Shown piece after piece: positions 1 through 64,000 of a DNA stretch of 64,000 nucleotides. The stretch's first letter is position 1; every line of letters starts with the position of its first letter. The notes beneath the pieces were generated by a model. That model was not told the origin of the DNA, did no database searches, and saw nothing but the letters and a program-made list of their open reading frames with translations. This DNA is from Adineta ricciae (taxonomy: Eukaryota > Rotifera > Eurotatoria > Adinetida > Adinetidae): assembly GCA_905250025.1 (NCBI GenBank), contig CAJNOJ010000312.1:49484-113483 (forward strand), in the 5' to 3' direction. The position numbers and the translations under genes are program-made.

Positions 1-1304
1 GACAATACGTGGCAATTCTGGTGGCCAATTGTCCTTAACAAATTCTTCGACATTTTTGAAAAGTTGTGGAAAAAATTCTGTGTTCTCTTTTCTCAATTGT
101 TCACGTTCGACGCACGTACGATTTTCGTGCAATTCATCGTCGATTAGTTTGCAATTCGCGCATACACCACGTCCACAAGTAAGACATGTTTGATAATCTT
201 TGTTACGAAAGATTAATCCCTCACACGACTCATTCGGGCAAAATAAAAGATCTTTGTCTGTCGCATTGGTAGGACAATTAAGATAGTTTTGAATAGCAAC
301 TTTGCATAATTCAACTAAATCGCCACGATTACTGCAGAACATCTCGTTGATATCTTGAATATGAATATTCCGTCTACATCTTGGACAACTCAACGGCAAT
401 TTCTTCAATGTGCTCACCGCACATCGGCAGTAGGCGTGACCACATATACGAAATGTTCGAGTGGCAATTCTTTTCTGTTTACAAAACGAACATTCACGCG
501 TATTATCTTGTTGATAAGTTATATCAGACATTTCTGAACCATCATCGTCATTTATGTTAACGAACATCTTCAGTAATTGTTCGATGTCGGTCTTACAAGT
601 AGTAACTGCTTCTATTGTTGCGTTTGGCTGCGCATAAAAAATGATGGAACTTGTTCGACGATCAAGAACGACACTGCAACCTTTAGATTGATACTTTTTA
701 TCGATTTCTTGTAATTTCACATCGGCAGCTTTTTGACGGCCGAAATAACCGACAGTTGTAGCATTCAAATCGTAAACAATGAACCGCTGATCAAATTCGT
801 CTGCGTAGTCACCAATACGACGCATTAATTGACCTTGTTCGATTTGCGGTCCACAGATTTCTACAATAGCGCCATATTTATCTTTTTCTTCGCACGATAA
901 TTTCAGTTCTTTCGCCCACGTTTGTATTATATTTTGATCGAAAAGTTCTTTGAACAGATATTTTTGCCGATTATCAATTAATTTAATGGCAATCGGTGAT
1001 GTTATTTGATAGAGCATGGCTGCAGCAAGAGCAGTTGCAGACGGGAAAGCGTCCGAAAAATAATAACGCGCAGCTTGATAATCACCGCGCTGCGGCAGAG
1101 GATGATGTTCTTCACGAACGTGAAACTTGTTACATATATACGAGATTGACTTGTCCAGATCTGGATAGAGTTCTAAATGTGTGACAGTAACACATGCTGA
1201 GGTACGTACTGTCCAAAAAGGCCATACTCTCGAATAAATATCATGTGCATCCTTTCGACTCCTTGCCGTTATCAGAAATTCGGAAGGTTCTACTTGTAAT
1301 CTTT
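1..1304 (-). CDS. Partial second version of the DEAH-RBR-PARP-WWE gene (RBR region)
   Basis: This minus-strand fragment runs open across its length and is a few percent different from 2892-4197. It encodes the IBR-like segment (about 130-330), the RING1-like Cys cluster (about 350-530) and the linker upstream. Both ends are artificial: the left is the window edge and the right is the n at 1305, where an unrelated plus-strand gene begins. It is either the other allele of the gene at 1894-10185 or a neighbouring paralogue. Because the contig that follows contains the whole homologous region, this is not a simple end overlap like the 221 bp joins. The zinc-binding Cys residues seen in the longer copy are kept. 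Confidence 0.8.
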
Positions 1305-1305
1305 N

Positions 1306-1594
1306 GATAGCGCTCGTCGGTGCAACAGTTTTTGCTTATTTCAAATACAAGAAAGGTATTCAACATCGTCGCTTATTCAATGATCCAGAAATGAACAAAT
1401 GTTCAACGGCTTCAGCAAATGAAACCAGTGCTGAAAACAATCAAGTGACTTCGGCATCGGAAACAACATCGATCACTCGCCTTAATTCGCCATTACCAAC
1501 AGAAACACCACGAGCTGGATCGGCCGCTCTTAGTGTGGTCAAATTGAGTGTCATGGATATAAATCAATCAATGCCTCTCGTTGAACTTGCTTGA
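1306..1594 (+). CDS. C-terminal fragment of a membrane protein, unidentified
   Basis: An open frame from 1307 to the stop at 1592-1594 encodes about 95 residues: a short hydrophobic stretch (IALVGATVFAYF) followed by a basic KYKKG motif and a Ser/Thr/Asn-rich tail ending in VELA. This looks like the last transmembrane helix and cytoplasmic tail of a membrane protein. An AATAAA-type signal lies near 1700. The 5' part is lost at the n at 1305. It converges on the helicase gene whose stop is at 1894. I do not recognise the family. Confidence 0.5.
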
Positions 1595-1893
1595 ATGAAC
1601 TCATAAACTTATTCCGCGTTTCCCTAGTTAGCGTCCGATCACTTTTCCCCCTCCAACTCGGCTAATTCCGAGCTACCATGACTAGTTATAAAAGTATAAA
1701 AATAAAGTTTACTTTCAAAATCATTTTCATGAAATTGGATACTTCGGTGCTTCTGACAATTTCAAAGCAGAAAAATCACCATGATTAACAATCTACTTGA
1801 GCATTTTTCCCTCTCAAAATGCATAATATTCAGCTTTCAAATGATTTTTATTAATTAAAAAAAGTAGTTTCAAAATTCTTTCATAAAACTTGT

Positions 1894-4800
1894 TCATTCA
1901 CGTTTTATCTGTCGTGGTTCATTCGAGACCGTATTGGTTTGTATGCCCATGACAAAATTGATTTCATATAGTTCCGGTCGACCAGGAAATTGAACACGGA
2001 ATTTACTCGAACCATCGCCTTTTACATAGGCTTGATAGGCGTTCTCAATGTTTTGTTGTACCATAGTTTCGTAAGGTGTCCATAGTTTGTGTTCATTTTG
2101 GTAGAACCATCGTACTTTGACATTAAGTTTCGAGTCTTCCAGACGGCTTCGTTCGATATTACGTGGAAAATGAGTTTTCATATTAGTTTGTTGATTTGCT
2201 GCGAAGTCAATTTGATACGTTTGCGGAAGATCATCGATATAACGAATAAGTGGTGGTGTGACGAAGGATGATGGGCCTTTGTGAAGTTTCCATTTTTCGT
2301 AAGACTCTTCCAGTATCTGATTGATCTTGTCATTGTACGGCTCGAATGTCCGATCGTCTTTGCGCCAAGCCCAGCGGAAAGGTGATGTCCATGTCTTCAA
2401 ACAGCTGGTTTCTGGAAGTTGACTTGTACACGTTGAACTGAGAGTAAACGAAAATTTCAACTTATTTTCCGCCTTTTTTCCATATGTAATTACAGCTACC
2501 GGTAGATTAAACGCAGTCTTCCAATCAGTTGGATTATTCACTACATAGCAAAAATCTTTCTGGGTTTTGACTCGATCACATTTCAGAACATAAGCGACAA
2601 TCATCATATAACTTTCAGACGATGGATTATCCTTGATGGAATAGCCATGTGAAATAGTTGCTTTAACACCGAAGTATTCTCCACTTCCATAGACTTGACC
2701 TGAACGTCGACTAGGGTCGAAACCAGAATAACAAATCGATTCCACGGCTTTCGCTGATGTACCATGAAAACCAAAGAAACCTTGGCTTATATCAGGTGGT
2801 GGTTGACATCCCAGTTCACGAACGCCTTCATAAAAACATCTCAACGATGGACTTTTTGATGGTTGTTCGAGATACGGATTGCAAATAATACCGACAATAC
2901 GTGGCAATGCGGGTGGCCAATTGTCCTCAACAAATTCTTTGACATCTTTGAAAAGTTGTGGAAAAAATTCTGTTTTCTCTTTTCTCAATTGTTCACGTTC
3001 GACGCACGTACGATTTTCGTGCAATTCATCGTCGATTAGTTTGCATTTCGCGCAGACACCACGTCCACAAGTAAGACATGTTTGATAATCTTTGCTACGA
3101 ATGATTAATCCTTCACACGACTCATTCGGGCAAAATAAAAGATCTTTGTCTGTCGCATTGGTAGGACAATTAATATAGTTTTGAATAGCAACTTTGCATA
3201 ATTCAACTAAGTCGCCACGATTACTACAGAACATCTCGTTGATATCTTGAATATGAATATTCCGTTCACATCTTGGACAACTCAACGGCAATTTCTTCAA
3301 TTTGCTCACCGCACATCGACAATAGGCGTGACCACATATACGAAATGTTCGAGTGGCAATTCTTTTCTGTTCACAAAACGAACATTCACGTGTACAATCT
3401 TGTTGATAAGTTATATCAGACATTTCTGAACCATTGTCGTCATTTATGTTAACGAACATCTTCAGTAATTGTTCGATGTCGGTCTTACAAGTGGTAACTG
3501 CTTCTATTGTTGCGTTTGGCTGCGCATAAAATATGATGGAACTTGTTCGACGATCAAGAACGACACTGCAACTTTTAGATTGATACTTTTTATCGATTTC
3601 TTGTAATTTCACATCGGCAGCTTTCTGACGACCGAAATAACCGACAGTTGTAGCATTCAAATCGTAAACAATGAACCGCTGATCAAATTCGTCTGCGTAG
3701 TCGCCAATACGACGCATTAATTGACCTTGTTCGATTTGCGGTCCACAAATTTCTACAATAGCGCCATATTTATCTTTTTCTTCGCACGATAATTTCAGTT
3801 CTTTCGTCCACGCTTGTATTCTATTTTGATCGAAAAGTTCTTTGAACAGATATCTTTGCCGATTATCAATTAATTTAATGGCAATCGGCGATGTTATTTG
3901 ATAGAGCATGGCTGCAGCAAGAGCAGTTGCAGACGGGACAGCGTCCGAAAAATAATAACGCGCAGCTTGATAATCACCGCGCTGCGGCAGAGGATGATGT
4001 TCTTCACGAACGTGAAACTTGTTACATATATACGAGATTGACTTGTCGAGATCTGGATAGAGTTCTAAATGTGTGACAGTAACACATGCTGAGGTACGTA
4101 CTGTCCAAAAAGGCCATACTCTCGAATAAATATCATGTGCATCCTTTCGACTCCTTGCCGTTATCAGAAATTCGGAAGGTTCTACTTGTAATCTTTCACA
4201 GGTGGGATTAACAGAGATCTTCGTATACCTTTGGTGTTTCTGCGAAAAGATCGTGATCAAGTGTGTTTCCTTGCATAATTCATTTGCGAGTAATTGACAC
4301 GCTCGATTGCATTGCTGCCGATCATCGAAAGTGATACGGACGGTAGTGCTGCCTATTTTATAATTATTAGGATCAGAACGCAAAATAGTAATGTGTTGAG
4401 GATCATAATCGGGTCCGAGAAGTTTTCTGACTTGTTGCTCTTCGATGTCAGCTGGTAAATTCGTCAGATGTAAGACAGATAAGCCTTTTTTGCCTTGCCG
4501 CTTACAATCTACAATGGAACTGCCTAGGATTGTTTTGACTTGTTCTTCATTTATTGATTTATCTGCTTGAACTTTCAGTATTAACTGACGACCCCATGTA
4601 GTCTTTTCAGGCATATGAACGCAATCAAATACACCAGTTTGATGAGGATTAATATAGTATTTTGGTAAATCTTTCATAACTCGAGTGAAAGCATCGGCAG
4701 ATCCGAGCATAACGAAGCAAGGTGGCGCTTCGTAACCATTGCTCGCTGCTTTAGGTTCAATGCATGAACGAAAACTATGCTCTCGAATAGTCTGACGAGG

Positions 4801-7586
4801 ACAACCAGCGTTTGACTCAAACCATTCATAGAATTGTTCCAATGTCTTGCATGGGACATGTTGCAAGTCAACTCGATTTTTCGAAAGTGTCGTATGATAT
4901 ACGGTGTCGATACGTATACAAGTTAAACCGCTGTTAAATGACGCTCGAATCGGTCCACAATCAAGGCAACGATTACGATCCAATAAATCTAGGCGTGTGG
5001 ATTTTGCAACAACTTTCAAGCTANAACCAGCGTATGACCCAAACCATTCATAGAATTGTTCCAATGTCTTGCACGGGACATGGTGCAAGTCAATTCGATT
5101 TTTCGAAAGTGTCGTATGATATATGGTGTCGATACGTATACAAGTTAAACCGCTGTTAAATGACGCTCGAATCGGTCCACAATCAAGGCAACGATTACGA
5201 TCCAATAAATCTAGGCGTGTGGATTTTGCAACAACTTTCAAGCTACCACAAATTTCATCACTGTCTGTACGTTTACCCCATACGGTGAATTTGCACTGAT
5301 ACTGATCGTATTCGTAGGCAAGCCATTTCGACCACGGTTTTTTATCATAGTTTTTCATTTTCTTTCGTATTTCGATATTCCATTCCCAGCCGACGTTCTT
5401 TAATTTTTTCAGTGGCGATAAAGTTTGAAGTAGTTTATCGTTTGATGGGTGAATAGGGTGTAAACGTTCAATCACATAGTCATTACTAGGCAATTGAGTT
5501 ATTGACATAGCGATAAAATGAGTTTTGTTTATTCGACGTTGGACAAAAACACTTGTTCTAGTGACTCGTGCTCGAATCTGATTCTTTTGTAGATAAACGC
5601 CTTCGTTCGGTAGGTGTGCTATGAGAAGACATCCATAATTTTCAGGAAAATATTTTAGCAAATATCTGCCTATAATGTCATTCTCGATCGCTTGTGTTAA
5701 GAAACCAGGACTGAGTTTCCAACATGTGTTTTTGATTATTTTAATAAAAAAATCCGATGAATTCTCCACATTGTACAGAACTTTGCTGTTTAAATTATTC
5801 TCTAAGCTGTACGCAACGCGGCATGGGCGACATGCTTGCTCTCGTTTGCTAGTTACTTTCTGACATTTTAAACAGATACGAGACGTAAGATCTACCTCAC
5901 CTATTTTCTTCCATTGATTGTAAACCGTAGTGAAATAAATCAGGTCACTTTCGTATTGCTGCGCTCCTAATGAAACGCGACCAAGAGCTGCTTGCTTGAG
6001 TTCTTTGGTTGCGCCGCCCATAATAAATATTGATCCAGGTGCCGTTAAAATGGCAACGATAGTGGCAGTTAGGTCAATGATAGGACCGTGTTCCAGATAA
6101 GTGTCGACTAGAAATGCACACAGACGCGGATCGAGACCAAGTTCGCTGAAAAGCTCACCGCGTCGGGTGAGGCTTCTGTTGTTTTCTTCCAAACATGATA
6201 GTTCAGTTAATAGTGTAAATGACGCACGCAAATCTGTATCCTTTGGACGATCCAGAAAATGAAATGACGCTNTGGCAACGATAGTGGCAGTTAGGTCAAT
6301 GATAGGACCGTGTTCCAGATAAGTGTCGACTAGAAATGCACACAGACGCGGATCGAGACCAAGTTCGCTGAAAAGCTCACCGCGTCGGGTGAGGCTTCTG
6401 TTGTTTTCTTCCAAACATGATAGTTCAGTTAATAGTGTAAATGACGCACGCAAATCTGTATCCTTTGGACGATCCAGAAAATGAAATGACGCTGGATCGA
6501 GTTTCAAACGAAGAAGTTGTAGAGTGACCAAATCAAGAGACGAACGTTGAATTTCTGGTTCGATATTATCACGTTGCAAATCATCTTCTTTGTACAAACG
6601 GATGCAATGTCCGGCTGCTGTTCGACCTGCTCGACCGGTTCGTTGGTTTGCAGACGATTTTGATATACGAACCGTCTCGATAATAGTAAGTCGACGTTGA
6701 GGATCGAATCGAGCCTCTTTGGCCAAACCAGAATCGATTACCAAACAAGTATTTTTAATTGTTAGCGATGTTTCAGCAATATTAGTGCAGAAAATTACCA
6801 GTCGTCGATGTTCAGATGGATTCTCATCGAACTGGAGAACTTGAGACTGTTCTTCGGGCGAAAGCGATCCGTGTAATGGTAATGCAATACAATTCTCGGG
6901 TATGCTTGCGGTAAAAAGATTAATAGCCTGCTCAATTTCTTGTTGACCTGGAAGAAATACCAGAGTATGTCCTTCGTGGTGACTGTGAACTTTCAATAAA
7001 GTAGACACCACGTGGTCTTCTTCAGAGTCATCTGGTTTCGGAATATATTCAGTTTGAACAGGATATAATCGACCGGCGACGCAAAGTGCTTGACTATCAT
7101 GTTTAGTAAAAAATCGAAGAAATTTTTCAGGTGCGATTGTAGCCGAAGCGATAACTACGTAAAACTCAGATGGTCGCTCGAGCAATAATAGTTTTGCTAT
7201 GCCCAAAACAATGTCAGTATTAAGTGATCGTTCATGAGCTTCATCGATAATCAAAACTTTCACGTCATTCAATTGACGGTCTAGCTGACTCTTTTGTATC
7301 AAAGCAGCATCAGTCATGAAAACGATACTTGTGCCAGGTACTTGGTTAGTAGTGCTCTGAATGCCTCTACGACCTACCTCGTAACCGACCGATTCGCCCA
7401 CAGATATTCCATCGTACTCATTGGCAACACGACGTGCGAGTGCGATGGCTGCAAGTGCTCTAGGTTGAGTGCAGACAACGAGCCCACGGAAATATTCAGC
7501 TGCATATTGAGGCAACTGGGTACTTTTTCCACTCCCCGTTTCAGCTGTAACGACTAAAACACGTTCTTTGCTTAATCGTTGACAAA
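1894..7586 (-). CDS. DEAH helicase / RING-IBR / PARP-like / WWE fusion protein, main and C-terminal part
   Basis: This is the 3' part of a giant two-exon gene that starts at 10185; it is open throughout apart from n joins. In protein order: helicase motifs (Walker A near 7530, DEAH near 7243, SAT near 7140, QRTGRAGR near 6630), an HA2-like region, an RRM-like segment (about 4220-4480), a RING1-like Cys cluster (about 3240-3410), an IBR (about 3030-3190), a PARP-like catalytic region with FHGTS (about 2755) and YGSGEYFG (about 2680), then two WWE domains (about 2220-2380 and 1940-2110). It probably binds RNA, remodels it with ATP, and marks proteins with ubiquitin and/or ADP-ribose. Plants have DEAH-RBR proteins; the added PARP and WWE parts are the oddity. 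Joins at 5024 and 6272 repeat 221 bp each in frame. The third PARP catalytic residue is not clear to me. Confidence 0.85.
4803..5245. repeat. 221 bp contig-end overlap at the n of 5024
   Basis: 4803-5023 is repeated at 5025-5245 with a handful of substitutions, the single n lying between them. The copies translate to the same in-frame peptide twice. It is an unmerged contig overlap, not a protein repeat. Confidence 0.9.
6051..6493. repeat. 221 bp contig-end overlap at the n of 6272
   Basis: 6051-6271 recurs at 6273-6493. The overlap length equals those at 5024, 34339 and 36624, which points to an assembler parameter. Confidence 0.9.
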
Positions 7587-8901
7587 NTGGCAACGATAGT
7601 GGCAGTTAGGTCAATGATAGGACCGTGTTCCAGATAAGTGTCGACTAGAAATGCACACAGACGCGGATCGAGACCAAGTTCGCTGAAAAGCTCACCGCGT
7701 CGGGTGAGTCTTCTATTGTTTTCTTTCAAACATGATAGTTCGGTTAATAGTGTAAATGACGCACGTAAATCTGTATCCTTTGGGCGATCCAGAAAATGAA
7801 ATGACGCTGGATCGAGTTTCAAACGAAGAAGTTGTAGGGTGACCGAATCAAGAGACGAACGTTGAATCTCTGGCTCGATATTATCACGTTGCAAATCATC
7901 TTCTTTGTACAAACGGATGCAATGTCCGGTTGCTGTTCGACCTGCTCGACCGGTTCGTTGGTTTGCTGATGATTTCGATATACGAACCGTCTCGATAATA
8001 GTAAGTCGACGTTGAGGATCGAATCGAGCCTCTTTGGCCAATCCAGAATCGATTACCAAACGAGTATTTTTAATAGTTAGCGATGTTTCAGCAATATTAG
8101 TGCAGAAAATTACCAGTCGTCGATGTTCAGATGGATTCTCATCGAACTGGAGAACTTGAGATTGTTCTTCGGGCGAAAGCGATCCGTGCAATGGTAATGC
8201 AACACAATTCTCGGGTATGCTTGCGGTAAAAAGATTAATAGCCTGCTCAATTTCTTGTTGACCTGGAAGAAATACCAAAGTATGTCCTTCGTGGTGACTA
8301 TGAACTTTCAATAAAGTAGACACTACATGGTCTTCTTCAGAATCATCTGGTTTCGGGATATATTCAGTTTGAACAGGATATACTCGACCAGCGACGCAAA
8401 GTGCTTGACTATCATGTTTAGCAAAAAATCGAAGAAATTTTTCAGGTGCGATTGTAGCCGAAGCGATAACTACGTAAAACTCAGATGGTCGCTCGAACAA
8501 TAATAGTTTTGCTATGCCCAAAACAATGTCAGTATTAAGTGATCGTTCATGAGCTTCATCGATAATTAAAACTTTCACGTCATTCAATTGACGGTCTAGC
8601 TGACTCTTTTGTATCAAAGCAGCATCAGTCATGAAAACGATACTTGTGCCAGGTACTTGGTTAGTAGTGCTCTGAATGCCTCTACGTCCTACTTCGTAAC
8701 CGACCGATTCGCCCACAGATATTCCATCGTACTCATTGGCAACACGACGTGCGAGTGCGACGGCTGCAAGTGCTCTAGGTTGAGTGCAGATAACGAGCCC
8801 ACGGAAATATTCAGCTGCATATTGAGGCAACTGGGTACTTTTTCCACTCCCCGTTTCAGCTGTAACGACTAAAACACGTTCTTTGCTTAATCGCTGACAA
8901 A
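6273..8901. repeat. 1.3 kb overlap of contigs flanking the n of 7587
   Basis: 6273-7586 is homologous to 7588-8901 with scattered third-position changes and no indel that breaks the frame. Both contigs begin at the same base of the gene. They look like two alleles of the helicase core. Confidence 0.85.
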
Positions 8902-10185
8902 ACTCGTTTTGGCAAGCCAATATAGGTAGGTTTGCTTTCTTCCTTTCTTCTTGACGTTGTTCCAATGTCTTTAACGTTTTCGATGATTCAAAAGGACCTT
9001 TCTCGTTGGTATACCTTAAAGCACCAAACAAGACTCGATCGGATGGATGCGATGTATGCGGACAAGCAGGATTCGCGCATTTTCTGCCATCTTGGCATGG
9101 ATCCCAATTGGTAGGATGAAGATTGTGACAGTAATAGTAACCACAATTGACACCTTTATCGCATTCCATCGATCGTCCCGGTGGATGATTCTCCGAGCAA
9201 TCGAGATCTTTGCAGCCAACGCCAAAAAAGCATACTTTTCGGTTTGATGGATGTAGACAAGTACATGCACTATTGTAACAGTGTAGACCGTATATACAAT
9301 CTTTTAATCGATTATCCGAATGTAATGCATCACACTGCCACGCTTGACCATTGTCAAATTCAGTGCGAACAGGTGGACGGGTTGAAGGATGTAAACATCG
9401 GCATCCCGCATCTGTGCAATTCGCTGCGTTTTTACATGGCTTTGTTCTACCAATCGGATGGTCAGCTTTGCAATCAAAATTTTCGCAGTGAGTACCGTCA
9501 TTGCATGTTCCAGTTTCGTCAGTTTTTCTTGAAAAAGCATAACTCGGTAAGCACACAGAAGGTCTCGAATGTATAGCAGGCGTGTTGGTACTACGTATTT
9601 CTCGGATGACAGGTCTTTGATCGAATTGAAAATTACGATCACTTTGACGCGATTGACGTGAAGTTGCTGAATCTGCGGTTGTGATGCGGTAATTATTGCT
9701 ATGTTTATCATCGTCACTACTTTCTTGGTCTCGAAATATCGATGCACGGTGTGCTTCAAATGTAGGAAAAAATTCGGAGTTAAACTATGTGCTACACGAC
9801 CAAATTCAATGCAGAATGACTTACTCGATGTAAACATTGCCGGCTTTTGTGCAGAGACGAGACGAGGCTTCACATGAGATTGAGTTTCAGACATCTGTGG
9901 TCGAGAAGTTGGTGGACATAACGATCTACTTCTACCTTTTTCGTTGGTCTTCACCGCTTTACATTTTATTTCATAGGTGCAAACCCTTTTCCCATCCCAC
10001 CGTTGTGCAAACCTATTAGCGGCACTTTCACTTTCGAAGCTGTTTATCCATGCAAAAAAATTCGGACCGGATTGACTTCTCGGTACGGCAACTCTACTTT
10101 CTTCGATGCTAAGTTCCTTGGCTAACTCGCCAGTCTCGACGAGACGTCGTAGACACGTCACTTTCGCGCACCATATTGTTACCAT
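7588..10185 (-). CDS. 5' half of the DEAH-RBR-PARP-WWE gene: RRM-like, CCCH zinc fingers, helicase core
   Basis: Exon 1 (9825-10185) starts at an ATG shared with the copy at 17302 and encodes an RRM-like domain (FAWINSFESESAANRFAQRW). A GTAAGT donor follows 9825 and the acceptor lies before 9729; the splice restores one frame in both copies. Exon 2 carries about six Nab2/ZC3H14-style fingers (C-x5-C-x4-C-x3-H followed by P) across roughly 9050-9510, then the helicase: Walker A near 8850, DEAH near 8555, SAT near 8460, QRTGRAGR near 7945. The contig ends at 7588, homologous to 6273, so 7588-8901 repeats 6273-7586. It most likely forms one gene with 1894-7586. The fingers suggest poly(A) or other RNA binding; that is inferred from the finger type only. 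Confidence 0.85.
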
Positions 10186-10973
10186 GTATCGACGATTTCT
10201 ACAGAAATTGAGTTATGCACGATGAAAAGTAAAATTTCGTACACGAGAAACTACTTGAATGTTTGCTCTCAACGACAACATCTTCTTTACGTTGGGGAAT
10301 TTTTTTCTCTTTCCTAACAAATTTTACTTATTTTTCTCGCACCGACAAATTAAAAAAAAAACAGTCAACTTCAATTACACACTCCTATGCGATCGAAACA
10401 GTGAGGTATTCTTATTAGTTGGAACTCGATTTTGCCATTAAGGGGGGATACCCCCCCTGCAACCTGCCCTCAAATTTTGTCAGTTTGTAGAGTTGATCCC
10501 CAAGGGTCTAGGGTTAAAATATTTCGCGGGTCCGATGCTCTTTGGCCGAGTTATAAAGATTTCAAAATTTGAAAAAACCGGTTTTTAATGCATTTTCGGC
10601 TCAGTGCCAAAAGTAATTCTTGCCAAGTCCCGTATTTGAACAAATCGTTTCAAAAACCAATTTTTTTGGGAATATGTTTGTTATGTTCATGTCCACCGGA
10701 TAACATATTTTCTCCCCGAAAAAAAATCTCTTCGCAAAAATTGCCTACGTGAAACTGAATTTGGGTGGTGTGAAAACATAAAAATTTCGAGAAAACCAGT
10801 ACGGATTCGTTTCTTCGTTTCCAACTAACATTCCAACACTTGTTCCACAAACAGCTCAAGCAGCTCTACTGATTCCAATGAGAAAAGAAGTTTCACCCAG
10901 TCTCACCCAACCTCACCCACACCCACACCCTCATAGAACAATTTGTTGCGCTTGTTATTAAATGTGGGCGAAG
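10186..10973. other. Upstream region of the helicase gene with an allele-specific insertion
   Basis: 10186-10440 is conserved at 17303-17555 and is probably the promoter and 5' UTR of the minus-strand helicase gene; it is AT-rich. After 10440 the two versions differ completely until about 10935. No convincing gene is present. Confidence 0.5.
10441..10934. mobile_element. Insertion-like segment found in only one version, ending in telomere-like repeats
   Basis: The homologous locus at 17556-18708 holds different sequence. This segment begins with a G6-ATA-C7 palindrome and contains no coding signal. It ends with CACCC-rich DNA including CCCACACCCACACCC at 10916-10930, the complement of the TGTGGG unit of Adineta telomeres. 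Homology between versions resumes immediately afterwards, near 10935. It could be a fragment of a telomere-associated element or a non-homologous repair filler; family not identified. Confidence 0.35.
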
Positions 10974-11766
10974 TCATATACATTTATAATCATATGATGA
11001 TGATGAACTGTTAGGATAATATGAACAATCTTTCCTTTCGTCATTTCCATCCAAACAATCAATATTGTACTTACTTAGACTCTCCAATGCAAATTCTAAT
11101 GGAATACATTGACTGTTATGACACCGATATTCGTTTTCATTACATTCATTCAATTCCAGTTCTTCACAATATCGTTCGCCTTCGCGATTAAGACAATCAA
11201 TTCTTCTGTTACAGATTTCACGCCAATCAAGACAACATAGCCATGATTTTCCCTAGCAATTTTCGACGGATCGATAACATATGCCTGCGCTCTCTGGCTG
11301 TGTTGATCGTCGAATGAAAGTTTCCCTGAATGTTATCAATGGATCATAAGAAAATTCATATTCACACTTTGTACTAAACCATGGTGATGAACAATTGTAA
11401 AAGGCAGTTCTGTTACCTATTTCATATTTTTCAGCAATATTCATCGGTAAAAACCAACCTAATAAATCTTCGTCACTGATACCATAATGTTTTTACATCA
11501 AGTTCTGTAATCATATTTTCATCAATCGTATATTTTGACTGTTCTTCATCAAATTTTGGTCGGCGACAATATGGAATTAAATAATAATTACGAATATAGG
11601 GTGCAGGAGTAATCAAATATTTATCCATATCCCAAGCAGCATAGAGATAACCAAATGCAGATGAAGAATTATTCTCATCATTTGTATTGTATAATATATA
11701 ATGAGCATAAATTGTATGATAGAAAGTAAGAACAACAACATCAACTAAGAGATGTAGATGAACCAT
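10974..11766 (-). pseudogene. LDL-receptor class A domain secreted protein, decayed (version 1)
   Basis: The reading starts at an ATG (11766) followed by a signal peptide (HLHLLVDVVVLTFY), then an unidentified ectodomain and LDL-receptor class A repeats with the usual C-x-D/N spacing (for example CNRRIDCLN and DCLDGNDE), ending at a stop at 10974. Compared with the version at 18745-19544, this copy lacks 8 nt near 11490 (frameshift) and has a nonsense TAG at 11253-11255 where the other keeps Gln. The lesions differ from those of the other version. LDLa repeats bind calcium and ligands outside the cell; this copy probably makes no full protein. Confidence 0.6.
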
Positions 11767-12145
11767 AGTTTCACTGGTTTTTTTAGTAATGATTTGCATT
11801 ATGTATGCATATATAATCATAAAATATGCTTTAGCTCCATTCTTCTTACAGATAGAAAACAAAGCACAATACACTTTTCATTTTTGTTGTATAAATTCGG
11901 AAAACATTGATATTTTTTTATGTTTTAGAGAGAATCTGTCGTTCTAATTTATCGATGTTCGACAAAGTGTAAATTGTGTTAGTGTCGTTCTTCAGTGACA
12001 TCATGCCTTTCTCTCTTAGCTGTTATGCGCGTATATCAAGGACGAAGAAGAAGCTACGATCCGCTTCCTTCTCGCTTTTAACCTTAGCCTATACATCATT
12101 TGCAGATATGTTTTTAATTTATTGAGAATATGCGTATATAGTCAA
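11767..12145. other. Spacer between LDLa pseudogene and GPCR gene
   Basis: AT-rich, conserved in the other version at 19545-19926. I see no gene; it probably holds the promoter of the LDLa gene and the 3' end of the GPCR gene. Confidence 0.4.
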
Positions 12146-13105
12146 TTACAGAGTCTGTCGAACAGATACAACTGCAGTTCGTCGTCTTGTTTCATGTATA
12201 TCATCCATTGGAGCTACATTTCTTCGACGTTTCCAACCAAAATTCATAATTTTGTTAACTAAATCTGGTATTGCAGACAGACATGTTGCTGGTAGTAATA
12301 ATGGCATGTAGTAAAGAATGTATTCCAAGGTTGTATATTGATCGGCCATGAATGAGGGCATTGCGGTCATTTGAATGAGACTCACGATGACAAGTGGTGA
12401 CCAAAGTGCAATATGCAGCGTAGAGATAGCCCAAAACTGCAAGATCATTTTCCTATGTCGTCGCCAATTGATTGCTGGTTGATGAGACATTTTTTCCCTG
12501 ACGACTCGAATGATCAATAATGCATTGACAAGAATATTAATACCAAGCGAGACACATACATTGAAAACAAAGTCATAGATGCCTAAGAAACCCGTATAAG
12601 TGTAACATGGAGGTCCGCAAAGAAGTGTTTCATAGTTCCATGCATTAGTACATTGTGAATTGGAAACGATCAGAATCAGATATACAATCGGTGCCCATAT
12701 GAGACAAATGATCAAAGGTAAGACATGAAGGATCCATTTTTTCCATCCAACTTGAGTCATATTTTGTGAATGGAAAACAAGTATGTTTCTTTCGATGGAT
12801 ATCCATGCCATAAGAAACAACGCTGTTGTGTCACAAGAGAAACTTAACCAAACCCACCAGGCACAGAAAGCATCTGATTCCGGCCAAAGTCTTCCACGAT
12901 AGTAAAACGACAGTGCTACTGGCAAATCGAAAATCAATTGAACGAAATTGAGAATCAGCAAAACGAGCCAACTATGATGTTGTTGTTTTAAGCGAGTCGC
13001 CGGTTTTTGCGCAAAGTATATGAAGATAATCAATGAAATACAAATAGCTTGAATTTCAAAGATAAGTGCCAAAGAAAATTCAATTCGATAGAACATGACT
13101 TCCAA
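12146..13105 (-). CDS. Rhodopsin-like GPCR, version 1
   Basis: A single-exon frame of about 319 residues with seven hydrophobic segments. The third ends in SIERNILVFH, a DRY-like motif changed to ERN. Cys residues sit before TM3 (FCAWW) and in the second extracellular loop (LLCGPPC), fit for the conserved disulfide. The short basic tail contains KRRR and TRRRTAVVS, possible phosphorylation or retention signals. It resembles the large intronless receptor family of bdelloids; ligand unknown. The conserved start could be the first or the fourth codon (MEVM or MFYR): the other version has Leu at the first, so the inner Met is the safer choice. Confidence 0.8.
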   Translation of the reverse strand: MEVMFYRIEFSLALIFEIQAICISLIIFIYFAQKPATRLKQQHHSWLVLLILNFVQLIFDLPVALSFYYRGRLWPESDAFCAWWVWLSFSCDTTALFLMAWISIERNILVFHSQNMTQVGWKKWILHVLPLIICLIWAPIVYLILIVSNSQCTNAWNYETLLCGPPCYTYTGFLGIYDFVFNVCVSLGINILVNALLIIRVVREKMSHQPAINWRRHRKMILQFWAISTLHIALWSPLVIVSLIQMTAMPSFMADQYTTLEYILYYMPLLLPATCLSAIPDLVNKIMNFGWKRRRNVAPMDDIHETRRRTAVVSVRQTL

Positions 13106-14483
13106 CTAGTAAAGCAAATCTAACAAGAATAAATGCACGACAACTTTAGTTAGGAAAAAAAAAGAAGGATATGACTGTGACGCGTAATCAAAAGCAGAAA
13201 ACCACTACGCTAATGAAGTCTGGAATAGAATTAAGAAAAAATACCCTATTTATGTACCCATCTGATTCATCGAAGTTTTTTCACTGCTGCAGAAGAGATG
13301 TTTACAAAATTTTGAAAATTTGACACTAATACATTGACATGAGGAATCGACAAAGTAGTTTAATTGATTTTTTTCTTAGAAATGCGATTAAAATCTATAA
13401 AAAACAAAATAAGACTAGAAAGCACTCTCCATGGCGTCGCAGAAAATATCCAACAGACAAGTATTTTTTGTTCCAATACTGTCGAAAGTAAATAGAAATA
13501 AAGAGGGAATCGATTTGAGCAGACTTGTTTCTTTGTTTATGCGCAACATAGAAGCACAAGAACATTCGTCACGAAAAACAAAACTTTTAGAATTAGAAGG
13601 ATAAGACTGATGACCTGAAACGCACTCTGAATACATTTCGGAGCAAAAGACGAAGTAACTCTTACGAAGCTCAATAGAGAATTTGCAAGACTTTCTACGG
13701 ATTTCTCGATCTCATTACTACGTAATTTACAAAGGCCACAAATACTCTTTATAAAATACTATTCACACGTTGATAATTGATCAATTAAAATTTAAATGGC
13801 ATAGTTTCCTCAAATAGATTTCACAGTGTTTTGAGAGGAAATGATTATCAGAACGTTTAGCAAACTAATTTGTACGTCAATTTAACAAAATAAATCTATT
13901 CCTTTGAGATTTGTGAAACTCTTTTGATAATCTTTTCTTAGTCGATGAAAAAGTGTTTAGAGTCTTTGAAGGAAAGAAATTTCTATTCTTGTCCGTGACG
14001 CACAGCTTCAATGTTTGAATAACAATGAAATATCCTATTCTACGCTTCACGGACAAATGCTGACGCACAAAAATCTTTTATTTTTGTTCAATAATGAACT
14101 AAAACACGTTTGACTGACTTAAATGTTTTACATTTCCGCCGCATTTTTAATTCAAAGAATTTGATCTGGGAAACGATGCGTCACACATCTAACAAACCGT
14201 TTCGTTCATTTCATCAATGAGCATGCCCGAGAAATATTTATATCCTTTGATCTGAAAGTACAAATTCTTCATCCCCAAGTGACTTTTAAACACTTTCGCC
14301 ATCAGTACTGAAATACCTTGTTATGTTTTGCGCCTCTTAACTCACTGCACTTTGATGCTATGATCAATATCCACTTTGTGATGTATAAGAAAGAAGCTCT
14401 TTTAATTCTGTTATCAAAGCGCGAGAGATAGAATGGATTTTACAATAATTTGATATTTTCAGCAGCCTTTATCAAAAAGAATG
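13106..14483. other. Intergenic region, no supported gene
   Basis: Homologous to 20878-22308. Small open frames occur on the minus strand (for example 13415-13636 and 13877-14068), but the other version breaks them with indels, so selection for coding is not apparent. It probably contains regulatory sequence for the flanking minus-strand genes. Confidence 0.4.
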
Positions 14484-14791
14484 TCAAACATTTAAAAGTA
14501 AAAACAGAGCGAAGATCAATATTTTCAACGGGCTGATCGAGTTGGTTCCACAATAACTAAAGTAAATCTCATAGAAATATTCACATACGAATGTTGACCT
14601 TACCCGACTACTGATGTCGACCATTTACAAGCATCGAAAGGCGATGTTACACATGCTTGACTACACGCTACTGTTGTACATGCATAGGAATGCATCAGGC
14701 CAACATAATATGGACAATAACAGGTACATTTGTACGCAATTGTGTTACTAATGAATAGTAACATCAAAATCAGAGAGGTTTTTCGAAGCAT
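14484..14791 (-). CDS. Small Cys-rich secreted or GPI-anchored protein, two exons (version 1)
   Basis: Exon 1 (14604-14791) encodes a signal peptide (KTSLILMLLFISNTIA) and a compact Cys-rich domain (CTCYCPYY ... CSQACVTSPFDACKW). The apparent stop after SVVG lies in a GTAAGG donor. A 47 nt intron ends in TTTAG and joins exon 2 (14484-14556), which adds YCGTNSIS and a hydrophobic tail (LKILIFALFLLLNV) before the stop. The version at 22309-22616 has the same splice and only conservative changes. The Asn/Ser followed by a C-terminal hydrophobic run suggests a GPI-anchor signal. About 86 residues; function unknown, perhaps cell-surface defence or recognition. Confidence 0.7.
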
Positions 14792-15494
14792 TGGTGCAAA
14801 TTCATAATTCAATCGACTTTTTTCAAAGTATTTAACTATTGTGCAAAAGAAAACATTATCTTAATAGATAAATAATTGCACTTGATAATAATTTGTTTTC
14901 AAATTAAATATTTAATCGAGAGAATAGGTGACAGTTGTAGTAAATCGTACGCACATACTCCTTTGACCTATATTCAAGCGGCATCTTTTTTCGTGCAACA
15001 TATTTGAGCAAAACTACGTTCGACTATTTATGTAGGAGAAAAATGGCATCTTTTTTACGTCAATAAAAACATCGGCGATTGTGTTTATCGAGAAACCATT
15101 TCAGAGGTAATTTCATCTGAAATTTCTTTCTTGTGAAAGGCATACAAAATCAAGGCTATATATACAAATATTCTATGAGATTTGAGAAAGCTGAATTCCT
15201 TCGTAAGGAAAGGAACTCATTCTAGTCTCGAATAGAATACGATTCACATTCAGAGGAGTAGTGCATGATGACACTGCTGATTTTCTATTCTGTGAAAGTT
15301 TCGATAAATGATAGATAAAATCACATACACACACTGTCTCTTGCGTTCTGTTTGTCTTCAATTATACGGTGACAGAATGGAAGAGATGAATCATCAGCAA
15401 CTGATGAGATGTTTTCTTATTTTTTGACCTCACAAGTATTCATCAATGTACTAAACTACTATTGCTTTATTTTCAGACTTGTACGTACGTCAAG
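14792..15494. other. Divergent promoter region
   Basis: AT-rich spacer between the minus-strand Cys-rich gene and the plus-strand unknown gene, conserved at 22617-23316. A pyrimidine tract with CAG at about 15474-15478, shortly before the ATG at 15495, may be the acceptor of a 5' UTR intron. Confidence 0.35.
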
Positions 15495-15972
15495 ATGTCG
15501 TTCTTTGATCTTGCGAATAATCCAACAACTGCAATTAAATCGAAATCGAGTGAAAGGAGCCAAGCAATCGATATTTCCAACTTTCGTCCGAAGAATAAAA
15601 AACCCATCGGGGTGGATTGGGATGTCAATCCGGGAGATATACTATCATGGAGTGATTACAGGGCGACCAATGTTTATTTGTGAGTAGAAAAATTGCAAAA
15701 CGATCTTGACTGATAGATTTTTTTAGTGTTACTGATAAGAGACTTCTTCGCAAAAATCGAGACACGTCTGGTTCTGGCTTTTTGACAATTCCACTTTCGA
15801 TTACACGACTCTTCCCATCTGCGCTGCAACATTATGCCTCAGTATTGGAGAGTGAATCTGACCTGATTTCGGCAATCGAACTTGCTCCGACGGATGGGAT
15901 TTTTGCTGAAAAATTCGGATCGCCATTGCCCGACACGATTCGTCAAAGAACGGATATTTCATTCGTATACAA
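15495..15972 (+). CDS. Unidentified three-exon protein, 5' part (version 1, cut by contig end)
   Basis: Exon 1 runs from 15495 (MSFFDLANNPTTAI) to a GTGAGT donor after 15679; exon 2 begins at 15728 after TTTTTTTAG and is cut by the n at 15973 within the codons for VYN. The 28185-28600 fragment continues from almost exactly this point, so the two contigs probably form one allele of the complete gene at 23317-24214. No known domain is recognised. Confidence 0.7.
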
Positions 15973-15973
15973 N

Positions 15974-17302
15974 CAGCTGTAACGACCAAAACACGTTCTT
16001 TGCTTAATCGTTGACAAAACTCGTTTTGACAAGCGAATATAGGTAGGTTTGCTTTCTTCCTTTCTTCTTGACGTTGTTCCAATGTCTTTAACGTTTTCGA
16101 TGATTCAAAAGGTCCTTTCTCGTTGGTATACCTTAAAGCACCAAACAAGACTCGATCGGATGGATGCGTTGTATGCGGACAAGCAGGATTCGCGCATTTT
16201 CTGCCATCTTGGCATGGATCCCAATTGGTAGGATGAAGATTGTGACAGTAATAGTTACCACAATTGACACCTTCATCGCATAACATCGATCGTCCCGGCG
16301 GATGATTCTCCGAACAATCGAGATCTTTGCAATCAACGCCAAAAAAGCATACTTTTCGGTTTGATGGATGTAGACAAGTACATGCACTATTGTAACAGTG
16401 TAGACCGTATATACAATCTTTTAATCGATTATCCGAATGTAATGCATCACACTGCCACGCTTGACCATTGTCAAATTCGGTGCGAACAGGTGGACGGGTT
16501 GAAGGATGTAAACATTGGCATTCTGTATCTGTGCAATTCGCTGCTTTTTTACATGGCTTTGTTCTACCAATCGGATGGTCAGCTTTGCAATCAAAATTTT
16601 CGCAGTGAGTACCGTCATTGCATGTTCCAGTTTCGTCAGTTTTTCTTGAAAAAGCATCACTTGGTAAGCACACAGAGGGTCTCGAATGTATAGCAGGCGT
16701 GTTGGTACTACGTATTTCTCGGATGACAGGTCTTTGATCGAATTGAAAATTACGATCACTTTGACGCGATTGACGTGAAGTTGCTGAATCTGCTGTTGTG
16801 ATGCGGTAATTATTGCTATTTTTATCATCGTCACTACTTTCTTGATCTCGAGATATCAATGTACGATGTTCTTCAAATGTAAGAAAAAATTCAGAGTTAA
16901 ACTATGTGCTACACGACCATATTCAATGAAGAGTGACTTACTCGGTGTAAACATTGCCGGCTTTTGTGCAGAGACGAGACGAGGCTTCATATGAGATTGA
17001 GTTTCAGACATCTGTGGTCGAGAAGTTGGTGGACATAACGATCTACTTCTACCTTTTTCATTGGTCTTCACCGCTTTACATTTTATTTCATAGGTACAAA
17101 CCTTTTCCCCATCCCACCGTTGTGCAAACCTATTAGCAGCACTTTCATTTTCGAAGTTGTTTATCCATGCAAAAAAATTCGGTCCGGATTGATTTCTCGG
17201 TACGGTAACTCTACTTTCTTCGATACTAAGTTCCCTGGCTAAGTCGCCAGTCTCAACGAGACGTCGTAGACACGTCACTTTCACGCACCATATTGTTATC
17301 AT
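15974..17302 (-). CDS. 5' end of the DEAH-RBR-PARP-WWE gene, second version
   Basis: Exon 1 (16942-17302) and exon 2 (15974-16846) match 9825-10185 and 8858-9729 with a few percent change. The splice sites, RRM-like domain and all CCCH fingers are kept; the contig ends just inside the helicase Walker A region. In this version the frame is also open upstream to 17437, but the ATG at 17302 is the one shared by both. It is probably the allele that continues into the contig 6273-7586, with which it overlaps by about 45 bases. Confidence 0.8.
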
Positions 17303-18744
17303 ATATCGACGATTTCTACAGAAATTGAGTTGTGCACGATGAAAAGTAAAATTTCGTACGCGAGAAACTACTTGAATGTTTGCTCTCAACAACAATATCT
17401 TCTTTACGTTGGGGAATTTTTTTCTCTTTTCTGACAAATTTTACTTATTTTTCTCGCACCGACAGATTAAAAAAAACAGTCAACTTTAGTTACACACTCT
17501 TATGGGAGCGAAACAGTGAGGTTTTCTTATTAGTTGGAACTCGATTTTGCCATTAATCGTAAACCAAACAATGAAAGGCACTCTCTGTTTACACAAAAAT
17601 ACGCACATACACTTACGAATCACACAAAAAGAGGTAGATGTATAATTTTGCGGTTTACTTTCTAATAACTTACAAAAAATATTTTTTTACAGTCGTCATC
17701 GCTAATGAACTGCCTATAGTTATATCTCTGAAAAGAAAAAAACCGATGTCACGAAAATCGGCTAAAAATTGCCGATTTATCGTGTTTTTTTTTCTATCGA
17801 TTTATGCGATATATCCTCTGTATGCTAGGTATGATTGAACCTGTTTAGTTTCATTCATGCATATATATTTAGTCATTCATATTCATTATGAAATTCAAAT
17901 ATGTATACATGATTCCACACGATCAGAAATTAAGAAACAATTAAAGTTTTAAAACAACAAAAAAGAGAAATATTTAACAAAGACTTATACAGTTAGTACA
18001 GTAATAATCTGAAATAAAAAAAAGCAATCATATGTAATCTAAGTCGAGGAAGATGGAATCAAATAATATTCTACTAAAATAAACATATTACCTTCGATGG
18101 AAAACCTTTTTTTCAATCTGAAAATGAAACGACAAAGACATAAATGAACGAAACGTTTGTTAAGTTCGATCATTATATAAGTCGTCCAATGTTAAATAAG
18201 GCACACTAGCGACTCTGTTAAGAAAAGAAGTTCAGCTATATGGATTGCAGCAAAAGCAATATGCTAAAAAAATGTATGAGAAGGACAGATAATACTAAAT
18301 CTACCAAAATATAATTTTTTTCTCAATTAATTAATGAATTGAATGTTAATTACAAAAATCGGCGATTAACGACGATAAATCGCTCTGATATATCAACGAT
18401 TTTTATAGTATATATTATCCGTTCTATGAACGCTGGAAAATCCTGATTAATCGGTGATTTTTTTCCTATATCTGATTATTTACGATTTTACGTTAACTTT
18501 TTCGAAAATCGACAAAATCGCGCCGATTTTCATGACATGGGAAGCGATACAAACTGGAATGTTATTTTTATCGTGAACGTTAGGTGATCAGCGAAATTGA
18601 ACCGATGGGCAGATGACGCTATAGTATACCAAGATATTATGACTAAGTAGATTGCTTTTGCGTAGAAAGTGAATGGTAAACAGAATGTATGAAGAAAGTT
18701 ATCATAGGACAATTTGTTGCGCTTGTTATTAAATGTGGGCGAAG
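17303..18744. other. Intergenic region specific to version 2 in part
   Basis: 17303-17555 is the conserved upstream region of the helicase gene. 17556-18708 is AT-rich sequence absent from version 1 and includes, at 18360-18530, repeated CGATTTTT/AATCGG-type motifs. No gene was found; it may hold a degenerate transposon. Confidence 0.4.
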
Positions 18745-19544
18745 TCAGATACATTTATAATCATATGATGATGGTGAACTGTTAGGATATAATATGAACA
18801 ATCTTTCCTTTCGTCATTTTCCATCCAAACAATCAATATTCTACTTACTTACGCACTCCAATGCAAATTTTTAGGAAATACATTGACTATTATGACACCG
18901 ATATTTGTTTTCATTACATTCATTCAATTTGAGTTCTTCACAATATCGTTCGTCTTCACTATTAAGACAATCAATTCTTCTGTTACATATTTCACGCCAA
19001 TCAAGACAGAATAGCCATGATTTTCCCTGGCAATTTTCGATGAATCGATAACATGTACCTGCGTTCTCTGATTGTGTTGATCGTCGAATGAAAATTTCGC
19101 TGAATGTTATCGATGGATCATAAGAAAATTGAAATTCACATTTTGTACCAAACCATGGTGATGAACAATTGTAAAAGAAAGTTCTGTTACTTATTTCATA
19201 TTTTTCAGAAATATTCATCGGTAAAAACCAACCTAATAAATCTTCGCCAATGATACCATGATGTTTTAATGTTTTTACATCAAGTTTTGTTATCAGATTT
19301 TCATCCATCGTATATTTTGACTATATTCTTCATCAAATTTTGATCGGCGACAATATGTAATTAAATAATAATTACGAATATAGGTTGCATGAGTAATTAA
19401 ATATTTATCCATATCCCAAGCAGCATAGAGACAAACAAATGCAGATGAAGAACTACTCTCATCATTTGTATGGTATAATATATAATGAGCATGAATTATA
19501 TGATAGAAAGTAAGAACAACAACTAAGAGATGTAGGTGAACCAT
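18745..19544 (-). pseudogene. LDL-receptor class A domain secreted protein, decayed (version 2)
   Basis: The start (19544, signal peptide HLHLLVVVLTFY) and the LDLa Cys pattern match 10974-11766. Lesions here: a 2 nt insertion near 19320 that shifts the frame, a nonsense TAA directly after QCIS near 18872-18875, and an extra A near 18825. The 8 nt block and the Gln codon lost from version 1 are intact here. Both versions are therefore broken, at different places. Confidence 0.6.
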
Positions 19545-19926
19545 TCTTTCACTCTATTTCTTTAGTAACCATTTGCATTATGTATGCATATGTAATCATA
19601 AAATATGCTTTTACTCCATTCTTCTTACAGATAAAGAACAAAGCACAAGTTTACTTTTCATTTTTTGTTGTATAAGCTCACGAAACATTGGTATTTACTT
19701 CTGTTTTAAAGAGAATCTGTCGTTTTAATTTATTAATGTTCGACAAATGTAATTTTTTGTTAGTGTCATTCTTCAGTGACATCATGCCTTTCTCTCTTAG
19801 TTGTTATGCATGCATATAAACGATGAAAAAGAAGCCACAATCCGCTTCCTCCTCGCTTTTAACCTTAACCTATACATCATTTGCAGATATGTTTATAATT
19901 TATTGAGAATATGCGTATATAGTCAA
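19545..19926. other. Spacer between LDLa pseudogene and GPCR gene, version 2
   Basis: AT-rich counterpart of 11767-12145; no gene seen. Confidence 0.4.
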
Positions 19927-20877
19927 TTACAGAGTTTGTCGAACGGATACAACTGCAGTTCGTCGTCTTGTTTCATGCATGTCATCCACTGCAACTACAT
20001 TTCTTCGACGTTTCCAACCAAGATTCGTAATTTTGCTAACTAAATCTGGTATTGCAGACAAACATGTTATTGGTAGTAATAACGGCATGTAGTAAAGAAT
20101 GTATTCCAAGGTTGTATATTGATCCGCCATGAATGAAGGCATTGCAGTCATTTGAATGAGGCTCACGATGACAAGTGGTGACCAAAGTGAAATATGCAGT
20201 GTAGAGATAGCCCAAAACTGCAAGATCATTTTTCTATGTCGTCGCCAATTGATTGCTGGTTGATGAGACATTTTTTCCTTGACAACTCGAATGATCAATA
20301 ATGCATTGACAAGAATATTAATGCCAAGCGAGATGCATACATTGAAAACAAAGTCATAGATGCCTAAGAAACCCGTATAAGTGTAACATGGTGGTCCGCA
20401 AAGAAGTGTTCCATAGTCCCATACATTAGTACATTGTGAATTGGAAACGATCAGAATCAAATACACAATCGGTGCCCATATGAGACAAATGATCAAAGGT
20501 AAGACGTGAAGGATCCATTTTTTCCATCCAACTTGAGTCATATTTTGTGAATGGAAAACAAGTATGTTTCTTTCGATGGATATCCATGCCATAAGAAACA
20601 ACGCTGTTGTGTCACAAGAGAAACTTAACCAAACCCACCAGGCACAGAAAGTATCTGATTCCGGCCAAAGTCTTCCACGATAATAAAATGACAGTGCTAC
20701 TGGCAAATCGAAAATCAATTGAAAAAAATTGAGAATCAGCAAAACGAGCCAACTATGATGTTGTTGTTTTAAGCGAGTATTCGGTTTTTGCGCAAAGTAT
20801 ATGAAAATAACCAATGAAATACAAACAGCTTGAATTTCAAAGATAAGTGCCAAAGAAAATTCAATTCGATAGAACAT
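19927..20877 (-). CDS. Rhodopsin-like GPCR, version 2
   Basis: Allele of 12146-13105 with mostly conservative changes; the seven helices, SIERN motif, loop Cys residues and the TRRRTAVVSVRQTL tail are kept. An in-frame ATG lies upstream at 20973, but version 1 has a stop in that extension and Leu replaces the first Met of version 1, so the shared MFYR start at 20877 is chosen. Intact in both versions, so probably a functional receptor. Confidence 0.8.
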   Translation of the reverse strand: MFYRIEFSLALIFEIQAVCISLVIFIYFAQKPNTRLKQQHHSWLVLLILNFFQLIFDLPVALSFYYRGRLWPESDTFCAWWVWLSFSCDTTALFLMAWISIERNILVFHSQNMTQVGWKKWILHVLPLIICLIWAPIVYLILIVSNSQCTNVWDYGTLLCGPPCYTYTGFLGIYDFVFNVCISLGINILVNALLIIRVVKEKMSHQPAINWRRHRKMILQFWAISTLHISLWSPLVIVSLIQMTAMPSFMADQYTTLEYILYYMPLLLPITCLSAIPDLVSKITNLGWKRRRNVVAVDDMHETRRRTAVVSVRQTL

Positions 20878-22308
20878 GACTTCCAACTGGTAAAGCAAAT
20901 CTAATAAGAATAAACGCACGACAACTTTAGTTAGAAAAAAAGAAAGAAGGATATGGTCGTGACGCGTAATCAAAAGCCGAAAACCACTACGCTAATGAAG
21001 TCTAGAATAGAATTAAGAAAAAAATATCCTATTTATGTACTCATTTGATTCACCGAGACTTTTTCACTACTGCAGAATTGAAAATTTGATACTAATATAT
21101 TGACATGAGGAATCGACAAAGTAGTTTAATTGATTTTTTTCTTCGAAATGCAATAAAATCTATAAAAAAATGTATTCTCTTAGGATAATTGCAGCAAAAT
21201 AAGATTAGAGATCATTCTCCATGGCATCGCAGAAAATATCCAACAGACAAATATTTTTGTTCCAATGCTGTCGAAAGTAGATAGAAATAAAGAGGAACTC
21301 GATTTAAGCAGACTTGTTCCTTTGTTTATACGCAACATAGAAGTACAAGAACATTCGTCACGAAAAATCAAAATTTCAGAATTAGGCTGATGACATGAAA
21401 CGCACTCTGAGTAAGTTTCGGAGAAAAGGACGAAGTGATTCTTATGAAGCTCAATAGATAATTTACCAGATTTTCTACGGATTTCTAGACCTCATTACTA
21501 TGTCATTTACAAAAGTCGCAAATGCTCGTTATAAAATACTATTCTCACATTGATAATTGATCAATTAAAAATTAAATGCCAGTTTCCTCAAATAGATTTC
21601 ATGGTTATTTGAGCGGAAATGGTTACCAGAACGTATAGAAAACTAATTTCTATTTCAATTCAACATAATGAAAATATTACTTTTGGGATTTTTCAAAATC
21701 TTTTGATAATCTCTTCTTAGTCGATGAAAAAGTGCTTAGGATCTTTGAAGGAAGCAAGTTTCTATCCTTGTCCGCGACGCACAATTTCAATGTCTGAATG
21801 TAAATGAAATATTCTACTCTATGCTTCACGGAAAAGTGCTGACACACAAAAATCTTTTGTTTTTCTTCATAAAAAACTAAAACACGCTTGAGTAACTTAA
21901 ATGTTTTACATTTCCACCGCATTTCTAGTTCAAAGAATTTGATCTGGAAATTAGCAATGCATCACACATCTAACGAAGCGTTTCGTTCATTCCATTAATG
22001 AATATATCCCAGAAATATGTATATCCTCTGATCTGAAAGTACGATTTCTCCGTTCTCAAGTGACTTTCAAACTCTTTTTCGCTGAGTTTGACAAAATGTG
22101 AATCGAAGAATTTATTTCGAATTCCATCAACACTGAGATATCTTGCCATACTTTGTGCCTCTGAATTCATTACACTTTAATTCTATAATCAATGTCCACA
22201 TTATAATGAATAAAAAAGAAATTCTTTTGATTCCATTGACAAAGCACGAGAAACAGAATGAATTTTACAGTAATTTGATATTTTCAGTAGTCTTTATCGA
22301 ACAGAATG
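20878..22308. other. Intergenic region, version 2
   Basis: Counterpart of 13106-14483 with many small indels; the short minus-strand frames (such as 21180-21371, 21677-21922 and 21970-22170) are not shared in frame. No gene is supported. Confidence 0.4.
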
Positions 22309-22616
22309 TCAAACATTAATAAGTAAAAACAGAGCGAAGATCAATATTTTCAATGGATTGATCGAGTTGGTTCCACAATAACTAAAGTAAATCTCATAGA
22401 AATATTCACATACTAATGTTGACCTTACCCGACTACTGATGTCGACCATTTACAAGCATCGAAAGGTGATGTTACACATGCTTGACTACACGCTACCGTT
22501 GTACACGCATATGAATGCATCAGACCAATATAATATGGACAGTAACAGGCACATTTGTACGCAATTGTGTTACTAACGAATAGTAACATCAAGATCAGTG
22601 ATGTTTTTTGAAACAT
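22309..22616 (-). CDS. Small Cys-rich secreted or GPI-anchored protein, two exons (version 2)
   Basis: Exon 1 is 22429-22616 and exon 2 is 22309-22381, separated by a 47 nt intron (22382-22428) with GTAAGG donor and TTTAG acceptor, all at positions matching version 1. The upstream Met of version 1 (MNYEF) is Ser here, which fixes the start at the inner Met (MFQKTS). The hydrophobic C-terminal tail differs only by Ser to Asn and Leu to Ile changes. Confidence 0.7.
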
Positions 22617-23316
22617 GGGTGTAAATTCATAACTTAATCGACTTTTTTCAAAGTATTTAACTATTTTGCAAAAGACAACATTATCTTAATAGATAAATAA
22701 TTGCACTTGATAATAATATATTTTCAAATTAAATATTTAATCGAGAGAATAGGTAACAGTTGTAGCATATCGTACACACATACTCTTTCGGCCTATATTC
22801 AAGAGGCATCTTTTTTCGTGTAACATATTTCAGCAAAAGGAAACTACGTTCGACTGTTTATATAGGAGAAAAATGACATCTTTTTTATGTCAATAAAAAC
22901 ATCGGCGATTGTGTTTACTGAGAAACCATTTTCAAGAGGTAATTTCAACGGAAATTTCTTTCTTGTGAAAGGCATACAAAATCAAGCTTATATATACAAA
23001 TAATCTATGAGATTTAAGAAAGTTGAGTTCCTTCGTAATAAAAAGAACTGATTTTAGTCTCGAATAGAATATGATTCACATTCATAGTAGTGCATGATTA
23101 CACTGCTGATTTTCTGTTTTGTGAAAGTTTCGATAGATGATAGATAAAATCACACACACTCTTGCGTTCTGTTTGTCTTCAGTTATACGGTGACAGAATG
23201 GAAAAGATGAATCATCATCTATTGATGAGATGTTTTCTTATTTTTTTGACCTCACAAGTATTCATCAATGTACTAAACTATTATTGCTTTATTTTCAGAC
23301 TTGTACGTACGGCAAG
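22617..23316. other. Divergent promoter region, version 2
   Basis: Counterpart of 14792-15494; AT-rich, no gene. Confidence 0.35.
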
Positions 23317-24214
23317 ATGTCGTTCTTTGATCTTGCGAATAATCCAACAACTGCAATTAAATCGAAATCAAGTGAAGGGAGTCAAGCAATCGATATTTCC
23401 AACTTTCGTCCAAAGAATAAAAAACCCATCGGGGTGGATTGGGATGTCAATCCGGGAGATATACTATCATGGAGTGATTACAGGGCAACCAATGTTTATT
23501 TGTGAGTAGAAAAATTGCGAAACGATCTTGACTGATAGATGGTTTTTAAGTGTTACTGATAAGAGACTTCTTCGAAAAAATCGAGACACGTCTGGTTCTG
23601 GCTTTTTGACAATTCCACTTTCGATTACACGACTCTTCCCATCTGCGCTGCAACATTATGCCTCAGTATTGGAGAGTGAATCTGACCTGATTTCGGCAAT
23701 CGAACTTGCTCCGACGGATGGGATTTTTGCTGAAAAATTCGGATCGCCATTGCCCGACACGATTCGTCAAAGAACGGATATTTCATTCGTATACAATCCA
23801 ATGGATGAATCACTCTATATAACAGTTAATGGAGAAGAAAGTGATGGATATTCCAGTACTGAAATCAAAACAGAAGATATTGTAGATTATATTAATTCTG
23901 CAAACGATAAGAAAGTAGCATTTATTGTCAACTATGATATCAAAGTAGGATTTTTCTCGTAGAGAAATTCTTTTAGGATTTGTTTTCTGTAGGGTAAAGA
24001 ATCATGCGAAAAATGGCCAACACTTTTACCAAAAGATTTACCGATAGGCTGGCGTTGTAATCAGCATGGTGGAACGTCGTATGGAGAAGATTGTATCCAA
24101 GGTGCGTGGAGATTTGAAGGACCAGAAAAGGCAAAAGAGAAAGCTCACGCAGTCGCAGAGCGCTTCTACGATGGATTTAACGTTAGTATAACTTGGGAAA
24201 CGGAGTCGAGTTGA
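23317..24214 (+). CDS. Unidentified three-exon protein, complete version
   Basis: Exons 23317-23501, 23551-23944 and 23993-24214 give about 266 residues. The introns are about 48 nt with GTGAGT and GTAGGA donors; the frame joins in both alleles. The protein is soluble and acidic in the middle, with no signal peptide or membrane segment. The last exon is the most distinctive: a Cys/Trp/Gly-rich module (GWRCNQHGG, DCIQGAWRFEGP, AERFYDGF) ending in SITWETESS. I do not recognise the family. A polyadenylation-like AATAAA lies near 24243. It converges on the SLC18 gene. The splice sites decide the reading: the stop in ...VGFFS is intronic. Confidence 0.75.
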
Positions 24215-24477
24215 GACTATATTTGATTGGCTTTTGTTTGACAATAAACATGACCTGACATATATTGCACAACTTTGCCAAAGGGCATGTCATTTTCGAA
24301 GTTATTCTCCGTTCTTTTTGTAAAAGTAAACAGGTTGGTGATAGAGAGTTATGAGAAACCGGATAAGACTCCGATGCATGCTCAACAATACAAAACTTTA
24401 TTTTAATTAGTAAACCGTTTGACAAACAAACAGCAATGTCAACACATTGTATCGTCGATCCCAATATTTGTTGTTAT

Positions 24478-26895
24478 TTATTCTTGATTCAGCGAACCTT
24501 CCATTGCCTGTAGTAGTATTACGGATTCTCTTGGTAACGACTGGCGTCGATGTCGCTCAGTTGCATTTGTTGCCAAAGAAGAATCAGACGATATAAGTTT
24601 CGTTGTTTCTGGATTTGACGATTGCAAGGAACGTTCAGTGAAGATCAGAATGATGGAATAAAGAAGAGATAGGCCACTGAAGAACCACATGACGTGTTGG
24701 AAACCAATTTTCGGTATGATAATGCCTCCTAGACAGGGTCCTAAGACAAGACAAAGTTAGTTATACACCTGAACACACAAACTAATCATATATTGTAAGC
24801 TACGTTCTGTTTTGAATACGAGGCTATAGTCATTTGACCGAAAAAAATGGTTCAAGATTTTTCGAAAAGTTCTCATCTTGCTTAAGTTCAAAGACGTTAG
24901 AGTGTCTGTTTGCTGAATATCACGTTCTGCGATATAGTAGTTTGTTGTCGTTACCGATTAAAAGTGTTAACGCCGATCCTATCTCAGTGATAGCAAAGGC
25001 ATTGCCATAATCTGATGTGTAACGTTGATCAACGAGATTGGCCACGGTAAGTAACATGATCGTCTCAACGATGCCTGATACTACACCAATTACTGCCATC
25101 GATCCTAAAATCTCCACGAAATAGGTCAAATATGGCATCTACACAAAAAATAAACGGTAATGTTAGATACAGTCTATGAAAATAGCTTTTACTTACGATA
25201 AACAAGGTGATGGATTGAACTAGTAAACAGCTAATTGTACAGTACCATACGCTAAGATTCGTGGCTAGCGATGCTAGTACGTTAGCACTTATTATGTACC
25301 CAATACCGTCGGGTAAAAAGACAGTACCTAGAAGTCATCCAACTCTCTCTAAAGCGAAAGCTCGAAGTGCTCGATCAAACCTTGAAGCCATATAGGTGCA
25401 TCGATCGATTCTTCCAACCAAGTTGGTAGCGTTCCCTCGAGTACTGATGAACCGGAGTTGCCCACTATGAGAGCGCCTACGAATCAATCTGGTAACGAAA
25501 ATAACCAGCAATTGAAGGGATCGGTTACCTGTTGCAATGACAATATATGGATCTTTCACCAATTGCAATAGAGACGGACCGTCGACTTTATTCTTTGATA
25601 AATTTAAAATCTTTTTGCTTCTTGTGTCGATCATCAACAAGTGTAGAACTAGTAATTAAATGCTATTGGATTTCGAAAAGTACGTAAAAGAGCATCTATT
25701 ATTCAGAATGGGCTTTGCAAACAGACATCACATTTAACACCGAATGGCTGACTCCTCAACTTTGATTTGAGAATACGCGTAGAAAATACGTACTTATATT
25801 GATAGATGCAATAACTACAATGATGAGAAATGGTGTTGCTTGATTGAAAAAATCATATAACGTAGCAGTAAATGATTTTGCCACTACGTACAGTATCATT
25901 AGAATGAAAAGGCATTCGAACTAATTGACTTCTTACAAACACTGCCGAACATACTACAGGCTATTACTATACCTATTGCTCGACATCGTTCCACAGTATC
26001 ATGATAGGTATCTGCGAGCAAACCAAAAGCTATCGAAACGAAATATGAATAAGAATATAGGTCGTCTGTCTATTGGGTAATGTACTATATTTCTTTACTC
26101 ACCTGAAATGTTGATGTGAGCCCCAGCTACTCCCGTTAATGCAAGACCGACGAAAAACTCCCAGTAGATTGAACTGAATGCCAGTACTAGACAAAGTAGT
26201 TAAGTATACATCTTTTCCGTCACAGTGAATGATATTACTTAGAGCTGAGGCAATTAGCAGGAATAGACCAAAGCATAATGGAGTTCGATAACCGAATCTA
26301 ATCAAGTATTCAAAAGTGATGCTGTCTCATTCTCAATTCAATGGAAAAAAGCTTACTTATCAATAATACGTGGTATAAAGAGATTGGCAATGATTTGAAC
26401 TATAGCTTTAATGCCAAAGAAATAGCCAATAACCACATTATCCTGAAATAGAACAAAAACTGTACAACTCATCGGACAAAATAATCTACTTGTCTTTGAC
26501 ATCACCTGCTCTAAAATCATGTTTCGCCGATCCCTGGTGATCGAAGGCTCATGCGGACTTCTGTCATCGAATGGCGCATTTCCATTTGATAGATCAGATT
26601 GGTTCTGGCAGCATGGCTGTTTTGAAAGATGACTCTCAATGACTGATGAATTAGCTTCACTTTTAGTGGCCAATTGAAAAAGAATATCGGGAGCAATAGG
26701 AGCTAAAAGCAAGTCATATTTTAACTTTCGAACAAACTCAGCAGTCTAATCATCTCTCTGAAAGAATAACATACCAAGTGCACAATAGAGTATTTCATTG
26801 ACAGTCACAGCAATGGCAACAACAATGAAAACAAGTGTTTTTGACGAACGAAACCGAAACAATTTGCTATTGTGTAAATCTTCATAACGATCCAT
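24478..26895 (-). CDS. SLC18-type vesicular amine/acetylcholine transporter, version 1
   Basis: About 11 exons with mostly short introns. Those I could place are 26775-26895, 26506-26702, 26357-26442, 26239-26297 and 26103-26186; further exons cover the following regions, and the last ends at 24478. Spliced peptides match the VMAT/VAChT pattern in order: LAPIAPDILF, NVVIGYFFGIKAIVQ, DKFGYRTPLCFG, GLLADTYHDTVERCRAIG, LLQLVKDPYIVIATG, SVLEGTLPTW, FLPDGIGYIIS, then SGIVETIMLL with HT-like RYTSDYGNAFAI, and PCLGGIIIPKIGFQ. Members are proton antiporters that load monoamines or acetylcholine into synaptic vesicles. The Asn/Ser/Cys-rich loop between TM1 and TM2 is lumenal in the family. Start at 26895 chosen by homology length. 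Substrate not predictable. Confidence 0.8.
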
Positions 26896-28183
26896 TATTA
26901 TGAACCTGTAAATAATGGAAAGCTCGTTAAAGTAAGTATAAGCAAACCTGTCACTGTCTCGAGTTCTATTCCAAATACCGCCTGACTCAATAAATACATT
27001 ACTGTTTCTCTCGTCAATCCTATTGTCAACCCTCAATGGAGTCGATAATACTCGCAAATGGCTACTGCATCCTTGTTTAGCAGTCTACGTTTCAGAATGA
27101 TGATTGAAAAAATCTTGGTTCTTATATTTGTTATTGTGTGGGTGTTTATTTTACGCGATTATTTTATCGCATTGATATGAGACAAATGTCACAGTGTCAG
27201 GCCAGAATACGTAACTGCTTGTTTAACATGGCTTTAGGATAAAAATAGTTATAATTAGCAACTGAAACTTCATTAATTGAATAACTCAGGATGTTTCGCA
27301 AATCATTTTATTTCCTCAATAACTTACCCTCTACGTATTTGTCATGTTGTTGGTTTTAAATAAAACGGTGACTAGTTTACGCGTATGGTCGCCGAGAATA
27401 TAACTATTGTTTCGTCCCTATTTCTCAAAGTTGACTTTGCTCTTCTCTTTTCGAGTTCAATTGACGACGTTTCATTTTTATGCATTTAAGTGGGAGTGTA
27501 TCAAAACAAGAAGCAAATTAATTTACATATTCGCCTATTTCTCTTGTAACTATAATGAGTAGAACTAACAAAACGGAAAGAAAGAAAAATCAAATTCTTC
27601 TCATCAATGCTATCGCCTCTTTAACCTTTCAAATAGAGAAAATATTGAATGTTACAAATTTTTGATATTTATATGTTACCTTTCGAGTGATATGAAGGCA
27701 TTGACGTTCTTTGGATAATGAATAGAAACATCAAGAAGTGAAATATTTCATTGGATAACATGTTGAATAAGTGTGTGATGTGCTCCGATTGACTAAACTA
27801 GGCTTTGGTGTACGATTGTTTACCAAAGGAGAGTCGTGATATACGAACTGTTTTACTTGGCACTCGTTGACAGACCAAATGAATATCGAATACTGTTCAC
27901 GATTGGCAACAAATAACTATATTTTGAAGTGAATTTAAGCTGATAAATATCACGAAAAAAAAATCTTTCTCCAAACGAACGTAAGAGTATAGTAGACGGA
28001 TCTCCTAGAACTTTCAGAGCGTGGCCTATCTCGGTAATTTTCATTAGAATACCCGCGCATACGTCAAAGTTATTATGCAAGCTGTTTGGATTGTGTTTTA
28101 TCTCATAATAGTCCTGAAAATATTGGCGTAGGAACAGAACGCTTGTTTTCGGGAACAAGCACACATATGCATGATTTTTCTAT
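26896..28183. other. Region upstream of the SLC18 gene, no firm gene
   Basis: AT-rich. A minus-strand frame at 27853-28164 (YFQDYYEIKHNPNS ... RYSFGLSTSAK) is well conserved at 32324-32637, but the second version carries a 2 nt insertion at an A run that splits it. Either it contains an intron there or it is not coding; I cannot identify it. Confidence 0.3.
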
Positions 28184-28184
28184 N

Positions 28185-28600
28185 TGGATGAATCACTCTA
28201 TATAACAGTTAATGGAGAAGAAAGTGATGGATATTCCAGTACTGAAATCAAAACAGAAGATATTGTAGATTATATTAATTCTGCAAACGATAAGAAAGTA
28301 GCATTCATTGTCAACTATGATATCAAAGTAGGAGTTTTTTTTTCGTAGAGAAATTCTTTTAGGATTTGTTTTCTGTAGGGTAAAGAATCATGCGAAAAAT
28401 GGCCGACACTTTTACCAAGAGATTTACCGATAGGCTGGCGTTGTAATCAGCATGGTGGAACGTCTTATGGAGAAGATTGTATTCAAGGTGCGTGGAGATT
28501 CGAAGGACCAGAAAAGGCAAAAGAGAAAGCTCATGCAGTTGCAGAGCGCTTCTACGATGGATTTAGCATTAATATAACTTGGGAAACGAATTCGAGTTAA
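28185..28600 (+). CDS. Unidentified three-exon protein, 3' part (version 1)
   Basis: The remainder of exon 2 (28185-28327) and exon 3 (28379-28600) match the complete gene at 23803-24214, including the C-terminal Cys/Trp module and stop. It begins right after the n at 28184. It most likely completes 15495-15972. Confidence 0.7.
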
Positions 28601-28868
28601 GACTATATATTCGATTGACTTTTGTTTGACAATAAACATGACCTGATATATACGTATTGCACAACTTCGTCAAAGAACATGTCATTTTCCAAGCTATTCC
28701 CTGTTCTTTTATAAAAGCAAACAGATTGGTGGTAGAGAGTTATGAGAAACCGGATAAGACTCCGATGCACGCTCAACAATATAAAACTTTATTTTAATTA
28801 GCAAATCTTTTGACAAACAAACAGCAGTGTCAACATGTTGTATCATCGATCCCGATATTTGTTGTTAT

Positions 28869-31273
28869 TTATTCTTGATTCAGCGAACCTTCCGTTGCCT
28901 GTAGTAGTATTACTGATTCTCTTGGTAACGACTGGCGTCGATGTCGCTCAGTTGCATTTGTTGCCAAAGAAGAATCAGATGGTATAAGTTTCGTTGTTTC
29001 TAGATTTGGCGATTGCAAAGAACGTTCAGTGAAGATTAGAATGACGGAATAAAGAAGAGATAGACCACTGAAAAACCACATGACGTGTTGGAAACCAATT
29101 TTCGGTATGATAATACCTCCTAGACATGGTCCTAAGAAAAGACACAGTTAGTTATACATCTGAACACACAAATTAATCGTATTGTAAACTACGTTCTGTT
29201 TTGAATCCGAGGCTATAGTCATTTGACTGGAAAAACTGTTTCAAGATTTTTCGAAAAGCTCGTATCTTGCTTAAGTTCAAAGATGTTAGAGTATCACGTT
29301 CTGTGATATAGTAGTTTGTTGTCATTACCGATTAAAAGTGTTAACGCCGATCCTATCTCAGTGATAGCAAAGGCATTGCCATAATCTGATGTGTAACGTT
29401 GATCAACAAGATTGGCCACGGTAAGTAACATGATCGTCTCAACGATGCCTGATACTACACCAATTACTGCCATCGATCCTAAAATCTCCACGAAATAGGT
29501 CAAATATGGCATCTACACAAAAAATAAACGGTCATGTTAGATACAGTCTATGAAAATCGCTTTTACTTACAAAAAACAAGGTGGTGGATTGAACTAGTAA
29601 ACAGCTAATTGTACAGTACCATACGCTTAGATTCGTGGCTAGCGATGCTAGTACGTTAGCACTTATTATGTACCCAATGCCGTCGGGTAAAAAGACAGTA
29701 CCTAGAAGTCATCGAACGCTCTCTAAAGCGAAAATTCGAAGTGTTCGATCAAACCTTGAAGCCATATAGGTGCATCGATTGATTCTTCCAACCAAGTTGG
29801 TAGTGTTCCCTCGAGTACTGATGAACCGGAGTTGCCCACTATGAGAGCGCCTACGAATCAGTCTGGTAAAGAAAATAACCAGTAATTGAAGGGATCGGTT
29901 ACCTGTTGCAATGACAACATAAGGATCTTTCACCAGTTGCAATAGAGACGGACCATCGACTTTATTCTTTGATAAATTTAAAATCTTTTTGCTTCTTGTG
30001 TCGATCATCAACAAGTGTAGAACTATTAATTAAATGCTATTGGATTTCAAAAAGTATGTCAAAGAGCATCTATTATTCAGAATGGGTTTTGTAAACAGAA
30101 AATCGGATTTAACACCGAATGGCTGACTCCTCAACTTTGATTTGAGAATACGCGTCGAAAATACGTACTTATATTGATAGATGCAATAACTACGATAATG
30201 AGAAATGGTGTTGCTTGATTGAAAAAGTCATATAACGTAGCAGTAAATGATTTTGCCACTACATACAGTATCATTAGAATGAAAAGACATTCGAACTAAT
30301 TGACTTCTTACAAACACTGCCGAACATACTACAGGCTATTACTATGCCTATTGCTCGACATCGTTCCACAGTATCATGATAGGTATCTGCAAGCAAACCA
30401 AAAGCTATCGAAACGAAATATAAATAAGAACATAAGTCGTCTGTCTATTGGATAAAGTACTATATTTCTTTACTCACCTGAAATGTTAATGTGAGCCCCA
30501 GCTACTCCCGTTAATGCAAGACCGACGAAGAACTCCCAATAGATTGAACTGAATGCCAGTACTAGACAAAGTAGTTAAGTATACATCTTTTCCGTCACTG
30601 TGAATGATATTACTTAGAGCTGAGATAATTAGCAGGAATAGACCAAAACATAATGGAGTTCGATAACCGAATCTAATTAAGTATACAAAAGTGATGCTGC
30701 CTCATTCTCAATTCAATGGAAAAAGAGCTTACTTATCAATAATACGTGGTATAAAGAGATTGGCAATGATTTGAACTATAGCTTTAATGCCAAAGAAATA
30801 GCCAATAACCACATTATCCTGAAATAGAACGAAAACTGTACAACTATCATCGGACAAAATAAACTACTTGTCTTTGATATTACCTGCTCTAAAATCATGT
30901 TTCGCCGATCCCTAGTGATCAAAGACTCATGTGGACTTCTGCCATCGAATGGCGCATTTCCATTTGATAGATCAGATTGGTTCTGACAGCATGGCTGTTT
31001 TGAAAGATGACTTTCGATGACTGATGAATTAGATTCACTTTTAGTTGCCAATTGAAAAAGAATATCGGGAGCAATAGGAGCTAAAAGCAAGTCATATTTT
31101 AACTTTCGAACAAACTCAGCAGTGTAATCATCTCTCTGAAAGAATAACATACCAAGTGCGCAATAGAGTATTTCATTGACAGTGACAGCAACAGCGACGA
31201 CAATGAAAACAAGTGTTTTTGACGAACGAAACCGAAACAATTTGCTACTTTGTAAATCTTCATAACAATCCAT
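28869..31273 (-). CDS. SLC18-type vesicular transporter, version 2
   Basis: Same exon order, splice sites and conserved motifs as 24478-26895, with scattered substitutions (for example MDCYEDLQSSK for MDRYEDLHNSK at the N terminus). No frame-breaking change was seen in the exons compared, including the 52 nt intron between the fourth and fifth exons. Both versions look functional. The upstream frame at 31276-31438 is not conserved and is treated as 5' flank. Confidence 0.78.
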
Positions 31274-32943
31274 TATTATGAACCTGTAAATAATGGAAAG
31301 CTCGTTAAAGTAAGTAAGCAAACCTGTCACTATCTCGAGTTCTATTCCAAATACTGCCTGACTCAATGCAGTCACTTCTGATGAAGCAACAATGAATACA
31401 TTATTACTTCTCTCGTCAATCCTATTGTCAACTCTCAACGTAGCCGATGGTACTCACAAATGGCTACTGCGTCCTTGTTTAGCAGTCTACGTCTCGGAAT
31501 GATGATTGAAAAAATCTTGGTATTTATATTTGTTATTGTGCGGGTGTTTATTTTATGCGATTATTTTATTGCATTGGTATGAGGCAAATGTCACGCAGTG
31601 TCAGGCCAGAATACATAACTGCTTGTTTAACACGGCTTTAGGATAAAAATAGTTATAATTAGCAGCTGAAACTTTGTTAATTGAACAACTCAGGATGTTT
31701 CGAGAATCATTTTTTTTTCTCAATAACGTACCCTCTATGTATTGTGTCACGTTGTTGGTTTTACATAAAACGGCGACTAGTTTACGTGTATGGTCGACGA
31801 GAATATAACTGTTGTTTCGTTCCTATTTCTCAAAGTTGACTTTGCTCTTCTCTTTTCGAGCTCAATTGACAATGTTTCATTTTTATGCATTTAAGTGGGA
31901 GTGTATCAAAACAAGAACCAAATTAATTTACATATTCGTCTATTTCCCATGTAGCTATAATGAGTAGAACTAACAAAACGGAAAGAAAGAAAAATCACAT
32001 TCTTCTCATCAATGCTGTCGCCTCTGTAACCTTTCGAACAGAGGAAATATTGAATGGTATAAATTTGTGTGAAGCTCATCTGATGTTGTGGGGGATAACT
32101 TGATGAAAAGGATCAATTTGTCTATTAGTTGTCGATTAGTTGGAAAACCTAAATAGACAGACATTCTTTTGATATGAAGGCATATGTTCAGAGCTTTATT
32201 GACGTTCTTTAGATAATGAATAGAAATATCAAGAAGTGAAATGTTTTATTGAATAATATTTTGAATAAGTGTGTGATGTGTTCCGATTGTTCACCAGAAG
32301 AGAGTCGTGCCATACGAATTGTTTTACTTGGCACTCGTTGACAGACCAAATGAATATCGAATACTGTTCAAGATTGGCAACAAATAACTATATTTTGAAG
32401 TGAATTTAAGCTGATAAATATCACGAAAAAAAAACATCTTTCTCCAAACGAACGTAAGAGTATAGTAGACGGATCTCCTAGAACTTTCAGAGCGTGGCCT
32501 ATCTCGGTAATTTTCATTAGAATACCCGCGCATACGTCAAAGTTATTATGCAAGCTGTTTGGATTGTGTTTTATCTCATAATAGTCCTGAAAATATTGGC
32601 GTAGGAACAGAACGCTTGTTTTCGGGAACAAGCACACATATGCATGATTTTTCTATTTGCAGAGGACTTTCCGTTAACAAAGTATTGATATACATGTTCC
32701 ACTCTACCAAAATAGAGCATTTTACAACTATTCATGAGAATCTAGATATAAACACACTATGAATAAGAACATCTTCACTCAAACAACATGCGCATTTTAC
32801 TCATTTTAATAATATATCGTTAACGTTAAACTAATTTTATTCGACGAAAACACACAGATCATCAGAGGCAGTTGTTTATGACAAATGCTCCTTTCTTATC
32901 ATGGATGTGCAGAATTAATGTGAATTCAACGTATTTGAATAAT
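31274..32943. other. Intergenic region between SLC18 and the HEPN-TPR gene
   Basis: 31274-32656 repeats 26896-28183 with one extra block near 32060-32180. 32657-32943 is unique. No gene is supported beyond the doubtful frame noted at 32324-32637. Confidence 0.35.
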
Positions 32944-35900
32944 CTAGTCAGATTTCATACATATCAATTTATGTTTGTATAGTTGCCAATCCATTGTTTG
33001 ACATTCTTTGGTGCAATAACGTGCTTGTTTGCATCTACTACAAACATGCAATGCGTTTGCTTGCCCACAACATCGACACATGTTTACTACTCGTGCCGAT
33101 TCTTCCTCCATGACGATTGATGCAAGGTCATCAACGCGAACTAATGGTTTCCAATCACCTGCTGCTAATCGCAAATAAGGATTTATAATATGTATTTTAC
33201 TACCTATTGAATATAGGTTTCTCGTTAAATATCTGCCTTCTTCCTTTGGAAAACCGTATATAAACAATCGTTCGCAATCTAGGTTTTCATCTTCAACGAC
33301 GAGATGTATCGATGGAATCCAGGTATATGCTTCTTCAATGATTCTCACGGAAAGAACATATCCTTCATAGACATGATCTTTCGTTGGGTTCATTTCGCTC
33401 AGAGATATCGATTTCAAACCAACTAACGATTGGGCTGCCGTCTGTTTCGTTCGTGGTAGGTAACTGAATGACAAAAAGCCATATGGATCACTCTGGAGTT
33501 GTAATGACGTAGATTCCCATTGACGATGCTCTGTAATAACTGCCACTCGATGTCGATCTGTGAGACGTATTCTGTGGTCAACATCAGTGGACGTATTTGT
33601 TTTCAATAGATTTTTTGCGTCAAATGCAGCTTTAAGCAATACTTTAGTATTGGAGTGGTAAGGTAAGAAGCACGGTAGTTGTAACCTTTCAGCTTCTTCA
33701 CCTTTTTCATAAATTTCTTTAGTTTCTTTAATAGTTCCATTTAGACGTTCATCTATAGATTCCAGAGATGACCAAAGATTGGAACAGACCGATTGCAAGT
33801 TCATATTATTCATACCTAAATACAATTCATAAAAAAAAACAATTCTTTTGATCAAAATGCTTGTAACCCTTCAATTACAATTATCGAGTGATGAAAAAGT
33901 GATTAGCTTACCTGGTGACAAGTCCGACATATTACGTTCAAAATAACAACTAGCCATTGCATAATAAGACTCCGGCACCTTTCGATGATCCTTAGGAGCG
34001 ATCGCCAGGAAAACTTTATATGCTTCGATCGCTTCGTTCATATCAGCACCCAGCAGACGTAATGCAACTGCTCTAGGATATATAAGCTTGTAACTATTAG
34101 GATCTATCCGTAGACCTTCATTAGCTTCGTATAGAGCATTTTCGTATTTATTCATCCAACCGTACACGTTCGCACTTAATTCGAAAAAGATAGCTGATCC
34201 GGGATATTTCTCTTTACAGCATTGAAGAAAAGCAAGAACTGATTCATGAGAATCCATATGTAATACGGCATAGCATATCCGAGCACCTTCATCAAGTTGA
34301 GATTTAATATATATTTGTGGATTACAACGGCCAAGCACNTCATTAGCTTCGTATAGAGCATTTTCGTATTTATTCATCCAACCGTACACGTTCGCACTTA
34401 ATTCGAAAAAGATAGCTGATCCGGGATATTTCTCTTTACAGCATTGAAGAAAAGCAAGAACTGATTCACGAGAATCCATATGTAATACGGCATAGCATAT
34501 CCGAGCACCTTCATCAAGTTCAGATTTAACATATATTTGTGGATTACAACGGCCAAGCACACTGTCAACAATAGCAATCACTTTTTCCTTTATTTGCATG
34601 TTTGGATATTGTGCAACAATATGTTCAAGGCGAAAACATTTGGAAAGCTCATATACAACTTGATTTTCTTGTTCTTCTGTTAACATTTCAAAATCCATAA
34701 CTATATTTAACACCTCTGCAAAATGATCAATAGCATTACACAATATCTTGGCTGTTATTGAACCACGATTTGCATACTCATTCAATGTATCATATTGATA
34801 AATATAGGGATACTTATTGTCAGATAATTTAAATACACTTCCTTGTGGTTTCACAGAGTTAATTAAATGCTTGATCTGTGCAACTCTGTTTAGCACGTCA
34901 GGCGGTGTGTGATCCATGAATTCTATTGCTCTATCCAAAGATCGCTCAAATACCTCACGATTTGCTTGAGCAACAATATTGCCGGCTTCGCATGCTCGAG
35001 CATACCAAATCTTTGCCATTTTTAAATCACCTTTGTCTACCAGTAATTCGGCTAAAGTCAACATAGCATTTGGATCACCTCCTCTCGATGAGAACTGCAA
35101 TAATTCTTCGGCTTTCTTTAAATCTCTCTCAACACCAACACCTTTCTGATACATTAATGCCAAGTTATTGGCTGATCGAGCGCTGCCATGCTCTACGGCA
35201 CGCTGATACCAGTACGCAGCAATAGCTAGATCTTTATGAACACCAACGCCATCAGCATATTTGAGTCCCAAAGCATGCTCAGATTCAACTACACCGAGAT
35301 TTGGGATAACTTTGTATATGGGATGCTTCGGCGGTTGTGTGGCTGCTTGTTTATACCATTTCAGAGCTACATCGTGATCTTCTTTCACTCCTAAACCACG
35401 CTCAGTCAATCGAGCTATGTTATACATTCCCTCAGCATTTCCCTGTTCTGCTGCTCTAGCAAAGTACTTGGCAGCTTGCTGATAATCTTGTTTAATGCCA
35501 ATATCCCCGTGTTCATATTTATGTCCTCTGACGACGTCCGCCATCGCTTGATCATACTTTTCACTGAAAGCGTGCCCTAATCGCACTTGCTGAGGATCGC
35601 CACCGAATTTTTCTTGTATTTCATTTAACTGTTCAACCATGGTTTTCGGCTGTAGTCTTGGGTCTAGATGTTCCTCTCGTAATTGTCGATAAACTGTCTG
35701 TCGACTTCCAGCTAAAGCATTTTGTATTTGACTGTTTGTTGGATCAAGAGCTAATGCGCGTTCGTACGAAGTAATGGCTTTTTCGTGGGCGTTCAGAGCT
35801 GCGTGTGCTTTTCCAACACGAAAATGCCCTTTCCACCATATTGGCGAAAGCTTTCGAGCTTCTTTGGCTTCTTGTAAAGCTCGATATCGTTCATCTGTTA

Positions 35901-36867
35901 AATCATTCGTTTCCGACTTGTTTGAGCTGTCGGACTTTTGTTCATGCAATGCTAAACGACTAGCAGATATGTTCGAGTAGAAAATCGCACGATTATCAGC
36001 TGAAACATCCGGTAACGCGATCGCTTCGGTAAATAATGCAATAGCATTAGAGAACTTCACATTCTTGTGAGCTTGAGTCGCTAATGAATTTAATCGTAGT
36101 GCTTCCTTCACGTTCTCCTCATTTATCGGCTCGGGGCTTTTGCTGAATACATTATCATCCTTTAATTTACTGAATTCGCTTGGAACATCACCGAATGCTA
36201 CCAATATATTCGATAACTTGGACCAGAGTTCATTGAACTCTGCATCAGTGATCGATTTCGACGCAATATGAGCTAGCTCATTCCGGATAGTTCGCAAGCT
36301 CGCCAGTAGGGAATCTTCACTGTCAAGTTGTTGCACCTGAGTAATACTGAGTGTTGTTGGACGATCAATATTTAATAGCAGTGCTGCCAACATTGAAAAA
36401 TCCCATATATTGGAATCTCCAGCGGTAATCGCTGCCTCCTGCAGTGCTGTAAAAGTGAACTTTTTATTATTTTTGATGGTATTGATCAAGTAGTTCTTTC
36501 CACAAACAGCCGAATCATCCCATTCATTGCCGTTGTTGAACATGGCATAGCGATTTCTAAATAATTGACGAAGTAGAGGGCATGAACGCGCAACTAAGAG
36601 TTCTATTTTGAAATAATTTCGAANCCATATATTGGAATCTCCAGCGGTAATCGCTGCCTCCTGCAGTGCTGTAAAAGTGAACTTTTTATTATTTTTGATG
36701 GTATTGATCAAGTAGTTCTTTCCACAAACAGCCGAATCATCCCATACATTACCATTGTTGGACATAGCATAGCGATTTCTAAATAATTGACGAAGTAGGG
36801 GGCATGAACGCGCGACTAAGAGTTCTATTTTGAAATAATTACGAACGTTTGCTGAAATGTTGGTCAT
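32944..36867 (-). CDS. HEPN-TPR-Sel1-MYND multidomain protein
   Basis: Exon 1 (33912-36867) and exon 2 (32944-33815) are joined by a splice (CCAG/GTAAGC donor, TTTAG acceptor) that turns two apparent genes into one. Order: a DZIP3-like HEPN domain with RNELAH, which fits the RX4H RNase motif; TPR repeats (NVKEALRLNSLAT ... NAHEKAITSYERALALDP); at least five Sel1-like repeats (for example AAKYFARAAEQGNAEGM, LMYQKGVGVERDLKKA); another TPR-like pair; and a C-terminal MYND finger (CRCCGQ, CSRCKQARYC, HKLIC). It probably acts as a scaffold, with possible RNA cleavage by HEPN. Joins at 34339 and 36624 repeat 221 bp each in frame, so the real protein is about 150 residues shorter than the raw translation. 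Start at 36867 is shared with 41344. Confidence 0.8.
34118..34560. repeat. 221 bp contig-end overlap at the n of 34339
   Basis: 34118-34338 is repeated at 34340-34560 with few differences; assembly artefact inside the HEPN-TPR gene. Confidence 0.9.
36403..36845. repeat. 221 bp contig-end overlap at the n of 36624
   Basis: 36403-36623 is repeated at 36625-36845 and a third time from 41102. All three copies begin at the same base, as expected for bubble ends. Confidence 0.9.
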
Positions 36868-38267
36868 TTGACGAAGTAGTTATATCTTCGATACGTGTGT
36901 AGATTTTTATAATTCTGAAAACTTTACACTTGATGTGTATTATTTACGCAACAATATTTCGTGATGTATATGTGGCAGTCGGTTAGAGAATTTAGTTGAG
37001 ATTGGAATGTACATAAATATCAAAATAATATCTAAATCTATACTTTTTTACGTTTGAAAGAGAAATAAATAGAATCTATAATTGTGTACGAAAATATTTT
37101 CAATTAAAAGATCGTTGATAATTCTATAAAACGGTACAGAAAAGTTTTAACGATTGATCACATGTTGTTGTTTCGATGAAAGACTGAAAATGATAAAGAA
37201 AATTTTGATTTATTTAGATAGCTTGTGCTGACTCTGTTTTCTTTCCAGAGCGGCGATATACGGGACATTGAAAATCTATACAGAGACGAAAAAAATTGAT
37301 AAATTTTCTTTAATTCAATAAATTTATTCGAGCAGCGGGACGTGCGGGACATTGAAAAATTAGAAAAAAAAGACGATTTTATTCTTCAATCGAAAGAATT
37401 TTGATGCGGGACATGGGGATATAGAAACTGTAGAGAGAGAAAAAAAAACAAGTAATTTTACTTTTGTTAAACAAATAAATTTTTTTCGAGCAGCGGGACG
37501 TGCGGGACATTGAAAAATTAGAAAAAAAGACGATTTTATTCTTCAATCGAAAGAATTTTGATGCGGGACATGGGGATATAGAAACTGTAGAGCAGAAAAA
37601 ATTGATAATTTTTTTTCTATTCTATTTTCTTTTCTGTTTTTTTTTCGTGCATTCCAAACTCAACTAGATTCTCATGTCAACTGTGGCATATATATTCTTC
37701 TTGAGATAACTGTTATAACGATATCGCTTTGTCTACTAAATGGCCAATCAACATCCATACATTTTACGATCGGAGAAATCGATACTGATGTTTTCTCTTT
37801 GACGCCGTTTTAGGCTTTTTCTGGAGTCCTATGATGTCATACAAAAAAATTAATCGAGAATGTGTCTGTAGCACATGGTCGACAGAGGTCGCTCTTTCAA
37901 ACAATTTCGTATAGTATTAGTTTTACTTTACACAAAGCATTTATCGTCACAAATGTTTCATGAGAACGAGAACGAATATAGTTTTTTGTCTGGAGGCATC
38001 TATTTACGAGGTTGAAAAATGTATTGATTCAAATAACTTCTTTCTGTTTTATATCATATTTAACACCTCGTAGACTTCATCTTTGCTTTGTCAAAAAGAT
38101 CGATCGAGGTGGCAAAGAAAAAGTATATACAGACACTGATTATCACCGCGAGACATTAACCATCGTTTTCTTTTTTATCGTTCGCTTCGGTTCAATTAAC
38201 ACGGTTGTTTTTCGTTGAAAACATTTGTTAACCCATAAGACTACTTACTCTCGAAGATTTCTTCATC
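36868..38267. other. Divergent spacer between the HEPN-TPR and MFS genes
   Basis: Probable promoters of both genes. It is about 700 bp longer than its counterpart 41345-42024 because of a tandem-repeat block around 37240-37640 and its flanks. No gene seen. Confidence 0.4.
37240..37640. repeat. Tandem repeat of about 158 bp, about 2.5 copies
   Basis: Units starting GAGCAGCGGGACGTGCGGGA occur at 37330 and 37488, with a partial related unit before. Each contains a GGGACAT motif several times and poly(A)-rich spacers. The block is missing from the other version between 41430 and 41450. Confidence 0.75.
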
Positions 38268-40044
38268 ATGGAAGATATTCTTTCTCAACATCAAGTTTCG
38301 AATCGTACAATTAGTTTATCATCCATCGAGCTTTCTGAATGTATTTCTTCTTATAATGAAAACACAGGCAATAATGTTGGTGATGCACAGACGAAGATCA
38401 AGCTGAAGGAAAGACAAGCTTTGATACACAAACTTGACCTACGTTTATTGCCGATTCTCTCGTATGTTTTTTGACAGGTACAGAAAAGAAAAACAAACTT
38501 TATTCTCTTTAGAATCATCTACCTTCTGTCTTATTTGGATCGATCAAATATTGCCAATGCGAAAATAGGTGGTCTTGAACATGATATTCATTTAACTTCA
38601 ATTCAATATCAATGGTCCTTGTCAATATTCTTTTTCGGGTATGTACTTTTTGAAATTCCATCCAACATCATCCTGCGACGATGGCGACCGTCTCGGTGGA
38701 TCGCCTTGATAATGTTCAGTTGGGGTTCGTAGTTTCTCTCATCTCATTCCTTGATGACCAATCGATTTTAAAGGAACGATCGCAGTTTGTATGGCTGCTG
38801 TTTCGAACTTTATTGGTCTTCTCGTGTGTCGATTCTTACTCGGCGCTTTCGAAGCGGGTCTTTTTCCCGGTGTCATCTATTTCATGAGCCTTTGGTATCC
38901 GAGAAAAATGCAAGCTATTCGACTTGGCTTCTTTTGGTCGTTTTCCGCTTTAGCAGGCGCATTCGGTGGTTTAATAGCGTATGGCATCGGTCAAATCAAA
39001 TCATCAAAAATTGCACATTGGCAATTGATTTTCATTGTAATTTGCTTCAAAAAGTTTTTTAGTCGTTTTATGAGCTGATATTTAGATAGAAGGTTTTCCT
39101 ACTATTCTCATGTCGATCTGCTGTTACTTTTTCTTACCTGATTCCCCTGAACGCGCACGATTTCTGACTGTTGAACAACGTCAACTTGAAATAGAAATCT
39201 TAGCTGAAGATTCAGGAGCATCACATAGTCATTCATTTTCATGGTCGCAAGTCAAATCTGTCTATACCGATTGGAAAACGTACGTATACGCAATTATTTA
39301 CATTACAGGAACGACGGCACTACAAGGTGTCACGCTTTTTCTGCCTTCAATTATTGTCGGACTTGGAAAATGGACACCAGTTCAATCTCAACTAATGACT
39401 CTACCACCTTATGCAGTTGCGTTTGTTGTTACGCTTTCACTTTCCCGCAGTTCAGATTAGTAAATAATCTCTATTGGTTTTTCTTTCTATTTCTCAGATG
39501 ATTTTTATTGTAGTTTTGTTGAACGTTCATTTCATCTTGTTTTTACGAATCTTCTATCCATAGGTGGTTTTCTAATTCTTATGTTTGTTGAACGCAATCG
39601 ATACAGCATGCTCTATTTTGGTGTCATTCTCCTAACAGCAGGTGTCTATGCAAATGTTAGTTTGAAGATTGCGTGGTTCAATAATAATTTGTAAGTTTTT
39701 CAACGTTTTCCTATTCCTATAAGCATCAATCTCGTGATAGCGCTTCTTTGACACGACGTGCTGTTGCTTCTGCTACTATCGTCTCTATTGGCACAATCGG
39801 CGGTGCTGTTGCCGGTCAAATTTATCAAGAAAAGCAGAAGCCACAGTATTTCTTAGGGAATTCGATTTCCTTAGGTTGTATTGTCGTACAAACGATTCTT
39901 GTCTTGTCACTTCGATTTATTTTCATTTATGAAAATCGACGTCGAGGAAGATTTACAAAAGAGCAAATTGAACGGCAAATCCAACGATACGGTGGAAATG
40001 ACTTGATCGGAGATCGTCATCCAGATTTTCGATATACTTTATAA
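38268..40044 (+). CDS. MFS permease of the Dal5/TNA1 (anion:cation symporter) type, version 1
   Basis: Six exons: 38268-38461, 38513-38724, 38774-39036, 39086 to about 39450, about 39498-39690 and about 39750-40044. The boundary after exon 4 is uncertain: the best fit uses a GTTCAG donor, and exon 2 also ends at a GTTCGT donor. Diagnostic pieces: YLDRSNIANAKIGGL, FFFGYVLFEIPSNI, CRFLLGAFEAGLFPGVIYF, WYPRKMQAIRLGFF, YFFLPDSPERARFL and a twelve-helix layout. Family members import nicotinate, allantoate, pantothenate or similar anions and are common in fungi and bacteria. The six-exon structure with 50 nt introns argues it is resident in the host genome. Origin by transfer is an inference. Confidence 0.75.
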
Positions 40045-40266
40045 CTGTATAGACTTATAATAATCTCAGCTCATCATACTAAAATCAGCTTGAAAACGTT
40101 TCTTTTGTAAATTTTCATTTATGTACTCTAACTGGACCCATTTCACATAGACTACCTATTATATCGAGAGCGCAAGGTGTCATGAATTCTTGATTAAAAA
40201 GAAAGAAAACGCACAATGCCATTGTTCATAGAAAACAAAAGATCAATGGTTGACTGCAAATGTCTT

Positions 40267-41100
40267 TCAATTACCAGCTTTCGCTGGACCTCCGAATCGT
40301 TTCTTAACATATTTTCTTATTGGACATTTAATCGATAGAAATCCATCTTCACATTGGAAATCTGCTTGATTACCATCAATATCATCCTTAACAGAAACTA
40401 ATAATTCAAATGAGCCAATTGGATATTGTTCTTGATCAGCAACTGATTGACAACATGCGTCTGGGGGTTCTGAACGCTCACCTCGAATAATGGCAACATC
40501 TCTTTCCATTTCAACAGTTAAATTATCTTGATTAAATCCTGCTAACACAACTATGATGTTCAGATGATCATTAGTCTTGTACAGGCGATAACGAGGCTGC
40601 CATTTTTCAGTACCAGCTGATACTATTCCGACCAAATAACCACGTTGGTCATATAGTAACCGGGGTACAACAGAGAAAGATGGGGTATGTTCTTTACGTT
40701 CTTCGAATGATTTTTCCCGCAGCTCGGAAAGTACAATATATGATTCAGTTAGATGCTTCACAGCTTGTATTTTTGATGGATCGGCATCCAAGCCATTGCT
40801 AGACGAAAGCAACAGTGGGAGTCTTTTATTGATGTGAACTAAGACTTCGTCGAAAATACAGACGTTTCGTCTTTTCGGTAAATCTGCTTGTAAAATAGCC
40901 ATTAAACTGTCCAGTGTTTGTTCATTCCACTTGTCTGCAGCAGTAGACTCATCCTTCGCCATGATAAAATGACGTATCGTTATTTGATTGAATGTAGAGC
41001 AATACATTCTAAGTTCTTTGTCATCCGAATCAGTTCGTTGATGTATAGTGGTGAATTTGGCTCCCAAAATACCTTCGATTTCTTTGTGTATAACAGTATC
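40267..41100 (-). CDS. Hsp20/alpha-crystallin-like protein, 5' end missing (version 1)
   Basis: The frame is open from the n at 41101 to the stop at 40267 (about 277 residues) and has no clear start, so the N terminus lies beyond the contig end. The C-terminal third fits an alpha-crystallin domain: YRLYKTNDHLNIIVVLAGF, NLTVEMERDVAIIRGER, then GSFELLVSV and DFQCEDGFLSIKCPIRK. The N-terminal part (IHQRTDSDDKELRMYC) is not typical of small heat-shock proteins and suggests a larger fusion. Likely a chaperone-like binding module. It is convergent with the MFS gene, 222 bp away. The other version is dead. Confidence 0.6.
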   Translation of the reverse strand, partial: DTVIHKEIEGILGAKFTTIHQRTDSDDKELRMYCSTFNQITIRHFIMAKDESTAADKWNEQTLDSLMAILQADLPKRRNVCIFDEVLVHINKRLPLLLSSSNGLDADPSKIQAVKHLTESYIVLSELREKSFEERKEHTPSFSVVPRLLYDQRGYLVGIVSAGTEKWQPRYRLYKTNDHLNIIVVLAGFNQDNLTVEMERDVAIIRGERSEPPDACCQSVADQEQYPIGSFELLVSVKDDIDGNQADFQCEDGFLSIKCPIRKYVKKRFGGPAKAGN

Positions 41101-41101
41101 N

Positions 41102-41344
41102 CCATATATTGGAATCTCCAGCGGTAATCGCTGCCTCCTGCAGTGCTGTAAAAGTGAACTTTTTATTATTTTTGATGGTATTGATCAAGTAGTTCTTTCC
41201 ACAAACAGCCGAATCATCCCATTCATTGCCGTTGTTGAACATGGCATAGCGATTTCTAAATAATTGACGAAGTAGAGGGCATGAACGCGCAACTAAGAGT
41301 TCTATTTTGAAATAATTTCGAACGTTTGCGGGAATGTTGGTCAT
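41102..41344 (-). CDS. N-terminal fragment of the HEPN-TPR-Sel1-MYND protein (other version)
   Basis: Encodes the first 80 or so residues (MTNIPANVRNYFKIE ...) of the gene starting at 36867, with Pro for Ser and a few other changes. Cut by the n at 41101. Confidence 0.75.
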
Positions 41345-42024
41345 TTGACGAAGTACTTATATCTTCGATACGCGTGTAGCTCTTTATAATTCTGAAAACT
41401 TTACACTTGATTATTTACGCAAGAATATTTCGTTATCTATATATTCTTCTTGAGATAACTGTTATAACGATATCGCTTTGTCTACATATAGACGGCCAAT
41501 CAACATCGATACATTTTACGATCGCAAAAACCGATACTTGTGTTTTCTCTTTGGCCGCGTTCTAGGCTTTTTCTGGAGTCATATGATGTCATACAGAAAA
41601 ATTAATCGAGAACGTGTCTGTAAAGCACATGATCGACAGAGGTCGCTCTTCCAAATAACTTTGTATAGAATTAGTTTTACTTTACACAAAGCATTTATCG
41701 TCACAAATGTTTCATGAGAGAGAGAGAGAACGAATATAGGTTTTTTTTCTGGAGGCTTCTATTTACGAGGTTGAAAAATGTATTGATTCAAATAACTTAT
41801 TTCTCTTTTATATCATATTTAACACCTCGTAGACTTCATCTTTGCTTTGAAAAAAAGATCGATCGAGGTGACAAAGAAAAAGCATATACAGACACTGATT
41901 ATCACCTCGAGACATTAAACATCTTTTTTCTTTTTTTCGTTCGCTTCGGTTCAATTAACACGGTTGTTTTTCGTTGAAAACACTTGCTAACCTACGATTA
42001 CTTACTCTCAAAGATTTCTTCATC
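41345..42024. other. Spacer between HEPN-TPR and MFS genes, other version
   Basis: Matches 36868-38267 except for the missing tandem-repeat block. Contains a short GA-rich run near 41720. No gene. Confidence 0.4.
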
Positions 42025-43802
42025 ATGGAAGATATTCTTTCTCAACGTCAAAGTTCGAGTCGTGCAATTAATTTATCATCCATCGAGCTTTCTGAATGTG
42101 TTTCTTCTTATAATGAAGACACGGGTAGTAATGTTAGTGGCGCACAGACGAAGATCAAGCTGATGGCAAGACAAGCTTTGATACACAAACTTGACCTACG
42201 TTTATTGCCGATTCTCTCGTACGTTGCTTGACAGTTTAAAATAGAGAAAGATGAACATCTATTTTTTAGAATCATCTACCTGCTATCTTACTTGGATCGA
42301 TCAAATATTGCCAATGCGAAAATAGGTGGCCTTGAACATGATATTCATTTAACTTCAGTCCAATATCAATGGTCTTTATCGATATTCTTTTTCGGATATG
42401 TGCTCTTTGAAATTCCGTCCAACATCATCTTGCGACGATGGCGACCGTCCCGATGGATCGCCTTGATCATGTTCAGTTGGGGTTCGTAGTTTGTCTCATC
42501 TTATTCATTGATTATCAATCGATTTTAAAGGAACGATCGCAGTTTGTATGGCTGCTGTTTCGAACTTCATTGGTCTTCTCGTGTGTCGATTCTTACTCGG
42601 CGCTTTCGAAGCGGGTCTTTTTCCCGGTGTCATCTATTTCATGAGCCTTTGGTATCCGAGAAAGATGCAAGCCATTCGACTTGGCTTCTTTTGGTCGTTT
42701 TCCGCTTTAGCAGGCGCATTCGGTGGTTTAATAGCGTATGGCATCGGTCAAATCAAATCATCAAAAATTGCACATTGGCAATTGATTTTCATTGTAATTT
42801 GCTTCAAAAAGTTTTTTAGTCGTTTTATGAGCTGATATTTAGATAGAAGGTTTTCCTACTATTCTCATGTCGATCTGCTGTTACTTTTTCTTACCTGATT
42901 CCCCTGAACGCGCACGATTTCTGACTGTTGAACAACGTCAACTTGAAATAGAAATCTTAGCTGAAGATTCAGGAGCATCACATAGTCATTCATTTTCATG
43001 GTCGCAAGTCAAATCTGTCTATACCGATTGGAAAACGTACGTATACGCAATTATTTACATTACAGGAACGACGGCACTACAAGGTGTCACGCTTTTTCTG
43101 CCTTCAATTATTGTCGGACTTGGAAAATGGACACCAGTTCAATCTCAACTAATGACTCTACCACCTTATGCAGTTGCGTTTGTTGTTACGCTTTCACTTT
43201 CCCGCAGTTCAGATTAGTAAATAATCTCTATTGGTTTTTCTTTCTATTTCTCAGATGATTTTTATTGTAGTTTTGTTGAACGTTCATTTCATCTTGTTTT
43301 TACGAATCTTCTATCCATAGGTGGTTTTCTAATTCTTATGTTTGTTGAACGCAATCGATACAGCATGCTCTATTTTGGTGTCATTCTCCTAACAGCAGGT
43401 GTCTATGCAAATGTTAGTTTGAAGATTGCGTGGTTCAATAATAATTTGTAAGTTCTTTCACTATTCTCCTATTCTTATCAACATCAATCTCATGATAGCG
43501 CTTCTCTAACGCGACGTGCTGTTGCTTCTGCTACTATCGTCTCTATTGGTACAATTGGCGGTGCTGTTGCCGGGCAAATTTATCAAGATAAGCAGAAGCC
43601 ACAGTATTTCTTAGGGAATTCGATTTCCTTAGGTTGTATCGTCGTACAAACGATTCTTGTCTTGTCACTTCGATTTATCTTCATTTATGAAAATCGACGT
43701 CGAGGAAGATTTACAAAAGAGCAAATTGAACGACAAATCGAACGATATGGTGGCAATGACTTGGTTGGAGATCGTCATCCAGATTTTCGATATACTTTAT
43801 AA
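42025..43802 (+). CDS. MFS permease of the Dal5/TNA1 type, version 2
   Basis: Same six-exon layout as 38268-40044. Exons 1, 2 and 6 and the introns beside them differ by a few percent, while about 42676-43455, covering the end of exon 3 to exon 5 with three introns, is identical to version 1. The N-terminal tail is the most variable part. No frame-breaking change found, so both versions are probably active. Confidence 0.75.
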
Positions 43803-44025
43803 CTGTATAGACTTACAAAAATCTCAGCTCATCATATTAAAAAAACAGTTTGAAATCGTTTCTTTTGTAAATTTTCATTTATATACTCTAGCTGGACCCA
43901 TTTCACATAGACTACCTATATATCGAGAGCGGAAGTTGTCATAAATTCTAGATTAAAAAGAACGAAAGCGCGTAATGTCATTGTTCGTAGAAAACAAAAG
44001 ATCAGTGTTTGACTGCAAATGTCTT

Positions 44026-44850
44026 TCAATTATCGGCTTTCGCTGGACCTCCAAATCGTTTCTTAACATATTTCCTTATTGGACATTTAATCGATAGAAA
44101 TCCATCTACACATTGGAAATCTGCTTGATTACCATCAATGTCATCTTTAACAGAAACTAATAATTCAAATGAGCCAATTGGATATTGTTCTTGATCAGCA
44201 ACTGATTGACAACATGCGTCTGGGGGTTATGAGCGCTCACCTCGAATAATGGCAACATCTCTTTCCATTTCAACAGTTAAATTGGTTTGATTAAATCCTG
44301 CTAACTCAACTATGATGATCATTAGTCTTGTACAGGCGATAGCGTGGCTGCCATTTTTCAGTACCAGCTGATACTATTCCAACCAAATAACCACGTTGGT
44401 CATACAGTAACCGGGGTACAACAGAGATAGATGGCGTATGTTGTTTACGTTCTCCAATGATTTTTCCCGCAGTTCCGAAAGTACAATATATGATTCAGTT
44501 AAATGTTTCACAGCTTGTATTTTTGATGGATCGGCATCTACACTATTGCTAGACGAAAGTAATAGTGGAAGTCTTTTGTTGATGTGAAATAAGACTTCGT
44601 CGCAAATACAAACGTCTCGTCTTCTTGGCAAATCTGCTTGTAAAATAGCCATTAAACTGTCCAGTGTTTGTTCATTCCACTTGTCTGCAGCAGTAGACTC
44701 ATCCTTCGCCATGATAAAATGACGTATCGTTATTTGATTGAATGTAGAGCAATACATTCTAAGTTCTTTGTCATCCGAATCAGTTCGTTGATGTATAGTG
44801 GTGAATTTGGCTCCCAAAATACCTTCGATTTCTTTGTGTATAACAGTGTC
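44026..44850 (-). pseudogene. Hsp20-like gene, inactivated version
   Basis: Homologous to 40267-41100. Deletions near 44445-44460 shift the frame after SELREKS, and a GAA to TAA change at about 44228-44230 adds a stop in the middle of the crystallin-like domain. A further short deletion near 44315 removes a few bases. The C-terminal codons otherwise remain similar, so the loss looks recent. Confidence 0.65.
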
Positions 44851-44851
44851 N

Positions 44852-45436
44852 GAAATCCCTTGAATCTTCGATAGTTCGTATGACTAGTCATTAGGGCTGT
44901 ACCCCACTGGAAAACATTTTTGGAAATCCTGTATATGCGCCGTCGGAACTCAAAGGTTTAACACACTCAGCAACACCGAACGTTACTGAAATTGAATGCA
45001 TCAATCCAAAGTATTCATATGAGGCAATGGATATTGAAACGAATCATGTAGCTGAACAAGTGAATGAAAACGATGATACAACATTAGCTAATTCACCTAA
45101 CGCGCCCATTCGCTAGCGAGCAACAGCATCTTATCTATCAAATGCTAATAAATGAATCAAAGTACATAGTGAGTACCTACAAGATCTATCTTCGAACTAG
45201 CCCATTAGTTAAATTACCAATTGTATCTGAGAAAATGGCTGCTTTGAAAATCAACAAATTGAATGAAGTTTCGATAATTACTGTATCAAAACTTTGTTCG
45301 TAGCGCTGCAAATGGAGTAACCTGCGCATGCAAACCTGAATGTAAAACCAAGCAATGTGCTTGTAAAAAGAACAATGTATTTTGCTCGACAAAACGTCAC
45401 AAGGATGGTTCTCGTTGTGTAAATCAAGAAAAGTAA
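44852..45436 (+). pseudogene. Remnant of a transposon protein with a C-terminal Cys-rich tail
   Basis: Two degenerate frames. The first runs through YAPSELKGLTHSATPNVTE to a stop near 45116. The second (QQHLIYQMLINESKY ... NEVSIITVSKLCS) needs one frameshift near 45300 to reach the Cys-rich tail CACKPECKTKQCACKK ... CVNQEK ending at 45434-45436. This tail resembles the C terminus of KRBA2-like integrase-derived transposon proteins. The 5' part is lost at the n of 44851. Confidence 0.45.
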
Positions 45437-45619
45437 AAACTAATTATTGCAAGATTTACATGCATATCTTTCGTTCTGAAATTCATTACAATTCTCTTTT
45501 TATTTCCTTGACTGAATACTCTATATTGTAGGAATCAAAATTTCATTTATTGCATTACCTATGGTTTCATTCTATAGAGACAAATATCTGTATCTTACAT
45601 TGGCCTAGATCCGAGATTG

Positions 45620-47096
45620 CCCACGAAAAAATTTTAAGACATATACCGCTAGTCTCCGCGGTTTTTTCATAATGGTTGCGGTTATATCGTTGAACGTCGC
45701 GGTGTTGAAAAGAAACCGCGGTTAACAACGGTGTGGTGCACCGCAGCATAAATATATCGCGGTATGTTCAAAACAAACCTCAACGTGATCACTGTTCAAG
45801 ACCGCCGTTTCGAACATGCGCGATGAAAAGTAGGTTAGCAGTGGTATTTGAGAGGCACCATCTTCCACAAGTTTATATTCTGCGAGCTTCTCATTGTGAA
45901 CCGCGAAAATAGTTAAAAATATTGATCGGATTTCAGTAAAAGACAACCACTTATCATAATCTAATGATATAGTTGAAACTCAGACGTAGACCTTCACTAC
46001 AAAAAATCTGTGGTGAGAATAAACCCATCAAAAGGATTTATCAAACTGATCAATTCTTTGAGATACGTTTTTTCCCTTTATTAGCATCATAAATCTTTTG
46101 ATGTGCTCTTAAACGTTTATTAGATTGCAACATATAAAATACCTTTTCGAGTAGATCACGAGAGCAGGTATATCAAAAGGTTTATGACACTAATAAAGGG
46201 AAAAACATATCTTAAAGAATCGACCAATTTGATAAATCGTTGTGGAAGGTTTATTATTCACCACAGATTTTTTTTAGTATTGAACAAATCTTTTTTGATG
46301 AATACATTTGAGATACGTGTAATAAATACAATATGGGTTGTTTTCTCAAAATATAGATTTACAGATGTAATAAATTATGATCTTTCAGATCGTTAGACCA
46401 TTTAATAACCCGCAGTATCACGATCAATCAACTAAACGATTCTAATAAATGAATGTTTTTCTTCTAAGTGTAATATTCATAAAGGTAGATTATTTATTTA
46501 AACATCACTGACCATAAGTATAGGCGATAAGTAGAAGTCTTCCAGCTAGATAGTACATAGTTTATCGTCGATGCCAGTATCTCGAGAAGTTTGAAAAATT
46601 GTGAAGTTATTAGACGCCTCTAGTATTCGTGAAACTCATATAAATCCACCAGTAAATGAAACGTATCGATCGAAATCAGAAAGTTTCTTGATACAGATAA
46701 GATAGATCATCTCATTCAATCTTAGTATGAATATCATCAGATGGTTCAATGGAATTAGTGGACTACAGTCATAAGGTAAGCCGCTCGAATCTAACTAAAG
46801 GAATAAGAACAAAAAATAGGAAGTGGTATCTAATCAGCTGACCGAGGTGTGATATGATCGTATAGAGATAGTAGATGATAATGAGATCCATGGCAAATAT
46901 GATATACCACCATGATGGTGAATTACGTTTTTTTCGAAAAACCATTAATAACCGCGGTAGTATCAAACCGCGGTTTCGGCGGGTGCGAGAAAACCTAATA
47001 AAAGGTCTGACTTTCGCGGTTCAATAAAACCGCTGACACCAACGTCCTGGCGCACCGTGATATATCGCGGTTTCCATCGAAGAATTTTTTCGTGGG
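45620..47096. mobile_element. Non-autonomous DNA transposon with terminal inverted repeats
   Basis: The left end begins CCCACGAAAAAATT at 45620 and the right end is its reverse complement ending at 47096. Inside both ends are many GCGGTT/AACCGC motifs, as subterminal repeats (45650-45770 and 46950-47075). No transposase frame is present. I could not find a clear target duplication, so the superfamily is open. Confidence 0.6.
45998..46276. mobile_element. Nested palindromic MITE with TA flanks
   Basis: Arms of about 115 bp (left from 46000, right ending 46274) pair with each other over a loop of about 50 bp; each starts AAAAAATCTGTGGTGA. Both ends are bordered by TA (45998-45999 and 46275-46276), which fits Tc1/mariner-type insertion inside the larger element. 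Confidence 0.6.
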
Positions 47097-47133
47097 TGGA
47101 CGCTGACATATATATACATTTAATCAATTGAAA

Positions 47134-47612
47134 ATGTCTCAACGGACTGTGTTTGGCATACCGATTGCATTATGTCTCATTTGGATTGAAGTATTTTATT
47201 GTTTTGATGGAAATATTGATGGTATTGTTCGCGCACCAAAATCCCAACTTTGTAATACATATAATAATAACGCCCCATAGCCTTTTAAATCCGTTGGAGT
47301 CGGTCGCGTTATCATTACCATTTATTCCCACATGGAGCCGGGTTTTATACTATTTTCCCATCATTATTCATGCTTTTATTGGGTTTAAGGGCGATTAGAA
47401 ATGTTCATCATCGACTAATAACGTGTGTAGCTAATGTAAAAGATTGTCAGCTAACTCTAATGCTTATTGCTCAAGTTTTATTATGTGAAATCTTATCATT
47501 ACCAATAGCAATTCAAAGAATTTATTCATATGCTATGTTACTATTGGTGAAACTAAAAGTTTACGACGTACTTAAATCGAAAGCTTTATTCTTGATGTTG
47601 GTAATTATGTAG
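47134..47612 (+). pseudogene. GPCR pseudogene fragment
   Basis: Three frames in succession show pieces of a bdelloid-type receptor: a TM4-like IPIALCLIWIEVFY at 47134, an extracellular-loop-like QLCNTYNNNAP, a membrane segment, then RNVHHRLITCVANVKDCQ and LTLMLIAQVLLCEILSLPIA (loop 3 and TM6). At least two frameshifts separate them and TM1-3 are absent. Similar to, but not a copy of, the GPCR at 12146. Confidence 0.45.
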
Positions 47613-48307
47613 CATATACAATACAATAACATCATTTTAGATGTTCACATCAACAGGTTCATTATTTCTGAGTGCTTTTTCTGTTGAATGAAAATCTAGT
47701 AAAACGAAAAGTTTAGATTATTTTGAATAAATTTTGCTTGTGAGAAAGTCACATGAAAGTTATATCAAGAAAGTAAAAAGGCGTACACTTGAATCTTTTT
47801 TTCAAGTTTTTCAAAGACGAATAAAAGAACTTAGTTATGTTGGTTCGGTGTAATAAATACAGATACTTTTGAAATTCATCCAAATCCCTCTTATTTACAT
47901 GGCATTTTCTTTATTATCAAATATTATTTTCCTTTCAAAAGTTGTCTGCAATGATTTTCTATCAACTATCATGTTAATTCATGAATATTCGTACATCTAA
48001 AAGTAGATGGGAAAAGTGAGCGACATACTAATTGTGAGTCACAATTTGAGACACGTGGAAATTAAAGTTACTATTGATGTGAATATGTGCTAATAAATGT
48101 TCGACCGACCGAACGAACGAAATATGTGTGCTCTGTCATCCGTGGCAATCTTTCTCTTCTTGTCTTGCATCAAGCAAAAAGAAAACATATTCATGATGAT
48201 CACATCAAGTTTTAGTTACCTAACATCATCCGTTTTGTCGACATAAGCGTAACGATATTTTCGAGAATTAGACTGGAGACATCTCAGTATTAATCCACCT
48301 ATTCAAA
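47613..48307. other. Intergenic region before the ADP-ribosyltransferase gene
   Basis: AT-rich, no gene. It should hold the promoter of the gene at 48308. Confidence 0.4.
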
Positions 48308-49200
48308 ATGGAATATACACAACACACGACAAATCGATTTGTTGATATCAAGTTTTATGAAGAAAAACTTTCACCTGTATGTGGTTATTGGAATGAGAAA
48401 CTCATACCACTCGAAGAGGCCCTGAAGTTCCTTAGGTCTCGTATGAACGAACTACAGAAAAATATTGAAACGGCCAAAAACGATTGTCATTTTCCATCAG
48501 AGCATGGCCTTACTCATGATGAATCAGCAGCTCTGTTTTTATACGCAACGGAAGAAAACGTCAATAGTTTGAACAGAATGTTGAATCAAACATTGCGATC
48601 GAGCGATCGTTCTAGTGTGAAACCTTGGTTTCCTTACCTTAAACTGCTTGATACGGCTGTCGCTAAATTACCTTCCGTTAGAAAAAATGTTTGGCGAGCA
48701 GTAATTAACGATGTCGATCGAGATTTCAAGAAAGGTGAAGAGTTTACATGGTGGACTGTGACATCATGCTCATTATCAATGGATACTGTTGCAAACCATT
48801 TATCTTCTGAATCAAAAATAACTCTGATCTTGATTGAAGCTATACATGGAAAATATATTTCTGGCTATACAAAACATCCTGATGAAAGTGAAGTGTTACT
48901 AATGCCTGGTACTGAATTACGTGTCGTATCGGATTCATTGGATTATTCAGACAGTATCAAGATTATACATTTAATGGAAATAAGTGAAGATAATGATGAA
49001 CAGCTGCCATCAGCTATGGCTATTATGAAAGCATCATCGCAAACTGAGGGTAAAATATACATATGAGAAGATATTTGCAATAAAGTTTCTTCCTAAATAT
49101 CTCTATCTTTCTTTCAGGATCTCAAGAGCAACAACGGCAATCACATAAATCGGGACTTATTTGCGGAGGTCGCCCTTTGACCTATTCCATTTGTACATGA
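48308..49200 (+). CDS. Arginine-type (R-S-E) mono-ADP-ribosyltransferase
   Basis: Exon 1 is 48308-49049 and exon 2 is 49118-49200, with a G/GTAAAA donor and a TTTCAG acceptor; splicing replaces the apparent tail KIYI with SQEQQRQSHKSGL. About 274 residues. The fold signature is present: Arg in VWRAV (about residue 136), the S-x-S motif in TSCSLS after EEFTWW, and the E-x-E motif in DESEVLLMPG. The enzyme would move ADP-ribose from NAD to arginine side chains. No signal peptide or GPI tail is visible, so it is probably cytosolic. Bdelloids carry many members of this animal-type family. Confidence 0.78.
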
Positions 49201-50600
49201 TCAGCGACCAGTTTACTATCTCGAGACTCTTTCTTTGCAGACAACAGAATAGTGCAATAGAATTCTTGTTCGATTTGTTAGATGCATTCATTTACCAGAT
49301 CATTTTCCATCGATTAATCAAGACGAAGTCGCCCGTTGCAGGTGAGAAGTGTATGTGATTAGAACTGTGAGAAATGTCGTCACGAGCATTCGATTTTGAA
49401 ATGGTCTTGATTTAACGAACTGAACCGAGTCTTACGTGCGAAAATATGGGAAATAGATGAACAGAACCTTGATTGGCAAGTAGTTGTTCATGTACTGCAA
49501 TACCGTATGTTACTGAATTAACTTTAACTTGTCTTTTTGACGAAACTACAGTATTGCGTACAGAGTTATTATTGTTATCGTTTATTAACAAGATGATTTG
49601 TAATTAACTTTACTAACGGAAATCTTTTGATCAAAATATACTACATAGATGAACAAAATGGTAATGGTATTCGTGATCATTCATTCATGATGATCGTCTA
49701 TTATAGCTTAGTAAAATTGGGTGTTAAGTTTCAAGCGAAGCGAGTAAGAGAACAAAAGTATTTGAAATTATCTATTCTTTTTCCATACGATTTTCGTTTA
49801 GTTCATAAATTCACAAGTGTTATCTTGGAATATGCGACACAAATAAACACAGATGCGATCAGAGATTTTTATATACCGTGTGGTTGTTGTTCATCTCATA
49901 AAATTCAAATTTTTGTTTCAAAGTAATAAGCAAAGACGAATGTATCAGTGAAATCGAACATAATACATACAATAAAAGTCATTCATTGGTCCATATCACT
50001 TGAAATTACATTATCGAATCATAGCTTTTACTTTGTAACGAGTCAACTAGTCAAATGAAGCGATCGAAACATGAAGTTTCATTTACTGCGCTAACTTTTA
50101 TCTATTATTTGTTTGACTAAATGGAATTCAAAGTACGTGAAATAAATGAACAAACTGGGAATGATGATTATTCATTTGGTATGTAATCATCAATACACTT
50201 TTCATCTAAAGATCTTTCTCTTAAATTGAATTCAGTAGAAAAATCTTGTGATTGGCAACGTCTTGAAGGTTATATGAATTCATCCATTATGTGTTCTTTT
50301 ATCACCTGATCAACTGAACACCACTACTTATTCATGCGCAAGATAGATGATCACTACTCTGCAACATGTTGTTATCATTATCATATTTGTCGATTTGGTG
50401 ATCAATTTTTTGCACATCGTTTTCGCAATTTTCGTAATCGTGATCATCAGCATTTCTGTCGTTGTTATGAAAACAAATAAATTTATATAAAGATGCGAGT
50501 GCGATAAATTATACTCAGGACACTTTAGAGCTAAAAGTTATTCAAAAGAAGTTTTATAGTATTTTCTGTATGATGATATTTGGGTTGGCTGATGTATTTT
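49201..50600. other. Region with degenerate short paralogous frames, unidentified
   Basis: Three places encode similar short peptides containing an IDEQ/INEQ motif: about 49430-49530 (KIWEIDEQNLDWQ), 49627-49926 (IKIYYIDEQNGNG ... a 100-codon frame ending CCSSHKIQIFVSK) and about 50120-50200 (FKVREINEQTGND). A His/Cys-rich peptide follows at 50342-50480. They look like decayed tandem copies of one unknown gene. Confidence 0.3.
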
Positions 50601-51094
50601 NCCGAACCTACACGAAAATGGTTCTTCACATGGTTCCAGTAGAGTAACGAACCATTCCCTGGTTTATGGCGATTATCAAGATGTTTTGTGAGTTGATCTT
50701 GACGGACAGTTTTAAGTTTGGATCGTGCGAGACTTCGAAGACGTCGAGCCTCTTCTCGGAGATAAATGCATCCTTTTCGGTAGCTGCTATGAACGTCTTT
50801 TTTAAAATGTCCTTGAGAAAAGATCCCCGAGTTCTTGTCCTGGAAAAAATGTCCGTCACTATGAATGTCCTTTTAAAATAGTCCTTTTGAATGAAGTCCT
50901 ATGAAAAAGTGTCCTTCATTATAAAAATGTCCTTTTAGGAGATCATAAGCTAAACTGATGGTAAGACAATACACATATTTGACTTTTTTCTAATAGATTG
51001 AAATTTTATTTCTGGTTAGCGACATAAAAAGAAAGACCACGTAAAAGATTTCTCACTGTAATTTCATTTTGATTAAATCGAGTATACAGTTCGG

Positions 51095-51539
51095 TCATAC
51101 GTTGCTGAGCAGTTCTAGTTTGAGATCTTTTTGTTCGAGGCGGCATTCCACTGTGTATTTGTTTGGCAAATGCGTATGGTTAACCTTCTTTCCAGAAAAA
51201 CATCTAAATTCATCATTCAGATGGGTGTGTAAAAGTACGCCGCAATCTCGCTTTGCACAACGCCAAAATTTGATAGTTTTATTTTTATGGAAATCTTTGA
51301 ATTGATATTGATATCCTTCGATACATAACATCAATTTTCGTTTATTTGATGTTGTTTTTGTAATTGAGGGCTTTAGGTGATGTAGATGAAGACGAAGTAG
51401 ATAAAGAAGAAGACGAAGATGTTCGTAAGAGTGATGGTGAAGTAGATGAAGATGAAGATGAAGATGAAGAAGATCTTCGTAAAAACGATGGCGAAGACGA
51501 CGACGTATCATCAATGAATATCGAGTCGATGGTTTCCAT
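51095..51539 (-). CDS. FLYWCH zinc-finger protein inside the MULE-like element
   Basis: A Ser-rich N-terminal frame starts at 51539 (METIDSIFIDDTSSSS) over a GAA/GAT microsatellite. The FLYWCH domain is read in a different frame, ending at 51095: MLCIEGYQYQF, FWRCAKRDCGVLLHTH and a final HTH motif, giving the Cys2-His2 pattern. Joining the frames needs one shift near 51360; microsatellite slippage or a consensus error could explain it. FLYWCH fingers bind DNA and are commonly found with MULE transposases, so this protein may recognise element ends. Confidence 0.55.
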
Positions 51540-51618
51540 TTATAAAGACCAACTGTGTCTATTCTGGAATCTGATCACGATCACAATGGATTCAATTATG
51601 ATATAACAATTTTCTCGT

Positions 51619-51903
51619 TCTCTATCCTTCATACCATTCTTGTCCGATCCTCTATATAATGAGATCGTTACCGGTATTTTCTTACCATAACGTCATCTAT
51701 CTTTCCACCAATTTCGCTTCGTGCGTTGCCATAACAGTAAAGGACATTTTTTTATATACGNTCTCTATCCTTCATACCATTCTTGTCCGATCCTCTATAT
51801 AATGAGATCGTTACCGGTATTTTCTTACCATAACGTCATCTATCTTTCCACCAATTTCGCTTCGTGCGTTGCCATAAAAGTAAAGGACATTTTTTTATAT
51901 ACG
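51619..51903. repeat. 142 bp contig-end overlap at the n of 51761
   Basis: 51619-51760 is repeated at 51762-51903 with about one change; an unmerged overlap inside the MULE-like element. Confidence 0.88.
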
Positions 51904-52611
51904 CGACCTTTTTTCGAAAGACATTTTGTGGAAGACGTTACTTTCAAAGACACCTTTTAAATAACAAAATTCCGGAAGACATTTTTCTGAAGGAAAAAAA
52001 CCCGAGGACATTTTTGAAAAGACGTCTTTTAAAGGATATTCACTGACGTATTCTCCTTTTCGACTTGCTTTACACGCCAGATCTCGGCATTGCATCAGCA
52101 TTTCTTGAATATCCTTCGGGATTGATAATCTGGCTTTTTTCTTCAGTATAGACTTCGAACATTGCGCCTTCACCGCAACTAACCATTGAATAAACGCATC
52201 ATAAGTATCATTCATATCGTTCGTGGACCAGTGGAGTTCCCATAGTCCATATGCGTAAGATAGAAACATATCGAAAGCCTTCCATGACGTTTTTGAAGCA
52301 TATTCTGTTTCGTTGTATTCACAGGATATGAAGCCAATCACTGGTTTGTGGTCACTTCTTGTTGAACCTTCGTATGTGTCCACTGTCACTTGTATACCCG
52401 ATGAAAAAGCGTAGTCGATTTTGCGCTTTGAACGACGGGATGTACAAGCATCGGTAACATAAGGAGCCAGTCCAACTTGATCTGCCCACTTGAGGAGGTG
52501 GCCGGCTTTATTTTTATCTTGGTCAAAGTCGACGTTGAAGTCTCCGAAAATGACTGATCTCGGTGTAATTTGAGGTGTAAGATCATCCCAGTCCCAAGTC
52601 TTACTGCCCAT

Positions 52612-52788
52612 GTAAAAAAAAAGGATAAATAATCAGATTAAAATTGATTAAATAATTGATTAAGAATCGCTTTAAATCATACACCTTTAATCGGTTTTTT
52701 CCCAGTTATCAATCGATTAAAATCATGCATAGTTGATTTCAATCACAAAATGCTGATTATTTTTAGTTTTTAATCAATACACGCTATC
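52612..52788. repeat. AT-rich AATCGATT-type repeat, target of the hAT insertion
   Basis: Dense GATTAA/TTAATC motifs continue on the other side of the hAT element at 56500-56600, so the hAT element landed inside this repeat. Origin of the repeat unknown. Confidence 0.45.
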
Positions 52789-55700
52789 CTGGCTTCGGAT
52801 TGACTGTTTTTTGAAAAATAGGAACTCGCATAGGATTTGACTTCCCAAAAATAAAGGATTTTGATGAAAATATAGGATTTTCAAATACATTAATTTCATC
52901 CACGAAAACAGTCTGTATAGCACCACTATTCGTGATTTTTTTGTATAAAGAAAACAAAGATAACAAACTTGATATTAAGTAGCACATGTAACCTATTTGT
53001 CTCTGTCAAAACATGTTATTAAAAGGTATAGTTACTAAGTTCATGAAATATTTATCCATAATTTCATCAATAGCTAAGTAAGATAAATTATAAAACTTTA
53101 CAAATAAGCAAAATATAATCATAAAAAACAACTAATAAATGCTCATAATAATATCGTAGGAATAAACATAATGTTTCAATAAATCTATAAGAGAAAACAA
53201 AATGAACATTATATTTTGTATATAATAACTAATGAATTGTTTGATAATTACTAGATTTTCTTCAACTTTTTATTCATTGATTGTTCATGAGTTAAACTAT
53301 CTTTTCTTTTTAGTCGAAGTTTGTCAAGTTCATTTGTTACTTGTCGTTGTTTTTCATTAATAGTCGTTAGTTTCTCGTGACCACCAGAAACTAAAAGTTT
53401 AGCAGCATATATTTCTGACATTGAACCATTTTTTAAACCATCTTCCAGTCGATTAGTTCCTTCTTTAATTAATAGTTCAGCTTCTTTCATTTCTTTATCA
53501 AGACCTTTCTGTTTTTCTAACAACTTCTTTTCTTCTTCAATTTGATGTTGGCGTTCAATTGAAATTAATTGTTTATCGTTATTGTTCGCTGTATTACGAA
53601 CATTATTTGCTGTTTTAGCTAATAATTCTTCTCGATAACTACTAGATGACTTTTTAACTGCATCGATCATATCTGATGTAATAACTACCTAGAAATCAAA
53701 TTCGAATACATGAAATTTACATCAACCATAAATAATGTTACTTTATGTGCTGAACCACATCCAAAATATTTCACTCCATCGTAAACCAATCTCAAACCAT
53801 TAATTGATGTTTCTGATAATAATGTTCGATTATCTGTAATAATATTTGAGTTTATACTGAATCCTCTTTCTACATCAGCATTGCCATGAGCAATAATTAA
53901 GACATTTCGTATAAGTTTAGCTAATGTTTGATATTTTGGTGTACCATTATTTGTTAATATTGAAAAAACTTTGCTCCAGTAATAATCAATAGAATGATAT
54001 TTAATATGATCAAGTCCATTAGCATCAATATACTTATCTTTGATAATCCATGACTCATCAATTAATTCAAAACAATATAAAATCCATTCGTTCGTTAAAC
54101 TATCGATTTCTCTATCATTGAATAAATTTGGAATAGCTCGAGCTACTCGAAGAATTTGATCATTACTTGTTGGATCAGATTTTGATGAATAATTTAAAAC
54201 TTGTAAGTCCCGTAAAAGAATATTATCTAAAGGAAGATTTTTTTTAAGATAATTTCCAATTGCTTCATAAATCTTTCTAACATCCTGATAAAAAGACTTT
54301 TTCTCGTCAAAATTCAATGATGATATTAATTTAGTTGTTTGTTCACCTACAGATTAAATAATATTAAAAAATGAGGAAAAATTTTTATATTATTTACCTA
54401 TTCTTAATTCTTTTTCAGAACGCCATAGATTAACTTGATCCAAAGTAATAATTAATAATTCTTGACCAGATTTATGTTGAACAACATCTGTTTTAATAAA
54501 TGATGAAAGAACATCACGAAATAATTCAGTCATTTCATGATACAACACATGAATTAATGGTTCTTCTGATTGAAAATAGGTTAAGAAACGATCAAAAAAT
54601 ATTTTCACATAAATATAAAATAAAATTTAATTTGACCTTTGATAAATTCGAGGATAAAACCACTTTGATACTTTCATACCGTTTATTCTCTTTAATTTGA
54701 GAAGGTTGTTTTTGTGGTAGAAAACAAAGAAAGTACTCACACAGTACATCCCATTGATCTAAAGAACAAAAGTAGTAGAATAAAAAGAAAAAAAATGTAA
54801 TTACTTAGAATTCGTTTCACAACTTTTCCCATCAAAACCCATCTAGTAATAGAAAAATATAAAATTGTTTTTTCTAATAGATAATCAATTTCTTCTAAAA
54901 CATTTTTAAAGTCTTCTTGTCGTGCAGGTGAACATTTAAACCATGAATAAAGATCAAGACAAAAATTTTCGACATGCCATTTTGAAACTAACAAACCACT
55001 TTTGAATGCATTATGAACGATATGAATGCTACAGCTACCAAGCTTTAGCAAAGAACTACCGTGTTTTTGCATTTCTGAATCAATCATTTTTTCAATAGCA
55101 ATATTAACATTTGGATTGTCTCTTGATAACATAAGTAGTTTTTTCAAATCCAATCCATCAGTAGCAAAAGATTCAATAATAACATCACGAATTGTTTTTG
55201 CATATGCATGTCCTAATGTAATTGTTTTGTAAAATCGATTAACAACTAATTGTTTTTCATTGCACCAATATCTAAACCACATATCAAGTTGTTTTTTATT
55301 TTGATTATTGGTTTGTTCATCAAATATAAGAACGAATTTATCTGTTTTCTTTATATCATCAATTAATTTCTTCTTGAAATATGAACCTAAACCATGAGAT
55401 ATCACATAAGACATTTTATTTGATTGGATAGAAAATTTTGTAGCGATGTTCGAATCAGGAAACATCAATGGGAACAATTCGTTTAATTCGTTGCATGAGT
55501 TGTAACTAAATCCTCGTTGAGCAATATTTAGTGCCCAAAGAGTTTCGGCTTTGATAACTTGGTCCTCGAAATTTAAAGCTTTGTGTTTGTTATTGTTCAT
55601 TTCTAATGTTATAATCGAAGAAGTAGATGATAAAGAAGAAGATGAAGATGGAATACACGATGAAGAAAAAGAAGAAGCAGATGATGATGAATTAGATGAT

Positions 55701-56491
55701 GGAGATGAAACAACAAATTTAACATTTTCTTTCCATTGCTGCAAAATCTGTTTATGTTTAACGTTCTTCATGTGTTGCTCAACGGCCTTCCATCCTTGAT
55801 TTCCACAATCGAGTTCGTTTGTTTGACATAATGTACATTTAAATGTTGATGATGATGGACCAGCTTTCAACCATATTTTTACAGGAATTTTACTATCATC
55901 AAACCGAGAAAGCCAATTTATGTTAAATTTTGTTTGGTTCTTTGGCATTAGTTTTCTAGAAGATTATATCGAATAGCTTTAGTGAAATTTACGATATCTA
56001 CAAAAATTTCAAGATTAAAATCAACTCAAGTCTGGTATATAATAGGGCAGCATATTAATATGAATATTACTAATATTTTATTAATCCACATATACGTTAT
56101 ACATGTGTATAGATATGTGAAAAAATATTTAGAAGTTGAGAGAGTGCATGTTTAAAACATAAACCTTTTAATTGTTCTCCTTTCTCTTACGTATTACTAT
56201 ATGAAGGAATTTTCAGTCAATTGATATAATAAGTGAGAAAAACTCTTTATTTACAATAGATGTCGTCATAATACATTTATTTTATTCTTTAAAAATATTT
56301 AACTATACGTTGATGCATCAAATAAACGGTAAATACTTGTACAGAACCTGTTTAATTTATATCATTTCAATTTTTTTTCTTTTTTCGTATAAAATAGGAA
56401 AAAAAGGAAAAAATGTAGTTATATAGGACAAAATACAGGATTTTCCAAAAAAATAGGTTTTATAGGAAATATAGGTCGAATCCGATGCCAG
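52789..56491 (-). mobile_element. Complete hAT transposon with 8 bp target duplication
   Basis: The left end reads CTGGCTTCGGATTGAC from 52789 and the right end is the near-complement ending GCCAG at 56491 (CTGGCATCGGATTCGAC on the minus strand). The 8 bp ACGCTATC sits immediately outside both ends, at 52781-52788 and 56492-56499, the length expected for hAT insertion. Length 3,703 bp. It contains one spliced transposase gene on the minus strand and AT-rich flanks. Confidence 0.88.
53251..55948 (-). CDS. hAT-family transposase, four exons, one single-base frameshift
   Basis: Exons 54805-55948, 54398-54758, 53742-54346 and 53251-53688; all three splices restore frame. The N terminus has a BED/TTF-like zinc finger (FKCTLCQ ... 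EQHMKNVKHKQ), a Ser-rich linker, then a transposase core (DKFVLIFDEQTNNQNKKQLD, FSITRWVLMGK, a FDRFLTYFQSEEPLIHVLYHEM segment) and the hAT dimerisation region (AHGNADVERGFSINSN). The C terminus is a Lys/Glu coiled coil ending KKLKKI, a likely nuclear signal. An extra base in the A run at 54594-54599 breaks exon 2; it may be a sequencing error. Otherwise about 848 residues and apparently whole. Confidence 0.8.
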
Positions 56492-56499
56492 ACGCTATC

Positions 56500-57919
56500 G
56501 AATCCAATCGACGAAATGTGTATGATTTGAATTAGTTTTCAATCACGTAAAAATCACTTTTGAATTGATTAAAAGATATTATAATCACCTAAAATCAATC
56601 CATTTCTCCCTATCATTCTTACTTCTTGAACATGACCATCATTATTTGTTTGATTCACCATGGAAGCTATGTAGGACGTAAAAGATGGAGATCTTCGCAA
56701 GATTTTATATTCGATGTATTTTACTCCTGAACATACTTCTTGATTCATAATTGGCGCTACGATAAGACTCGATGTTTGAAAAGGATCAAATGCTTGCCAA
56801 TTCCGACCAACAATGAAATTGATCTACAACAAAATAACAAATATCCAAGTGAAAAATTGCTTACCTTACGTTTTGACGTTGCAATCGTTCTAAAATAAAA
56901 ACAAACTTTCATTTTTAATGTCTTACCGTTTATTCCAGTGTGCAGGCGAACTTAAAATTGAAACCAAAACAATTGTTCAATCGAATGATTACCAACAACG
57001 TTTTTATCGATGTTAAGAATATTTTGAAATAAAGAAAAACACTTATTTGTAAATGAAGAATTGCTTATTGTTCATTAAAATACTAAAGTCATATCGATGG
57101 TATTACGAATCTAAAAAAAATAAGCACAGATTATTTATGTATATAATAATTATTATTTACTGTTTATTGCCATGTTCATTTTGACCTAAAACTGAAAGAA
57201 AACAATCTATTTATAAATAAATCAATAATTCTTCATTTCAATATTGAGCGTCTTATGCGAAAAAAACTGTAAATAATTTTGTACGTATTGAATCAGATTG
57301 TGAAAAGCCTATCTCATTCAAAGCTCTCATAGAAATTATCGGGGAAAATTGTCGTTAAAAAGAACATAGATCTCTGATAATCTCTTTTCTGCAAAGAGAA
57401 AAGAATAGCAACCGTAGTTATGCGGCAAAAATAAACGGATTTGTTCTTTATTAATAAAGGAAAAATGGATAAACTAGATGAATCTTTACTGTGGAGAAAT
57501 TTATTTTTAAAGCACACAAAGCATATTTGATTATCATTTACTATTGCCATCTATAGTTTAAATTTAATCTCACGGTCATTTTCATATTGGATTATCTATC
57601 CTGTTAGTCCGATATATTTTCTTTCTATATATTTTCTATAGACATATCCACACGTCGATGTGTTGTGCTCTGATTCGATATTTTAGTGATTGACTTTATA
57701 ACTATGTTTCTTTGTATTCGATCTTCTTATATAGAATTTGTTAAAGTAAATGGTGAATAGTTATTACTTCTTGTGAAGACACTATGATACGTGTGTGGCT
57801 GATGTTTACTTCGATTCGTGATACAAACAAATTCAGATATTATTTTTTTGCAAAGTAACTTTTCATTTTTTTAGATATCTATTCTTGTTTATACAGAAAT
57901 ATTCTGTGATATTTACAAA
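56500..57919. other. AT-rich region with a small unidentified spliced coding fragment
   Basis: On the minus strand a frame at about 56600-56826 (FIVGRNWQAFDPFQTSS ... EYKILRRSPSFTSY) is preceded by a TTGTAG acceptor, a 41 nt intron with GTAAGC donor, and a 25 nt exon. It looks like part of a real gene broken by the repeats to its left; I do not know the family. The rest, to 57919, shows nothing and should include the promoter of the gene at 57920. Confidence 0.3.
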
Positions 57920-59424
57920 ATGGTGAAACGAACTCAGAATACAAAGTCAGCTGTATCTAATAAAAAAGCAAATGAAAAAGAAAACTTGGAGCTGTTCGTA
58001 CTGGTTCGTGATGTTGTCACTGGTACACATCATGTAGTGCAACGAAGTCAAGTGACAACGTCGAAAAAGCTACAAAAGCTTGAACCTGGCGATGAAATAA
58101 CCGTTGGACAACGGTCATCTCGTGTTCGTGGAGTGATTTTAATGATAGGTGTGATTCATTGTGTTTCATAATGAATTAGAATTTTTTTTCCTTTCCAGGG
58201 ACAGAGAATCAATGTAAACAATCGTTGGTGGTTATTGAAAAAGCGAACTCAAAAGCTCAAACCAGTAAAGAAAAGAAAAAGGTCATCGAGGAAGTTGAAA
58301 GTGAAATTGAATCTATAGATGATGACAATGAGAAAAATGATGATGAATCATTAGATGACGAGGGTGAAGATACACCACAAGGTGTTACTAGAGATGTTGA
58401 TGATGATAATGAAAATCAACCTCTGCATTTTGACGAAGCAACACCATTGAAAGATATCACTACATCAAGGTCTTCCAATCGTTCTCAATCTTCTGTTTCA
58501 AGTAAGTATATCATATACCGTTTAACGTGATTGTTTGGTTTTTTATTTTTAGAAAGTACAGACTCAACTGCTGGTTCACAAAAACGAAAGACAACAGACG
58601 ACGGTGAAAATGATCCACCATCGAAATGCAGTAAAATTGTATACAATAGAAGTGCATCAACAAAAGCTCAAGAGATACTGCAACGTAAAATTGATTCTAT
58701 CGAGGCTCAAATTCTCGAATATCAGACGACATGGATGCGTAAGTAAAAGTCTAAGCATCTATTGAATACTCAATAAATATGGATGTACTTCGATTGATAT
58801 GTTTTGCTAAGTCAAATTGAAAATTTTCTTTAACTAGTGGAAAGGTTTATAAAATCTCAAGAAAAAAACTGAAAGTAAACGAATAGCTCAATTCAATGAA
58901 ATAAGATTTATTTCATTAAGTTTACATTCATCAATCGAAATATTCATCTTTACTTTTTTACGTAATATGAAATTGTGTTATATTTCTAGCTCGTCCAACT
59001 GATCAAGCAACAGTTCGGTATATGATCGATATTGGTCGAGTACTTAGTGGTGAAGAACATGTAGATGCTGATGAAAAAAGCGAGATTTTACCAGGAGCTG
59101 CATCCAAATTAGATGTAACTGAAAGTCAACTTGAGGCATGTAAAGGAAATAATATTCGAATTACGGTTCGTCAAATTATGAGACTGAAGTTTCCAGAGCC
59201 ATCATTAGGCTTTAAATTTGCTGATGTCAATCCTGACTATGTAACCCCAGCTCGTGGTAAAAAGAACTTTTTATCATTTTATAAGTATAGATGTTTTTTT
59301 TTATTAAGAATATGCTCGTCTAGCCCATCCATATGAAGAAAAATTATATACAAAAGGTGATCTTAACCATTCGATGGGCAATTATTTTGCTGCAAAAACA
59401 CAGACACAATTCATAATACTGTAA
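57920..59424 (+). CDS. BEN-domain protein next to a CACTA-like transposase
   Basis: Five exons: 57920-58148, 58199-58501, 58553-58738, 58990-59256 and 59309-59424, all joined in phase 1, giving about 366 residues. The N-terminal module (LELFVLVRDVVTGTHHVVQ ... RSSRVRGVILMIG) is followed by a long acidic, Ser-rich linker, a short coiled coil (KAQEILQRKIDSIEAQILEY) and a C-terminal BEN-like domain (QLEACKGNNIRITVRQIMRL ... HPYEEKLYTKGDLNHSMG). BEN domains bind DNA and recruit repressors. Its stop is 175 bp before the transposase start, same strand, so it may be a second protein of the same transposon. Confidence 0.7.
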
Positions 59425-59599
59425 CAATACACATATTGAAAATCCGACAAAATATTTTGACATTTTTTGTAACTAACAAATAGAAAATGACATGTCAATG
59501 ATATCTTTTTTTATGTGGATAAAACCTTCATTTTAATTATTAATAAACATGAAAAATTAATTTATATAATTCCATCTTTTTTCTCTTGCTACTGCAGAC

Positions 59600-62338
59600 A
59601 TGTATACGAAGAAAAAGAATCGTATGAAAAATTGGAGGCAACAACGACTTCAAGATCGAGCAATCCAAATTGGTAAAATCCTATATGTATAAACGGGTAG
59701 ATAAATGTGTATTTCTATGTATATGCTCAGGTCAGGCACTACATCAAGGTGATGCTGACCAAGTCAATATCAATGCAACATTTGATAGCAACATGGATAT
59801 CAACTCTCCCAACGATGGAAACACATTTTACAATCCTTTGATATCTGATATGAGCACCAATGCGTCGACATTCTTGAATGATGCTATGTATAATTTATAT
59901 TACATCACGTCCGAGTTTTACTTTATTTGTTTTCCTTGCTTTGTAGAAATAAGGTCGAAGAATTATCGTTTGAATCAAAAGCTCCAATTACAGAAAAGGA
60001 TATATCATGCGCTTTAATACTTATAAAAAAAAGACATCGTCTTTCTGTACGTTGCATTGATGATATTATATCTCTTCTTCGAAAATTGAGTGTTTCAAAT
60101 GTACCCTCAAGTTGGTATTATGTGAAAAAACTTCTCACATCAGCACGGCCTACTGCTTCTCAAACATTTGTTTGTCCTCAGTGTTGTAGAGGATCATCAA
60201 GCAATACTGTATGTTCTCTATGCAAAAGTAATTTCGATAGAACAAACAAACCTAATTCCTTTCTCTCATTCTCGATTCACAATCAAATTGAACAAATTTT
60301 GAATTACAACAGAGATGTTTTTTCTCTGCATCGTACTCAAACGATGTGCATGAGAGATATTTGTGACGGTGCAATATGTCAAAAGTTACAAGACGATATT
60401 CAAGAATTCTTCTTAACCTTGACTTTGAATGTCGATGGTATTGCACCGAATAAAGGCAGCCAACAAAATATATGGCCAATCTTGTTGGTCATCAATGAAC
60501 TTCCATTGAAACAGCGTTTTGCGATACAAAACATAATTCTGGCAGGAGTGTGGCCTGGTCCAAGAAAACCATCACGTTCAGAAATGAGTCTATTCTTCCG
60601 TACTCTTGTTGATGAACTTGTTGCACTGGAAAAAGGTGTTACATTTCGGGTATATGATGACAATGATAATTTAATCTTTACACGAATTTTTTTGATTGGT
60701 GCTTGCTGTGATAAACCTGCGCAAGCACTCCTGCAACACTTACCAGAGCCCATAGCCGCGTTTGGCTGCGGACGCTGTGAAGTTCAAGGTGCGTAATTAC
60801 TTTTCATTTAGTGAAAATGATATAGAATGAATATTTTAAGGTTTTATGGTTCGAACAGAGAATGATGGAAATGTAAGAAGTTTTGCAATGACTCTAAATG
60901 CTATGGAAGAAACGCATCTACGGTCAAACTCACGATATGACGACTTACTAAATTTAAAGCTATTGCATGAACAGATACGACAATCATTTCCACAAAAAAA
61001 AAGAAAATCATTGATAAAGCAGCATCAAGAAGCAGAGAAGGGTATACTTGGACCGTGTATCTTGAGAGAATTATCGTTTTTCGATGTTGGACGTGGTTTT
61101 ATGGCTGACACGCTTCATAATGTCTACATAGGCGCATTCGTTAGTAGTTAATATTTATATTTTGACGAAATTTCTGTTTTTCTTATCATCTCAGAAGCGA
61201 TTAATACGTCTTTGCCTTGATTCTGATTATCGCTTGGAAGATTGGACTATCAATGATCGTTTACATGACCTTCAATTAGCTTTGCGGGGTCTTCATCTTC
61301 CATCAAACACATCTCGACTGCCACGCTGTCTTATTTTATATTCAAAATTTAAAGCAAATGAAATGAGAATTCTCTTACTGTATGGATATATCATATTCAA
61401 GGGTGTACTAAAAACAAAATACTACAATCATCTTTTAAAACTTGTTTTAATGATGCATTTGTCAGAAAATCGACAGATATATCCTTCATATATAGATGTT
61501 ATCGGTAGTTTAGGCAAGACCTTTGTGGCAAGTTTTGCAAAACTGTATGGTAAGAGACATTGTGTACAAGTTGTTCACTCTTTGATGCATATATCTGGAA
61601 CTATTCATGACTTTGGACCGGCTCATACCTTCACAACGTTCCAATTCGAAAATCAACTTGGTAAAATTCCAAAAAGTATTTTATCTCGATAATAAAAGCT
61701 TTTTTTATATAGGTCTTCTCACACGTGTCACTAAAAGTACCCGAAGACATGCACAAGAGTTGATAAGTAATCTTCATCTCATGCAAGAAGCACATTGTCA
61801 TTTGAACGATCTAGTCGTTACAAATAAAAATTTTGCTGAGTATCTTTCAGATCGATTCACTAACCGTCAAACTGTTATTCGCTCGCAAAATTACCGATTG
61901 GGACATGCAATTAAAATGGAAGATCCATTAGTTAAACTTTTATTCTCACAAACAAAAGTCAATTTTTATCAAACCGTTCATGTTGGTCAAGTTCGTTTAT
62001 GTACACGCACTTATGCGGAAGGGAAAGCTGCTGACGATTCGAATATAATATTTGTTCTTGATCATACCCATTATCCGGGTAAAATCCGATCAATCTTTAC
62101 TATTAATAATGGTGAACCGCATCTTCTTGTTGCCTACATGCCAAATCTGAGTTCATTTTCCTGTGAAGTCGATGATACAGAAGACTTTGTATATCAAAAT
62201 ATTCTTTCCTCAACAAGTTCAACATGGAAATACATTCCTGTAAAAATTGACGCTTTTGTTGAAAGAAGTATCTTCTTTAGAAGTTCAAGAGGTGTGTCGT
62301 ATTTTTTACGACAACCAACCCTTGAACATTCTTCGTAG
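59600..62338 (+). CDS. EnSpm/CACTA-type transposase (Transposase_21-like), six exons
   Basis: Exons 59600-59672, 59731-59887, 59947-60788, 60841-61139, 61195-61660 and 61713-62338 join into about 820 residues without a break. Core features: a zinc ribbon (CPQCCRGS ... CSLCKSNF); LTLNVDGIAPNKGSQQNIWP, the family's first catalytic-Asp segment; WPILLVINELPLKQR; GVWPGPRKPSRSEM; then LIGACCDKPAQALLQ with GCGRCEVQG; and FMADTLHNVYIGAFKRL, the HH-like block. The enzyme would cut and paste the element. No internal stop was found, so the gene may be active. The ATG is preceded by CTGCAG; a longer 5' exon cannot be excluded. Confidence 0.8.
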
Positions 62339-62647
62339 AACATATAACACTTTCTATACACATCTGATTGTTGTTTGTATGCAGAGAAATTCGTGAAGAA
62401 TAAATAAAGAAAAAGCAGAAACAATAGTAAATATTGGACTGATCAGAAGTCTTGAAAAAGGATTATTTATATTATAACTTCAAACATGTTACTAATCTGT
62501 ATAATTCTAGCAGGCAATAATCAATATTAGCGGATTATAGATGATTTCTTGAGAAAACGGTAGGTTATTCCCTCGACTGAAAGGAGGGTCATGTCGAAAA
62601 AAAAGTGGTCAAAAAACTGAAATTCGTTTGTGCGTATGTATGTCTGT
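62339..62647. other. 3' flank of the transposase gene
   Basis: AT-rich; AATAAA at about 62401 and following may be the polyadenylation signal. No gene. Confidence 0.4.
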
Positions 62648-62880
62648 CGGGGTCAAGGGTCAAAGGTCAAAAAAACATTTTTTCCAAATCGCTCAAAACT
62701 TCATACAACATGGTTTCTGAGGGTGCTGAGGGTTGATGGTGACTGGAGGGGATGGGTGGAGGGTCGGGGTCAAGGGTCAAAGGTCAAAAAAACATTTTTT
62801 CAAAATCGCTTAAAACTTCATAAAACATGGTTTGGGATGGGTGTTGAGGGTGGATGGTGACTGGAGGGGGGTGGACCAAG
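62648..62880. repeat. Tandem repeat, 117 bp unit, with GGGTCA/AGGTCA half-sites
   Basis: Two units, starting at 62648 and 62765. Each opens with three direct AGGTCA-like half-sites separated by single bases, followed by poly(A), a CATGGTTT stretch and a G-rich segment. A further GGGTCA lies near 62879. Confidence 0.75.
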
Positions 62881-62885
62881 GGTCA

Positions 62886-63090
62886 TGCTCGCCGGGAATA
62901 GCGAAGGCGGCCGCAGGCCGTCTGAGCGCTTCAGGCAAACCAAGAAAAACTTCCCCACACTACTCACCATCCCGCAGTTCCGCCTTAAAGGAAATCCATG
63001 TCCGCATCCCAGACTTTAATTTTAACAGAAATGTGGAAAAGATTCACCCGCTGCTTTCATCCATCGATCCGCATAAAATCTAAAAAAAAA
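62886..63090. other. GC-rich patch of foreign-looking composition
   Basis: Much richer in G and C than its surroundings. Contains GCCGTCTGAGCGCTTCAGGC at 62917-62936, which carries nine of ten bases of the Neisseriaceae uptake sequence. A 62-codon frame starts at 62998 behind AAAGGA, but it resembles no known protein. It may be a captured bacterial scrap or part of a satellite. Confidence 0.3.
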
Positions 63091-63183
63091 AGCCGTTTCA
63101 ACCGTCCGAACACGCATCTTGCTCGCAAACCGTTCCTCGATTTTATGGAAAAACCATGGATTCGAATATCAGGGATCGGAATA

Positions 63184-63440
63184 TGAGTCGACCGCGAAAT
63201 CGAAATTTTCATTTCATGTGTACGTATACACATGTGAGATGATGGAAGTGACCACTTCTCACCCTGAGAATGTGATTTCGACCAGCTGAACAGTGATTCT
63301 AGTTCAGAATTCCATGCTCTAATTCATGGATAAATGATCGATACGATATCTGGGATCGAACCATGAGTCGACCCCGAAATTGAAATTTTCATTTCATGTG
63401 TACATACACACATGTGAGATGATGGAAATGACCACTTCTC
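63184..63440. repeat. Tandem repeat of about 186 bp with near-palindromic CATGTGTAC motif
   Basis: The stretch ATGAGTCGACC followed by CATTTCATGTGTAC occurs at about 63184 and 63370, each followed by GAGATGATGGAA and GACCACTTCTCACC. No coding potential. Confidence 0.75.
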
Positions 63441-63660
63441 ACCAGAGGTAGGATGCAAGTACATGTACTTGTACTTTTTGTACTTTTCAAGTACAACGTA
63501 GAAATACTTGTACTTAGCTCAGAGTACTTGTACTTGTACTTGTACTTCTAGTAGAGTACTTTATACCTGTATTTCAACCTCCGAAGTAGGGGTGGACCAT
63601 TTCCGTTAATTTGAAATTAACGTCAACGGCAACCCGTTAACCGTTAATATCGCACAACCG
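63441..63660. repeat. AAGTAC/GTACTT array and hAT-like end sequences
   Basis: A CAGAGGTAGGATGCAAGTAC sequence near 63444 opens an array of GTACTT hexamers to about 63570; a second element-like start, AGGGGTGGACC, follows at about 63588 with a GTTAACGG palindromic stretch. Both resemble termini of hAT-type elements. No transposase. Confidence 0.45.
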
Positions 63661-63712
63661 GAGTAAAATATTGCCTCCTTGAAAGGAAATAAACAACCAA
63701 TGCAGATATCTG

Positions 63713-63945
63713 GAGGTCAAAAAAACGTCCTTCTATAAGGCGTCCCTAGTCGATTTCCAGCGAAAATAAGTTTTTGAAAGAAAATAGCGGTCACCGCTGA
63801 TTGGCGAAAATTGACCAATCAGAATTCGAGGTCAAAAAAACGTCCTTCTATAAGGCGTCCCTAGTCGATTTCCAGCGAAAATAAGTTTTTGAAAGAAAAT
63901 AGCGGTCATCGCTGATTGGCCGAAATCGACCAATCCGAGCATAGA
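63713..63945. repeat. Tandem repeat, 115 bp unit, with a CCAAT hairpin
   Basis: Two near-identical units starting at 63713 and 63828. Each ends with CTGATTGG and CCAATC arranged as an inverted repeat with a loop of about 10 bases, which could fold as a hairpin. Confidence 0.78.
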
Positions 63946-64000
63946 CAGTGGTTTCTCGCCTATTTTCAAGGGAAAACCCATGGTTACCTATACTAGAATG

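Follow-up and report, generated by a model that had tools for sequence, protein, structure and literature searches.

The window, a stretch of 64,000 nucleotides within an assembled scaffold of Adineta ricciae (contig C312), carries on its minus strand a gene whose protein joins, in this order, an RRM-like domain, CCCH fingers, a DEAH helicase, a middle region that contains another, weak RRM-like stretch, a RING1-IBR pair, a PARP12-like ADP-ribosyltransferase (ART) domain, and two WWE domains. Exon 1 (9825–10185) holds the start codon (ATG at 10185) and the RRM-like domain. Its profile, built from seven rows, matches the nucleolin RRM with E = 2e-5, antibody chains coming next in the same list, and none of the three exon-1 stretches scanned gave a Pfam RRM match. 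The exon is followed by an intron of 71 nt (9754–9824; GT..AG, phase 1), whose position is shared with two paralogous loci, C432 (56 nt) and C427 (70 nt). The first-pass annotation had placed the splice at 9825/9729; its single intron stands, and the acceptor has to be moved by 24 nt, in frame. Six CCCH fingers of the form C-x5-C-x4-C-x3-H, the last with x4-H, lie at 9047–9505, where the pattern is matched six times, against an average of 0.07 over 500 shuffled sequences. Tandem fingers occur in all six sequences inspected, with 3–10 matches each (10 in C432, seven each in C427 and C147), whereas shuffling (500 rounds) gave no more than 0.17 on average and never above 3; Pfam zf-CCCH_2 reached E = 0.0024 in C432, under the cut-off.

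The helicase (7588–8901) is matched by Pfam DEAD and Helicase_C and runs from AETGSGKST to QRTGRAGR at 8860–7937, with the DEAH box at 8560–8549. Motifs I, Ia, II (DEAH), III, V, and VI are present in all five helicase-bearing sequences scanned, a count that excludes a sixth row, C159n, which is N-terminal only. The closest solved structures are the PRP43/DHX15-type helicases (E about 1e-80) and DHX8, all splicing factors. For an HA2 ratchet domain after the helicase core, Pfam HA2_C gave matches in C432 (E = 0.056) and in C147 (E = 0.01), both under the cut-off. In the middle region, we delimited by eye a second weak RRM-like stretch (4243–4470), for which the family profile finds the MIP6 RRM with E = 1.4e-3; Pfam RRM_1 matches the middle regions of C147 and C432 with E of 0.07–0.09, under the cut-off, and is not listed for the window piece.

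Downstream of the middle region lie RING1 (3268–3384), a C3HC4 finger, and the IBR or BRcat domain (3004–3135). All eight RING1 ligands and, for the pair, all 16 zinc ligands, assigned by eye, are invariant in seven of seven rows from five loci. Beyond its ligands, RING1 is weakly supported, with PDB RING matches at E = 0.046 or worse and a Pfam zf-RING_2 match (E = 0.33) in one of the seven. The IBR matches the corresponding domain of HOIP/RNF31 (E = 0.0017), and Pfam IBR was found in all seven cut pieces, the best with 8.4e-7; the window piece scored 23.1 bits against a Pfam cut-off of 24.3, and in C432 the domain was listed only for a shorter piece and not for the whole protein. The ART domain (2479–2835; Pfam PARP 2e-9) is closest by profile to PARP12 (E = 3.4e-8), followed by ZAP (1.8e-4), and also matches the catalytic domains of PARP10 and PARP15. 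Its signature His (HG) and Tyr (GEYFG), two residues of the triad, are invariant in all seven rows, which makes ADP-ribosylation by the predicted module plausible. The Pfam match is partial, covering about 46–131 of 199 positions, falls under the cut-off in C432, and two of the seven rows stop before the end of the domain. The chain closes with WWE 1 (2143–2388) and WWE 2 at the C-terminus (1897–2121), matched by Pfam WWE with 2.9e-22 over two stretches. The WWE pair also occurs in the second allele on the same contig, in C432, where the best PDB match of the tail is the tandem WWE of DTX1 (E = 1.9e-4), and in C147.

The scaffold joins its unitigs by single Ns, and many of the joined unitigs are the two alleles of one stretch. 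The first-pass annotation had described one continuous minus-strand frame, and this description does not survive: the frame crosses three single-N joints (7587, 6272, and 5024), and at 7587 it changes, the ORF ending at 7541 and the ORF beginning at 7605 not being in one frame. The stretch 6273–7586 is 97.3% identical to 7588–8901, so that a literal reading passes through the helicase twice. We take 6273–7586 as the other allele (dN/dS 0.13 between the two) and reject the idea of two tandem helicases in one protein, the second being an assembly duplication across an N joint. The segment 5025–6271, which encodes the end of the helicase and the start of the middle region, has a 221-base overlap with its neighbour on each side: 6051–6271 and 6273–6493 are identical over exactly 221 bases, and 4803–5023 and 5025–5245 are 97.3% alike over 221 bases. 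Further second copies on the minus strand lie at 1–1304 (97.0% identical to 2893–4196), which extends leftwards in the contig and with its flank forms an ORF of 765 aa, and at 15974–17556 (95.6% identical to the 5' end, 8857–10441), which contains a second RRM/CCCH frame. When the duplicated stretches are counted once, a single ORF of 2153 codons (2153 aa) without internal stops remains. Joints of this kind put the two alleles one after the other, and a reading carried across them creates false domain duplications.

That the joined protein is a scaffolding artefact, with separate genes stitched together, might be suggested by the three N joints, the duplicated pieces, and the literal frame shift inside the span. 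However, the paralogue C432 is free of Ns and encodes the same domain order, with the same phase-1 intron, in one ORF of 2199 aa, and C147 has all parts in order, spread over two allelic frames (1927 and 1465 aa) that overlap. We therefore consider the joined architecture real, reject a chimera made by scaffolding alone for the family, and regard an artefact as extremely improbable. C432 is a diverged paralogue (41–53% identical to the window pieces), so for the window copy an unbroken frame still depends on the overlaps. The earlier view that all parts belong to one chain is supported through C432, and the minus-strand order of CCCH, DEAH, RING-IBR, PARP, and WWE-WWE in the window is confirmed.

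In RBR ligases, the catalytic cysteine lies in RING2 (Rcat). The RING2 pattern was found in none of the seven copies; as a control, the same pattern was positive in five and negative in three of eight other IBR loci of the genome. The interval between the IBR and the HG motif of the PARP domain spans 72–75 aa with 0–3 Cys, none common to all seven copies and none at all in C432 and C147, and we reject a RING2 hidden there. Because RING2 was not found in any copy, the protein is by definition not an RBR ligase, and the ubiquitin transfer proposed in the first-pass annotation lacks the support of an RBR mechanism. The PARP module occupies the place where Rcat would be. What remains is RING1 and IBR, maintained by selection next to an ADP-ribosyltransferase and with no RING2 detectable.

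The family was surveyed in one genome, that of A. ricciae. The span from helicase to PARP is found in five loci and the WWEs in three of them; another locus has the front half only, and another is decayed. In C159, the DEAH box is lost (DEVY), as is motif VI, and RING-IBR-PARP is kept, so one copy can do without its helicase. In C427, a stop codon interrupts the frame within PARP, and C55 consists of the front half alone, ending after the helicase; no WWE is listed for the genes at C159, C427, or C55. The variants at C427 and C55 indicate that members of the family may differ in plan. The case of halves in separate genes, which the first-pass annotation had set against a joined protein, is borne out only in part: C55 is a front half, and C159 and C427 lack WWE, while C432 and C147 are whole. 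The dN/dS values in four allele pairs (0.13, 0.18, 0.30, and 0.39) show purifying selection. A foreign origin by base composition was rejected, as the GC3 of the family ORFs (0.29–0.33) falls inside the range of the long ORFs in the window (0.15–0.43). When viral contigs were scanned once with the last 620 aa of C432, a single-protein query that reaches close relatives only, no relative was confirmed among them.

The first-pass annotation had pointed to the plant DEAH11/12-type Helicase RBR proteins, which link a DEAH helicase to an RBR ligase; the likeness, one of description and not of sequence, is reasonable for the helicase and RING1-IBR and fails for RING2, found in none of the seven copies. 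In the ancient Helicase (Plant I) RBR subfamily (PMC2904391), a DEAH helicase, RING1, and IBR share one long chain, as they do here, whereas our protein has no detected RING2 and carries PARP and two WWEs after the IBR. The protein could accordingly be a variant of this subfamily, in which RING1-IBR would act as an E3 with a partner protein and the PARP-like part would be a non-catalytic scaffold. The shared plan, the preserved zinc ligands, and the partial PARP match speak for such a ligase, but RING2 was not found in seven of seven copies, against a control of five positive and three negative loci, the transferase His and Tyr never vary, and a RING1-IBR piece of HHARI gave no boost to E2 reactivity (PMC3305615); we judge it unlikely. 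The helicase and the purifying selection would also fit a housekeeping factor for RNA processing or stress granules, in which an ADP-ribose-linked tail would bring a DHX15-like helicase to RNA granules once desiccation or DNA damage has occurred, with no part in defence, since the nearest solved helicases are splicing factors. Multi-copy, variable families with degraded or truncated members are, however, presumably commoner among conflict-type genes than among housekeeping ones, and we give this explanation a similarly low probability.

We instead lean slightly towards a host gene family for a single-chain, RNA-directed effector with an RNA-binding and helicase front and a protein-modifying C-terminal half, probably used in the surveillance of foreign RNA. 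The RRM-like domain and the CCCH array would pick the RNA, and the DEAH helicase would remodel it or its proteins. The C-terminal half would work on proteins nearby: RING-IBR might hold an E2 or ubiquitin, the transferase might mark RNA-bound proteins or ubiquitin itself, and the WWEs might read ADP-ribose and keep the complex on marked targets. The one-chain architecture of a paralogue, the helicase motifs, the conserved zinc ligands, the transferase His and Tyr, the failure to detect RING2, and the purifying selection are observed, whereas every activity and the biological role are inferred. In our best reading, the protein would be an RNA-directed mono-ADP-ribosyltransferase and ubiquitin-pathway effector analogous to the ZAP/PARP12 and Deltex systems, perhaps with an antiviral or anti-transposon role.

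In Deltex DTX1/2/4 and DTX3L-PARP9, a RING E3, an ADP-ribosyltransferase partner, and WWE are used together, and DTX1 provides the best structural match for the C432 tail. Here, by contrast, a single chain combines the parts with an RNA helicase, and IBR stands instead of the DTC domain of Deltex. PARP7, PARP12, and PARP13 (ZAP) share CCCH, WWE, and PARP with our protein, PARP12 being the closest PARP of known structure. This group has the order CCCH, WWE, PARP (PMC4245714), with two WWEs in ZAP (PMC12337792), whereas here PARP precedes WWE-WWE and a DEAH helicase and RING-IBR are inserted between the fingers and PARP. Passages found by term in PMC6264785, PMC11258130, and PMC7943196 describe no such protein. 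Our open-licence search found no paper on bdelloid helicase-IBR proteins or on a DEAH-box helicase with IBR and CCCH, which may be published elsewhere, and no title names this architecture among the matches listed for rotifer PARP/antiviral, rotifer DEAH/WWE/PARP, bdelloid ADP-ribosylation, RBR/DEAH11, and PARP with IBR and DEAH.

More speculatively, a mono-ADP-ribosyltransferase and two ADP-ribose readers might in this lineage have taken the place of the ubiquitin-loading RING2 of a helicase-RBR protein. The result would be one-chain, RNA-guided coupling of ADP-ribosylation and ubiquitin on RNA-bound proteins, in effect a fusion of ZAP/PARP12 with a DEAH helicase and a RING partner, directed against viral or transposon RNA. 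We regard this step as less likely than not. If such a reading holds, roles that in vertebrate antiviral defence belong to several proteins (ZAP/PARP12, helicases, and RING or Deltex ligases) would be united in one, which would offer a natural single construct for asking whether ADP-ribosylation and ubiquitin work one after the other on RNA-bound targets. The same genome has a second multi-copy helicase-PARP family (C700, with relatives C36, C132, C455, C608, and C209). At C700, a helicase and the first half of PARP share one frame; in contrast to the window family, the helicase is of the DEVH type, about 30% identical to the one described here, no IBR or WWE match is listed on C700, and PARP is split over two frames, probably by an intron. 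The existence of this second family suggests that the joining of these activities is favoured in this genome.

The gene on the minus strand at 1894..10185 is a real, unusual fusion, which the assembly displays in distorted form. The first-pass annotation had placed all of its domains in one continuous minus-strand frame, but that frame crosses three N joints and switches frame: the ORF ending at 7541 and the ORF starting at 7605 lie in different frames and both carry helicase sequence. Using each stretch once (10185-9825, 9753-7809, 6271-5246 and 5023-1894), with an intron at 9824-9754 (minus strand), yields 2153 codons with zero internal stops. A relative on contig C432 of the same genome encodes 2199 amino acids in two exons, with no N across 9.9 kb and the domains in the same order as in the window. 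Because C432 encodes all parts without any N, the one-chain architecture is settled for the family. The C432 protein shares 41-53% identity with the pieces from the window and is thus a paralogue, not a second reading of the window gene. The intron is in phase 1 in the window gene, in C432 and in a further relative on contig C427.

The window covers 49484-113483 on contig C312 of a 130-Mb eukaryotic assembly, and we counted 12 single Ns in it. The flanks of four share a 221-base repeat, exact at 6272 and with 6, 3 and 8 mismatches at 5024, 34339 and 36624, respectively; at 51761, the repeat has 142 bases (99.3%). At 1305, 7587, 15973, 28184 and 41101, the adjoining pieces are alternative copies of one stretch, 89-98% alike, and the same flank comparison found neither a repeat nor an alternative copy across the joints at 44851 and 50601. 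Within and around the gene, 6273-7586 copies 7588-8901 (97.3% identical), 1-1304 copies 2893-4196 (97.0%), and 15974-17556 copies 8857-10441 (95.6%). The fixed 221-base overlaps might be the residue of unmerged de Bruijn unitigs, and the alternative copies resemble two branches of allelic bubbles placed end to end. The GC content of the window (28-44% per 2 kb) and the divergence of its alternative copies (about 2-11%) are compatible with the published values for Adineta ricciae, 35.6% GC and a median homologous divergence of 4.6% (PMC5916493). Long frames read through single-N joints acquire duplicated domains, which bears on other findings from this window.

Scanned whole with Pfam, the C432 protein matched DEAD, Helicase_C, PARP and two WWE domains. 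The helicase matched the structures of PRP43, DHX15 and DHX8 at E values of about 1e-80, with the helicase motifs kept. CCCH fingers numbered 6 in the window gene, 10 in C432, 7 in both C427 and C147, 6 in C55 and 3 in C159 (all contigs with relatives), against a mean of at most 0.17 matches in shuffled sequences. Exon 1 can fairly, though not with certainty, be called RRM-like, because Pfam gave no RRM match there and a profile of seven rows found the nucleolin RRM at 2e-5, followed by antibody chains and several RRMs with weak E-values. The middle region contains a second RRM-like stretch (MIP6, E=1.4e-3).

Two features of the fusion are the most telling: RING2 is missing, and a PARP-WWE tail is present. 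IBR was not listed when C432 was scanned whole and was matched in all seven members once shorter pieces were scanned, with Pfam scores of 23.1 in the window against a cut-off of 24.3 and 26.9 for a shorter C432 piece. All 16 zinc ligands assigned by eye to RING1 and IBR are invariant across the seven rows, which represent five loci, with both copies included for two. A pattern search found RING2 in none of the seven family members, which alone is no proof because, of eight control loci (the top-scoring other IBR loci in this genome), the pattern detected five and missed three. The lack of cysteines after IBR is the stronger point: only 72-75 residues with 0-3 cysteines separate IBR from the PARP HG motif, with none in C432 and C147. 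RBR ligases by definition comprise RING1, IBR and RING2, with the active cysteine in RING2, and E2 reactivity was not raised by a HHARI fragment made up of RING1 and IBR (PMC3305615). Since that definition requires RING2, the family protein, as judged from its sequence, falls outside the RBR ligases. Proteins that join a helicase to an RBR module form an old subfamily in their own right, which occurs in plants and also in animals, where it has been lost many times (PMC2904391).

The PARP domain scored 37.7 in the window and 22.3 in C432 against a Pfam cut-off of 26.7, and the match ends near position 131 of 199, short of the domain end. Its profile retrieved PARP12 (3.4e-8), then PARP10, PARP15, ZAP and PARP14. 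The HG histidine and the GEYFG tyrosine, two of the three triad residues, are invariant in all seven rows, and the WWE pair of C432 matches the DTX1 WWE tandem. In PARP7, PARP12 and PARP13, WWE precedes PARP (PMC4245714), whereas the order is reversed in the family protein. The fusion is a novel combination of known parts.

Its activity and biological role may be proposed as follows. The RRM-like and CCCH parts would choose RNA, which the helicase would remodel; the C-terminal half would mark bound proteins with ADP-ribose, the WWE domains would read this mark, and RING-IBR would recruit the ubiquitin machinery. ZAP cooperates with DHX30, a DEAH helicase, and TRIM25, a RING ligase, and the family protein, if the proposal is true, would resemble the ZAP-DHX30-TRIM25 complex in a single chain. 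ZAP itself senses RNA and has zinc fingers and two WWE domains (PMC12337792). The closest working parallels for coupling ADP-ribose to ubiquitin are DTX3L-PARP9 and PARP14 (PMC11251020).

A protein search of the genome gave 29 matches, the weaker ones being other helicases, and only the best candidates were scored. The full domain plan occurs in C432, in C147, where it spans a joint, and in the window; C159 and C427 lack WWE. C159 (C159:64000-73900, local 2765-7618) keeps RING-IBR-PARP, has DEVY for DEAH and has lost motif VI, and is likely a pseudo-helicase. C427 (C427:44500-54400) has an in-frame TAG inside PARP (local 7940-7942), past which the frame continues as an asparagine/threonine/serine-rich tail in place of WWE; C427:25652-26968 is an additional fragment. 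C55 (C55:127500-137400, local 2023-4863) has only the front half, CCCH and helicase, in 947 codons followed by a stop, in 5.7 kb without N, and C143 is decayed (six stops in the match). In C147, the last WWE is preceded by unrelated sequence in an open frame (local 727-1869) with a GSSAEG..DFDFML stretch resembling Mab-21/cGAS-type transferases by eye; Pfam found only WWE there, and the assembly may have joined two sequences at this point without an N. Among 13 pairs compared, dS was finite in eight and saturated in five. Allele-pair dN/dS was 0.13 for the window helicase, 0.39 for the window C-terminal part, 0.18 for C147 and 0.30 for C427 (dS 0.07-0.09); four paralogue pairs gave 0.16-0.23, poorly determined because dS was 1.5-3.1. 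The family genes look constrained.

A second, multi-copy family joins a DEVH helicase to PARP at C700:23900-28600 (local 273-4182), where DEAD, Helicase_C and the first PARP half share a 1201-aa frame, the rest of PARP lying in an overlapping frame. Relatives occur on C36, C132, C455, C608 and C209, the common frame being known at C700 alone. The two families' helicases are about 30% identical; the comparison suggests a separate fusion, and a common origin of both families is a conceivable alternative. The whole genome gave 125 PARP, 57 WWE and 88 IBR matches, which are incomplete and not gene numbers because they were counted by exon and allele; from the PARP and WWE counts, in this genome alone, the ADP-ribosylation gene set appears large.

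Elsewhere in the window, an arginine-type ADP-ribosyltransferase lies at 48272-49063 (plus strand; Pfam ART, E=2e-9). A 916-aa frame with HEPN_DZIP3, TPR and Sel1 repeats (33874-36621, minus strand) adjoins a MYND-finger frame (32947-33870); the joint at 34339 falls inside the 916-aa frame, so its repeats may be counted twice. Transposase_21 (tnp2; 59894-60793, plus strand) and a weak LINE-type endonuclease/exonuclease match (51898-52632, minus strand; E=4e-4, below cut-off) are probable transposon remains.
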